Below are positions 1-64,000 of a DNA stretch of 64,000 nt, one piece after another. Position 1 is the stretch's first letter. Each line of letters opens with the position of its first letter. Below the pieces are notes generated by a model. That model saw only the letters and a program-made list of their open reading frames with translations, did not search any database and was not told where the DNA came from. Source of the stretch: Scleroderma bovista. Taxonomy: Eukaryota; Basidiomycota; Agaricomycetes; Boletales; Sclerodermataceae. The translations under genes and the position numbers were made by a program. The stretch covers positions 1 to 64,000 of the forward strand of contig JAYMGJ010000019.1 in NCBI GenBank assembly GCA_037178675.1, read 5' to 3'.

Positions 1-1660
1 AATGGGAAGAATTTGACGCGTTTCGTGAGAAACTCGAGCCACCCCAACCCCCACCCCCTCGTCCACGAAGAATGTTTCAGCGGCAATTAGCCTCCACCAC
101 CTTGCCTCCGGATCAAAACAAGCTCCAGCCTACTCAACCCACTCGTGCACGAACAATATCTCAGCCTGACACCATCACCTCATCTCTCTGTTGTCCCACC
201 ATCGCGACGACCGGGGTTGTGTCACAACCTGTATCGAGTTCAGAACCACCTACTCCTCTTTTTCTCTTGAAAGGACTGTCGACATCAAGTAGTGTGTTCA
301 ACAGACCAATCTCGCAGGATGTTCTTCAGTCTGGCAACAATGTAAGTCGCAGATACTATTCTTCGACGTCTACTAATGACTAGATGTAGGACCAAAATAC
401 TACGTCTGTCAAATGCCACCACCGTCATTCTAGCAGTACATCGAGTGGATCCGTCACCCTTCCGCCACAAAAGAAACATGTGGCTAGCGTATTTTCATCT
501 CCCAATTGTGATCAGCTTAAAGAGGCATTACAGTCCGGAGGTGCATGTGAGTTTGATGCGAAGAGAGGTAAATCAGACGAAGCCTCTGAAAATGTAACAT
601 ACTAACGAGAATTCAGTCTTCCAGCAGAAAATCACCCAAGTTGACTTTTATCCCATCCCTACATGCAATCTCAACGAACTCATCCACACGAAGATGGCCT
701 TTGATATCAAAGCAGCCAACGTGTTCCCTGGCACTGTCAGGCTCGATACTTCTGCCAAATCCATCATCGGAGTTGGGGCATTCAAGACTTCCCAGTCTGC
801 ACAACTGACCCTCTCCCCTCTCATGCTTACTGGCATTGGATCTGGACCCAACTGTGAAATTGTGCTAAAGAGACCTTATATCGATGACCATCCTGCAGAA
901 CCTGGACCTCCGTTCACGTGTTACACCCTGAAAGACGAGTCAAACATATTCTACTGCGAAGCCAACATTTTGTATTGGGCCAAAGCTCTACTGAAGATGA
1001 CCTATGAGTTTATTGATCATGCTATCAATGGTGCCAAGGAATCACTGCCTTTTAAAATCCCTCACCTACGTTTCGTGGATGCAGGGCTATTGTTGGTATA
1101 CGCATATGTGCCAGCAGGAACTCTGGAGAGTGTTGTGCTGCAGTCAGCCAAGCCCAGCAGCACTGTTAGCATGATGTACCTCGCTGAGGAACTCATTTCT
1201 ATTTCTCTAGACAAGGACTTTGTGAAGTACATTCACAACGGTGATGCAGCACCCTGTGCCCTTTTGGACCTGGAGGCAAAGTATATTGCGCAGTTTTTGA
1301 CGTTCACCCAGCATGTACAGTACACCAACACTAGTGGTCAGGTGTACATATCTGATTATCAAGGTATTTTCACATCGATGTTCGTCATTTGATGCACAGT
1401 GCTGACATACATCTACAGGCAGTGGGTTACTGTTGACGGACCCACAGATCCTGACCCATCCGTAAGTTTGCTAGCTGTTGCCTTCTTATCAACTCACGAG
1501 TCTTTGCTATTCTAGTAAAGTTGCTCGAGGTCAGAAACTGTTTAGTGACGGGAACATGCAAAAGGGTGTGGAGCTTTTTGAGAAACAGCATACCTGCAAC
1601 ATGTTTTGCAAGTTGGCTGGCTTTGGACTGAGCCCCTTTGGTAGTAGTGACTTCAATTGA
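1..1660 (+). CDS. alpha-type protein kinase, 5' end outside window
   Basis: The frame is open from base 3, so the start lies upstream. Exons read as <3-341, 390-567, 617-1363, 1419-1461 and 1516-1660; all junctions are GT..AG and the frame is kept throughout. The N-terminal half is Ser/Thr/Pro-rich linker. The catalytic domain starts near base 640 (VDFYPIP) and holds the ATP-site lysine region (EIVLKRPY). The DYQG motif is split by intron 3, followed by LLTDPQI and a GDGN-type loop (SDGNMQKGV). The terminal H-x2-CN-x2-C zinc motif is HTCNMFC. This order is diagnostic of the alpha-kinase (MHCK/EF2K) family, which is expanded in agaricomycetes. Substrate is unknown. No internal stop is seen and the stop codon is TGA at 1658-1660. 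The order of motifs makes the family call firm; whether the gene is active is inference. Confidence 0.87.
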
Positions 1661-1769
1661 GTGGCTGCATGTCCTGGCTTTATCCACACATGGACTCTGT
1701 CTCTTCAATGTCCCAAAATGATCTCCGTATTTAGTTGTCTACCATCGCAGCTACTGCTATCAAAGATTC

Positions 1770-2766
1770 TACTACGATGTTTGATGTTTTGACTTGGACA
1801 TTTTTACTTGTGAATTCCGACTTGCATGTTTCACGTTTGATAATTTGACTTGAGCATTTCGACTTACAAAGTTGACAAAATGAGTTGGACAAAAGGTGTC
1901 TGGAGTCTCGCCGAAGACATTTTCCAAATCAAGTATGCCGTCGGACGAAGTCACTTGGCAAATGAAGCGCGATGCTCTGGCTTTCCATAGCAAGGCGATG
2001 GATGGCAACACTCCAAGATAATAACGAGCGAAGCTGTGGCCAGATGTCCGCATCATCAGAGAAAAGATGACGAGCAATGGCACAGAGGGCCTCCCCCACA
2101 TGAGGCGGCTCTGCAACAGAGAGATCGCCCGTCGCCAGCACCAGACCTTGTAAGTGAGATGCCCGAATCTCAGCAAAGGCAGGACACTGGACGAAGAGAT
2201 GATGAGCGGTTTCGATGGCAGCACAACCTAAATGACAACAGAGGGCGGTGTCCCCAAGCCGCTGGTGACGAACATCTGCTGTGTCTAGCTGTGCTGATCA
2301 CACATAGAGCTGAAGGGTTGCCGAAAAGGCAGACATAGCATGCAGATAAGGATGGTCAGGCAGAGGATAGGTGTTGTAAAGACAACGTGGCATATTGCAC
2401 GATGGACGGAAAGTTGGATCTTCGGAAAGTAGCCAAGCCAGCATACTAGGGACAAAACTGGATAGGTTAGCTTCAATATAACCAAAAGATGGATGAAAAG
2501 GCACGAAGCAGTCCATCATGAAGGTGGGAATAGGAACAGGCGGAGGCGGAAAGGGATGTCGTTGAGCAGAAGTGGCATAACAATCCACTAAGCAGTTACC
2601 TACAGAAGTGGGAGAGGAAGAGGAAGTATGAGCATGAACATGATGAAGAGAAAGAAGAGGATGGGCATCAACAAGATCACAGAGCCAATGGTACAACGAA
2701 TGAGCTGGAGAAAACCTGAAGGAAGGATGTAAAGAGGATGGAGAGCGGGAAAGAGCATTGGAGATA
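1770..2766 (-). mobile_element. 3' end of a LINE (RNase H + zinc finger), truncated
   Basis: On the minus strand two overlapping frames read as the C-terminus of a non-LTR retrotransposon polyprotein. At about 2700-2570 a ribonuclease H tail is seen (HVHAHTS..SVGNCLVDCYA, the H and D of RNase H). A PPP-rich linker typical of fungal LINEs follows (PFPPPPVPIPTFMMD). Then comes a zinc-finger pattern LCCHLGC...AHHLFVQC at about 2250-2175. The protein stops at 1929; the 3' tail (1928-1775) holds repeated CAAGTCAAA-like words. The reverse transcriptase and endonuclease are missing: the fragment is cut at 2766/2767 by the end of the inverted-repeat element. The two frames need a shift to join, so this is a dead copy. 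Confidence 0.65.
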
Positions 2767-2950
2767 CATCAGCAAGTGGACAAAATCTCTGACAGTACTT
2801 AGCCAACTTAACAGTCTGAAGTGGTCTGACACCAACTTAACTGTCTGGAGGTGTCTGAGATCAGACTGAGGGTCTGGAATAAGACCACCCAGACCACTCC
2901 AGACCAGTCAGACCAGTCAGTCAGTAAGTCAAACAGTGTGTCAGACCACC
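2767..2950 (+). repeat. left terminal inverted repeat of CATCAG element
   Basis: The sequence beginning CATCAGCAAGTGGACAAAAT is repeated in reverse complement ending at 22313. The two copies agree for about 170 bp with one difference (A at 2931 versus G), then merge into the CAGACCA arrays. The left flank is LINE sequence and the right flank is duplication arm A, so the two ends do not share a target-site duplication. Confidence 0.75.
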
Positions 2951-3387
2951 CAGACCATCTCAGACCATCTCAGACCAGTCAGTCAGTAAGTCAGACAGTG
3001 TGTCAGACCACCTAGACCATTCCAGACCACTCAGACCAGTCAGTCAGTAAGTCAGACAGTGTGTCAGACCACCCAGACCATTCCAGACCACTCAGACCAG
3101 TCAGTGAGTAAGTCAGACAGTGTGTCAGACCACCCAGACCATCTCAGACCATTCAGACCAGTCAGTTGGTAAGTCAGACAGTGTTTCAGACCACCCAGAC
3201 CATTCCAGACCAGTCAGACCAGTCAGTTGGTAAGTCAGACAGTGTGTCAGACCACCCAGACCATTCCAGACCAGTCAGACCAGTCAGTGAGTAAGTCAGT
3301 CAGTGTGTTAGCTCATCTAGAGCATTCTAGACCACTCAGATCAGTCAGTCAGTAAGTCAGACAGGGTATCAGACCATCCAGAGCATT
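2870..3387 (+). repeat. left subterminal CAGACCA/GTCAGT array, outer part
   Basis: About eight imperfect units of roughly 60 bp built from CAGACCACCCAGACCATTCC and GTCAGTAAGTCAGACAGTGTG. The array continues at 12648-12960; the LTR unit 3388-12647 interrupts it. The mirror-image array lies at 20510-22180. Short ORFs here are only repeat translations. Confidence 0.85.
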
Positions 3388-3577
3388 TGTCAAGACCGGT
3401 TCTCCTCAACGATCTTACTAGGAGGTCCAGAGGTGCAGGGAACTAATGAGGAGGTAAGTCCAGACACTAGTAGGTGCTAGTTAGTGTGGAGAGTCAAGTC
3501 CGGGTCAAATGAATGAAGTCCGGGCACTAGAGAAGCACAGGGAGTAAGTCCGGGTTTTTGCGGAGTAAGTCCGGACC

Positions 3578-4198
3578 TGTCAAGTCCGGGTCTACTCCGG
3601 TAGGGGGTCCGGTCAAGTCCGGACAGAAGCAGACGAAGGGGGAGAGCAGAGGGCTGGACAAGAGATTAGTCCGGCCGGAGTTGGTGACCGCTTGGATTCA
3701 ACGACTAAGGACAACGAGCGTTGATCCCTTGCATAGGTTCCGGTCAAGAATGGGAGACGGAGATAGAGACGGAGACGGGCAAGATCAGGAGTAGAGACTA
3801 TGGTTGATTTCAGACTGACTATACAGAATAAACTACGGAGTACTTATACTAAGTAGAAACTAGGGTCGAGTATATACGGTGACAAGTAAACAACCTAATA
3901 GCGGACAAGGAACGACCGGAGTTAGGACTAGGTCAGGTCCGATGAAAATAAAGCAGGTCCGGTGAAAATACTACAAGGTATGAGATATAAACAGAGCATG
4001 GAGAACTCATGGTACTACAGGGTTGACGGAGAAGTGAAGTAACGACTGGATAGGGATTAATGCAAAGGGTCGCACTTAGCGGAAGAGTATGTGCGCGTCC
4101 GGGACCGGAGTGACGTGCAGAGGTCCGGAGTTGAGCTGTAGTGCTGCGATGCGACCGGAGTAACCGGGTATGATCCGGAGTTGGACATGGTCGTAACA
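3578..4198 (-). repeat. 3' LTR of Ty3 element (element orientation)
   Basis: 621 bp, paired with 10827-11447. The six differences from the partner are all C/T or G/A changes at CpG (near 3998, 4008, 4071, 4099 and two at about 4115). Confidence 0.95.
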
Positions 4199-4213
4199 GT
4201 ATCCCCCCTTTAG
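4199..4213 (-). promoter_or_regulatory. polypurine tract of the Ty3 element
   Basis: Directly beside the 3' LTR the minus strand reads TAAAGGGGGGATAC, a purine run in the position where plus-strand DNA synthesis is primed in LTR retrotransposons. Confidence 0.7.
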
Positions 4214-4364
4214 GGGCCGAACCCATGAGGCCCCAATGAGGCTGACGTGTGGTCGCCTAGAACAATGCGGAGTCCGGAGTGAATGTCTGAGTACGAACTT
4301 TGGATCTATAAAGATCAGACCGGTTTTGCCTGTAGTACCCCTCAGTTCTCTGCCCTCTAACAAC

Positions 4365-5434
4365 ATGTCGAACATTGCCAAGTCCATCAGCCCTGTCGCC
4401 CCCGCTGCCACCGAGTCCAAGGATTGGACGAAGGCCTCTACGCCGGAGTTGCAATCCAGTAGCGAAGACGAGTCGGACGTCCTTGATGCCAAAGCGAAGG
4501 AGTGTCGTCGACGTAAGCAAGTGAAGAGGGAGGAGAAACAACGTAGGGAAGAGGCGGAGAGGCGAGCGCGCGAAGAGGCAGAGGCCAGAGCGCGAGAGGA
4601 GGCGGAGAGAGCCAAGGCGGAGGCGGAACGCAGAGCAAGGGAGGAGGCGGAATGCCAAGCGCAGGAGCAGGCGGAGAAGGACAGGGTGGAGGTGCAACAG
4701 AGGGCTGCAGAGGTCGCCGCGAGGCAGAGAGCGATGGCGCAGGAGGCGTCAAAGAAGAGGATGAGGGAGGAGCCGGAGGCAGGTCCGAGTGGTGACCGGA
4801 GTGAGGAAGCCCGGTAAGCAGTTTTTTATCTTCTTCTACGATTTTTCATTAATTTCCTGGCAGGTGCGTTCGTTGTGCCAAGCACAAGGCCAAGTGCGAG
4901 CGGGACCCTGAAAAGCCCAAGCAGCGCGCGTGCATGAAGTGCGCCGGTCTCAAGGAGCGGTGCGAGTGGCCGGAGGTGGGAGGTCCGGGTCTGGTAGTGG
5001 ACAAAGGGAAGGGCAAGGCAAAGGAGGTCGCAGCATCGCCGCGAGGAGGGGAGAAGCGGAAAAAGAAGAAGACGACTGCGAAGGTTGTCGACGATGACAA
5101 CATCGTCGAAGTACCGGGACCGTCTGGGCAACGGTCCGGGTTCGACCCTAGGCCGTTTCTAGAGCGGCTGGACAAGCTGACCGGAGCGGTGGAAGAGATG
5201 ACCGGACAGATGCGCCGGGTAGCGGATGCCACCCGCTCTGTGGCCAAAGGAAACGAGCGGCTGACCGCCGGCCTCGAGACATTCCTCGAGGAATGCCGTT
5301 TCTTCACGGCGCCTTGGGATGAGGACGAGGAGTCGGAGGACAGCAAGCCGGAGGTCGACCCGGAGGAGGTCGAACAGGAGGTCCAGGGGCTCCAAGAGGA
5401 GCAGGAGAACCCTGGCGGCGCTGTGCCGGAGTAA
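4365..5434 (+). CDS. antisense accessory protein of Ty3 element: coiled coil + Cys cluster
   Basis: Two exons, 4365-4813 and 4864-5434 (donor GTAAGC, acceptor CAG), give a continuous frame of about 339 residues on the strand opposite gag-pol, between the pol stop and the 3' LTR. An upstream in-frame ATG exists at 4236, but ATG 4365 fits better. Residues about 40-145 are a highly charged Arg/Glu/Ala coiled coil. Exon 2 opens with a cysteine cluster, CVRCAKHKAKC...CMKCAGLKERCEW, that resembles fungal Zn2Cys6 or zinc-binding motifs. A Lys/Arg-rich stretch (EKRKKKKTT) likely acts as a nuclear signal, then a second helical segment (LDKLTGAVEEMTGQMRRV) and an acidic tail follow. Function is unknown; a DNA-binding or chromatin role is inference. 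An intact intron and frame argue that it is used. Confidence 0.72.
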
Positions 5435-5598
5435 GTGGTCCGGTCCGGACTTTGTAAATAGAAAGTGTAATTAGTTTGACTTTTTTGTTTATAAAGAAAA
5501 GTGATCTGAGTTTAGTGAGTGATATTACAAGATGAAGTGAAACAGAGAGTGAAACAGATAAGAGAGACGGATAAAAGAAACAGAGAGCGAGAGTATTA

Positions 5599-8500
5599 CT
5601 ACATAGACGCGAGTGGTCCGGGTTTGTCTGGGTACCGGACATGATAATCTTCTAACAGTTCCGTAGCGTTGCCTAGTTCCGTGGCGAGTAGCCATGATGT
5701 TTCTTCGTCAGTTCCTTCGTAACCGGACCAACGTACCAAGTACAGCAGTTTGCACGATTTTTGTCGATGGTCAACCTTGGAGTCGAGGATCTCAGAGATC
5801 TCGAATTCCGGTTCACCATCTACTTCAACTGGTGGCGGAGGAGGCTGTATCCGGTCCGGTATAGTATTGGGTATGGCCGGTTCGAGTTGGGAGACATGGA
5901 AGACGGGATGAACGGCGCGCATGGAATCTGGAAGGCGTAGCGTAAAAGAGAGAGAGCCTACTTGTGCTATGATAGTGTAGGGCCCAAGATTCTTTTCTGA
6001 TAGCTTTTTGGATGGTCGAGTAGACTGGAAGTATTTGGCTTTCACATATACTTGGTCGCCAACCTTGAAGTCCGGTGCCGGAGTACGTTTGGCATCAGCC
6101 AGACCTTGGTAGCGAAGTTGTGCGTTGGCCATTTCTTCTCGAAGGTATTGGTGCAGCGACTCGAGGTCGACTGCGTAATCACGAGCCCGTGCGGAGGTCA
6201 TATCTCGTTCTGGGTAAACGGAGATGTTAGGGTGGTAACCTTTGTTGGCAAAGAAGGGTGAAACTCCGGTAGTAGCACTAGGTGCATTGTTGTATGCGAA
6301 CTCCGCCAATGGGAGTAGGTCCGCCCAGTTGTCCTGCTGGTAGTTGCAGTAGATTCGGAGGTACTGTTCGAGAGTCTGGTTGGAACGCTCAGTCTGGCTG
6401 TTGCCCTCCGGGTGGTAACCGGAGGTGAAGTGGAGGCGCATGTCGAGGGCCTTTCCGAGTGACCGGAAGAAGTGAGAGACAAACTCTGTACCGCGATCTG
6501 AGGTGACGTGGGCGGGGACACCGTGCTTGGAGAACACGTGGAGTAAGAAGAGCTTTGCGAGCTCCGGACTAGTGATGGTGTCGTGAGTAGGGATGAAAAT
6601 AGCTTGTTTAGAAAGCCTATCTACTACGACCAGGATAGCTGTGAATCCGGTAGAGGCAGGGAGCTGCTCTATAAAGTCCATGGATATGGAATTCCAGGGC
6701 TTCTCTGGTACTGGGAGCTGCTTCAGCAGTCCGTATGGTCTATGGCGCGGTGTCTTAGCTCTTGCGCAGGAGGTACAGGACCGGACGTAGTCCTTGACGA
6801 AGGTCCTGAGACCAGGCCAGGTATATTCACGCCGGATTAGCTCTAGAGTCCGGTTTTGCCCAAAGTGACCAGCGAGTGGGTGGTCGTGTCGATACCGGAG
6901 TACCCGGAGACGGAGGTCATCCAAGTCCAGTACGTATATACGACCGTCTAGTCGAAGGAATCCAGCCTCGTCGGTGGACCAACGAGAGTCCGGTGGATCT
7001 GTGAGGTGGACCTGGGCAATGGGATCAGAGGGTAGTGCAGCGAGGATGTCGCTATGGAGTGTTTCCACGTCCATGATTGCGACTGCACGGAGGACCGGAA
7101 ACTCTAGATAAGTAGCGCGAAGAGAATTAGAGAGCTGTTCTTGAGTGAACACCGGCCTAAGATTTTGGGGGTTAACCCGGGCGTAGCCACTATCCCCCTC
7201 TTTGGGGTAGACGTCCCATCGTCTAGTGAGAGCGTCCGGCTTGGCACCGAGTTTTCCGGGACGGAAACGAATGACAAGATTAAATTGTGATAGAAATTCA
7301 GACCACCGGGCTTGCCGGCGGGACAGTACTTTTGAGGTGGAGAAGTACTCGAGGTTTTTGTGGTCCGTGACGACGTCTATTGGAGAGGCGGAACCTTCGA
7401 GGTAATGGCGCCAGTTCCGGAAAGCTTCGAAGATAGCCAGCAACTCCTTATCGTGGGTGTCGTAGTTTAACTCCGGAGCAGTCAGGGTCCGGGAGTAGTA
7501 TGCGACCGGACGGATCTCTCCGTCGGCGCAGGTGATAGACAAGATGCCAGCGACAGCGTAGTCGGAGGCATCAGTTTCCACGATGATAGGGGTGTCCGGA
7601 ATAAAGTGAGTGAGGATGGGCACGGTGGTGAAGGCGTGCTTGAGAGCATTGAAAGAACGTCGACAGTCCTCAGAGAAATTCCAGGGAGCATCCTTCCGTG
7701 TGAGCCGGGTGAGGGGAACCACAATGTCAGAGTAGTTGAATATGAACCGGCGGTAGAAATTGGCAAAGCCCAAGAAGGATTGGATGTCCTTTACCTTTCG
7801 AGGTTCAGGCCAGTCAGAGATGGTTTGGATCTTGTCCGGAGACATAGTCAAACCGTCCGGAGAGAGGCGATAGCCGAGGTACTCTACCGAGTCCGAGTGG
7901 AACTCACATTTCTCCGGTTTGGCGAAGAGGCCATGTAACCGGAGTCGGCGGAGAACTTCCCGGACGTGCTGCTGGTGGGATTCCATATCCTCGGAGTAGA
8001 TTAGGATGTCGTCGAGGTACACGACAACGCAGACGTCTAGCATGTCAGCGAAGATGGTGTTGACAAAGCGCTGGAAGGCTGCAGGGGCGTTAGTGAGGCC
8101 AAAGGGCATTACTAACCACTCGTAGGACCCATAGCACGTACGGAAGGCGGTCTTCCATTCATCGCCCGGAGCAATCCGGACTAGATGGTACGCGTGCCGG
8201 AGGTCGATCTTCGAATAGATTTTAGCACGGCTGGGTGAGTCCAAAAGATCAGAGATTAGGGGGAGTGGATAGCGATCCTTCTTGGTAATTTTGTTTAGGC
8301 CCCGGAAGTCAACGCAGAGGCGGAGTGAGCCATCCTTCTTCTTTACGAAGAGGACCGGAGCAGCATGGGAGGAGGCGGTAGGACGGATGAAACCTGTATT
8401 TAGATTCTCATCGATGAAGGTCCAGAGGGCGGAGAGCTCAACCGGAGACAGTGAGTAGAGAGTTCCCAAAGGAGGAGAGGTACCTTCTTCAAGGTCGATC

Positions 8501-9204
8501 TTCAGATCGTAGTCGCGATGCGGGGGCAGTTCAGAGGCTTTCGCCTTGCTGAACACGTCCGCATAATCGCGATACTCCGGAGGGACAATGTCCAAGTCCG
8601 GCGGAGTAGAGGCAGAGGAAGAGTGAGCCTTCGCTGAGTCAGAGGGACGCAGCTGAAGTTGGTATTTGGTGGATCCTTCTAATTTGCACGCACGCACGAA
8701 TGCGGCTGCGTTAATCAGAGAGATGTGTGGAGGGGTGCAAACCGGAGTGTCGACAGATGGCGCGAGGCCGGGGTCAGATTGGCCGGAGAGCCCGGAGACA
8801 GGGTTACCGGACAGGACCGGAGAGGGAGTCGACGGGGGCGCAAGCAAACTTTGTGCAAGGGTCCGGAAAGTTAAACTGCTCAGTACCCAATCAATCAACG
8901 GATTGTAGCGGGTGAGCCAGTTATGTCCAAGGACAATCATGCATTCAGAGTCTAACGGAGCGAGGTAAAAAGTCATAGGGGTGACATCACCGGATGCGGG
9001 GAATTTCACTGATAGGTCGACGGCTTGAGTAATTACAAAATTTGAGGTACCGTCAAAGAGTCGGAGAACAATCGGAGGAACGGAGTAAGTGGAGAGAGAG
9101 TGTCCAAGAGCATATTGGGTATCTACAAAACAGTGCGTGGAACCGGAGTCCACAAGCGCACGGAGTTCTGGTAAATCGTAAGACAAAAGGAAAACATGAG
9201 GCAT
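5599..9204 (-). CDS. pol: Ty3/gypsy Pol polyprotein
   Basis: About 1201 residues from the ATG at 9204, but the frame is open to the gag stop and is probably translated as Gag-Pol. Visible in order: aspartic protease (VDSGSTH, residues 18-24); reverse transcriptase (YLDDILIYS near residue 394); RNase H (ETDASDYAV near 538); integrase zinc finger (HPLAGH...CTSC near 775-813); integrase core with D in SMDF, D in TSDRGTEF and E in HPEGNSQTERSN (about 840-935). A C-terminal chromodomain with YLVRWSGY lies at about 1130-1190. All catalytic residues are present and no stop interrupts. The stop is at 5599-5601. Confidence 0.96.
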   Translation of the reverse strand: MPHVFLLSYDLPELRALVDSGSTHCFVDTQYALGHSLSTYSVPPIVLRLFDGTSNFVITQAVDLSVKFPASGDVTPMTFYLAPLDSECMIVLGHNWLTRYNPLIDWVLSSLTFRTLAQSLLAPPSTPSPVLSGNPVSGLSGQSDPGLAPSVDTPVCTPPHISLINAAAFVRACKLEGSTKYQLQLRPSDSAKAHSSSASTPPDLDIVPPEYRDYADVFSKAKASELPPHRDYDLKIDLEEGTSPPLGTLYSLSPVELSALWTFIDENLNTGFIRPTASSHAAPVLFVKKKDGSLRLCVDFRGLNKITKKDRYPLPLISDLLDSPSRAKIYSKIDLRHAYHLVRIAPGDEWKTAFRTCYGSYEWLVMPFGLTNAPAAFQRFVNTIFADMLDVCVVVYLDDILIYSEDMESHQQHVREVLRRLRLHGLFAKPEKCEFHSDSVEYLGYRLSPDGLTMSPDKIQTISDWPEPRKVKDIQSFLGFANFYRRFIFNYSDIVVPLTRLTRKDAPWNFSEDCRRSFNALKHAFTTVPILTHFIPDTPIIVETDASDYAVAGILSITCADGEIRPVAYYSRTLTAPELNYDTHDKELLAIFEAFRNWRHYLEGSASPIDVVTDHKNLEYFSTSKVLSRRQARWSEFLSQFNLVIRFRPGKLGAKPDALTRRWDVYPKEGDSGYARVNPQNLRPVFTQEQLSNSLRATYLEFPVLRAVAIMDVETLHSDILAALPSDPIAQVHLTDPPDSRWSTDEAGFLRLDGRIYVLDLDDLRLRVLRYRHDHPLAGHFGQNRTLELIRREYTWPGLRTFVKDYVRSCTSCARAKTPRHRPYGLLKQLPVPEKPWNSISMDFIEQLPASTGFTAILVVVDRLSKQAIFIPTHDTITSPELAKLFLLHVFSKHGVPAHVTSDRGTEFVSHFFRSLGKALDMRLHFTSGYHPEGNSQTERSNQTLEQYLRIYCNYQQDNWADLLPLAEFAYNNAPSATTGVSPFFANKGYHPNISVYPERDMTSARARDYAVDLESLHQYLREEMANAQLRYQGLADAKRTPAPDFKVGDQVYVKAKYFQSTRPSKKLSEKNLGPYTIIAQVGSLSFTLRLPDSMRAVHPVFHVSQLEPAIPNTIPDRIQPPPPPVEVDGEPEFEISEILDSKVDHRQKSCKLLYLVRWSGYEGTDEETSWLLATELGNATELLEDYHVRYPDKPGPLASM

Positions 9205-9308
9205 AAGGGAATTAGGATCGTAAAGAGCGGACGCGTTGAGGCGAGCCTCCTCGGGTGCACTTCCGGAGTCAACGCAGCTCGCCGGTTGTGCGGAGGTCTG
9301 GGAGCTGC

Positions 9309-10757
9309 TTACTCTTTTTTTGACTCGGAGTTGGCACCCGAGTTAGTAGAGTCCGTCTTACCGGACTCAGCAGCGATGGCCGCAGCGCGAGCCTTGGCCT
9401 TTTTGGTCTTCTTAGGACAGTTGTCCGCAAAGTGACCGGTCCCTCCGCAGAACATGCAGAGGTTGTTGTCCAGACGCCGTTTACGCTCGTCTGCGGTCAG
9501 CTTCCCGTCCTTACCAAGCTTGTTGGTCAGGTCCGGTCTGGAACCGGAGGAGGGCTGGTTGTTGGTCGTTTTGGACGAGCCAGAGTTGTTGGCGGAGCTG
9601 GGGGAGTTACCGGTCTTGGATTTCTCCTGACCGGAGTTGGATGAGTTGCCTCCGGAGTTGGAGGACTTGGTTGGGGATGAGGTGGATTGGGTCTTCGTCG
9701 TACGAGAGATCTCGTCTTTGCGCTCCCAATAGCGCGCGTCGATCTCTTGACAAAGGGCCCTAAGCCCATGCAGAGTCAGGGGTTTCCCAACTCGAGCTAT
9801 CTCATCTTTTAGGCGGTCCAGGAGACCAGAGTAGAATAGGCGGCGGAGCGCGCCATCCCCATAGTCCTGGACCTGCGAGGCAAGCCGGTTGAAGTCAACT
9901 ATATACCGCGTGACGCGGTGAGCATCCTTCATCCGGAGGTGCTCTAATTGATGCTCTGCATCAGCGATGGGGTCATGAGGACCAAAGGTACTCTGGAGCT
10001 CAGCGACAAAGTGGACCCAACTGTCCATCCAGAGTGGGCGGTCAGCCGGATCACCGGAGTGGAGGAGGTCCGGTTCGAACCACTCCAACGTCATACCTTT
10101 GAGATAGGACTGGGCGAACATTACCTTAGCCCTATCTAGGCGGAACGCTTTGGCGCGATCCTGGAAGCAGAGCTCACACTGGACCAAGAAGGTCCTGAGC
10201 TTTTTGGGGTCCGTACCATCAAAGGTGTCCGGTTCGCGGACTTTGGCACGGGAGGAAGAGGAGTCGTTGGTCCGGCAGGAGGAGCGGGAGAGGCGATTGA
10301 CGGCGACTGCTAGGTTTTGGAAAACAGCTAGACCAGGGTCTAGCTCGTCCATGGCGTCGACGAAGTCATCGTCATCGTCATCATCGTTGTCGCCATCTCC
10401 GGGGTCGTCCGGATCACCTCCGGGTCCGTCCTCAGGGCCAAACCACTGGTGTCGGGCAGGTTCGCGACGTTCCGGAGTGGGGTTGCGACGGTAAGGGAAT
10501 CGATCACCAGAAACGGATTCGTGGTGACCTAAGTCTGCAGAACCACGAAGGCTCTGAGACGCAGCATCTCGACACGGAGTCAAAGGCGCTGTAGGGTTTC
10601 GAGCTGTAAAGCTCCAGAATTGGCTAACTGAAGCCGGAGGTTGCCTGCGGTTAGACAGGGCTTGATGAGCAGCAGAGAGGTGGAGGTCATCTACTGCACC
10701 TGCTTCTTCAGCAAGTGTTGCAGCGGTACGAGCACGAGAGCACGTAGTCATAGTCAT
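9309..10757 (-). CDS. gag: Ty3/gypsy Gag
   Basis: 482 residues. An N-terminal Ser/Pro/Asp-rich part is followed by the retrotransposon Gag core (about residues 170-330; TFLVQCELCF, MTLEWFEPDLL, FVAELQSTFG, HRVTRYIVDFNRLA). A Ser/Asn/Gly-rich linker and one CCHC zinc knuckle (CMFCGGTGHFADNC) follow near residues 435-448, binding the element RNA. The protein ends in SKKE just before TAA (9309-9311). A run of seven A sits directly upstream of the stop and pol is open in the -1 frame. Confidence 0.93.
   Translation of the reverse strand: MTMTTCSRARTAATLAEEAGAVDDLHLSAAHQALSNRRQPPASVSQFWSFTARNPTAPLTPCRDAASQSLRGSADLGHHESVSGDRFPYRRNPTPERREPARHQWFGPEDGPGGDPDDPGDGDNDDDDDDDFVDAMDELDPGLAVFQNLAVAVNRLSRSSCRTNDSSSSRAKVREPDTFDGTDPKKLRTFLVQCELCFQDRAKAFRLDRAKVMFAQSYLKGMTLEWFEPDLLHSGDPADRPLWMDSWVHFVAELQSTFGPHDPIADAEHQLEHLRMKDAHRVTRYIVDFNRLASQVQDYGDGALRRLFYSGLLDRLKDEIARVGKPLTLHGLRALCQEIDARYWERKDEISRTTKTQSTSSPTKSSNSGGNSSNSGQEKSKTGNSPSSANNSGSSKTTNNQPSSGSRPDLTNKLGKDGKLTADERKRRLDNNLCMFCGGTGHFADNCPKKTKKAKARAAAIAAESGKTDSTNSGANSESKKE
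9315..9321 (-). promoter_or_regulatory. candidate -1 ribosomal frameshift site (A AAA AAA)
   Basis: On the minus strand, seven A residues are read in gag as (TC)A AAA AAA GAG TAA. Slipping one base back puts ribosomes into the pol frame, which is open from here through 5599. The heptamer fits the X XXY YYZ rule and lies one codon ahead of the gag stop. I did not fold the downstream RNA. Confidence 0.6.
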
Positions 10758-10826
10758 AAGAAATAGAAGCTAGTTTGCGTACGGGGTATGGAACAGTGAA
10801 CCCACACAAGTGTGAGTCTGAAATAC

Positions 10827-11447
10827 TGTCAAGTCCGGGTCTACTCCGGTAGGGGGTCCGGTCAAGTCCGGACAGAAGCAGACGAAGGGGGAGAGCAGAG
10901 GGCTGGACAAGAGATTAGTCCGGCCGGAGTTGGTGACCGCTTGGATTCAACGACTAAGGACAACGAGCGTTGATCCCTTGCATAGGTTCCGGTCAAGAAT
11001 GGGAGACGGAGATAGAGACGGAGACGGGCAAGATCAGGAGTAGAGACTATGGTTGATTTCAGACTGACTATACAGAATAAACTACGGAGTACTTATACTA
11101 AGTAGAAACTAGGGTCGAGTATATACGGTGACAAGTAAACAACCTAATAGCGGACAAGGAACGACCGGAGTTAGGACTAGGTCAGGTCCGATGAAAATAA
11201 AGCAGGTCCGGTGAAAATACTACAAGGTATGAGATATAAACAGAGCACGGAGAACTCACGGTACTACAGGGTTGACGGAGAAGTGAAGTAACGACTGGAT
11301 AGGGATTAATGCAAAGGGTCACACTTAGCGGAAGAGTATGTGCGCGTCTGGGACCGGAGTGACGCACAGAGGTCCGGAGTTGAGCTGTAGTGCTGCGATG
11401 CGACCGGAGTAACCGGGTATGATCCGGAGTTGGACATGGTCGTAACA
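10827..11447 (-). repeat. 5' LTR of Ty3 element (element orientation)
   Basis: 621 bp, paired with 3578-4198 and expected to hold the promoter for the minus-strand gag-pol RNA. I could not assign a tRNA primer site in the bases next to it (10757-10826); self-priming, known in some chromodomain elements, is possible but not shown. Confidence 0.95.
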
Positions 11448-12039
11448 GGACCGCGGGAAAGTGGTCCGGAGTTGAGCACAGCTTGTCCGGAGTGAAGGAC
11501 ATCCCAGAGGTGGGATAGTCCTGAGAGGTCTAGTGTCAAGTCTGGGACAGAGGTGGCTTTTGCCCTCGTGCAAGTAGGAGACTTGCTAGGATCGGACATA
11601 GGACCAAGGGGACAAGATAGGACGGAGGCCGGAGTTGGCCAGAGTTCAGGAGAACAAGATGGGATTAGGAGAGCATGGTGGGTAGTACAGAGTGGGGAGT
11701 ATCTTAGTCGAGATTTGATCTAAGGATCTACTAGGCCGGAGTACGGTAGTTTATATAGTAACGAGAACTAGGGTGAGTACATACGGTGACAAGTAAACAC
11801 CTTAGTCGGGACAAGGGATGGAGCAGAAGCAGACAGGAAAATAAACCAGGTACAAGAAAATAAAGCACGGACAGGAAAATAAACCGGAGCGGAAGCAGAC
11901 ACGGGGAACTAGAGTTACAGGGACGACGGAGGAAAAGCAGGGACAAGGGAACTAGGTCGGAAGAGGACAGGTAAGGGTCAGAGGTGGACTTAACTAATGT
12001 TAAGTCCGGAGCGATGTCCAGGACCGGAGGAAGTGGGAC

Positions 12040-12236
12040 CGGAGGAAGTGCACGACCGGAGGAAGTGGGACCGGAGGAAGTGCACGACCGGAGGAAGTGC
12101 AAGAGCGGAGGGAGTGTACGAGCGGAGGGAGTGTACGAGCGGAGGGAGTGTACGAGCGGAGGGAGTGTACGAGCGGAGGGAGTGTACGAGCGGAGGGAGT
12201 GTACGAGCGGAGGGAGTGTGCGAGTGGAGGAAGGGC
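12040..12236 (+). repeat. minisatellite, 17-18 bp unit
   Basis: About eleven head-to-tail units of GAGCGGAGGGAGTGTAC and earlier variants GACCGGAGGAAGTG inside the older LTR unit. All reading frames stay open across it because of the repeat, which creates spurious ORFs on both strands. Confidence 0.9.
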
Positions 12237-12647
12237 GGAGTAGCTGGAGGAAGGTCCGGAGTTGGACATGGAAATGTCCTAAGCCTTTGGTGGACCTGAC
12301 AGAGGAAGCGGAGCAGGAGCAGGAGCAGAACTGAGCCGGAGTTGGATGTACCAGCCGGAGTTGGGCTACATCGCAGACAAGGCTAAGGGAGTGGCCGGAC
12401 TGAAACCGGAGTAGCGACTAGTGGTAGGTACAGGTCCGACACAGAGGAGTTAGACTGCGGATCTGTCTGTAAGAAGACAGGGGTTAGTCCTGAGGCGGAG
12501 ATGGACGTAGTGACCGGAGTTGAGCTGGAGTGCAGCTATAGGGCTGGAGATGGCCGGACTAGATCCGGAGTTGCATCTATGCCTAAGGAGAGGTCAGGCA
12601 GGCCATGGTTAGACCGGAGTTGCGACTGGAAAAGTATGGATATGACA

Positions 12648-12960
12648 GCATTCCAGACCAGTAAGACCATTCAGATAGCAAGTCAGTCAATGTGTCAGAC
12701 CATCCAGAGCATTCCAGACCACTCAGGCTGGTCGGACAGTAAGTCAGACAGTAGATCAGATCAGTCAGTCAGTCAGTGTGTCAGACCATCCAGAGCATTC
12801 CAGATCACTCAGACTAGTCAGTCAATAAGTCAGTCAGTGTGTCAGACCATTCCAGATCATTCCAGAGCACTCAGACCAGTCAGTCAGTCAGTATGTTAAT
12901 ATGTCAGCCCATCCAGAGCATTCCAGAGCAGTCAGTGCACTCAGTAAGTCTGTCAGGATA
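12648..12960 (+). repeat. left subterminal array, inner part
   Basis: Continuation of the CAGACCA/GTCAGT array of 2870-3387 after the inserted LTR unit. The 5-bp duplication GCATT marks the join. An AT-rich stretch without any ORF (12961-13090) follows. Confidence 0.85.
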
Positions 12961-13090
12961 GCAAGTAAATTTTATTAACATGTCTATGTAGTAAGTGGCA
13001 ATACAAAGTGTGCTAAGCATTAAATACACTGTATCTATATTATTGTTTTTGTCATTGCATCAGCAAGTGTAGTACAAAGAATAAATATTA

Positions 13091-13525
13091 TATTATACTA
13101 ATGGTCGTCATTGTCGTGTTGGTGGTGGGGTGACCACGGTGGCTATGTCGTCGAGGTGGTGACCGTCATTGTCGTCGCTAGTGGTGGTGGCTACGTCGTT
13201 GACGCAGGTGGATGGTGGTCGCGTCGTTGATTGGCAGGTGGTGAGGTCATCGTCTTCGTCGCTGGTGGTAGTGGCTGCATTGTTGCCACTAGTGGTGGTG
13301 GCCGTCGTTGTCGTCGCTGGTAGTGGCTGGTGGGGTTGTCGCGTCGTCGTCAACGACTGTGGTGGGGTGGTGGCGGTGGCCTCGTCGTCATCGACGGTGG
13401 TGGTGGTAGCCACGTCATCGTCGACTGCAATAGTTAGTGAAACACAAAAAAAAGTAAATAAAAGACTTACAGATATAATAAAATTTGTGAGGTGGTGGCC
13501 GTCGTCGTCTCTGAGCGACGCTGAG
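13091..13525. repeat. GTC/GTG-rich low-complexity block
   Basis: Long runs of GTCGTC, GTGGTG and ACGTCGTCG words. Frames stay open on both strands only because of composition (Val/Asp/Thr strings). I see no gene here. Confidence 0.7.
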
Positions 13526-14412
13526 GCTGGGGGGGGGGTCTTGTCACCATCGTCGTCTTCGGACGACACTGCGGCTGGGGGACGTGTAGGAGACGTCGTC
13601 ATCGTCGCTACAGGTGGTCATCGTCAGTGGTGCATTGGCGGGTTGGTAGTACTTACCTTCGTCGTGTTGTTGCAGTGACTAGAAAATTTGAAGTGTGTTG
13701 TGATTACAAATCGGATTTGTAATCACAACACACTTCAAATTTTCTCGAAGTCCCACTCTCGCCACTCTGCCTCCCATCCACAATCACCCACGACAAGGGC
13801 GACGATGACAACGAACTTTGTCATCACTATTAGGTACGTGCCACCATGCACCCCCTTCACTAACGCCCATGATAGCCTCAGTGTTGTCGACGACGACGAC
13901 GACGCGTCGACTGCCGCCTCCACCATTGTCGTCAATGCCAACAGGCACCACCACCACTGTCCACCCCCAGCCCAGTGTCGCGTCGCCCAACCACGCGGCC
14001 GTTGACAATGCCTGACACTCACCAGCCCAGCGACGAAGATGCTGGCCACCTCGCCCAACAACGGCCACCTCCATCACCACCGTCGTCAACGGCAACGGCA
14101 ACCAGCACCATGACCAAGTACCACCACTGTTGATTGCACGACCACGACACTGATGCCAACCACCCCAGACGACGATAAACCTAGCCCCAGCGTCGCCCAA
14201 TGATGACGACGGCCCTAGCGACCATGACGGCCCCAGTGACGACAACGATGAAACTCAGGCCCAGTGACGACAAATGACCACCAAATGGCCGTCATCCCCT
14301 GCTTATCCCAACAATGGCGACGGTGATAACAACAGCCACCACCCCAGCACCAGCGTGTCGACGACGATGATGGATGCATCCCCCACGTCCCACAGCCCAG
14401 CGCCCACCAGCG
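13526..14412 (+). repeat. GTC-rich direct repeat, copy 1
   Basis: About 890 bp that recurs in the same orientation at 19338-20231 with mainly single-base differences. Both copies contain the 65-bp palindrome and a CCACCACCACTGTCC-type block. The ends are not TG..CA and I find no target duplication, so these are not clear LTRs. ORFs here code only for low-complexity Asp/Thr/His strings. Confidence 0.8.
13681..13745. repeat. 65-bp perfect palindrome, copy 1
   Basis: Two 32-bp arms (AGAAAATTTGAAGTGTG...) meet around a single G at 13713. The same palindrome at 19493-19557 has C at its centre. Confidence 0.95.
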
Positions 14413-15381
14413 CTGTGAGTCAAAGTGAGGATTTGGGTCAGAGAAATAACCCAAAACACAACACCAACAAGGGACTACAAAAATGTGCGAGTGGTGGTTT
14501 ACCTCTGCAGTGTCCAGAGAGGATATGCTGAGGAGGGGGAGAGGGGATCTACACCAACAGGGTGTTGCAGACAGAGATGCAGGATACTCCTGAGGTACAG
14601 GAGCAATGGATGACGAAGGGGACAGGTGTCTGGACTCTTCCTATAGCCTAGGAAGTGTCAAAGCGGGGATTGAGGTGACTGGGACTGAAGTAGCAATACT
14701 ACACCTAGAGATTGGTGCAGCAGAGGGGCAAGGGGGGCTCCTGATGTCCAGAAGCAATGGGAGATGAAGGATTGACAGGCTAGACTCCGCTTGAGCCTAG
14801 AGAAATACTTGGACTTGAATAGATTAAATAAACTTGAGATATCAGAGCCTTTAGACCTTCACTGAAGCCTACAAGACTCAAAGAGCTGAGGGGATACTGA
14901 CTGAGAGGGACTGGGAGAGGGATAATTTCGTGCTATTGGGCCTTTTTTCACTGGGCTGAGCCCAGGGGTTTAAATACATGGGGGGACACAGCATTAAAGT
15001 ACAAAAAGGGAAGGGAATAAGCAGAATTTGTCAAGGATTGGTAAGTGATTGGTAAGGGCTTTGTAAAGGCTTTGTAAGCGATCAGTAAGCAAGGGATAAG
15101 CAGGAATGAGTAAGCATAGGGAGCATGAATAAGCTGCTGAGTAAAGGAATGAGTAAGCTGCATGACAAGATTGATTGTTAAGGGAGTGAGTCATCAGCTG
15201 AGTAATATACCAAAAATGCGAAAGGGATAGAGTAATACTGATGACATGAGAGCATCAGTAAGCAAGGGATGAGTCACTGCACAGCAGAAGGGAGTCATTG
15301 ATCCATAGCCCAAGAAGTTTGATGGGAGGCTGTGTACCATCAGGAATTTGATGGGACAACAATGAGGAAGATCTGGGATTA
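14413..15381. other. no gene seen; repeat-derived stretch
   Basis: The GTC-rich block breaks off at 14412 and unrelated sequence begins (TGTGAGTCAAAG). It contains many GTAAGC words at 15030-15130 and no ORF that I recognise. It is probably part of another inserted repeat whose other side lies at 18363-19018, past the mariner element. Confidence 0.4.
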
Positions 15382-15528
15382 CAGCACTTTGCAAAAGTAT
15401 GCGGAAAAACCGTTTTCCAAATTGCTCAGCTAGGTCGGACCCCATAACCCCTCGCCAAATAGATCAAAACATGTCACAGCTACAGCAATGTTGATTGCTC
15501 ACTGGTACTCAGCGCTCGTCGTCTTTCC

Positions 15529-16593
15529 ATGGCACCACGTCAGGTCTCAGATGACCTGAAAGCACGGATCCCAGCCCTTCATCGTGAGGGATACCATGTC
15601 AAAGACATCTGTCACCTCCTTGATATCAAGAAAACACTGGTTTACAGAGTCCTCAAGCTGTACTCGCAGTATGGTGTTGTCTCGAATCCTCACAAGTACT
15701 CGTGCACGATTGGGCGCCCTCGTTCCCTCACCCATGCTGATCAGTTCTTTATCTCTGCTATTATAGACCATCGACGATCAGTTTATCTTGATGAGCTGCG
15801 GGATGAGCTCTGGCACAAGCGGCATGTTCATACAACTCTTTCAACACTCTCTCGTACCATCCAACAGCTCTCCCTCAGCCGCAAGGTTATCTCCGTGCGT
15901 GCTTATGAAAGGAGTGAAGCGTCACGAGCATTGTATATGAATCGAATTGCCGAAGAAGCTCCTGACGCTAACATGCTGGTGTTTGTTGACGAGGCAGCAA
16001 AGAATGAGCGTACACTATCACGGAAGTATGGGTGGTCGCACAAGACTGTCCGCTGTGTAGTTCAGAGGCCGTTTGTCCGTGGGTTGCGCTATTCAATCAT
16101 CCCTGCCATCACACTGGATGGCATCATTGCATATGACATTGTGGAGGGTCCAGTTGACGGCGAACGGTTCCTCAAGTTCCTCAAGGATCATGTGGTACGT
16201 ATATCCACCAAATTTGCTCAGTATATTCTTACTCGTGCTTCAATAGATGCCGTTTACCAATCCTTACCCCGGTCCTCATAGTGTTCTGGTGATGGACAAC
16301 TGCCACATCCATCATGGTCAAGAAATCCGCCGTTTCATTGAAGAAGAACATCGTAAGTTATGATCACAAATATCTGTTTTGAAGCTGATATATGTGTACA
16401 AGTCTGCAAACTTATTTTCCTTCCTCCGTACTCACCAGACTACAATCCCATTGAGCAAGCATTTTCATCTATCAAAGCATTTCTCCATCGTCATCCCCAT
16501 GACTCACCTATGATGTCAATTGTCCATGCATGCCAGAATATCACGCCTGATAAAGCGGAGGGCTACTTTAGGGCAGCAGGATACATTGTATAA
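15529..16593 (+). CDS. Tc1/mariner DDE transposase (DD35E)
   Basis: Three exons, 15529-16194, 16247-16352 and 16403-16593, give about 320 residues. An N-terminal helix-turn-helix region (residues 1-60) is followed by a second HTH with GRPRS, the usual AT-hook-like joint. The DDE domain follows: first Asp in VFVDEAAKNERT, second in VLVMDNCHIHHG, and Glu in PPYSPDYNPIEQ, with 35 residues between the last two. All three acids are present and no stop interrupts, so the enzyme may be active. It cuts the 26-bp ends and inserts at TA. Introns inside a transposase are common in basidiomycete elements. Confidence 0.93.
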
Positions 16594-16599
16594 AAGTAG

Positions 16600-18242
16600 C
16601 TACTCTTCTGCATCCGCAAATGGATCCATGTCTTCATCGACTGAGTACCCATGTGGAACGGGGAGCCACTGTTTATGGATCTCACAACGATAGAAAAGGT
16701 CATAATCATGTTCAATTGGTGCGGCATCAGGGTCATCTTCATCCCGCTTCATCGGAGGGCCACTGAACCGACAACCACCTCCCTCATGGTATCGTTTCTC
16801 ATAGGATACTTTCTTGTAAGCTGGTTCCTCCCGAGCTACAGCAGCAGAGGAAGAACTGGTTGTCGTGTTGCTCCGCTTTCTCTTCGCATCCAGACCATTC
16901 CACCAAGTCATACTACCCTTCTTCAAGCGGAGTATGTCACCAGCAGATATGCCAAGTTTGGAAAGTATCTTGTTGTCGACCTCAGGGAGAATATCTGGTC
17001 CAATCCCCTGAATCCAAAGAGCAGATTCAAAAGTAGATGCGTGCTGAACACCCAAGTGTGTCTCCGCATACTTGAGATAGCGTGACAAGTGTGACGGAGA
17101 TGGGACAAGTGGTGATGGCAACGCATTTTCATTACAGTTCACCTGCCGAGTGGGAGTCTGCAGAGTTGGGGCTGTGACATGGGAACTAGATGGTGTTGCT
17201 GCTGTCCTGGTAGTCGGGGACAGAAGTCCTGATTTAGTAATCATCTGCAGCAGGAGGACTGATGCAATGGAGTTGATGTCAACTGAGGGTGTCGACGGAG
17301 CTGGGGTTTGCAATGCTTTCCATGCTGGATGGAGGGCAGGGGCCTTGTTCACGAGATTGAATGACTCGATATTAGGTGGTGTTGTGATAGTGGCCTGGCC
17401 TTCCTCCTGTCAAGAATATATTTAGTAAATCTGGAATTTCTGTATGAGTAACAGTACAGAGGACTTACAAGAGCACGACACCAGTCAAGAACCATCGCAG
17501 GTGTCAATGGGACAGCTCCGAATGACCCAACATATGTGAGCCCTTCATCGTGCTCATTCTTGTGAGCTTTTTGAAGTTTCAAGCACCATCGAACCAGGCG
17601 GCTATCAAGATCGTCTTTTTGAGCGCGCCAAGATTTTCCCTTGCAAATATTACTAGTTGTTCAAGTCCTCACACACATAATTTACATACCTTATCACCTC
17701 CATTAGAACTAGTAGCCTCCGAGTCATCCTCAGAACTGGAGTTCTTTGTAGAGGACTGTGTTCGTGGCAATTTCTCAATATGCTTCATATCTACAAAAAT
17801 CTTGACTACACTTGGCTTGTCGTCCGTAATTTTCTTCACCATTTCCTGGTAATCAGCAACATTGTCGATGTCTATCGCATCACCAATCCGCTGCCTACAT
17901 GGGGATAAGGTGGATATTAGTCGTCATTCTCACAACAATAAAAAGACAAATTTACCCTTTGACTTTAGGTGGAATATACCGAAAGGGATAGTGCTTCTTC
18001 TCAGTGACTTCATAGCTCTTTTGTCCATGTTTGAGGAGTATGCTTCGCAAGAAGTCAAGATGGTTGGATTCGTTGATAGGAAAGACAAGTTCCTTTGTCT
18101 TTATGGATTTTTCTTCTTTCGAAGTGGTTTTTCCCTTGGTCACTTTCTTGATTTTAGAATAGACTGTCAGGGAAACAGAAAATGCATGCTCATCCTCAGA
18201 GTCCCGAGGAGGAGAAGGCGACGACATGCCGGAGTCTATCAC
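16600..18242 (-). CDS. SAM-like-domain protein carried by the mariner element
   Basis: Four exons (18242-17956, 17894-17690, 17639-17469, 17406-16600) join in frame to 489 residues with clean GT..AG junctions. The N-terminal 220 residues contain a charged region and a conserved-looking segment (RLVRWCLKLQ..LTPAMVLDWCRAL). Residues about 330-390 (YLKYAETHLGVQ...GIGPDILPEVDNKILSKLG...DILRLKKG) fit a sterile alpha motif (SAM): five helices ending in a G-I-x2-GD-x-LRL pattern. The tail is acidic. SAM domains mediate protein or RNA contacts. It may help transposition or target choice, but that is inference. Its position wholly inside the element makes it part of the mobile unit. Confidence 0.75.
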
Positions 18243-18360
18243 ACAAGGCTACAGTCATACATTATTTTTCTACCTTAGATACTTCTGGGGTCCTTGTCGG
18301 CAGCTCCCGAAAGAGTGAAACACGTCAAACACAGTTTCCGCATACTTTTGCAAAGTGCTG

Positions 18361-19337
18361 TAATAGGAGGATTGATCCGAGACAAAACAGCCACAAGAAG
18401 GGTACCAGGGGTCCAGAGGTCTTTGGGGGGTCAGCATACACTAAGGTGTAATGCATGTGTTCTAGCACTGCTGAAGCACAACCATGGGCTCCCTTGACAA
18501 GCTCTCTTCTGGGAAAGAATGAGAGGGGGTTCTTCTTCCTAATAGCACTATAAAGTGGGGATATAGCTGTCATGGTGCTGGAGGACGGCGTCTGAAAGTA
18601 GGGAAGCGGACAGAGTACTGGATTCGACGCATCCAGGGAAGCGAGACAAATGACAGAGGAAGATGGACACAGCAAGTATCTGGGAGGAAGGGACCATAGG
18701 CTGAGGGCTCAGGGGACACAGAGACGACCAGAGAAGACTTTTCAAGCTTGACAATAGACCTAAGGCGACCAAAGTACGTCCTTGATGCAGGACTGACGAG
18801 GAGAACGCGCTGACCGAGAACGAGGGGAACTGAGGGAGCAGGCTGGGAAGATATGTGCCAGGCAGTGCACGGTAACTCAGGGAGAGGCTGTCCTAAGAGC
18901 AGGACATAGTGGAGATCTGCAGCAATAGCGGAGAAATGATCCAGAGAAAATATGGACTCCATAGTGACCGATGAGATGAACATCTGGATTGCGGGGGGAA
19001 TTCTATTCTCATACCAAAATGGACGTTATTCCTTCAGTTTCTTCTGCTTCTTGGTGGTTCTTGTGCGAGTGATAGGCTTTCTGACGGTATAGTCACGTGC
19101 TTGATAGCTTCAGAAACGACGGAGCTATTCAAAATATCGGAATGCCGGCACTGGGCACCTAAAAATGACATTTGGGCGCTAAAAATCACTTCTTCTCTTT
19201 CTCCTTTGTTTCTCCATCAATTCTTCAGCTTCTTTGATCGTTCTGGTATGGGAGTCGGACTGCAGATGTGTATGGACGTTATTCCTTCAGTTTCTTCTGC
19301 TTCTTGGTGGTTCTTGTGCGAGTGATGACTGCTAGAC
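18361..19337. other. repeat-derived stretch; unrecognised minus ORF
   Basis: A minus-strand ORF of 137 codons (18983-18570) and an overlapping one (18675-18325) match no family I know. Two 55-bp direct repeats, 19019-19073 and 19272-19326 (ATGGACGTTATTCCTTCAG..), flank about 200 bp. Bases 19200-19262 resemble, in reverse complement, the last 65 bases of the window, so a dispersed repeat ends here. Confidence 0.4.
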
Positions 19338-20231
19338 GCTGGGGGGGGGGTCTCGTCGCCGTCGTCGTCTTCGGGCGACACTGTGGCTGGGGGACGTGTA
19401 GGAGATGTTGTCATCGTCGCTATGGGTGGTCGTCATCAGTGGTGCATTGGCGGGTTGGTAGTACTTACCTTCGTCGTGTTGTTGCAGTGACTAGAAAATT
19501 TGAAGTGTGTTGTGATTACAAATCCGATTTGTAATCACAACACACTTCAAATTTTCTCGAAGTCCCACTCTCACCACTCTGCCTCCCATCCACAATCACC
19601 CACGACGAGGGCGACGACGATGACGAACTTCGTCGTCGCTATTAGGTACGTGCCACCATGCACCCCCTTCACTAACGCCCATGATAGCCTCAGTGTTGTC
19701 GACGATGACGACGACGCGTCGACCGCCGCCTCCACCATCGTCGTCAACGCCAACAGGCACCACCACCACTGTCCGCCCCCAGCCCAGTGTCGCGTCGCCC
19801 AACCACGCGGCCGTCGACAACGCCTGACACCCACCAGCCCAGCGACGAAGATGCCGGCCACCTCCCCCAACAATGGCCACCTCCATCACCACCGTCGTCG
19901 ACGGCAACGGCAACCAGCACCATGACCAAGTACCACCACCGTTGATCACATGACCACGACACCGATGCTGACCACCCCAGACGACGATAAACCCAGCCCC
20001 AGCGTCGCCCAATGATGACGATGGCCCTAGCGACCATGACGGCCCCAGTGACGACAACAATGAAGCTCAGGCCCAGCAACGACAAATGACCACCAAATGG
20101 CCATCATCCCCTGCTTATCCCAACAATGGCGACAGCGATAACAACAGCCACCACCCCAGCACCAGCGCGTTGACAACGATGACGGACGCGTCCCCCACGT
20201 CCCACGTCCCACAGCCCAGCACCCACCAGCG
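19338..20231 (+). repeat. GTC-rich direct repeat, copy 2
   Basis: Partner of 13526-14412. Past 20231 this copy continues with further GTC/ACC-rich sequence to about 20440, where copy 1 is broken off by other repeats, so copy 2 keeps the longer right side. Confidence 0.8.
19493..19557. repeat. 65-bp perfect palindrome, copy 2
   Basis: Arms identical to those at 13681-13745; the central base is C (19525) instead of G. Confidence 0.95.
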
Positions 20232-20509
20232 TGTCACAAGAAGACGACAACATCCTCCATGCACCCTCTGCCCCAGCATCGCCTGACGACGACGGCGACG
20301 GTGACCCCCAACTCCACCATTGCTGACGACGACAATGACCCATAATCAATGACGTCGATGTACCCACCACTGCCGTCTACGTTGATGATGCAGCCATCAC
20401 TCCCAGTTGTAACAATGATCACCCCATTCATATATAATTTATATTTATTGTGCTGTACTTTTTTTTTACAGAATTAATATAAATCAATTAACATGAATAT
20501 TGGATGAAT

Positions 20510-21043
20510 TAAGTGGCCAAAGAAATGGTCTGGCTGGCCTGATGTACTGACTGACTAGCTGGTCTGACCTACTGGCTGGCTGGTCTTACTGGTCTTACTG
20601 GTCTGATCTACTGACTGACTGACTGATCTGGCTGGTCTGACCTACTGACTGGCTGGCTGGTCTGACTGATCTTTCTGGTCTGGCTTGTCTGACTTGTCTG
20701 GAATGGTCTTGATGGTCTTATACACTGACTGACTGACCAACTGACTGGTCTGACTGATCTTACTGGTCTGGCTGGGCTGACCTATTGACTGACTGACTGG
20801 TCTGACATGTCTGGAATAGTCTGGATGGTCTGACACACTGACTGACTGACTGACTGACTTGTCTGGTTGGCCTGGTTGGCCTGACCTACTGACTGGCTGG
20901 CTGGTCTGACTGATCTGTCTGGTCTGGCTGATCTGACCTATTGACTGACTGAATGGTCTGATTTGTCTGGAACAGTCTGGATGGTCTGACACACTGACCA
21001 ACTGACTGACTGACTGGTCTGACTGGTCTGACTTGTCTAGAAC
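20510..21043 (-). repeat. right subterminal array, inner part
   Basis: CTGGTCTGAC/TGACTGACT repeats in the mirror orientation to the left arrays, about eight loose units. The ORFs across it are repeat artefacts. Confidence 0.85.
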
Positions 21044-21594
21044 TAGAGTTTAAAAGTCCAGTCCATAGGACCACAAAAAGACCGGAAACTGGACTGGACT
21101 GGACTGGTTGCAACCGGACTGCAGTTGCCAGTTGCCTACTTTTGAGAATGATGAAAAAGACTGGTTGCAACCGGTTGCAACCGCATTATGTAAGCAATAC
21201 ATATATGGTATAAAAACCCCTATATTACAGGCTAATTTTGGCCTGCAGTGGGTCTTAAGGGGTGTAAAACTGATCTTTTTGGATGAAATATGGCACAAAT
21301 AAATATATAATGACTTGTATATAATTACTACAGTCTATAAATAGTATTTAGATGCTATCTGACACACCTTTGACATGAAAAACATCAATAAAATGCAAAA
21401 AAAACCGGTTTTTTAGTCGTTTGGACTGGTTTTTTAGCGGTTTTGGACTGGTCTTTTTGAAAACCGGTTGCAACCGCTTTGGACCAGTCTTTAAGCGGTC
21501 CATGAACCATTCCCAGGCTTCCAAAAGCGGTCCAGTCCAGTCCTCTTCCAAAAAAGGCAAAAAAAACCGGACTGGACTGGACTTTTAAACTCTA
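21044..21594. mobile_element. MITE-like element, probably hAT type
   Basis: 551 bp with inverted ends TAGAGTTTAAAAGTCCAGTC inserted in the right array. The interior holds CCGGTTGCAACCGG-like words and no coding sequence. Flanking 8-mers TCTAGAAC and TCTGATAC match at 5 of 8 positions, so an old 8-bp duplication is possible but not proven. Confidence 0.6.
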
Positions 21595-22180
21595 TCTGAT
21601 ACCCTGTCTGACTTACTGACTGACTGATCTGAGTGGTCTAGAATGCTCTAGATGAGCTAACACACTGACTGACTTACCAACTGAATGGTCTTACTGGTCT
21701 TGAATGGTCTGGGTGGTCTGACACACTGTCTGACTTACTGGCTGAGTGGTCTGAGTGGTCTGGAATGGTCTGGGTGGTCTGACATACTGTCTGACTTACT
21801 GACTGAGTGGTCTGAGTGGTCTGAGTGGTCTGGGTGGTCTGACATCCTGTCTGACTTACTGGCTGAGTGGTCTGAGTGGTCTGGAATGGTCTGGGTGGTC
21901 TGACACACTGTCTGACTTACTGACTGAGTGGTCTGAATGGTCTGGAATGGTCTGGGTGGTCTGATGTACTGTCTGACTTACTGACTGAGTGGTCTGAGTG
22001 GTCTGAGATGGTCTGGATGGTCTGATGTACTGTCTGACTGAGTGGTCTGAGTGGTCTGAGATGGTCTGGGTGGTCTGACATAATGTCTAACTTACTGACT
22101 GAGTGGTCTGATTGGTCTGGAATGGTCTGAGTGGTCTGACACACTGTCTGACTTACTGACTGACTGGTCTGACTGGTCTG
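21595..22180 (-). repeat. right subterminal array, outer part
   Basis: About ten units of GGTCTGAGTGGTCTGGAATG / ACTGTCTGACTTACTGACTG, reverse complement of the left outer array. Confidence 0.88.
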
Positions 22181-22313
22181 GAGTGGTCTGGGTGGTCTTA
22201 TTCCAGACCCTCAGTCTGATCTCAGACACCTCCAGACAGTTAAGTTGGTGTCAGACCACTTCAGACTGTTAAGTTGGCTAAGTACTGTCAGAGATTTTGT
22301 CCACTTGCTGATG
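22130..22313 (-). repeat. right terminal inverted repeat of CATCAG element
   Basis: Reverse complement of 2767-2950. Its outer end at 22313 is fixed independently: arm A of the inverted duplication reads TTGCTGT then CATCAG, while arm B reads TTGCTGT then GTGTACTGACC (52563-52580). Confidence 0.8.
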
Positions 22314-23724
22314 ACAGCAACTGACTTAATCAATGGCATCAGTGAGTAGAGTTTTCTTGGAACGTAAACGGGCTGCAGCCGTGAACTGAAGCTGTAAATC
22401 AAACATTCAAAGCTCGAAAACAAATCACTACCTCTCCATAAAGACAAAAGGACATTGTGGGATGCCGCAAAGCACGCGGGGATGCCATACGCATCTCAGG
22501 CCAACAAACCTCTAGAGTGTGGACAGTCATTTGTGAGAATAACGATTTGACAGCATACATTACTGTTGCGCTTCATTACCATGATCAGTGCAATGGCTAG
22601 CAGTCGGGCACTTACCTATAGTCAGTTCACCCCCTTTATGGTACCAGCTTCACAATTGATGGTGCTGCCATCCTGACCCACAATGGTTTCGAGGGATGCA
22701 TCCAGGGCACTTGCAGATGGCTGATATTGGGCCACCCTGACAAGCACTTTGAGAAAATAGGAAAGCAAGTAACCACCATGGTGGGTGAGAATTTTGTTTA
22801 CTTAAACCCTGTAATACGATGATGTTCTTCGCATTTTCAAAAGCAAGGATTTGGTGGAACGCTATCAATAACATCAACACTGAGCACTGAATACTCAATC
22901 ACGTAGATTGCACACCATTTGTCCTCCGAAGGTCATGAAGGTGTGGCAGATATGTACCAAGTTTCCCAAAACAGGAACTGTGATGGAACTATATTACCTG
23001 TATTGCCAACATGAATGTCAAGTTCAATCATGATATTGGCATCGATTGTCCTGAATTTGTGCGTCAGGACACAATATTGAAGCTCTTTCCAATGTGACAT
23101 ACCGCTTAAGCTTGTGTGAACAAAGCATTGACTGCAGATGTGCGAGGAATAGGGAACGGATGAGCAGACAAGGATTGAGCACTCGACTGGGGTGACAATG
23201 CTATGACCCACTGTGGTGGTGTACTTACCAAAGTGGTTTGCTCTGCGCTGCTCAGTGAGAGTATTCCTTGAAGGGCTACAAGAGAACTGGAGCCATCACT
23301 GCTCGAGATCTATCATAGCCCCTCAAGGCACACCTGATGTAATAGATTTGCCTACCACCCGCCTACTATCCAAGGTATTCAAAAGACTCTCCTTCGGCCA
23401 TTCTGTATGAAAGATGTCGTGACTCTCCAGGGGTCTCCCCAGGGAGTTACTAGAGGATGCCGATACTTAAACTGAAAGAACCTCGGTGATGGATTTCCCA
23501 TTTTCTGTGGCGAAAATGTGTCTTTTTGCTATGTTCTTCTATGACGAAGTGTATAGGTTGAGGATTGTGTTAGAGGGTCACACCCCATATTTGTCCACAT
23601 CTGATCAGACATAAAGCTGATTTTTGGGGGACACACCAGATACACTAACTGATATATAGGCACCCCCTTCTCGGGCCACACATGCCAGAGTTCTCCTTTG
23701 TTTGCTCCGTGGAGAGTAGTGACC

Positions 23725-24656
23725 TTAGACCTTGCTACGTTTCTTAGGTTGACTCTCCACACCACCCTGGTCCGGCTCTTTATGTTTCCCGGGTACGTGG
23801 AGTATTACGCTCTTCGATACGGCGGTAGCAGCCTGCAGTGCCTCAGTAAAGAAAGTTGTGAGTTCGTCCGGATGATCTTGGAATTTCGGCGGTAGTGTTC
23901 GCTCGCATGCCGAGTATGGGGTATCCCGGCAGGAATTGGAAGGGTCAGATGGAGGACATCCTACACTGCATGTGTGACGGGTCCGACTCAAAGCCTGATC
24001 AGCGGGAATCACATGCCAACCACAATCTTGTGGGAGTGGTGAATAGTGTAGTAATTGATGCATGTCATCTTTCTTCCCGTCCACTGCTACCTCTGCTGCT
24101 TCGTGAGTCGTGAGGAAATACTTCATGTCTGCCTTTGCCGCCTTGGTCCCCTTGGCCTTCTCTAAGTCAGAAAAGATCTCCGCGTAAATTTCATCTTCCC
24201 GTTTCTGATCGTAGTCCTTCCATGAATCCTTGATCACGACGAGCTTAGGAGTATCTGGTGAGCTCCCTGCGGTATCTGGTCTGTTCAACATGTCAGATAG
24301 TCAACAGAGGTATGGTAAATCTAACCGATTTATGGTCTAGTGCTGAACGCGGGATATGGAGGAATTAGGTGGAGTTTACCAGCCTAAAGAAAGGTGATCT
24401 CTAAGATGCCATATTTGGTGATAGGACATCAGAGCACGGAAGCTTGGAAACTCACATATGCGTCTTCGACTCCTGGTTCCCCCAGTGTGAGTACAGCGTT
24501 AATCACCATCTTGTCAATGTCGCCTGAAGAAGTGGATTTCTTCCCATCCTTTGAGCATCGTATCAATGTTGATTCATGCATCGAGAAAAATGCATAGAAA
24601 GGTTGGTCTTTGGTGGGATCTTTGAAGTTGTGGACCTGAGCCGATATCGTGGACAT
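23725..24656 (-). other. gene-like block 2, arm A copy
   Basis: Same sequence as 34619-35550 in arm B. It begins MSTISAQVHNF.. at 24656 and has a second segment from 24291 with VVIKDSW. See the arm B entry. Confidence 0.4.
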
Positions 24657-25370
24657 GTTGCAGTCGCGTGACCAGAGTCACTGTACTGAAGTGCGTTTCT
24701 ACAGAATCCTATTTGCCAATTTGAAGTTTATACCCACGAGAGAGCGAACGTGAAACACAGTTGAGTGGTGAAGAATAAGTCAGCGACATGGTCGACTCAC
24801 AGCAAGTATGGGCCGTATGTTATCTTAGTGTTGGCATGCAAGCGATGTTGATGGCAGTGGAACCCACGTGCACGCGTCGAGCATGCACCCTAGCACCCCT
24901 CCCGGCCTGCCTGGAGCCATGCGACAGAAGGGGGACGGAAGGCTGCACCGAGGAAGTGAAGGCGGCGGTAGTGGAGGCAGACGGAGGAGTATGGTGGCAG
25001 CCGTCATCAACGTTTTGGCTGCACGTAGGGAGCCAAGTTGGGGGATCGTGGTAATCGGCATCATAGTCGTTGTGCCACTGGTTTCAAGTCAACGTCAACG
25101 AGTTAGTGGAATGGTGCAGTTGTCGTCATCGTAGTGTGCTAGCTGCAGTGCTGATGGTAGTGGCCGCTGTCGCTGTCGTCGTGCTGGCTGCACAGATGAG
25201 GAGTGGTGGCGGTCGTCGTCATCTTTGCTGGCTAGATGGTGGTGGCCTTTGGTCATTCGTGTCGCCAGGCTGACTATGTCAATGCACTTTTAGGTGGGCT
25301 CGGCTCCGATGCACTCGGTATGCACGACGCACACCACGTGTACAACGTATTCAGTGAGATGCCATGATGG

Positions 25371-26811
25371 TCAAGAGAGTAGAGGAGCGTCCACGACCGG
25401 GTGAGACGCACAAGCGCAAGGTGTGGCCAGATCTAAAAAAGCTGTGCATCCGTGGGCTGTCCTGGGAGCGGATGATCTTGTCGACTGGCCAGCAGCTGCA
25501 CGAAGCTCAGCCAGCGAGCCGAGGCTCGCGTTATGTGAGGACGAGCTGGGTGTACCTGGCGACTCTGTTCCAGTCCTTGGAGTCCATATCTTGATCATTA
25601 AATTGTGGTCTTCCTGTTCTGCTTCGTCATGCGGATGAGTCACATCGGACGGCCGGAGCATCTTGAGGATCTGCCGGTACATGGCCTGTAGAATTTGCAC
25701 TCCTTAGTGTATATCCGGATTCCTGCAAATGACCTGGGCATGGAGAAGGAAATGACGCTGTAGTCTGCTTTACGACCCACTGCGAGTGACCTGAATGCGT
25801 GGATAGGAAACACCCGTTTGAAAGAGTTTACCATCTGGTTGTTGCTTTGAATAGAATGTGATTTCATTCAGAGGGTTATTGGGGCCCCTGCCATAGTGTA
25901 CGGACCATCCTACCACGACATGGTCTACGGTGAGCTTCCAAGTAAGGTTCAGCAGCAAGCAGGTATCATGTACACTCGACAGCCTTTGCTACGAAAGCTG
26001 TCAGCATATTGCCAACCCTGACATGGAAATGGCATCCTCACTGGTTTTGTGGTTGTATACGCGCTTATGCAGAGAGAAGTACAGCTCGTAGATTTGATTG
26101 GCGTCCTTGATGTCGTAGCATATCTTGTTATTTAATATGACACGTGCGGAGGAGATGAATCTGAGGATGACCGTGGTAGCGGGCTCTGACACGGGAAATT
26201 TCACTGATATTTTGATGTCCGCAGAACCACAGAAGTAAACTGGGGGAACTACACTGATATCCTATGTCCTTACTGTAAGTAAGTACTTTCTATGTACTGC
26301 GGGAGAATAAACGAGTACAACAAAGGGACAAGAAAAGAGTAGGTAAAATCCAGTTAAAATTTGGAAGTGATTACACGACATTGACTCACCAAATACCACA
26401 TGCTCCGAAGCTATTCACTTCGGGATGTCTTGTACCTAATTATCGTTGTTACTGATCTGCAAGAATGAGCAATTCATACCACCATTTGGAAGGACTGCTG
26501 TAAGATACCTTTTCAGCTGACTTGGATGCTTCAGAGGGCAGAGTAAGTGCAGTTTTCAACCATGCAAAAAAACCGGTTTGTGTTGTTTGGAGTGCTTGCA
26601 GCTTGTTTTCGATGTCTGCTGCCCGATTCTCAAGGCAGTTGACCCTGGTATCCACGCCTGCTACATCCAATTTATCTGCTTTTATTTTCAATTGGGAGTC
26701 CAGTAGCTGGTGGATAGCATCGATGGTGGTTGACAACACTTGGAAATGGTCAGTGAACCTCTGGTCCATCGAGGTGAACCTCTGGTCCATCGAGGTGAAC
26801 CTCTGGTCCAT
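25371..26811 (-). other. gene-like block 1, arm A copy
   Basis: Same sequence as 32464-33904 in arm B, starting with the coiled-coil ORF at 26811-26449. See the arm B entry. Confidence 0.4.
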
Positions 26812-27143
26812 TGACGCCAGCTGCTCTTTGATTGATGCGATCTCCTTCGGAAAATCTGCTAAGCTCTTCAGATATAGCTGTCCCTGGGTCTCAGCAGTTG
26901 TACATAGTACCTGTCAAACCCTCATCTGCTGCTGCTGCCGCTGCCGCTCGTTTCACCCCAAATGTATCAGAGGAGCTGGTAGACATAGACAGTATTGATG
27001 TTCTAACGTCTGATTCATAGTACCTTAGTCCATGTGAACACCAGTGCTGCACTTCGTTAACTTACCAGCCATTGGATCAGATTCAAAAGCAATATCTGAA
27101 CGCGAATGCGCCAGTACTTGAGATATACCAATTATTACATAAG

Positions 27144-29791
27144 AAGTGGACAGCCACTCGGACGCCGCAGTACTTCTTGCTCAGCTTGGATACAAGCCTC
27201 AAGAGTTCAAACGCGCATTCACTCCATTAGAGGTGCGTCTTCTCCGTCGCTCAAGCCAGTCGACAGCCGAGACTCAATTGCTCGCGGGACGCTCGTAGGT
27301 GTTCGGGGTGTCCTTCAGTATTATTGGCCTCCTCTCAACCATTGCGTATGTCTCATCCTTTTTACCATCGAATTACAATAAGCAAACGTGTACAGCTCTG
27401 TTCTGGTCTATGCCCTGCCGAATGGTGGCGCGTCTGCTATGGTGTGGGGGATATGTGTCGCATCGTGGTACCTTTTGGAGAGTGGAGATACTGAAGTGAA
27501 GCTATTCCAGTGGCTTGTAGCCCCGCTTTTCATTCTCTGTGTCGGTTTGGCCATGGCAGAGCTTGGCTCCTCTGCACCGACGTCTGGTGGTGTAGGTGCA
27601 CTGTTGCAAGGGAATCTAAACTGCTTTTTGACGTCCGACGTCCATAGCTCTACTTCTGGACGCACGCTCTCTCCTCACCTCGCTGGCGAAATTTGCTCTG
27701 CTGGATCATTGGGTGTACGTTTTTCGTTACTGTTAGGCCTACTTGCGTGACACTATTCGGTGCGTAGACGCGAACACGATCGGGAATATTGCGTCAATTG
27801 GTGAGCTGGGTTTTAGTTCATCTTCCAAGATTTGTACCTATTGACATGCAATTGATGAAGCCTCTATCGACTGGGGTTGTGCCGTCCCAATCACTGCTGC
27901 TGCGAGCATCGGATCCGGCCAAACATTTACCGCAACCCAAGCACAAACTTAGTACGCCAGTCTTTCTTCTACCCTCAATCTTCCTCAACTTCATGCTATC
28001 GTCAGTGCCATATACCTTGCAGTCCTCTTCACCCATGGCATCGTGTGCTGCCTTGCAACAGCCACGCTTGCCAGGTTGCAAACACTCTATGTTACCATCA
28101 ACGCCTTGTGCGTATCTCCAATTTCGAAAGCCGTCTTGATGTCGACCTTCCATATGGCCAGTCTTTGCTTGGCGGTGATAGTTGCTCTCCTAGCTGCAAC
28201 GCCAAAAATATAAGAATACCGCCAGCTATGCCCTCGGAAACTTCACGAACCGTACGTCTTCTCCCATATTGAATGTTCTGTCTCATCTCGTGCATAGTTG
28301 ATGGCTGGTTAAATGGCTTTGCGTTTATCATGTCCTTCATGGCCCCCCTTTGGACAATTTGTATGTATATGCAGACGTATTTCGGCGTGGTCTCTGATGC
28401 TGACTATCTGCAGGTTCCTTCTGTTGGGTTCAACGGGCACGCTACCCTACAGTTTGTATTTAATGCATAGTTTGCGTTTGTTTGTACCTCAGTCGTTGTT
28501 CATCAACACTGAGGTACGTCGTCTTCTGGCACACCGTTTCTTTACCTTACGCTGATTGTATTGGTACCAGACCGTGTCTTTAGGTACCACTAATGTTATT
28601 AGTCGTTGTTCATCAACACTGAGACCGTGTCTTTAGTCTACACCTTCGACTCTGCTGTGCATATCAGCGAGGAAGCCTCAAACGCTGCCATCGCTGTCCC
28701 ATGGGCAATCGTACGTCCTGCGACTCCTAGTTCACACACGACTCTGACCATTCACAAGTCGGCTCCATTGCTATTTCCGGCGTCCTCGGAGTAGGTGTGT
28801 CCCTTCCGTCCAACTTTCCTGTTGTCGCGCACCTTTTTCACTTGTCTTGCATCTCAGCCATTGATATCGCTCTTACATTCTGCATGGGCACGGATATCGA
28901 GTACTTGTTAAGCAGCCCAATCGGCCAGCCGATGGCCCAGATCTTCTTCAACAGCTTCGGGGCGCGAGGGACCCTGGCACTCTGGTCGTTCGTCGTCGCA
29001 GCACAGTACGTCTATTCTGCCATTCCATGTATGTCCCTTCTTATCACCTTCCCACTAGGTACATGATGGGATCTAGCATGGCGATGTCTCTTAGTCTGTA
29101 CCAACTAGCGCAACACCGTACTAACGTGACTGACTCTTCCTCTGGCAGGTCCTTGCGACATCGCGTCAATGCTTTTCCTTCTCGCGGGACGGCGCACTTC
29201 CCTTCTCTGGCATCCTTTACCGCATGAACAGCTACACCGGAACACCAGTCAACACCGTCTGGTTCTCCGTCGTGATGGCAGCTCTCTTTGGCGCACTCAC
29301 GTTTGCGGGTGCCCAGGCGACGAACGCCGTGTTTGCGGTAGCGATCGCGGCTCTCTACGTTGCATATGCGATACCTATCGTGGCACGTTTCGTGTTTGAG
29401 AACGACTTCAAGCCTGGGCCATTCGACCTAGGTGTCTTTGTAGGTCCCCTCCCCCTTTTCTCACTCGCTCTTGGCGTTGGCGCTGACATCGTATCCGTAG
29501 AGTTTACCCGTTGGCTTCATCGCAGTGGCGTTCAAGCCGTTCATGACCATCATTTTCATGTTCCCCACATCCCCTGGGGCAAATGTTACTTCTATGAACT
29601 ACACCGTAGTCGTCCTGGGCGGCGTGCTCCTGCTCTCACTTGCATGGTACTACTTCCCCGTGTATGGGAGCGTGCACTGGTTCACTGGACCGGTGCCGAA
29701 CATAAATAGAGAACACAAGGAAGCTGGGTCAGATGCAACTTCAGTGGATAGAAAGGCGATAGGGGAGACGAGTGTTGCGGAGGTCGTATAG
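27144..29791 (+). CDS. amino-acid/GABA permease (APC family)
   Basis: Plasma- or organelle-membrane transporter of the fungal UGA4/BAT1-like group. The order of family motifs is complete: AVLLAQLGYKPQEFKRAFTPLE (27160-27232), FGVSFSIIGLLSTIA, LCVGLAMAELGSSAPTSGG (27530-27594), FDSAVHISEEASNAA (28650), FCMGTD..LLSSPIGQPMAQ, YMMGSSM, YRMNSYTGTPVNTVWF (29220), YVAYAIPI, and YYFPVYGSVHWFTGP (29650). Many hydrophobic segments (about 11-12) and at least eight introns are present, one of about 275 bp near 28362-28637. The stop is at 29789-29791. The first coding exon lies inside arm A (about 27075-27114, ISERECA), so arm B carries an orphan copy of it. One exon near 27470-27520 does not splice cleanly, so a defect is possible. 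Confidence 0.85.
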
Positions 29792-30310
29792 TGTGGGGGC
29801 ATGATGACTAGGCTCGACACGAAGCATCTCTGTAGCACTGTAGGCTGGTCTGTCTTTCTATAAATGTTATTTCTCGACAATGCGTTGGTGTTGTATAAAA
29901 CATAAGATTACCCCTCCCATGTTGACTCAGGGATATCAGAATGTGCCAAGCTTGATCATCATAGTCACAACTAGGATCAAAGCGAGCAGCCTGACCAGAA
30001 TGGATGCTCGTGCCGCTCAAAAGGCTTCCAGTAGCACTCATATCGTGAACCCACGACCGGAACATTTCGTATCATAGCAGATGGTAATTGCGAAAAGCAA
30101 TTCCATTGATTGGACATCAAGAGGTTCTCTAATCGGATTGTTTCCTACCTCCCAGGTGTGTATTATCTTGGTGTTTCCTAGCACGAAGGGGTGTAGCCGA
30201 GTCGTCATATCCAATTTAATATCGTCATAGCAAGGTACGTTTTCTCGCTTGGCATGTTGTTCGAGGGCAAGACATTCCGAGACAAGTAACAATGTCCTAC
30301 CAGGCATTTG

Positions 30311-31376
30311 CTAGACAAACGTGACCAAGGGCGATCTGGCTGGCTTTCTGAAATCAGGAGTGCCGAAACCACTGACTAGAAACTAAATCTGAGGTTGTGG
30401 AAGCCAACGGCTACGTGAACATTTACCAGCGTCCCAACCCTGAGCTGCCTAGTATCGATGTCATGTTAACCATTCGATCAAGCCTCCGACTGCAAAATAC
30501 TTACATGGAAACCTTGTGTACCACATCCTGGGTTGTTGCCCTCCATAATGTCATTCATGGCTTTGAAACCAGTAGAAAATCAAGAAGCTGAGGCCCGATT
30601 TCCCGGCGCTGATGCGTGCATCATTAAGCATTGAATCAATCGCTGCAATGGCAGGAGCAGATGTGGAAGTTGGACCAACTCCGGTGAGAAAGCGGCCTCC
30701 ATAAAAGATGATATATCCAGTGCTTTGAGCAGCGACATTGGGGATGCCCTGAGGAACGGGTGAGCTTGAGGGCCATCCACAAATTTAGTGAGCTTACACG
30801 TCCACCGCTGTTGTGAAATGAGTGTTTTGTTCCATCATTATTCAGAAAAGTACGAACCAATTAAACTGGTCCTTGTGTGTATTGTTACCTAGCGACTCCA
30901 AATACTTTGGGACTGCACCGCACTGATACAAAGGGCGGTCGAACTGTTCGCAAGTAAACCCCTAGACTGACAAAGAACACTGTACGGAAACAAACCTACA
31001 TAGTTACTGAATCTTCCTCCCGAAAAGGCGGATGCCACTTCCGGTATATGCTTGGTACCACCAACCGCTGTGAGGCTGCCAGAGGCATCATCAGTTTACA
31101 CCCAAGTGGTATAGCATAAACCCACTATGAACAGGAATCGGGGAAAGATGGTATGAATCTTGTCTTATTATGACCATCATTAATGAAGCATATTGGAGTC
31201 GCCGGATCGGAGGCATCATTACCAACCCCCAAATCACCAGAAGCAAACACGATAGAAACACCGTGAGCGGCAAGAATACCAAGTCCTGCGCACACACGAC
31301 GTGGATATGGTTCAGGAACCGGCAGGACGAGGAACATCATCTGCCCGTGTGACAACGCAAAACCAATGCACACCTA
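30311..31376 (-). CDS. sedolisin (S53) peptidase, catalytic part, probably incomplete
   Basis: Tripeptidyl-peptidase/sedolisin family, secreted acid peptidases. Readable pieces: VPEPYPRRVCAGLGILAAHG, then SGDLGVGNDASDP, NDGHNKTRFIPSFP (31310-31135), LTAVGGT(K)HIPE (31080), GIPNVAAQS (30750), TSTSAP with the catalytic Ser (30660), and MNDIMEGNNPGCGTQG (30560-30520), GWDA and GTPDFRKPA to the stop at 30311. The upstream propeptide and the Glu/Asp catalytic pair were not found in 31380-32097; that stretch gives only scattered frames. A C-terminal intron does not restore the usual frame. The gene is tail-to-tail with the permease. Confidence 0.72.
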
Positions 31377-32463
31377 TCTCTTCAGGTTCACCCTAACCAG
31401 TGGAGATGGTCTGAGGGAGAATGTCCGCAGACAACATGTAGTCCAACGACTGTCATCTGAGTCAAGAAGCTGATTAAACTCAGTGTGTGGAAATGGACGC
31501 AGACGAGGGACCACTGTGACCACTGCATCGTGACCGTAAAAACGAGTGTTCCACACTCGAGCACACTGGCTGTCAGTCCTCGTGAGCCTCGGGTTGATCA
31601 AAAAAGGATTCGTAACAATAGCAGAGTAGAGTAGCTGATAGGGAAGACAGAAGACCACCGGGTGATTTTGATTTAAACAGATTGTGCGGAGGTGCGCAAA
31701 ACGAAGTTACATCTCCATCAGGCTTTGGACACCACGAGGAACTGGTGAGCGAGCAATGAGTAGCGGTAAAAATGCTGGGGCCCGAGACCAGATGATTGAA
31801 CGCATCCATGATGATCCGATCTCAACCCTGACGACGCTCTGGAGGGGCATGACGATAGCAGGATATGACTATGACCCACTTTGTGAGTCGCATAGGATGG
31901 TATGATGCGAGGGCAGCAAGCACGGGGATGTATGGGCCCAGTGCTGGTCCAATGTAGAGCAAAACAGGCCAGGAGAACGCAGGTGAGCGTGAGGAACAAA
32001 GGCAGAATCTGAGGGGCACATGAATTCCAATGAATGGGGCGAAGGGCAATTGCTCAGGACGTGGGTCCACAACCAGCACCACCACATGCAAGATGCGAGA
32101 AGTACTGCGGCGTCCGAGTGGCTGTCCACTTCTTATGTAATAATTGGTATATCTCAAGTACTGGCGCATTCGCGTTCAGATATTGCTTTTGAATCTGATC
32201 CAATGGCTGGTAAGTTAACGAAGTGCAGCACTGGTGTTCACATGGACTAAGGTACTATGAATCAGATGTTAGAACATCAATACTGTCTATGTCTACCAGC
32301 TCCTCTGATACATTTGGGGTGAAACGAGCGGCAGCGGCAGCAGCAGCAGATGAGGGTTTGACAGGTACTATGTACAACTGCTGAGACCCAGGGACAGCTA
32401 TATCTGAAGAGCTTAGCAGATTTTCCGAAGGAGATCGCATCAATCAAAGAGCAGCTGGCGTCA

Positions 32464-33904
32464 ATGGACCAGAGGTTCACCTCGATGGACCAGAGGTTCA
32501 CCTCGATGGACCAGAGGTTCACTGACCATTTCCAAGTGTTGTCAACCACCATCGATGCTATCCACCAGCTACTGGACTCCCAATTGAAAATAAAAGCAGA
32601 TAAATTGGATGTAGCAGGCGTGGATACCAGGGTCAACTGCCTTGAGAATCGGGCAGCAGACATCGAAAACAAGCTGCAAGCACTCCAAACAACACAAACC
32701 GGTTTTTTTGCATGGTTGAAAACTGCACTTACTCTGCCCTCTGAAGCATCCAAGTCAGCTGAAAAGGTATCTTACAGCAGTCCTTCCAAATGGTGGTATG
32801 AATTGCTCATTCTTGCAGATCAGTAACAACGATAATTAGGTACAAGACATCCCGAAGTGAATAGCTTCGGAGCATGTGGTATTTGGTGAGTCAATGTCGT
32901 GTAATCACTTCCAAATTTTAACTGGATTTTACCTACTCTTTTCTTGTCCCTTTGTTGTACTCGTTTATTCTCCCGCAGTACATAGAAAGTACTTACTTAC
33001 AGTAAGGACATAGGATATCAGTGTAGTTCCCCCAGTTTACTTCTGTGGTTCTGCGGACATCAAAATATCAGTGAAATTTCCCGTGTCAGAGCCCGCTACC
33101 ACGGTCATCCTCAGATTCATCTCCTCCGCACGTGTCATATTAAATAACAAGATATGCTACGACATCAAGGACGCCAATCAAATCTACGAGCTGTACTTCT
33201 CTCTGCATAAGCGCGTATACAACCACAAAACCAGTGAGGATGCCATTTCCATGTCAGGGTTGGCAATATGCTGACAGCTTTCGTAGCAAAGGCTGTCGAG
33301 TGTACATGATACCTGCTTGCTGCTGAACCTTACTTGGAAGCTCACCGTAGACCATGTCGTGGTAGGATGGTCCGTACACTATGGCAGGGGCCCCAATAAC
33401 CCTCTGAATGAAATCACATTCTATTCAAAGCAACAACCAGATGGTAAACTCTTTCAAACGGGTGTTTCCTATCCACGCATTCAGGTCACTCGCAGTGGGT
33501 CGTAAAGCAGACTACAGCGTCATTTCCTTCTCCATGCCCAGGTCATTTGCAGGAATCCGGATATACACTAAGGAGTGCAAATTCTACAGGCCATGTACCG
33601 GCAGATCCTCAAGATGCTCCGGCCGTCCGATGTGACTCATCCGCATGACGAAGCAGAACAGGAAGACCACAATTTAATGATCAAGATATGGACTCCAAGG
33701 ACTGGAACAGAGTCGCCAGGTACACCCAGCTCGTCCTCACATAACGCGAGCCTCGGCTCGCTGGCTGAGCTTCGTGCAGCTGCTGGCCAGTCGACAAGAT
33801 CATCCGCTCCCAGGACAGCCCACGGATGCACAGCTTTTTTAGATCTGGCCACACCTTGCGCTTGTGCGTCTCACCCGGTCGTGGACGCTCCTCTACTCTC
33901 TTGA
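32464..33904 (+). other. gene-like block 1 of arm B: coiled-coil ORF and following exons
   Basis: 32464-32826 codes 120 residues that start with three copies of MDQRFTS (21-bp tandem repeat) and continue as a predicted coiled coil (VNCLENRAADIENKLQALQ). In-frame sequence extends upstream to at least 32398 (YLKSLADFPKEIASIKEQ). Further open segments follow at 33062-33274 (VKFPVSEPATTVILRF) and 33317-33580 (VGRKADYSVISFS). After an intron with GTCATT..CTACAG ends comes 33591-33904. Whether these are one gene is not certain. I recognise no family. An identical set lies in arm A, facing the other way, so both copies point away from the spacer. Confidence 0.4.
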
Positions 33905-34618
33905 CCATCATGGCATCTCACTGAATACGTTGTACACGTGGTGTGCGTCGTGCATACCGAGTGCATCGGAGCCGAGCCCACCTAAAAGTGCATTGACATA
34001 GTCAGCCTGGCGACACGAATGACCAAAGGCCACCACCATCTAGCCAGCAAAGATGACGACGACCGCCACCACTCCTCATCTGTGCAGCCAGCACGACGAC
34101 AGCGACAGCGGCCACTACCATCAGCACTGCAGCTAGCACACTACGATGACGACAACTGCACCATTCCACTAACTCGTTGACGTTGACTTGAAACCAGTGG
34201 CACAACGACTATGATGCCGATTACCACGATCCCCCAACTTGGCTCCCTACGTGCAGCCAAAACGTTGATGACGGCTGCCACCATACTCCTCCGTCTGCCT
34301 CCACTACCGCCGCCTTCACTTCCTCGGTGCAGCCTTCCGTCCCCCTTCTGTCGCATGGCTCCAGGCAGGCCGGGAGGGGTGCTAGGGTGCATGCTCGACG
34401 CGTGCACGTGGGTTCCACTGCCATCAACATCGCTTGCATGCCAACACTAAGATAACATACGGCCCATACTTGCTGTGAGTCGACCATGTCGCTGACTTAT
34501 TCTTCACCACTCAACTGTGTTTCACGTTCGCTCTCTCGTGGGTATAAACTTCAAATTGGCAAATAGGATTCTGTAGAAACGCACTTCAGTACAGTGACTC
34601 TGGTCACGCGACTGCAAC

Positions 34619-35550
34619 ATGTCCACGATATCGGCTCAGGTCCACAACTTCAAAGATCCCACCAAAGACCAACCTTTCTATGCATTTTTCTCGATGCATG
34701 AATCAACATTGATACGATGCTCAAAGGATGGGAAGAAATCCACTTCTTCAGGCGACATTGACAAGATGGTGATTAACGCTGTACTCACACTGGGGGAACC
34801 AGGAGTCGAAGACGCATATGTGAGTTTCCAAGCTTCCGTGCTCTGATGTCCTATCACCAAATATGGCATCTTAGAGATCACCTTTCTTTAGGCTGGTAAA
34901 CTCCACCTAATTCCTCCATATCCCGCGTTCAGCACTAGACCATAAATCGGTTAGATTTACCATACCTCTGTTGACTATCTGACATGTTGAACAGACCAGA
35001 TACCGCAGGGAGCTCACCAGATACTCCTAAGCTCGTCGTGATCAAGGATTCATGGAAGGACTACGATCAGAAACGGGAAGATGAAATTTACGCGGAGATC
35101 TTTTCTGACTTAGAGAAGGCCAAGGGGACCAAGGCGGCAAAGGCAGACATGAAGTATTTCCTCACGACTCACGAAGCAGCAGAGGTAGCAGTGGACGGGA
35201 AGAAAGATGACATGCATCAATTACTACACTATTCACCACTCCCACAAGATTGTGGTTGGCATGTGATTCCCGCTGATCAGGCTTTGAGTCGGACCCGTCA
35301 CACATGCAGTGTAGGATGTCCTCCATCTGACCCTTCCAATTCCTGCCGGGATACCCCATACTCGGCATGCGAGCGAACACTACCGCCGAAATTCCAAGAT
35401 CATCCGGACGAACTCACAACTTTCTTTACTGAGGCACTGCAGGCTGCTACCGCCGTATCGAAGAGCGTAATACTCCACGTACCCGGGAAACATAAAGAGC
35501 CGGACCAGGGTGGTGTGGAGAGTCAACCTAAGAAACGTAGCAAGGTCTAA
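34619..35550 (+). other. gene-like block 2 of arm B; possible FunK1-kinase fragment
   Basis: Exon 34619-34818 (ATG; NFKDPTKDQPFYAFFSMHES, ending GEPGVEDAY) has a GTGAGT donor. A second open segment at 34997-35550 begins PDTAGSSPDTPKLVVIKDSWKD and ends in a basic tail (PKKRSKV) that could be a nuclear signal. VVIKDSW with a following EDEIYAEI resembles the ATP-lysine strand of fungal FunK1 kinases, but no catalytic loop follows, so at best this is a fragment. The same sequence is at 24656-23725. Confidence 0.35.
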
Positions 35551-36235
35551 GGTCACTACTCTCCACGGAGCAAACAAAGGAGAACTCTGGCATGTGTGGC
35601 CCGAGAAGGGGGTGCCTATATATCAGTTAGTGTATCTGGTGTGTCCCCCAAAAATCAGCTTTATGTCTGATCAGATGTGGACAAATATGGGGTGTGACCC
35701 TCTAACACAATCCTCAACCTATACACTTCGTCATAGAAGAACATAGCAAAAAGACACATTTTCGCCACAGAAAATGGGAAATCCATCACCGAGGTTCTTT
35801 CAGTTTAAGTATCGGCATCCTCTAGTAACTCCCTGGGGAGACCCCTGGAGAGTCACGACATCTTTCATACAGAATGGCCGAAGGAGAGTCTTTTGAATAC
35901 CTTGGATAGTAGGCGGGTGGTAGGCAAATCTATTACATCAGGTGTGCCTTGAGGGGCTATGATAGATCTCGAGCAGTGATGGCTCCAGTTCTCTTGTAGC
36001 CCTTCAAGGAATACTCTCACTGAGCAGCGCAGAGCAAACCACTTTGGTAAGTACACCACCACAGTGGGTCATAGCATTGTCACCCCAGTCGAGTGCTCAA
36101 TCCTTGTCTGCTCATCCGTTCCCTATTCCTCGCACATCTGCAGTCAATGCTTTGTTCACACAAGCTTAACACATAATGCACCTGCATTGTCCCATACAAC
36201 ACGGACAGACGAAGCTGACAATCGGCCGTGCTACA

Positions 36236-38352
36236 TGACCAGCTGAGATAGGGCCCAGCCATGGTGCATCCCCATGTCATACGAGTGGGCTAATGGTAAG
36301 GTGTTTCACCATGCCATATTGGTGGCTCATGGAAAGGTTGTCACCAAGTAATATTGGTGGGCTGACACACTAGTACACTAGATCAGGATATGGCCTGTGG
36401 CAATAGGACCTAATGCGGCAAGGGAGCTGCGGCATGCGGCCAGAGGACTATATGCCGCAGATTCAGGCCGAGGATTGCAGGGGGCTTGCCGCAGCATTTC
36501 AGCAAAAGGACGGTAGTAAGTGCTGCAATGCGGCTAGCCTGTGGACGGGAGTCAATAGAAGGGCCTCTGTACCAGTGTCCCATGCTTTGCATTTGGCTGT
36601 GGTATTGGTGTCCTGTGCTTTGCATTGGGCTGTACCTTTGGTGTCCCTTTCTTGTTGCAGGGCCAGCCAAAGAAACAGCATCCCGTGCTTTCCAATGGGC
36701 TGCATGCATGGTGTACCTTTAAGAATACCCAGCCATGGGATTGGTGTCCCATGACTATGAGTAGGCCCTGGAGCCAGTTTCATCTATTATGTGCAGGGCA
36801 CATGGCAACAATAGGTACAATGTCCCATAGCATTAGGTGGGCCCTCAGAAAGGTGTTATCTACCTATATGGGAGGGCCTTGCAGTACACTTCAAAGTGAC
36901 AGGCTATGAATGCGGTGTCCCAGAGCATTAAGCAAGCCCTCCTTCTGGGGACACCTAGCTAGATGGGAAGGCCAGCTGATATGCTTCCCCTTCAGTATGA
37001 TCGGCCATAATGTTTGGCCTCCCAATATACACAGCAGGCCCTTAGAACTATATCCCTTGTATAAATGTAGGGCCGGGCATCTGGTCTTCTCTAAAGTAGC
37101 GGTAAGCCAGGTGTGGCACGACACAATCGGCACTACATGGCATTGGCAGAACACACTGTCGGCAGAACAATGCTGTCGGCAGAAGAAGGCTGTCGGCAGA
37201 ACACACTGTCGGCAGAACACACTGTCGGCAGAACAAGGCTGTCGGCAGAACACACTGTCGGCAGAACAAGGCTGTCGGCAGAACACACTGTCGGCAGAAC
37301 AAGGCTGTCGGCAGAACACACTGTCGGCAGAACAAGGCTGTCAGCAGAACACGTTGTCAGCAGAACAACGCTGTCGGCAGAACAAGGCTGTCGGCAGAAC
37401 ACACTGTCGGCAGAACAAGGCTGTCAGCAGAACACGTTGTCAGCAGAACAACGCTGGCGGCAGAACAACGCTGGCGGCAGAACACACTGTCGGCAGAACA
37501 AGGTTGTCGGCAGAACAAGGCTGTCGGCAGAACACGACTGTCGGCAGAATTGTTTTTCGGGCAATGTCGGATTTGAACCGACGACAGCAGTGGCACAACA
37601 TGTCATCAGCAATCTACCATCGGCATAATAGAATTGCGGCATTACAAGAACGGCACAACATAAATACTGGTAATGGCTGTGCAGCTATCGCGCAGGTGCC
37701 GCAATACCTTGCCGAGAATCACAAACGTGCTGCAGTAATAGCCGTGCGGCCATCATGCTTGCATGTGCGGCAATATGGGAATGACCGTGCCGTGTGGCAG
37801 TGTCGGCACGGTTGTGGACACCGGCATTTGCCACTGACATACTGGCCGGTGGCAGCCAGGCTGGTGGCTGTGCGAATAAGTACCGCAATGATAACATTAA
37901 ATTAATGATGGCCGTACCGCAATGACTGACATGCGGCATTGATCCCTTTCTCAAGCTGCGGCTGTGTTAATACATGCCGCATCGATTGTTCCCCGAGAGA
38001 CACACTCCAAAATAAGGCAAATCATAATGCCGATCCGAGATCCCTTATTATTGTGATGGGACAATGCACTGTGACAGCCAATCACAAGCAATAGAAACGC
38101 GGCCATCATGCAATATGAAATGCAGCAGTGTGGTTCATTAGCCGAATTGTCAGGACAATGATTGGTCGGACTTGTGGCTGAATTATTAACCTATATTTGA
38201 TTTAGTCCACTTTGGTGTGCGACCACAATGCAAACATGTTGTGGTGTGAAATGCTTATATAATACGTTGAACATCCTTCAGGCCGCACGGCAATCGGACC
38301 CAGTTCTTCCTCTCAACCACTGCTTTACCATTTCCACATCCTTACAGTCTAT
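36236..38352. other. left non-coding part of the KDZ/TET element
   Basis: No gene. At 36570-36960 a block rich in TGTCCCATAGCATT and GGGCTG words is repeated in the same orientation at 50360-50800, near the other end. Then follow the 37130-37560 array and a stretch of GCGGCA/GCCGCA words (37600-38150). Confidence 0.6.
37137..37560 (+). repeat. GTCGGCAGAACA tandem array
   Basis: About 24 units of GTCGGCAGAACA alternating with CACT or AGGCT spacers. The long Cys- or Gln-rich ORFs across it are repeat translations, not genes. Its position near the element end suggests transposase-binding subterminal repeats. Confidence 0.92.
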
Positions 38353-40319
38353 ATGGAAACTTCAGAAGGTTCTCAGTTCGTCTCCGCCTCATCCGTTCAA
38401 GAGGACATGTCAACGGCTACGTCCCTCACTGCAGAAGAAGTCGTCACCCAGGCCGCTGAAATAATTCAAGGCCGGATTGATGGCTTGAGAAGCACACGGG
38501 AGAAGGGTGTATGGTCGGAAGCAGTGTCAACTATCTGGGCCCAGGTGGTGCGTGGCAAATTTATCTGCAATCAATCAACTCACTGATTAGGATATGATAG
38601 CGCCGGGTCGAGAATGTCCTGCAGGAGTTACCTGCAGGATTCATTATACCGACTATCATCGTTGCTGCCGACCAGTTTATGGAGGCGCCAGAGGTGATCC
38701 TGTCGACAGGGAAGTGGCCTCACTTCCCGGACATCGTTAACGCCACGGACCACGATATCCGGGACCATCCCTGGTTCCAACTAGGCAAGCCGCAGAAGAA
38801 GGAGGACAAGGGAAAGAGGAGAGCGGTAGAGCCGTCGGGGAACAATGCAGTGGCAGGACCATCGGGGGTAAAGGAGACAGAGGTGCACGGCAGTCATGGC
38901 CAAGTAGGTGAGCCCAGTGAAACTGAGGACTCACAAGCAGTGCCAGAAGGAAGCCGTGCCATCGAGGATGATGAGGTGCCTAGGGGCCGCAGTCGCAGTC
39001 GCAAGCCGAGGAAGCGTGCCCAATCCGTCGCAACGATCAACAGCGATGGTGATGATGAAGAAGCCTCATCGCAACCACGGCCAAAGCGACCAAGGCCAAA
39101 CGTTCGTGACATGCAGACACCAGACGCAGGCTATGAGTGGGTGGATGACAAGGATCGCTGCATCAAGTGCGTACAGCGAGATCGACGGTGTGCAGCGAAC
39201 CCAGGCCGTGCTTGCTGGCAATGTTGCTGCAGCAAGATTGCATGCAGTATGATGATGGCAGTCAGAGCGAGGTCAAGGTCGCGTTCACAAGCACCGAGGA
39301 AACCTGCACCGCGTCGGCGTTCACCATCTGCGCCCTCAACGCTCAACTGAGGAAGGTCACAGCATGCAAAAAGCCAACGTCAGACCCCGGCACCAGCAGC
39401 GGCCAATCCGCCCAGGAAACCAAGTAAGTCGTTCATTATTCGAACAATTTAATATTATTTCTAGCGATATTCCATCCAGTTTTTGATGGGGTACTGATCA
39501 ATACTCCAGCATGGCTAGGGAAGACATCGAGGACGGCAAGTCCATCGTCAATGGCCGCCGGCAGTGGCACGAACCCTCCCACAACACCGGGAGACAGTAC
39601 AAATACGTCGAATGTACAAGATCTCGAGGAGGAGGTTGTCCGTTTGAGGGAAAAGCAGGCCGAAACGGAACGAAAGGTGGACGAAGCGAATGCAAGATTG
39701 GCCGTCGCGCTCGGAGAAGTCGCCAGCTTACGGCAGGTGGTTGAAGCGATGCGGGAACAGCTGTTCCCAACACCATCCCACCTTCAACGTCCGGCATCGC
39801 GGCAGGCATTCGCACCGACACAGCTGGCATCTGACTCAACATGTCCCGAGGTCTCGCAGTGCGCTCACCCCAGTCCACCAAGCCCGTTGGCACTAGCGCC
39901 TACCACAATGCTGGAAGAAATGGCATCGTCCAACAATCCGTCCCGACATGGCTCGAGCGAGCCGACCGGCACCCATGGTATGCAGGTTGCGCTGCGCAAC
40001 AATGCCTCAAGTCTGGAGGTGGCAACTCCAGGCTTGGTCGATGAAAGGGGTGCCAGCAAGCCAACTGGTGATAGCTACGACTGGGCCCCACCAAAAGGTA
40101 AGTCTGTCAATTACCAAGCCATGTGCTACTGATCACAAGATTGTGTTATTGACAGCGATTTGTGATGAAGTGGCCGCAACCATAGAGACCGGCAATATTC
40201 CAGCAATCGAGGTCAGCCCGCCGGAAGATGGAGATGTTGGGCCGGCATCCGATATGGAGATTGGGAGTTCCGATGCTGATGCCGGGCATGATGCCGGTGT
40301 GCAAATGGAAACGGACTAA
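38353..40319 (+). pseudogene. Cys-cluster + coiled-coil protein of KDZ/TET element (one in-frame TGA)
   Basis: Exons 38353-38544, 38601-39423, 39510-40097 and 40156-40319 keep one frame over 589 codons, broken only by TGA at 39348-39350 (codon 314). Residues 65-250: an N-terminal conserved-looking part (ENVLQELPAGFIIPTIIVAA), then a basic Ser/Arg region. A cysteine cluster CIKCVQRDRRC...ACWQCCCSKIACS follows near 275-300. After the TGA comes a coiled coil (DLEEEVVRLREKQAETERKV, 400-460), a Pro-rich part and an acidic end. If the stop is real, a 313-residue protein ending just after the Cys cluster results. The cluster-plus-coil plan resembles the antisense protein at 4365-5434. Function unknown; DNA binding is inference. 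Confidence 0.65.
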
Positions 40320-41385
40320 TTTTCTTTTATCATACCTACGTCTTTTGTACAATTTCCGCTTCCTATTCCATGTATACCATATACATCACATTGTAAAGTA
40401 TATTTATGCATGTAGAGTTGTCCTTGTGAATCATTGACACAGCCTGAGAACTCTGTCAGAGACATGCCAGTAATGGTCTCAACCACAGCCATGAATGCAT
40501 TGCCAATATGTCGCCGGCACATCCCAAATTTACCTGTGGAGTAACTTTTCAACGTTACTGATATACATGAATACCAAGAGCAGGCTAGATATGTCCTACA
40601 GATGTAACTATAATTGCCATGTATGGCGGCATCAAGTATTGGAAGGAGCAACATACTTTTAATCCACTGGCACAACACAATCAGCAGAACATACAAGGGA
40701 GAACATACACTCGGCACTGCATCAGCACATACAATCGGCATACAATCGGCACAACCACCGGCGGCATTACATCCATGCCGCTGCAACAGTGATCAGCACT
40801 TGCATAACATTGGCACTTGCAAACCATTCGCACAAGACACTATCGGCACAGCAACATCGGCACAACATACCATCGGCACAACATACCATCGGCACAACAT
40901 ACCATCGGCACTACATACCATCGGCACTATACTATCGGCACATCACACTTGTGACACAGCACACTATTGGCACTATGTACATGATACTATCCCAATCTTT
41001 CGCCGGCAAATGCAAGATTTACCTTTGCAGTAATTCTTCGATGTTACCGATATACATAAATAGCAAGAGTATCTATAATTGCCGTGGATGGCGGCATTAG
41101 GTGTTGATTGAGGTAACATACTGTAATCAGCACAGCATTCCATTGGAACATGCATACGGTAGACAATCGGCACACACCCCAGCGGCAGGACATACATTTG
41201 TAATACCATCAGCACTTGTATAACATCGGCACTTGCCGATACCTTTGGCACAACACACTATCAGCAAATCTTTCCAGTGGTGAGATAAATGAACTATATA
41301 TGGAAACCATTATTATATAATCATTCAATTGTGATTTCCATTCCACGTCAATTCCATCTTGTCAACTTGCATCTTTGCTACCACT
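40320..41385. repeat. intergenic; CATCGGCACAACATAC array and direct repeats
   Basis: Bases 40830-40950 hold a short tandem array of CATCGGCACAACATAC. About 150 bp at 40500-40690 recur loosely in direct orientation at 40995-41140 (TCGCCGGCA...GATATACAT...GGATGGCGGCAT). No gene seen. The 100 bases before 41386 may hold the promoter of the next gene. Confidence 0.6.
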
Positions 41386-42686
41386 ATGCCACCTAAGTCT
41401 GTCAGATTTGATAGCGCAAGTCCGCGGAAATTGAGTGAGTAATTTCTCTCCTCTGAGCTGATCTGCATGACATTGTTATCAGCCATTCCTGCACTGCCAG
41501 TGTGGCACCCGCCTCCATCCATTGTCGATGAACGCCTGCCATCAAGCATGGACTGGATGCCACCCTCTCCCCCACGCCACGGGATGCGCACAGGTGAAAC
41601 AAATGTGTCTGTGAGGAACAACGATGCAATGTCTGGGGACAGCAACAGACAAGCAACAGCGGCAAACAATCAGTTGCCAGCCCCCTCGCAATCAGCTCTG
41701 ATCAACCTCCCTGGCCCTTCAGCACACGAGATGCGTGCAGCAACCCCCACGACTAGATCCCAGGCTTGGATGCCACCGTCGCCTCCAATCGCTGCCAGTT
41801 CATCCAATGTGCCGTCTACCCTCACCATTCGGTCGCAGGCATCAATGCCACCCCCGGCAGCAATGCCAGCTACCCCATCGGTTCGGCCATCATCCCAAGG
41901 CACCCAACCGCAAGCATGGATGCCACCGTCACCATCCCCCACGATGGCCGCATGGATCCCGCCCTCTCCAGTGCACATGCCACGTATTGGGACGTCATCC
42001 CCATCAATGCCGGCATCCTCAGTCCCGGCATCACCGTCCAGCCCAGCATCACCATCCAGCCCAGCATCGCCATCGCTCCCGGCATCGCCATCCAGCCCGG
42101 CATCGCTATCTAGCCCAGCATCAAGCCAGCGGATTCCCACCTCCCCAATGGAGGCAGAATCATCTCCTGAGGCTGTATCTGGATCGCATGCACGATTCCG
42201 GGAACACGTGCATGCAGAGGATGGTAAGTCAGTATTACTGCAGGAATTATGTGTATTTAACAATCATCCAGTGGAATATTTTGAGATGGTGGACAGGATT
42301 AATGCATTGCATGAGCATTTGGATCCATTCCAGAGTGATGCGCTTTCATGTAAGTCTCTCTTGGGCTTGATCCATAGTATCAGTTGATCAGTTGTCATCT
42401 AGTGGCCTCTGCAAGGCAAGTTGCTACATCCGTCCCTCCTAGGAACTTGCCCGACCTACTCCCACTCGATGCCGGCCTTGATCACCCTATGATCGCGGCC
42501 TACATTCATTACGCAAACACGTTGCTCAACACCGCCAGGTTGTGGAGATCGGAAATGTGCCGGAGAGTGATGTTGGCAAATGTGCGGGATATGTTGGCTA
42601 GGTCAGCCCGACTTGGCGAGAATGGTGACATAATTGAGTCCGATCACCCTGAGGATGTGGTAGTATTAGATCCCTCCAAGCTGTAG
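41386..42686 (+). CDS. Pro/Ser-rich protein of KDZ/TET element
   Basis: Four exons (41386-41434, 41483-42223, 42272-42349, 42403-42686) give an uninterrupted 383-residue protein starting MPPKSVRFDSASPRKL. Residues 20-240 are low complexity, with repeated WMPPSP and about seven SSPASP-type repeats (ASPSSPASPSLPASP). The C-terminal 120 residues look folded: VEYFEMVDRINALHEHLDP, then DHPMIAAYIHYANTLLNTAR and RVMLANVRDMLARSARLG, mostly helical. No family recognised. Clean splicing and the absence of stops suggest selection, in contrast to its neighbours. It is transcribed in the same direction as the Cys-cluster gene. Confidence 0.68.
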
Positions 42687-42766
42687 TTTTGTTACAGTAG
42701 TGCGGCAATAAAATCTTTCGGCACAAGACATGGCAGATTTGACAATAGCATTATTCTACAAGTATA

Positions 42767-44713
42767 TTATTTGCGGCGTCTCTTTGGGCTGGGCGTAGGG
42801 ACATCGGCATCGGGCCGCTTTGGCCGCCTTCTTTGCCGTTCCGGTTGACTAGGCCCGGCAACGGCATTGACATGTTGAGCCCTGGCAATCCGGCATGTGC
42901 TGGCAGCCCGCTTCCCCTTGCCTCCAGAGTGTGTGGCATCATCATCCCCTGATCGACCACCCTCCATCCCATTTGTGTTGCCAATGGAATGCATAGTTAA
43001 TTCACCAACTATCATTTGTCGGAATTGCTCAAATGGATATTGAAATAGGCAAACTTACATTCCACTGGCGCATCGGCTGTGTTCTTTTTAACCCGGGGCT
43101 TTGGCTTCATCGGTCCATTAGCATTGACGTTGCCGGGATCCATATGTGCTTTTTCTTATATGAGAATACGTGCCATTTCCAAGTAATTGAGACCAATACC
43201 CACCTTGCTGTTTAGGTTCGGCCGGCTGCCGTGCCATCAGTGCCGCTGATGCTCTTCGTCAAGATGGTCCCACCGGCATAACAAAACCAAGCCCCACGCA
43301 CCATTTTCCTTAGCATTATGTCCATCTGAGTCATCCTCTATATATAAACTTCATATTCTGACAACAAAAATATTCAAAGGAACTGACCAGGCTGTTCAAT
43401 GGGCGTTGTATGGCTTGCTGACAGGGATGTTCCAAATGTAGGAGGATCAAATGCTTGGAATACGGATGGGGCGTACCATCATCCTGGTTTGACCGGCATT
43501 GGTTTTTGTTTGTTGCACTGGACTCCCTCTCCTCTGGGGCCTCTTCTTTTATGCATGTCAATGGTTGCATAACATGGTTGAAAGATCCATACCAATTGTG
43601 CGCCGCCTCTTCCGACTGCTTGGGAGTTCCACATCTCGTGCCACAGGTTCTTTGAACCAGTCAAAACAAGTTGATAAAAGTATTCAGAGCTAACCTTTCA
43701 GGGGCGGCTTTGCTGCACTTATCATTCCGGCCACTGAGTCCTCACAATCTGATACTGGATCTTGTAATCCACCATCCATATCTCTCCATTTGTGAAATGT
43801 CAGTACATCTTCCGGATCTGTCACTTGCCTATCGCGCCAGAATTCCAGTACCTTTGTAACTTCCTGATTTGTGAGCCGGGTCGGCTCTTTGAACTCCCAA
43901 TGCCGCGGCAGGTACACAGATGAAATGTAGATACCGGTCTTTGCATGTATGGCAGCCCAAGGAACACTTGCACTTGGCTTGCCGCATGCCTTGCCTGCGG
44001 CAAGGGGTCAATTCTCCGTCTATTTACAAGGAAGAACTTATGATAATGCCATGTCACAAAGGTCCTCATAACATCCTTTCTCTCCAATGCTTGCATATCG
44101 AGGATGATCGGAATCATTGGTGTGCCATCTTCCATTGTTGGTAAAACAGTTTGCGGCCTCTTCTGCCCTTTCTTCCGGCAGAGCGTCGGTCCGGCATCTT
44201 CATCGCTATCATCGTGTTCTTCCCCTCCTATGGCCTGCTGTGCATAGGCATCCCAGTGGTGCTTGATGTCATCCCAATCGGCAAAGGTCTTCCCTTGTCC
44301 CAATGCCGAATTAAAGTCGTGCCTGTGAATGTGAGTATACAAATACCACAAGTGAGAAGTGACATACATTCCCATCATGGGCTGACCATTCCGGCCCTTC
44401 CATGCCGCCATCACAACCACCCGCATCCCACACTGCCGCCACATTTCCTGCGCAAACTGTTTGACATATTGTCGGCCTTTTGTCTCGGCCATTCTGTTTG
44501 CAGATGAATAATTGTCGAGATAACATGTCAAACTTACTCGGCCTGGACCTCTGCCGGCGGCTGCTCCTCGTTCCATTCATCAGCCTGCTTTGCCGCAGCA
44601 TCCCTTTCCTCCTAGGTGAGCTTCCCCATGATGCATCCTACCGCCTTTTGGTAGCCTTTAGGCCGCGTCGATGGTGAAATTATGGAGACTCTCTGGTCCT
44701 CTCTTAACATCAT
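42767..44713 (-). pseudogene. uncharacterised basic-tail protein of KDZ/TET element
   Basis: From ATG 44713 the frame runs 33 codons to an in-frame TAG (44612-44614) and continues in the same frame beyond it (EERDAAAKQADEWNEEQPP). Later exons read MAETKGRQYVKQFAQEMWRQ, ADWDDIKHHWDAYAQQAIGG, RKDVMRTFVTWHYHKFFLVNR, YLPRHWEFKEPTRLTNQEVT and FWRDRQVTDPEDVLTFHKWR. The protein ends in a strongly basic tail (RQRRRPKRPDAD, PSPKRRRK) at 42767, a likely nuclear signal. At least five introns occur and some junctions near 43975 are unresolved. I do not recognise a family; it looks like a nuclear protein of some 450-500 residues. Confidence 0.5.
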
Positions 44714-44796
44714 TTTGCCATCGGCCCGCGGAATGGCAACGCCGCATAGACAGGAGCTGCTTGATTTTCAAATGAATGACAACAACTTCTTAAAGA

Positions 44797-45432
44797 TGGT
44801 GCGGATGCCAACGATGCTCTACATGAACTAAGGGTTTCGCTGGCACACAAGGCAGTCATCTTCCGGACCGATGTCAGACATGCCGGGACATACAATATGA
44901 CTACGAGGGCCTGGGGGAAGGTGGGTAGTGCCGATGTGAAAGTGCAGCGGCATGCGGCAATATATCGTCGGTGCCGGAAACAAATGATAGCATTGAATGC
45001 AAGCGGCAACACATTGAACCGATACAAAATGTTGAGGAAAGAAGACCTAAAGATCAGTGCAACCATTGCCGACCCAAATGCAAGGGGTCATAGGGATGAC
45101 ACTTTGGCCTGGTTTTGGACAATGGATGTGCCGCGGGATACAGAAGTCAATGATTGGATGTCTGAATGTAAGATGATTGCTCCTCATGTTAACACCAGCT
45201 GACATGTATAGTTTACCGGGTGCATTGGTTGAGGGCGAAAGCATTGCGAGACAGGTGGGACGAAGAGGTAAAACTATTGACATGTGAAGCCACGTGGACA
45301 AGACAATTTCTTTCGTATAGGGAAACACTTTGGAGAGATCAGAAGGAGGAGGCTAATATGAGCAGAGAGATGGGGAGAGCATGCTATGCAGCAAAGCAAT
45401 GTCAAATGTATGGTAGACTTGGTTGTGTATGA
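44797..45432 (+). pseudogene. C-terminal remnant of a KDZ transposase
   Basis: Two exons, 44797-45167 and 45212-45432, read as the C-terminal helical part of KDZ transposases. The match runs DALHELRVSLAHKAVIFRTD, TRAWGKVGSADVKVQRHAAIYR with a RCRKQMIALN stretch, then VHWLRAKALRDRWDEEVKLL, T-x-RQFLSYRETLW and CYAAKQCQMYGRL. The family normally has 700-1000 residues with CxC zinc domains and a DDE RNase H-fold core in front. None of that is found: upstream on this strand is the antisense gene 42767-44713, and a TGA lies just 5' (44779-44781). The element therefore cannot make its own full transposase here. Confidence 0.7.
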
Positions 45433-45849
45433 TTGGCATTGACCATCGGCATCAAATACCGCTATATGGTATGCAAAGAGGACATATTTGAAACGGATCA
45501 TCAAGTGGCTGTTAGTGGAAAAAACAAGGTGCAACTGCAAGGTATTTATGGGGTGCATACCTTGGAATGAATGGATGATGGAATGGGAGGGTCATGGACA
45601 GTGGCACATAGATTCGCTGGTAGCCGCAATGGCAAAGCCATGCACCAGCAGCAATTGAATGCCATGCATGAACACCCTTCGGCCAATATGTAAATATAAA
45701 TCTGCCAAGGGAAGATGTGCAAACATGGGCCTACCGGCCATGGTCCTCGTAGTTCCACGACTGCTGGAATTGATAACAATCAACTACCGCAGCTAGAAAC
45801 CATTGTGTGCCGGTGCAACAGCTAGCTATAACATATGTGCCGTAGTTCA

Positions 45850-47160
45850 CTGCATCAATCATGCTGTTGTGTAGCGGCGTGTCAGGATGTTTCCAGCAGC
45901 GTGTGCCGCAATGATGATGGTGCCGAATTGTTGATTGTGCTGGAATGTTGACTGTGCCGGAATGATGATTGTGCCGAACGGTTGATTGTGCCGGAGGGCT
46001 GACTCTGCCGCAATGTTGAGCCAGAATGGTGATTGTGCCGAAATGATGATTGTGCTGCAGTGTTGGCTCGGCCGCAATGTTGCCTGTGCCAGAGGGTTGA
46101 GTGTGCCAGAGTGTTGACTGGGCCAGACTAATGATGGTGCCGACGGAGTGTTGATTGTGCCGGCCTGTTGACTGCCAGGATGTGGATCCTGCTGGAGTGT
46201 TGACTGTGCCGCAAGGTTGATTGTGCCGGAGTATTGATTGTGCTGGCCTGTCAACATTACAGCAGAGTCAACACTGCGGCACAATCAACCCTCCAGCACA
46301 ATCACCGTTCTGGCTCAACATTGTGGCAGAGTCAACCCTGTGGCACAATCAACCATTCAGCACATTCATCATTCCGGCAGATTCAACAGTTCGGCACAAT
46401 TATAATTCTGGCAGCGTGAACTAATCTAGCATCAATCATGCTGTTGTGTAGTGGCGTGTCAGGATGCTTCCGGCAATGTGTGCCACAATGATGATAGTGC
46501 CGAATTGTTGATTGTGCCAAACTGTTGACTGTGCCGGAATGATGAATGTGCTGAATGGTTGATTGTGCCACAGGGTTGACTCTGCCACAATGTTGAGCCA
46601 GAACGGTGATTGTGCCGGAGGGTTGATTGTGCCGCAGTGTTGACTCTGCCATAATGTTGACAGGCCAGCACAATCAATACTCCGGCACAATCAACCTTGC
46701 GGCACAGTCAACACTCCGGCAGGATCCACATCCCGGCAGTCAACAGGTCGGCACAATCAACACTCCGTCGGCACAATCAACACTCTGTCGGCACAATCAA
46801 CCATTCGGCACCATCATCAGTCCGGCCCAGTCAACACTCCAGCCCAATCAACACTCTGGCACAGTCAACACTCCGGCACAGTCAACACTCCGGCACCATT
46901 ACCAGTCCGGCACAGTCATCATATGGACCACTCATCGGCGACAGTTTCTCCTCAAGGCTGATGCAACTCGTGTGAGCTTCTCATCATTTTCAGTGTCGAC
47001 AGGTTCCATCTTGATGCGCGTTGGCCGCCCCCGGGAATACTTCTTGCTCTGCCAGTCATGTCCGAGTGAGGGTGCGTGGTGGGCAGTGCTGGAATGCCGA
47101 TCCTGCCGGAGTGTTGACTGTGCCGGAATGATGAATGTGCCGCCCTGTTGAATGTTTACA
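45850..47160. repeat. palindromic GTTGAcTGTGCCGGA satellite
   Basis: Degenerate 17-20 bp units of GTTGATTGTGCCGGA and its complement. The array contains large inverted repeats: about 46200-46330 pairs with 46560-46690, and CATCAATCATGCTGTTGTGT recurs at 45854 and 46431. Every frame stays open for long stretches (Gln/Ser/His strings), so ORFs here are artefacts. It separates the transposase remnant from the TET/JBP gene. Confidence 0.85.
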
Positions 47161-47347
47161 CTTGACCAAGCCGGATCATTGTGATCATGCCGGAATCGAC
47201 TTTGGGCTCGCCGAGCGGCACTACATCCCATCGGCACAACACACGTTCGGATAGTATCTACTACAAACTACTTCCAACAAATTTGGACTACATACCATCA
47301 GAATTACATTTTAGTACAACAAACAATCATATCAGGAAGCTAATTAT

Positions 47348-48717
47348 TCAATGCTTCACCAGTGCATTGCGGACATTATCTGGCGTCACCCAATCAAGAG
47401 GCCGTGGCACCCTCAACCAATGGTGAATATTATCCCTCATATAATACGCCAAACAGCACCTCGCTCCGTCAACCTCGTTGACGCCGTGCCGAAAGAGCCG
47501 GCTGGAAAATGCAACGACAGTGCCGGGATTGTACAATACCTGAATCCCAAGACTGGGAATGTGCAGTGCACAATCATCATAATTACCGACACTGACTAGC
47601 ATGTCATACCAATCTGCTCGAGAGTGTGGGTCCCTGTGGAGGGGGGTACTTCGATTGACAATTAGCGAGATATTGGTGAAGACAGTGGACCAATTTTCAA
47701 GTGCCGCCAGCATTCCGGGATCATGGCCGGTCGCCCAGTCAGTCAAGTGTTGCATGGCAAGGTGGCCGGCATCGTATAGAGGTGGATGGATAATAGAAAG
47801 AACACCTGAAAGTATTGCCGACGGAAGACATATATCCTTGCTCCATTGATAGCCGGTAGGACCGGCCAAAGCCTTGGACACCCCCGGAATGTCATTGGGG
47901 GTCTAGCAGAAGATCAAACAAGTGCATCATCAAAAGAAGGAAGGTACTCACAGAATGGCCGAGCATGTGCCGTGCCGGAGAGAATTCCAAGCACCCGAAA
48001 ATATCCACGTCATCCTTGAAATACTGGTGTGTTGTACGCCATGATTGATTAGTAATACTCTCTTCCAGTGGATCTGCAAGTGAATCGATGGATGCCGCGA
48101 TGTGCTCCTAGAAACAAAGGCCTCAACAGTGGACAATGAGAGTGGAATGATACCATACTTGGATGCAGGGAGCTAGAGCTCCGGGAAGATACCACAATGC
48201 AATTGTGTCACCTTCTCCCAGAATAATGGTGGGCCGGGAAAGGGTCCCAGTCAAAGAGGAAGGATGTCTACGGAGGACCCTAATCTCCTGTTGCTCATTT
48301 GTTCCGGATTGCATTGGTCCGAGGCTTTCAGACAACCTAATCAAGTCAATGCCGCACGAAACTTCAGTGGATATCAAGCAAGGGATAATAGAACTATAAA
48401 AGAATTGGCTCACTCCGATTATGGTATGCCTGTGTGATGGTGGATACAATTTGGTTCATGGCTACAGTTGCGTCCACCGGCAGGGACAGAAGTGTTTCCG
48501 GGGTGGGGGAATTTAAGTCTGGGAATGCTTCATTCAGGAAGCGGCGCCGCATATATGATGCCATGATGTCAGACAAAGTATAGTTGGATGGCACGGCATT
48601 TGCACCGGCCATTGGAAACAGGACGACTTTTGACAATGTGGGGAGTAAAAATTTTAGTGGGGGATGTGCGGCATCCTGCGGACATCTGTTTGCAAACGGC
48701 AATGCAACACATTCCAT
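47348..48717 (-). CDS. TET/JBP-family 2-oxoglutarate/Fe(II) dioxygenase
   Basis: Oxidises 5-methylcytosine (TET) or thymine (JBP) in DNA, using Fe(II) and 2-oxoglutarate. Exons 47348-47902 and 47952-48107 are clear, then 48159 to about 48400 and 48400-48717, with one upstream junction unresolved. Core residues are seen. The iron-binding HxD is in PLHRDPHSRADWYD (47630-47645), the distal His in FRHGVNEVDG (47488), and the 2-oxoglutarate Arg in ARCCLAYYMR. The strand ALHIPSLGIQVLYNPGTVV lies between. The upstream GEGDTIALWYLPGAL, NQSWRTTHQYF and GCLEFSPARHMLGH motifs match the agaricomycete TET/JBP group. No stop interrupts the core. It stands beside a KDZ remnant, as is typical. Which base it acts on is not shown by sequence. 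Confidence 0.88.
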
Positions 48718-48887
48718 TCTCGGCTAGATCCACTAAACAAGGCTGATCGGCGATTGGCCGGTGCGAAACAACACATGCCCGGTTGCACAATGTGGTAATT
48801 ATGCATCAGGTGACATGTGGACCGTGAGAACATTGATTACCTGAATGTTATAAGGCTTAGGGCGAATCGGCCATCACACCATCAATC

Positions 48888-49672
48888 ATGAATACCACAT
48901 CCGAACTGCACGAAACCTGTGAACTGTCCATGGTATTGCAATACGTTGGAGTCCGCTTTCGACAGATGGTGCACGCGGTTCAACAACAGCCCGAGGGGAT
49001 GCTGGCCACAGCTGAATGGTATGCAAACGTACAAACGGAAGTGGTAAGTGGAGAATGATTACATTTGATTAACACACTCATGAGCCCCCAGGCAAATTTA
49101 GAACGTGTGCTTGCCGCATGCCAGGCTATGGGTGCGAAGATGATATTGCCAATGATGGCGAGCAGGGTGCACAGAATGGTCGTACTAGAAGATCTGCCGC
49201 TGGCAAGACTGTATGCGGCAATGCAGCAGTTGAACGTCTATCATGCGAAGGCCGCCGAAGTCCAGGTTCCAAGTACGCTTCAAGTGGCAAACTCGTGGTG
49301 GGTAAATGGCCACGGCCCATGTACGGCAGGGTACAGCACGCGGCCGCTGCGGGACATGGTATCGGAGGCAGAGGCATTCTTTCTGCCGGACCTGGTATGC
49401 TCCCTTATCCGTGTTGTGTTAGATACTAAAGCTTTTCCAAGGTTGCTGATAGAAAGGTCACCATTCTACTCACCGTTGGGTATACCTCCGACGAGGCCTT
49501 GTCAAATGCACGGTACTTCTGCGACAATATGTTGCGGAGCTCAGACAATGCCCTCAAATATCATATAGAGGTGATGCAGCATTGTGCAAAAAGGATGGAG
49601 GACATTGAGATGCTAACCCGTGCACCAAATGCATTGCGGCAGAAATGGGAGGAGTCTTTGGGTGGTAGGTAA
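48888..49672 (+). CDS. 229-residue protein of KDZ/TET element, no family recognised
   Basis: Three exons, 48888-49043, 49092-49394 and 49442-49672, all in phase 0, form a complete frame from MNTTSELHETCELS to the TAA at 49670. It is mostly helical by appearance (VLQYVGVRFRQMVHAVQQQP, LERVLAACQAMGAKM), with a central VANSWWVNGHGPCTAGYSTR motif and a cysteine/histidine-containing last exon (ARYFCDNMLR, VMQHCAKRMED). It is divergent from the TET/JBP gene and separated from its start by 170 bp, so the two may share a bidirectional promoter. No stops or frameshifts. Function unknown. Confidence 0.68.
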
Positions 49673-51137
49673 ACATTGTATGAATACCTACATATATGTT
49701 CATCACAACAATAATTGGTTAATCAAATATCGGCCAAAGCGACACATGTGATATAATGTTGCCGGCCAAAGTCTGAGCTGCGGCTGCAACACCCGGCCAG
49801 GTTAACAATGAGGCAGAAATCACACAGGGAACACATCGGCATGAATGGGAATAGCACATGTCTGGGTGGAGGTGTCGTCCGCATCTTCCAATACAATGGG
49901 TGCCGCAAGTTGATACCTTATGCCGGTCGTCAAGTTTGCGGCTGTGATGGCTGTAACCAATCATGGCTGGGCGGCAGTGGTGGCCTCCACTATGACAAGT
50001 ACAGCCGCGGTATCACGGCAAAAGAAAGGTATGCCACAGCAATGCGGCCAGAGAACCAGGGATAGCCGCTGCTGCCGAAGGACTGTTAGCAGCATGGCGG
50101 CCAAAGCAGCAGGGTAGCCATGGAATTGTGGCCAAGGGGCTAGAAGTAGCAGAGTAGGCCCCGCCTCCTGCAGTTCCCAAGGCACGCCGCTAAAGTGGTG
50201 TCACACAATGTGTCAAGCCCCATATGATGGTGTCCCATGATTACATAACAGCCCCAGGTGCCGTATCATCTATAAGAGCAGGAGGCCCTGGATATAGTGT
50301 TCTCTATTCTATTATAGAGCCCAACAAATAGGAGTGAGTAGGAGGGCTGCAGTGCCAGTGTCCCGTGCTTTGCATCAGGCCCTAAATATGGTTTGCCATT
50401 TCTGTTGGCAGGCCAGAGGAATAGTGTGTTTCGGGCTTTGATCAGGCTGTAACAACAGAGTCCCTTTCTTACCAAAGGGCCATGGAACTATTGTCCCTTG
50501 CATTCCAATGGGCTGTGCAGAGACTGTACCTTTAAGGGGTGCTAGCCACAGGTGTGGTGTCCCATAACTCTGGGCAAGCCCTGGAGACAGCGTCATTTAT
50601 AGTCAGTGCGCCCAGCTCAGTCTGACAGGCAATGGCCATGGTATCCCATAGCATTGGGCAGGCCCTAGCAGAGGTGTTATCTAGCTATGCAGGCAAACCT
50701 TGCAAGTACATTTTAAAGTGACAAGCCATGAATGGGGTGTCCCAGAGGATTAAACAAGCCCTCAATGTGGGAACAACTATATAGTTGGGAAGGCATGTGG
50801 ATAGGTGTCCCATTGAGTGCGTTGGGCCACAAAGTTGATCTCCCTGTATACCCATTAGGCCCTAGATATTATGTCCTCTATATAGATGTATCGCCGTGCA
50901 TATAGTGTTAAGTAACTACCGTTAGGCCAAGATCTGGCACGAGGAACCGTCAGCACTAAATTGATGCAGCAATAGATGCGGCCAACACATAACACCTGGC
51001 ACCACATATCGTCGGCACCACATATCAGCGGCACCACATATCAGCGGCACCACATATCAGCGGCACTGCATATCAGCGGCACAACATCTCATCGGCACAT
51101 CATCTCGTTGAACATGCCGGAGTGTTGACTTTGCCGC
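49673..51137. other. right non-coding part of the KDZ/TET element
   Basis: No gene. Contains GCCGCA-rich sequence, the direct repeat of the left end (50360-50800), and a small array of CACATATCAGCGGCAC (51003-51075), four units, close to the right terminus. Confidence 0.65.
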
Positions 51138-51405
51138 TGTAGAGACAGTCCTGTCTCTAGGTGTAGAATTGGTAGTACTGATACTGGACTCTTACCTTAG
51201 CTATGTAGGCTTGTACTTAGCTTACTAAGCAACTTCCCTCTTTCCTCTGTATATGTTTGATCTCAGTCCTGGAGTGACTGAACACCTCTACTCTCCCTAC
51301 TTCCTCTAGTCTCCCCAGTCCCTGGGAGCTCTGCCAGACCTCCAGAAGCCCCTGGGTCGAGCGTGCCTCACCTGAGGCAGCAGCAACACCCAACCCCCCC
51401 CTACA
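51138..51405. mobile_element. solo LTR inside the KDZ/TET element
   Basis: 268 bp from TGTAGAGACAGTCC to CCCCTACA, flanked by CCGC on both sides (51134-51137, 51406-51409). The surrounding TTGCCGC...ACTGTTGACC reads as uninterrupted satellite once it is removed. No coding capacity. Confidence 0.6.
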
Positions 51406-51770
51406 CCGCACTGTTGACCATGCCGCAATGCTGATTGACCGGCTCACTATGGTGTTATTGCTGCCGTCAGATTTCACCCCACTGCCTCCATTGCATACTG
51501 GCTCACTTATTCTATTGGTATGCTACTCCTCTCAGCCTGAGTATTTTCATGACGACACCCATTTGTCCGGCTTAAGACTTTCACCCTACCCCGTGATGAC
51601 AACAGAGCCATGGGCCCACCGTTGTCACTTGGTGACAATGCTGTCGGGGGCTGACCCCTGTGATACGGCAAAGCTCTAGTCATAAGCCTCACTTCCGCCA
51701 GCCCGTGTAGCACGGCCGATTGTCATCGTCCGCTGACCGTATAACACGGCCTACCCAGGTGCATGGGCTC

Positions 51771-52569
51771 AGCTTAAGCGGTATGTCACATTGGAAAGAG
51801 CTTCAATATTGTGTCCTGACGCACAAATTCAGGACAATCGATGCCAATATCATGATTGAACTTGACATTCGTGTTGGCAATACAGGTAATATAGTTCCAT
51901 CACAGTTCCTGTTTTGGGAAACTTGGTACATATCTGCCACACCTTCATGACCTTCGGAGGACAAATGGTGTGCAATCTACGTGATTGAGTATTCAGCGCT
52001 CAGTGTTGATGTTATTGATAGCGTTCCACCAAATCCTTGCTTTTGAAAATGCGAAGAACATCATTGTATTACAGGGTTTAAGTAAACAAAATTCTCACCC
52101 ACCATGGTGGTTACTTGCTTTCCTATTTTCTCAAAGTGCTTGTCAGGGTGGCCCAATATCAGCCATCTGCAAGTGCCCTGGATGCATCCCTCGAAACCAT
52201 TGTGGGTCAGGATGGCAGCACCATCAATTGTGAAGCTGGTACCATAAAGGGGGTGAACTGACTATAGGTAAGTGCCCGACTGCTAGCCATTGCACTGATC
52301 ATGGTAATGAAGCGCAACAGTAATGTATGCTGTCAAATCGTTATTCTCACAAATGACTGTCCACACTCTAGAGGTTTGTTGGCCTGAGATGCGTATGGCA
52401 TCCCCGCGTGCTTTGCGGCATCCCACAATGTCCTTTTGTCTTTATGGAGAGGTAGTGATTTGTTTTCGAGCTTTGAATGTTTGATTTACAGCTTCAGTTC
52501 ACGGCTGCAGCCCATTTACATTCCAAGAAAACTCTACTCACTGATGCCATTGATTAAGTCGGTTGCTGT
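51771..52569 (+). repeat. inverted segmental duplication, arm B, distal part
   Basis: Reverse complement of 22314-23112. Six differences from arm A, all transitions in which one copy has CpG and the other TpG or CpA (near 51870, 51997, 52065, 52514, 52520, 52561). Confidence 0.93.
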
Positions 52570-53135
52570 GTGTACTGACCGTGGCACTGTAATCGTTGAT
52601 CCCCAAAAGGGAAGATAATTGTTTTGAATTATTTCTCTTTATTGCTCACCAGTTCTATGCAGCATGACGAAACCAGTCATTGCAGTCGTTCCAGACTTCA
52701 CTGGCGCCTCCTCAAAGTCAAATATGACAGACCTGGAGGCTCACTATGAGAACACCTGCCCACTTGGGCATATTCGATACAATGCATCTGAGTTGATGGC
52801 CATAAATGACAGTAAGCTATTCTAAAGTCAATGTATGCATGATAGAGATCTTTGTCTAGCCATGAGTACTAGATGTTACACCACGACGGATGGTAAACCT
52901 TCCCCATGACTCCAACTTCATCTGATGGGAGATCGAGGCAAGTTCCTTACTCCGCACATCGCATGTTCTTCTGTTTTCCTCCGAGTTCATTGAAGTAAGG
53001 GATACGCGGACTGGGAGACTTGATCAAGTCATTGAGGGCATGGGCATTCGACCGCTGTACACTCCAAGCTCGCATGCCATTCCTTCTCTTGTTGCATGTG
53101 GCGTGGTGAGAAGAACAATGAGGACGGGTTAATTG
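52433..53135 (+). pseudogene. CNH-domain (RhoGEF-like) gene, 3' part
   Basis: Exons read LYSLMPLIKSVAVCTDRGTVIVDPQ (52510-52610), then VIAVVPDFTGASS..NTCPLGHIRYNASELMAIND (52670-52810), then VTPRRMVNLPHDSNFI. An in-frame TGA follows at 52923-52925, where the family has the Arg of an RWE motif, and then FSSEFIEVRDTRTGRLDQVIEGMGIRPL (52980-53060). This is the citron-homology (CNH) beta-propeller end of fungal Rho guanine-exchange factors. The first exon lies in the duplicated arm; arm A holds its truncated twin at 22314-22447. The rest of the gene (DH, PH domains) is not seen, so this is a fragment. Confidence 0.6.
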
Positions 53136-54719
53136 AACAGGTCTTGGAACTTACTGATACAACAGAACTTACACTATGACACCAGCTTCGGGGAGCTTTG
53201 CACCTCCCGATATCTGGGATGAGTGGGAGTGATACATTTTTGATGCAACATGGATTGTGCAGACTACTAAAACATTGAATTAATTGAAATCGCAGTCCTG
53301 TAGCCAAAGCATGCATCGGATTGTTGTGGACTTCTTCGTCACATCGGATATTATAATTGCGCGGTGGTAACAGTGATGCTTGAGCAAGACAGATAAGGAA
53401 AATTAATGACAACCTACTACTAAACAACATCACCCCTGCTTGCCTCACTTGTTCAAGTTGGATGACACCAGGTTTCCGTCTTCGCATTCAGGCTCCTTCC
53501 GTTTGCAGTGTTCAAGAGGAATATAAAGTTTGGTATCCCCAGCGAAATTCATAGCTCATTCTAGTGCATCGAGAAAAGAATCTGTGAGATCCGGAAGGAA
53601 ATGTGTGTAATTGGGCGAGAGTGATGTTTCCATGTCGCGGTATGACTTGACCAACCGTCTATGAATTATTTTGGCATAGCCGATTACATGCCAGAAAATT
53701 GTGGGAGCATCCACTTTCAGTGAGGTTAGAAGGTACCGCACCCGCTCCACGGGTATGTACATAATCGGGGAACAGCGATCAAAAAGCTTTGGCTTGTTCA
53801 GGTGGGTGCATTTTGTGATCCTCGTCAACATAGAAGTACATGACCCAGACCCAGACCCACCACAATGACTCAAGATCGTGAATAGCATCCGTAATCTAAC
53901 AAAAATCTATCTGAGCTATTACGGCTTTATTCGTGCCTTTCGGGACATTTAGGACTTAGTGCACTTTTTTGGCGAGGCAGCCAGCAGAACTTAAATAACG
54001 TGACTCACGGAAAGTAAATTAAGTCCAGCAGTTCATAATGATGTCACGATAAGTCAAAAGAGTTTGCAACATTGCTACAATGTCGGAAAAGTGCAGAAAG
54101 ACTGTATTATACAGCTGTTACAGAGGTGTATCTAAGACAATAAATAGGGTGCTGTTGTCCTCCTGTTTCCGATTGTCGCTGCCAATACCAAGAGCAGTGG
54201 AGGCAACGCGAGGGCATGGTGCGAGTGTTGGAGCAATACCTATCTATGTAGAGGAACTGCTACTCCTGCTCACCTGTTGTGTGGAGGGGACAAGCTGAGA
54301 TGATAGTGGTAGCTGGTCAAGAGCTGTTATATTATGTAAGCGATGTCCGCTGTTTATATACAACAAATAGTGTGACACATGACTGTGACATGTGACATGT
54401 GACATGTAACATCTACTCTAAAGAGGACTATTACTAAGTCTACACTAATATGGGTCGCAGTCTTGTGTGCACTTCATTGACGGTTTACGCCGGGTGCATG
54501 TGCGACTTCAACAGTGAGTCTGAAGACATGCTCAGGCTTGTCCCCTGGAAGGATGATGGTTCATCCACAATTTTTTTTGCAGTGTTGAGGCGAGGGAACC
54601 ATGTTGGGATCGATAGTAACCTCCCGAAGTGCATTGGGAGGTCTTAGTTGTTGAACCAGGGTCTCCGATGGCCTAGAAAAATCCATCAATTAATTGCGAG
54701 AACATCAAGATGTGCCCAC
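53136..54719. other. no recognised gene
   Basis: Minus ORFs at 53487-53029 and 53888-53556 (110 codons, RVRYLLTSLKVDAPTIFWHV) match nothing I know. Bases 54180-54650 are a decayed copy of 54850-55035 (GCAGTGGAGGCAACG..GAGTCTGAAGAC..), and AGTTGTTGAACCAGGG recurs at 54647 and 55527. The region looks like repeatedly duplicated, decaying gene sequence. Confidence 0.4.
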
Positions 54720-55306
54720 TCACGTCATTGTAATGCCTTGCGACACATTGGCTAAGCCTCCGCTAAGACTGATGTTACCAAGGCTTGTATTATTCTCTTT
54801 GTTCTCGGGCCCAGTCCACACAATACTTCTCTTGGACCACCCAAGGGCTGCGCGACGAGCAGTGGAGGCAACGTGAGGGCGTGGTGGGAGTCTGAAGACG
54901 TGCTTGGGGTCCCCTGAAATGAAGATTGGCTTTTCATCTGCAAATTTCTCGCAACGTTGAGGCAAGGCAATCATGTTGGGATTGAAAGTAGCCTCTTGAA
55001 GCACATTGGGGATCAATTGGACTGGGGGGGTATTGGAAGCGGCAGTGATAGAGTTCACTATGGCAGCCCTCAGCTGACCATTGGCAAGGGAGAATGAAAA
55101 AGAGGTCTTGATGGAGCGAGGATATGGCGAGGGCTGACTCCCAGCTCTTGAGCACCCATGTCAAAAGTCAGATGGAAGCAGATGGTAATTCTGGATGGAA
55201 TGTTTGAGTAGCGCTTGCATTCCAGATCAATGACAAGGTGGATCAAATGCTGCAAAATAAACAATGTCAATTGAAACCATATGTTGGAATATTCATGGAC
55301 ATACAT
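54720..55306 (-). other. unrecognised ORF pair
   Basis: The minus frame 55058-54720 (112 codons; FNPNMIALPQRCEKFADEKP, FRLPPRPHVASTARRAALGW) may join an upstream frame at 55306-55070 by an intron. The protein is Pro/Ser/Asn-rich at both ends. A partial decayed copy lies at 54180-54650. No family recognised. Confidence 0.3.
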
Positions 55307-55479
55307 TGCATGGCAAAAAGTGAGAATGGGGTGTCCACCCAGGTGTGCTTGCTCTCAGTTACAGCATCCTGCACCTCATCCCTAAGAGCATAGCACTTCC
55401 GAAGTGCTCAGATTCCCCATTTGTCGTCCCACAAGGAAAAAGAATCTACTGATGACGTCTCTGGGTCGACAACAAACAC

Positions 55480-56700
55480 TCAAGAAGGGCCTATTGTTTT
55501 CGTCACCGAGTTGGGGAGTTGAAAGGTCTTAGTTGTTGAACCAGGGAAAGAATGATCAGGTGAGTTGAAGGGCGACAAAGACCTCATTTTCTCCTCCTCA
55601 ATGGTTTTGTATATCAAGGTCCTGGACACCCGAGCCTGTGAGATTCTTTGATGATGTCCATGACCGCACACACGGGGCCGCACGTGATCAAAAGTAGTGT
55701 TGGCCAGAGGGTGTGTAGCATTGGCAAGCATGACATTGAGTTGTGTGAGATCGATGCTGGACTGTGAACCCTCTGAGAAAGAGGAGTACCCATCAGAAAT
55801 GGACAGTGGCAGGGTCGCTGCTCCCGAGCTGGAGGTGCATGTACTAGAACAAGAACATGTCATGACTGGTGGCCAAGTGAAGACAGGTTGTATTTGGACT
55901 AAAAACAGAGAAAGTCAATTTAGGTACAGAATAATTGGGGGGATACTTACAAGAACCAGAGGTATCTTCTCCTTCGGCCTGAAGTGCCATGTTCTCCAAG
56001 CTCTGGCGTTCCAAGAGGCCATGCTTTGTGCGAATCATATGCTCATCTCCAAATTTGAATGAGCTCAAGGTAGAAGCAATGGATGGCTTTGTTTTGATGA
56101 TGCACGACTTGTCAGGGGACCAAGGGAGGTGATGCAAGCTGTTGATTCATGACGCTGGTGACTGCGATTGTAGGGATGAATTTGTGAGTGGGCAGGGGTG
56201 CAGAAGTAGGAGCTGGATGCATCACTACTATCAACTCATGTGTGGCAGGGCTGCTTGTGGATAAATGAGAACATGTCGTTGACACTGGCGGGAGTAGGGT
56301 GTTGTCGCAGATGACCTCGCTGGCCAACATGAATGCGGATACGGAGAGACAATGGCCTGATAATCCCTGTGTAGTGAGAAAACAAGCCTTGAGTCTTTGA
56401 AGGAGGACAAGGGCCACAAAAGTGACCAGGGGGTCACTATCGACTCGTTTGTGGCAGGGCTGCTTGTGGATAAATGAGAACATGTCATCAACGCTGGCGG
56501 GAGTAGGGGGTGTCATCGCAGATGACCTTGCTGGCCAACATGAATGCAGATATGGAGAGACGATGGCCCGATGATCCCCGTGTGGTGAGAAAACAAGCCT
56601 TGAGGCTTTGAAGGAGGACAAGGGCTGCAAAAGTGATCAGGGGGTGTGGTTTCGTGCGATGGAGGGCATATATGATAAAATAGGGCAGCTTCACTGTTGA
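55480..56700 (-). pseudogene. cyclin-like gene with duplicated cyclin-box exon
   Basis: On the minus strand, two copies of one exon about 205 bp apart code for PLITFAALVLLQSLKACF..FMLASKVICDDT (about 56640-56510) and PLVTFVALVLLQRLKACF..FMLASEVICDNT (about 56435-56300). This is the core of the fungal cyclin N-terminal fold (normally LQRLKARFP..SAFMIASKVICDDT). Part of a third unit (FIHKQPCH) follows. The copies lie in different frames. Downstream exons (56150-55925 and 55874-55480, with a GTAAGT..TTTAG intron) code a Ser/Thr-rich tail unlike usual cyclins. The C-terminal half of the cyclin box is missing. Non-functional or rearranged. Confidence 0.55.
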
Positions 56701-56769
56701 GCCAGAAGAGTATAGAAGACAGAAGACAGCAAGTGCTTACTGGTATCACATACCTTGGCCATGAGCTAG

Positions 56770-57592
56770 AATGCCAATTCAAATGCGTGATGATCAACAA
56801 ATTTGTTTACATAGAAGGAGCTGAACACGTCATATGAATGGTGAGGTTTGATGTCTTTTGGATTAACATTGTGAGCAGAATAGACGGGAATGAGATGCGC
56901 TGTGCGATATATGGCATCAATGTGGATGATAGCAATGTTTTTGTCATTGCATGCTCAGTAGCCTGGGCGGACAATCCACATCCCTGTGTCAGTGTCTGGG
57001 CCGTCCCCCATGCGGTCAAACCAATGGATGATGGTGCACAGATATACTGTCCCTCAATACTTGAAAGAAAAAAAAAAAGAACACGCACAACATTGAGGCT
57101 GCGCATGCCTTCTGCCTGTGGGTCAGTTACAACAAATACACAGTCCAAACGAGGGCCTTCATTCCTCCACATTGGGCAGGAGCGAATATACTCACGATGC
57201 ATGCCATGAATGCCACTCAGATCACTGGGTGAAAAAAACATGGAGCATGCAGAATTATAGACATAAAGTTTACCATCATAAAATGGGCACTCCTGAAGGG
57301 GGATGTCTTCTGGATTGCGAGCATCCATGGGATCGAGTTGGAGATAAAGAAAGCAATGGAGCATGTTGAGGAATTGTGGTAAGTTGAGTTCAGCTGCCAG
57401 GCCAGCTACATTCTTTGCACAATTGCATTCTAGTAAGATGGGTTGGTCAGCATCAGCAAACCCACCCTTGTCTGTCCAGAGCTGGATTGCCCTGGACAGA
57501 GTCCCAGGTCTTCCAGACTCCCCTAGGAAGGTACCTAACTGGCTAGAAGTGTCCAGACCTGTCCCAGACCTGTCCCAGACCAGATCTGACAT
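56770..57592 (-). pseudogene. Plavaka (CACTA-like) transposase C-terminal fragment
   Basis: The minus strand reads LNLPQFLNMLHCFLYLQLDP, YNSACSMFFSPSDLSGIHGM, REYIRSCPMWR and GPRLDCVFVVTDPQAEGMRS. After a frame change near 57035 it reads WFDRMGDGPDTDTGMWIVRP, an in-frame TGA (56955-56957), then IIHIDAIYRTAHLIPVY and FYVNKFVDHHAFEL. This order (PSDLCG-GMRREHIR, TDTGMW, HIDTI-RAAHL, FVNKFADHH) is the C-terminal hallmark of fungal Plavaka transposases. The catalytic core in front is absent, and one frameshift and one stop show it is dead. A poly-A-like run (57068-57081) sits where the frame changes. Confidence 0.78.
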
Positions 57593-57600
57593 GACACACT

Positions 57601-57786
57601 GGAACAGTCACCATGTGTGTTGCCTTAACAGATCTGTCCAAATCTGTGACAGATACTGTCCAATCTGTGAAAGAGTGTACTATGTGCCACACTGGAACAG
57701 TCACCATGTGTAATGCCTTAACAGTTCTGTCCAAATCTGTGACAGATGCTGTCCAATCTGTGAAAGAGTGTACTATGTGCTGTTCA
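57601..57786 (+). repeat. two 93-bp tandem repeats
   Basis: 57601-57693 and 57694-57786 (GGAACAGTCACCATGTGT...) differ at a few bases. No coding value recognised. Confidence 0.85.
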
Positions 57787-57927
57787 AACTGTGCAAATTT
57801 CAACAGCCTCGACAGTAAGTGATATCTACTACTAAATGGGACAAAGTCACAATAGTAAGAACAGACTAGCAAATATAATTGCAACAGAATGATGGGATAA
57901 GGTACACCACATTAATCGAGATTCACG

Positions 57928-60401
57928 TCAAAGCTTGAAGTAGATGGGGGTGTAGGTGCCAACCCTGAAACTGACCTCACCCTTCAAAGATGCCATCTCA
58001 TCAAGAACAACCTTCAGCTGTGTGTTCCATTACAGCCTGTCAGCAAGAGAAAAAGGCGAAATAAAATACCACAGTGGCAGAAATTGCAATGGTAACCCTT
58101 GGAACCTCAACTCCAAATACTTTGGCGAATAGCTGTCCGACGGACGTGACACCAGTGTAGAAGAAGTCTATAATCAGGCCCGACAATGCAGGATGTGCAA
58201 GGTTGTTGGTATGTCCCTGAACATATATTAGACATACACAACTGAGTGCGCAGACACGACTTATCTGCCCATCCACACCGTCCTAACAGGTCTTTTGCAA
58301 TGGCAATGTTTACCTCTCGATGGTTATCCGGGTCCCACTTGTAGCGTTGACTTACATACACACGAGCTTTCTTCCTCAGCGCCGAACACCAGTTTCCGAG
58401 GGCCTCCCAAAGCTGCATAGCCATTGTAAATCATAGACACTAGAAAAATACCTCACATACCAGTCTGCATATGTCATTGTGATGTTGAGGCCACCAACCT
58501 GGGGAAGAGGTAAGGTTAGTTAAACAACTAAGACACATGAGACCATACCCTCCCCAACAAACAAGCCCTGGGATTGCCTTTCACTAATAGCTTCTTCGAC
58601 ATATTCCGCAGCTTTGGTATTGAACTGTACATGGAGAGGGAAGGCATTGACAGACGCAGCGTCGCAATAAGAAAATTGTTTTGCTTGTTCGAGTATGTCA
58701 CGAACTGCTGGATCATAGAATTGAATTTGCCAAGGTTCTGTGCATTCTGTGCGTTCTGCAGTACTATGACCCACACATGGATGAATCACCTCCTGTTGGT
58801 CCTCAATATGGGGTAGTACATCTGGATTGTTGTGTGCAGCAGCTACGTTGGTACTTGTGGTTTGACGAGATCACGATGGGATAGAAGATTGTTGTTGTCG
58901 GATAGTCACCAGTTGGGAATTACTAGGGAGGCGAGGAGTGTGATTCCTTTGATGATGCACAGCCACAACATCTTCAACAGCACGTGTTTGTCCTGAACCT
59001 GGATATATAACATTTTGTTAATCACCTCTCGAGTGAAATGTGAATCTTACCATGGGTGGCCATAGATATCTCTGTCCAAAGATTTTGTGAGTAAGTGAAT
59101 GTGATGACCTTGACTGCATACCTTGGGTGGGAGTGAGAGGTCATGAATGGACCGGCACGGGTTGTGAACCTGTCCAAAATTTTTGTGAGTAAGTGAATGT
59201 GATGACCTTGACTAGTACATACCTTGGGCGGGAGTGAGAGGTCGTGAATGGACTGGTGGTGAACCTTATGGACAACATTAATAAGTGCAATCAAGTGTTA
59301 AAATTATATACCTCTGACAATGGCCTCTGCAAATCTGTCATCTTCACTCGGTGAGATCTTGTCAATGAGTTCATCTTTGTGCACATTTTCTTCGGGCTGA
59401 TTCCAAATATCCAGACTGGGAACTGCTGAGAGGGTGTGGCCGCGATGAAGTACATGTCCATCCAATGAATGGTAGAATGATGCTGTGCACTGCAATTTAG
59501 TAGGGTGATGAGGTGAGGCTGGTTCATCAAACTGGGGAGATGGCGGGGTAGTTGATGGTTGGGACTGCGGGTGAGAATGGGATTGTGTCTGCTGCCCTTG
59601 CTGTGGATCAGGATGCTGTGATGCTGCTGTTCCAGATGACACATGAGATTTGCTAGTAGGAGCCTTGACACCAGACTGAGACCCCAATGCCACCATTTTG
59701 AGGCGGGAAGAGAAGCCATGAACAGGACGCCATTGGCTAGCATCCAGATCTCCTGTTGAAGAACAGACAGAATTGGCACGAGAAGTAGGGATGGTAGAAG
59801 GATGAGAAATATTAGAGAAGACAGTGCTGGCGCGAGAAGTAGGTCTAGATGCATCTGATGGTGAATCTACGTCACTGTGAGTGGATTTGACCTGTCTTCT
59901 GGGTGCTTCGCTAGTGTTTGGCAAACTAAAACTGAACCGTTGACCTTGAGCTGCAAGACTGAAGGTCGGTTGGGGAGGAGGTGCAACCTGTGAGGTGGCA
60001 GCACTGGTAGGTCCTTTTGCTCGAGGCCTTGGTCGGGGCTTACCAGAGGGACGATCCCTCACAATTTCCAGGTCAAGATGAGAAGGAGCCATAGCATTGA
60101 CCTCTTCACCCTGGGTCGCAAAATTGAGATTTGTGAGTTGTTTTGACCTCAGGGCCGTAGTGGTCTGCACATGCTCGATATGCTTCATCTGTGCGATTTG
60201 ACCTCCAGTACCTTTCCCACTGTGTGAAGACCGTCGAATGTCGATGTTTTCTTCTTGATCCCCATCTGAATGGTCAGATTAGTGGCCAATATTCGACAGG
60301 TAGGACATTACCAAGAGTTTCTTCTGCCCTCGGCCGCTTTGAATGATTGGGAGCATCCGAATCATCTTCGTCTTCGTAGATGATCCTACGTTTTGGGGGC
60401 A
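57928..60401 (-). CDS. DUF6532 protein with long Ser/Pro-rich N-terminus
   Basis: Starts MPPKRRIIYEDEDDSD at 60401. The intron after 60312 joins it to a 300-residue low-complexity part (60265-59304; SRPTSRASTVF, PQSQPSTTPPSPQ). Then come several small exons (59268-59050, 59000-58880) and the DUF6532 domain: IQFYDPAVRDILEQAKQF (58740), WEALGNWCSALRKKARVYVS and WDPDNHREVNIAIAKDLL (58410-58300), GHTNNLAHPALSGLIIDFFY with VGQLFAKVFGVEVPRVTIAI (58210-58090), and QLKVVLDEMASLKG ending at 57928. DUF6532 is a basidiomycete domain of unknown function. An in-frame TGA at 58871-58873 (or a missed small intron) lies just before the domain. One exon-intron unit is tandemly duplicated at 59073-59268. Confidence 0.7.
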
Positions 60402-60608
60402 TAGCTTCAGATGGCAAAGGCACGGGTGATGAAGTAGGACGAACAGCTAGCAAGAAATTTTATACTTCAAAACTTCATGTGTACAATGGACATACATATC
60501 AAAACAGCTACAGCGCAGTCAAAAGTATGGACCACAAGTGTCACCCTACAAAATATTTGCTGGAACAAGTAATATATGACTACTTCAAATGAGAAAAATG
60601 TGTGCATA

Positions 60609-63560
60609 CTAGGAATCATGTTTGGCAGAACGTAAATTAGGCGGTTCAGTGGCTGCAAACTGATGAGTCAATGGCTTCTCTGTTGTGCTTTCCAGAGTGA
60701 GGTGTGGTCGTTTCTTGTGCTCAACGTAGTCTGTATCCGGCCTGGAGTGTTGTCTCCTTGTGCCACCAGAGCTGACACTTAAAGAAGTAAAGCCAGGTTC
60801 ACTGGTCTGACGAATAGGAGAGGGACGACGCATGCGCAGAATGTCAGGGTCTGATTCGCTTGAAACCACTGATGAATCAGCCAAGGAAGAATTCTTGGAT
60901 GTTAGCTCCTGAGGCGATGTAGTAGCATTACTACAATCAACCATGGAATTTGACTTGACTGAATAAGGCTGAAGTTCATTGCCTCCCCTATCGGGTGAAG
61001 CTTTGGCAATCCATGACTCATCTGGTAATTTGCTTAAAGCATTGAGGAGGCATTTAACCATGTCATCATGGGTGATGGTCCTCTCACCAAAGTTGAATGA
61101 GCCTTTGACAAAGGCCATGGGCAAGATGATCTTCTCATGGAGGGTATTGAAGAGGTCAATGAGGGGTCTGAAATAAGGGGGGATATATTCGCAGATGTTG
61201 GCTGACCAACTGAGCTGCGACTGAACTGTGATCGTTTTTTGTAAGCTTGGCTGAAACATGTTGAAGTACTCATCAAAGCATTCCACAAGCTTGTCTTCTG
61301 GTTTGAGCTTGCGAGGCTCGTCATAGAGCACAGAAATCCCAAGGAGGACATAAAAAAATGATTTGAGGTCGTGGTGGGGTGCATGTCTCACAGGTTCTCC
61401 CAGGCCTGCCATCACTAGCTCCACTGCCATCCAAGACCAGGTGCCCTAGATATAAGATTAGATTAGCATTTGTTGAAGTGTCAGAAAAGTGAGCTTACAG
61501 TCCGATAGAGCAGGTTTGTGTCAACAGATGGCTGACACGGATCTGGTGGAGGTGCTCCCCCCATGGAAAGAGTGATATCATTGATTTCCTTCAGCTCAGT
61601 GAGTGCTACATAGTTTACCACATTGTTGGTGTCGCCAGCCTTCAAAAATCAGACAGGAACCACGGTTTCATCCAGATCATCAGGGACAGGCACTGGAGAT
61701 GTTGGTGTCTCATCAATAGTGAATGGAGTGAGCAGAGACAAAGAGACCACTGCACTAGTGGGCTGGTGGCAAAAAGCGGGAGTGGTAGCATCAACAGGGG
61801 ATGGTGGTTTAACTGCATAGAGAGGTACAGCATAACCCCAATCAGTGAGGAGTCCCCGACAGGAAATTCTCTGAAGCTTGTGGAGAAGCGACTGGCAGGT
61901 TTCTGGTGATAAGTGGCTGTGGATTACAAAGTCAAAGGAAGAGTCATCATCCAGGCCAATGAGAAGGAGGTTGAGCAAGCTGATGTCGTGATGGAGGATA
62001 TTTGCCTTATTGATGGTGTCCTTATGTACTGCAAGAATTCAGTTAGCTGACAATAAGTAAATGGATCATAACCCACTCAGCACATAATCGATGAATGCAA
62101 CTAGCAGCTTGGCAAGTGAGGAGAAGTCCATAAGTTGTTTTCTGAGTGGCTCCGTGAGTAGGTGAGACAGTACATGAATGTGATAGCTGGGTATGCTGAT
62201 ATTGGATAAAAGAGTCCTGAGGAAATGGGTTGACCAGTTGACTTTGATATTGGGATGTGAGGGGTGAGGACCTGCAACTTGTTGTTCATGTAGGAGCTTG
62301 GGTACACCTCTAACATTGGCTTCATTGAGCTTTGCTAGTATGCTGCCTTCTGTAAATTTTCATAGGGGGTTGATCCAAGAGTCCTTGACAACGATCTGGC
62401 GAGGTTCTTGCTGAGGTTGGGAGGATGGGGGGTACAACAAACCAGCCCAGACAGTCGTTCCACAGCCATGTAATGCATCTGATATGAAAATAATCTTGTC
62501 CAGGACAACCTCACCCACCGAGTCTGCTGAGTCCCCATGCCATGCAACTAGCACACGCTTCTTCCTGACCTTTTCCCAGAGTATACTTTCGTCGAATCCG
62601 AGATGATCAGGGCGTGCACATGAGAGACCGACTAAAATACGTAAAACTTCTTCTGGTTGTTGGTTGATGTCAATAGTTGAAGTTGAAAGAGATCCACCCC
62701 TGTCAAAAAACGTCAGTACAACACTGTGTCCCAATATTCGTAGACAGGGGGCGGAATGCCTCCCATCCTGGGCATATAATAGAAGCACGGTCTTCCCAGC
62801 TACTTTGATGTATGATTTCTTCATGGCGTTGTATTCCAGATCTTCATCTCTCCAACAATGCTGACATCCCTCCAGTCCAGCGGCCTCGACTTGTAATTTG
62901 CAACATCTACTGGAACCAAAACCAGATCAGGTTTTCGATTGGCGTCCGATCCTTTCAGAGGTGCGCTGGCTCCATCTGCTACCCATTTTCTAAATAAATC
63001 AGTTAATACAAGCTGTGAAAGATACACAATAAAATAACAAACTGTTTGGCTTTGAACTTTCCACCAATTACCTGCTTGACGGCGTCCATCACATCATTCA
63101 GAAACTTCGTCATTTTGGATTCACTGCCTACAGCTTCAGAAGCGCCACACCAGCAATCTAAGTCGGTATTTTTCTTTGTAGTCTTGCCTTTCTGCCTCTG
63201 CTTCCCATAGTAGCTGTTCTTCCACAGTGATTCAAGGACCTGATTCATCTCGATGGGTGGGAAGGTGGCCAGAAGAGGGTGCACCAAATTGTGAAAAAGT
63301 TCATGGTCAGGAAAGAGGGTGGTGAGCAGGCACCTACTCTCAGACAAGGTAAGTGACCAATGAAGATCATGAGTGTCAGAGCATCCATGTGCGTTCAATG
63401 CCAATCGGTTTTCCGCCTGCACTGGGGATCAACAGTCTGGATCTTAAGGTATTTTGTCAGTTGCAACAGAAAGTGACAAAGGTGAGTACTCACACGTTTG
63501 ATGGAGAGCGGCATTGCATGTGAAGTCAGCAGCTACAGTTGACAATGTTGGTTTTAACAG
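60609..63560 (-). pseudogene. FunK1 fungal-specific protein kinase, disrupted
   Basis: Nearly full length. The N-terminal FunK1 region is at 63422-63040. Next come ADGASAPLKG..KPDLVLVPVDVANY, YIKVAGKTVLLLYAQDGRHS and VVLTFFDRGGSLS (62990-62690). The N-lobe has ISDALHGCGTTVWAG and the ATP-site Lys in IVVKDSWINP (62370). The C-lobe has the catalytic loop ILHHDISLLNLLL (HHD in place of HRD, 62000), GLLTDWGYA as the DFG-like site, RTGTWSWMAVEL, and HHDLKSFFYVLLGISVLY (61350). The tail ends at 60609. Breaks: a frame change near 62830, TGA at 62360-62362 and TGA at 61649-61651, all inside otherwise conserved sequence. Exons 62895-62077, 62028-61499 and 61445-60609 splice cleanly. Likely a recent pseudogene. 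Confidence 0.78.
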
Positions 63561-64000
63561 CCATATTCAGTCAAACAGAATATTTTACATACCTTTGCTG
63601 CTGGGCGGTGTCATGCACCAAATGTGTTTGGTACTGTGGACATGGAGAAAGTTAGCCAATGAAACTAATGTGAAGAACGCACCCAAGATCTGTTGAAAGA
63701 TTGTTCTGACTTGAGGGATACAGACAGCCCTCGCTATCCATATCACACAAAGTCAAGACTATCCTTATGCGAAGAATGAATACAAGCTCGTCGTAGCCAT
63801 CTATCGCACAAGAATGACTATCCTGATGCAAGAGATGGATGCCATCGCTGACAGTCATCTATCACACAAGAACTGTCAAGAAGCAGAAAGAATCCAATGA
63901 ATAATGATCTTTTTGGTATGAGGAAGGAGTGCAGCCTTCTGCAGTCCAACTCCCATACCAGAACAACCAAAGAAGCAGAAGAAACGATTGAGAAACAAAG
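63561..64000. other. no gene seen; edge of a dispersed repeat
   Basis: Loose repeats of CATCTATCRCACAAGAA (63725-63870). The last 65 bases are the reverse complement of sequence like 19200-19262, so a copy of the same dispersed repeat starts here and leaves the window. Confidence 0.4.

Follow-up and report, generated by a model that had tools for sequence, protein, structure and literature searches.

A family-specific CGG-containing word pervades a TET/JBP-carrying KDZ transposon of Scleroderma bovista and may serve as its self-recognition tag

In a 64,000-nucleotide stretch of the Scleroderma bovista genome (GCA_037178675.1, contig JAYMGJ010000019.1, positions 1 to 64,000; hereafter the window) we find a TET/JBP-carrying KDZ DNA transposon, Kyakuja-like and present in many copies in this Boletales-type fungus, which is saturated with one short word, TGCCG/CGGCA. 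The identity of this word, or tag, differs between the element, two sister TET families and an unrelated Gypsy retrotransposon of the window. By analogy with VANC, the tag could provide family-specific self-recognition and aim anti-silencing at the family's own copies, an interpretation that we hold with about equal measures of belief and doubt. How a transposon-borne TET favours its own element over all methylated repeats is an open question, to which a family word offers a testable answer; the accessible text of a recent survey (PMC12730594) leans towards non-specific TET action.

The window copy occupies 36170-51770 (15,601 bp) and has complete ends. It is flanked by a 7-bp duplication, AGCTTAA (left copy 36163..36169, right copy 51771..51777, neither assigned a strand), and the stretch designated arm A, which spans the insertion site uninterrupted, carries a single AGCTTAA on the minus strand as an empty site (23106..23112, in the overlap of arm pairs I1 and I2); the left and right flanks match reversed arm A at 99.95% (4075 bp) and 99.25% identity (799 bp), respectively. 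The left terminus (36170..36244, plus strand) starts CACATAATGCACC and the right terminus (51696..51770, minus strand) ends in GGTGCATGGGCTC; the two are imperfectly inverted. Aligning 75 bp from each side gives 82 columns, of which 51 match, and the two sides have one exact 20-bp inverted block in common, compared with a longest exact match of 11 bp among 500 shuffles. In the 51.8-Mb host genome the left end recurs at no fewer than 40 places (the best 40 of 136 candidates), as does the right end (the best 40 of 103), and 12 further copies could be paired from these two best-40 lists, giving 13 with the window copy. An exact 7-bp duplication is found in five of the 13, the window copy among them, and is absent from eight; nine of the fetched copies are long and uninterrupted, at 18.5-20.5 kb each. 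The element ends are not due to chance. The first-pass annotation, made from the letters of the window, had delimited a complete-ended transposon at these positions, which is borne out by the duplication, the empty site and the recurring ends, and the host-genome search for further copies that it proposed yielded those described above; its own doubt, that the termini and the duplication might be fortuitous, is countered by the shuffles and by the recurrence of the ends.

The unit envisaged there, TET/JBP and KDZ with four extra genes in multiple copies, likewise holds, and genes A to D are all present: gene A (38353..40319, plus strand; exons 38353-38544, 38601-39423, 39510-40097 and 40156-40319, mapped from the full copy C342), gene B (main exon 41443..42382, plus strand; Pro/Ser-rich), gene C (main exon 43824..44576, minus strand) and gene D (48888..49672, plus strand; exons 48888-49043, 49092-49394 and 49442-49672; 229 aa). 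The first-pass annotation could place three of the four in no family. Genes B and C have no Pfam family, but not every one of the four is without relatives: gene A has Gal4-type cysteines, and homologues of gene D adjoin TET in the two sister families and occur also in Scleroderma citrinum and Pisolithus tinctorius. Two defects had been overlooked: an in-frame stop in gene A (39351-39353), and a transposase reduced to two remnants of 150 bp and 393 bp (44659..45199, plus strand), the KDZ domain being present in C342 (PF18758, E 1.3e-29). A deletion derivative, the window copy has lost most of the transposase and carries a stop in gene A, and its TET and gene D are open; with the transposase deleted, it would be mobile only with help from full copies. 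The TET/JBP gene (47348..48612, minus strand; exons 48414-48612, 48159-48361, 47952-48107 and 47348-47902) matches PF12851 (E 1.1e-17) and CcTet (E 7.4e-29), the second alignment preserving HxD, the distal His and the Asp337 equivalent. Its HRD, Ser (position 331), Asp and distal His in the CcTet alignment agree with the AG-type TET, for which the accessible text of PMC12730594 gives HxD, a distal His, the Asp337 equivalent and Gly or Ser at 331. The TET reading frame is open in all 13 copies compared, and the non-synonymous/synonymous ratio of CpG transitions among resident copies (0.95 for TET, 1.47 for gene D) indicates no constraint.

TGCCG/CGGCA occurs 192 times in the 15.6-kb element, where 36.2 are expected, and 53 times in the remaining 48.4 kb of the window, and TGCCG ranks first of 512 pentamers when the element is compared with the rest of the window; the count in C342 is 231 against 44.7 expected. 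At a density of about 12 per kb the word is spread across coding and non-coding DNA of the whole element, exons included, and is not confined to the ends. Part of it lies in tandem arrays, one with CGGCA every 16-17 bp (37104..37550, family D2) and others in which TGCCG/CGGCA, in both orientations, recurs in 17-bp steps (45869..46929, families D1, D7 and D12), none assigned a strand. The excess goes beyond codon choice: the coding DNA of the full copy holds 65 TGCCG where 29.4 are expected (sd 4.8), a count reached by none of 1000 synonymous shuffles, and TGCCG again ranks first among 512 pentamers in the coding scan.

The two sister TET families, each compared over a stretch of 3.1-3.4 kb, carry different words, with TGCCG near background in both: ACCGGT in the first (14 sites in 3391 bp, ten of them inside one array) and CCGCGG in the second (16 sites in 3101 bp, dispersed at spacings of 77-396 bp). 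The stretch labelled host flanks L002-20 was left out as a control because it contains element interior. The comparison Gypsy, a chromodomain retrotransposon (3577..11247, minus strand), is saturated with TCCGG/CCGGA (122 TCCGG against 23.2 expected), and in a coding scan of two copies TCCGG is first of 512 (80 against 32.0 and 85 against 33.1). Of the off-tag controls in its pol, TGCCG stands at 3 against 7.1, and among eight other CpG pentamers only ACGGA is mildly raised (17 against 10.3). No TET was found in the Gypsy, so that tag and TET are separable. CGG/CCG lies inside all four tags, a feature of 8.6% of pentamers. In the non-TE stretches of the window the top pentamer has a z below 5 and the family words are near background. 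A further window element (11170-22313) has CGACG (z 17.7) and CAGACCA strongly raised; these resemble simple and 61-bp repeats.

It could be argued that such excesses are a by-product of context-limited CpG survival, tandem-array expansion or codon bias. The window copy is short of CpG (o/e 0.67), and in resident copies CpG decays fast, at about 60 times the rate of other cytosines; arrays are present, a single one accounting for ten of the 14 ACCGGT sites; and the further words raised in 11170-22313 seem to stem from repeats. We nevertheless regard this explanation as very improbable and largely refuted, since the exon excess survives synonymous shuffling, 119 TGCCG sites are left in C342 once its four array regions are removed, the CCGCGG sites are dispersed, and Gypsy pol shows no raised off-tag control apart from the mild ACGGA. 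Moreover, tag CpGs decay as quickly as others (167 of 1483 cells mutated against 652 of 6524; Fisher p 0.15), on which ground the word as a decay artefact or a set of protected CpGs was rejected. CpG transitions are found in 10% of CpG cells over the 13 copies, which does not bear out the earlier idea that the element protects its own copies from silencing; given the CpG decay of resident copies, whatever protection there is does not last.

The putative reader of the tag is gene A, on account of six cysteines in Gal4 spacing and a probable coiled coil. Gal4-type proteins recognise CGG. Both gene A (within 39108-39302) and accessory ORFs on the antisense strand of the Gypsy (4197..5434, plus strand; pattern after 4853) match the spacing CX2CX6CX5-16CX2CX6-8C, and none of 20,000 shuffles did so for either. 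The six cysteines of gene A are conserved at all 11 fetched loci in which the stretch was found, and two Scleroderma homologues, as annotated, are without most of the cluster. Because Pfam Zn_clus gives no match above its cut-off (none for gene A at E 10; 12.6 bits, under the 21-bit cut-off, for the Gypsy ORF), we call gene A Zn2Cys6-like only, a designation drawn from its cysteine spacing. AlphaFold models of the cysteine stretches, built from contiguous translations, are poor (pLDDT 61.6 for gene A and 65.1 for the Gypsy ORF), and from these models PDB fold comparison returned no match for either (for gene A, at E 0.001), while Foldseek on both stretches and VIA on the Gypsy stretch gave nothing usable.

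Taken as a mechanism, the KDZ transposase would move any DNA with the right ends, leaving the 7-bp duplication, and TGCCG would be the family's own DNA tag. Containing CGG, the tag would be read by a DNA-binding protein of the element itself, most probably the product of gene A, and own-family copies would thereby be marked; TET would then oxidise 5-methylcytosine at the marked copies, leaving them open for transcription and transposition, and sister families, having diverged in their tags, would each serve themselves. In this scheme we infer the identity of the reader, the recruitment of TET and the anti-silencing outcome.

The element could instead be an ordinary TET-carrying Kyakuja with an untargeted TET, its tag being a binding site for some other function of the element, for instance its transposase or a transcription activator that it encodes. 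There are known transposases with repeated binding sites, and the TET-less Gypsy bears a tag of its own, so that a tag can serve something besides TET. Oxidation without target specificity is also what PMC12730594, in its accessible text, suggests for the AG-type TET. We consider this account unlikely, though deserving of attention, as the tags lie throughout the element and its exons, not just near the ends, and the Gypsy, which is without a DDE transposase of the KDZ element's class, shows the pattern too, in both pol and gag. One could also speculate that the tag is read by a host factor instead of an element protein: an activator, or else a silencing factor from which the element has no escape. 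Zn2Cys6 regulators are numerous in fungal hosts and the element's reader is putative; the word, however, differs by family and is near background in non-TE stretches, a pattern easier explained by proteins evolving with each family, which makes a host reader improbable. Extending the self-recognition reading, we tentatively entertain, with rather more doubt than belief, that both DNA transposons and an LTR retrotransposon of this mushroom fill their whole sequence, genes included, with a private CGG word, and that an element-encoded Gal4-like protein reads it; in TET families this would amount to a programmable family-specific demethylase. If true, the VANC principle would reach beyond plants to fungi and would span two element classes instead of one, fungal elements would have a general self-recognition code by which they un-silence only themselves, and natural pairs of short word and reader would become available for epigenome editing. 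Family words are also a simple means to delimit and classify elements.

Among known systems, Gal4-type Zn(II)2Cys6 regulators resemble gene A in cysteine spacing, and the element tags contain CGG/CCG; gene A differs in being without a Pfam match above cut-off and in its unconfirmed fold. Maize Spm/En supplies another parallel: its protein TnpA, which has been linked to demethylation, binds to repeats of a CpG-containing motif, although that motif is subterminal whereas ours is element-wide. Our literature search, with most subscription journals outside it, turned up no paper recognised as describing such words in fungi or a zinc-cluster reader borne by a fungal element. Kyakuja elements that carry TET and are flanked by 7-bp duplications were described end to end in 2025 (Kojima 2025, PMC12730594, accessible text), which makes the first-pass view of such a unit as not described outdated, and TET as their means to escape silencing is an idea already published there. 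The TET-carrying Kyakuja of Agaricomycetes, with Boletales among the orders listed, share with our element the KDZ transposase (its domain seen here in C342), the AG-type TET residues, the 5' CA and the 7-bp duplication (five of 13 copies here; Zisupton and Dileera have 8 bp). Our element has CA..TC and imperfect inverted termini, in contrast to the CA..TG without TIRs that the accessible text reports for two Laccaria bicolor families and does not state to be defining for all Kyakuja, which is why we class ours among the KDZ elements as Kyakuja-like. The same portion of that survey holds no mention of accessory genes A-D or of family-specific words. Closest to the proposed tag is VANC of the Arabidopsis VANDALs, which, in the accessible text of PMC5735166, binds family-specific motifs forming tandem repeats. 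The likeness (PMC5735166, PMC10398659, both in part) lies in a dense, partly tandem short motif that is rare elsewhere in the window and differs between related families, two of which were compared here. The differences are the transposon class and kingdom, a VANC motif that is mainly non-coding where ours is in exons too, the TET enzyme on board, and a binding protein that is here putative; at most, then, our element may work like VANC, and no membership is claimed.

The first-pass annotation had placed a TET/JBP-carrying transposon at 36170-51770 of the window, and this anatomy proved correct: the 7-bp direct repeat AGCTTAA stands on both sides, and an undisturbed site is present in arm A, the inverted arm that carries the empty insertion site. 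The termini match each other in part only (51 of 82 alignment columns, with one exact block of 20 bp). In the host assembly (51.8 Mb in 850 contigs), the left end and the right end are each found at at least 40 places, and by pairing left-end and right-end matches from the two lists and fetching the loci, we obtained 12 further copies, or 13 including the window copy. Nine of the 12 measure 18.5-20.5 kb, C131 and C496 measure 13.5 kb and 11.5 kb, and C76 reaches 26.5 kb because a complete Gypsy of 7,868 bp (bases 6833-14700 of the element copy, duplication ACCAC) is inserted in a full-length Kyakuja copy. The 7-bp duplication is exact in 5 of the 13 copies; in the other eight, assembly faults or recombination may be the cause. 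At C754:3549-4802 of the host assembly, a left end of the family represented in the window sits no more than 0.7 kb from a TET exon ~58% identical to that of the family, perhaps a nested insertion or a hybrid. The inverted arms themselves (22314-27180 and 32095-52569) show identities of 99.95% and 99.25%, and a different large element bounds or splits each of them; they may stem from recent inverted duplication, or reflect a haplotype or assembly fault. The spacer separating them holds an amino-acid permease exon (29134-29709).

C342, a full copy elsewhere in the genome, carries genes A (+), B (+) and C (-), then the KDZ transposase (+), TET (-) and gene D (+), in that order. We class the element as a Kyakuja-like KDZ member. 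The window copy lacks C342 segments 8265-11159 and 11310-12082, and thus most of the transposase, and its gene A has an in-frame stop. Across the 13 copies, the first transposase exon tested is absent from three, gene A is found in 12 and stop-free in nine of those, TET is stop-free in all and gene D in 12, with stops counted on C342 columns, a count that insertions escape. The TET protein aligns to the reference CcTet (E 7.4e-29) and retains the AG-type residues. A PF12851 profile search of the host genome placed 149 matches above the cut-off among the best 150 of 159 candidates, some TET genes giving two matches each. At least 60 TET matches cover 136 or more of the 184 residues of the TET exon of C342 at an identity of 89% or higher, and 12 of these contain stops; the remaining matches listed belong mostly to families ~53-65% identical to that exon. 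A passage of PMC8889193 counts 74 TET/JBP homologues in Laccaria bicolor and 47 in Coprinopsis cinerea. Gene D resembles proteins encoded beside TET in two sister families (31-38% identity, E 1e-20 to 1e-27), and further relatives of it occur in Scleroderma citrinum and Pisolithus tinctorius; those of gene A occur in S. citrinum. From these relationships, the host is probably a member of the Boletales close to these species.

The element is densely marked by one short word, TGCCG/CGGCA: dinucleotide composition predicts 36.2 occurrences in the window copy and 44.7 in C342, and the observed numbers are 192 and 231, respectively. The word ranks first of 512 pentamers when the element (192 in 15.6 kb) is compared with the remaining window (53 in 48.4 kb). 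Its density in C342 is 12.9 per kb outside the tested exons and 9.1 per kb within their 7,172 bp, where the 65 occurrences exceed the 29.4 (sd 4.8) obtained by synonymous codon shuffling, with none of 1000 shuffles as high; in the coding scan of C342 it again ranks first of 512 (z 7.7). Same-strand spacings in C342 peak at 16-17 bp, and no flanking base is strongly fixed outside the five.

Other families carry other words, in a comparison that covers one genome, two partial sister TET families (3.4 kb and 3.1 kb) and one Gypsy family. The first sister family has 14 ACCGGT sites, 10 of them within a single array, and the second has 16 dispersed CCGCGG sites, five inside its gene D span; TGCCG, counted on both strands, occurs six and five times in these stretches, close to expectation. 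The window Gypsy (3577-11247) encodes RT, RNase H, integrase and a chromodomain and, on the antisense strand, carries an accessory gene that shows a zinc-cluster-like pattern and a stretch rich in Ala, Glu and Arg. It has its own word, TCCGG/CCGGA (122 observed, 23.2 expected). This word is also in excess within pol (60 against 22.7 under shuffling) and gag (20 against 9.2), with 0 of 1000 shuffles as high in either, and in a second copy, 92% identical (130 against 26.5 expected). Every word is highest in its own family; the highest off-family density is that of TCCGG in C342 (3.5 per kb, compared with 16 in Gypsy), in part because TGCCGGA holds both words. In the non-TE stretches 23113-32094 and 52570-64000, no pentamer exceeds z 5, and the coding scan of their six long open frames, putative genes, gave a best z of 4.1. 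Raised words also appear in 11170-22313 and 1-3576 (z up to 17.7 and 9.1, respectively); they look like simple and 61-bp repeats and count against a simple reading of the words, and the TCCGG-rich zone extends beyond the Gypsy LTR to ~12.4 kb, the site of a 17-bp array. The region 2767-22313 is itself a large element whose inverted ends, 201 bp long, are nearly identical. It contains 61-bp repeats in inverted arrays, a Tc1-like DDE_3/HTH frame (15463-16281) and the Gypsy, and a search up to 3 bp from either end detected no target duplication of 4 bp or longer.

One could also suppose that the word excess is an artefact of mutation. In the 13 copies, arrays excluded, 652 of 6,524 non-tag and 167 of 1,483 tag CpG cells now read TG or CA, as against transitions at 134 of 77,426 other cytosines, so that CpGs are ~60-fold more mutable and tag and non-tag sites decay equally (Fisher p 0.15), which speaks against such an artefact. 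Neighbouring bases matter little to the CpG transitions of these copies (L021-L049 and the window), a case of strong decay in an Agaricomycete-like genome. Since the tags of resident copies are thus not spared, the excess must arise and persist in the spreading lineage. A comparison of the two Gypsy copies shows fewer differences at tag CpGs (19 of 119) than at other CpGs (150 of 514; p 0.003), as expected if a lineage retains its tags.

Gal4-type clusters bind CGG, and CGG or CCG lies within all four words, at a base rate of 8.6% of pentamers and 11.2% of hexamers. Gene A encodes C-X2-C-X6-C-X7-C-X2-C-X6-C, retained at all 11 fetched loci in which this stretch could be located, followed by a coiled-coil-like stretch (judged by eye, with weak coiled-coil-type Pfam matches), and the antisense-strand accessory ORF of Gypsy encodes C-X2-C-X6-C-X11-C-X2-C-X6-C; neither pattern was reproduced in 20,000 shuffles. 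Pfam left gene A unscored and the Gypsy ORF under its cut-off, and structure models of both cysteine stretches were poor. The cluster is kept in one metagenome protein and mostly missing from two Scleroderma gene A homologues as annotated. Taken with the shared CGG/CCG, the cysteine patterns are only suggestive of putative Gal4-like readers.

Complete TET-bearing Kyakuja elements with 7-bp duplications have already been described by Kojima (2025; PMC12730594), and parts of that paper propose that such elements escape silencing, suggest non-targeted oxidation in Agaricomycotina, and state that hypermutation is undetected there, a statement that the CpG decay observed in the host copies qualifies. 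Nearest in working principle, from portions of PMC5735166 and PMC10398659, is VANC of Arabidopsis, and on this analogy the word system may represent a new form of sequence-specific anti-silencing.
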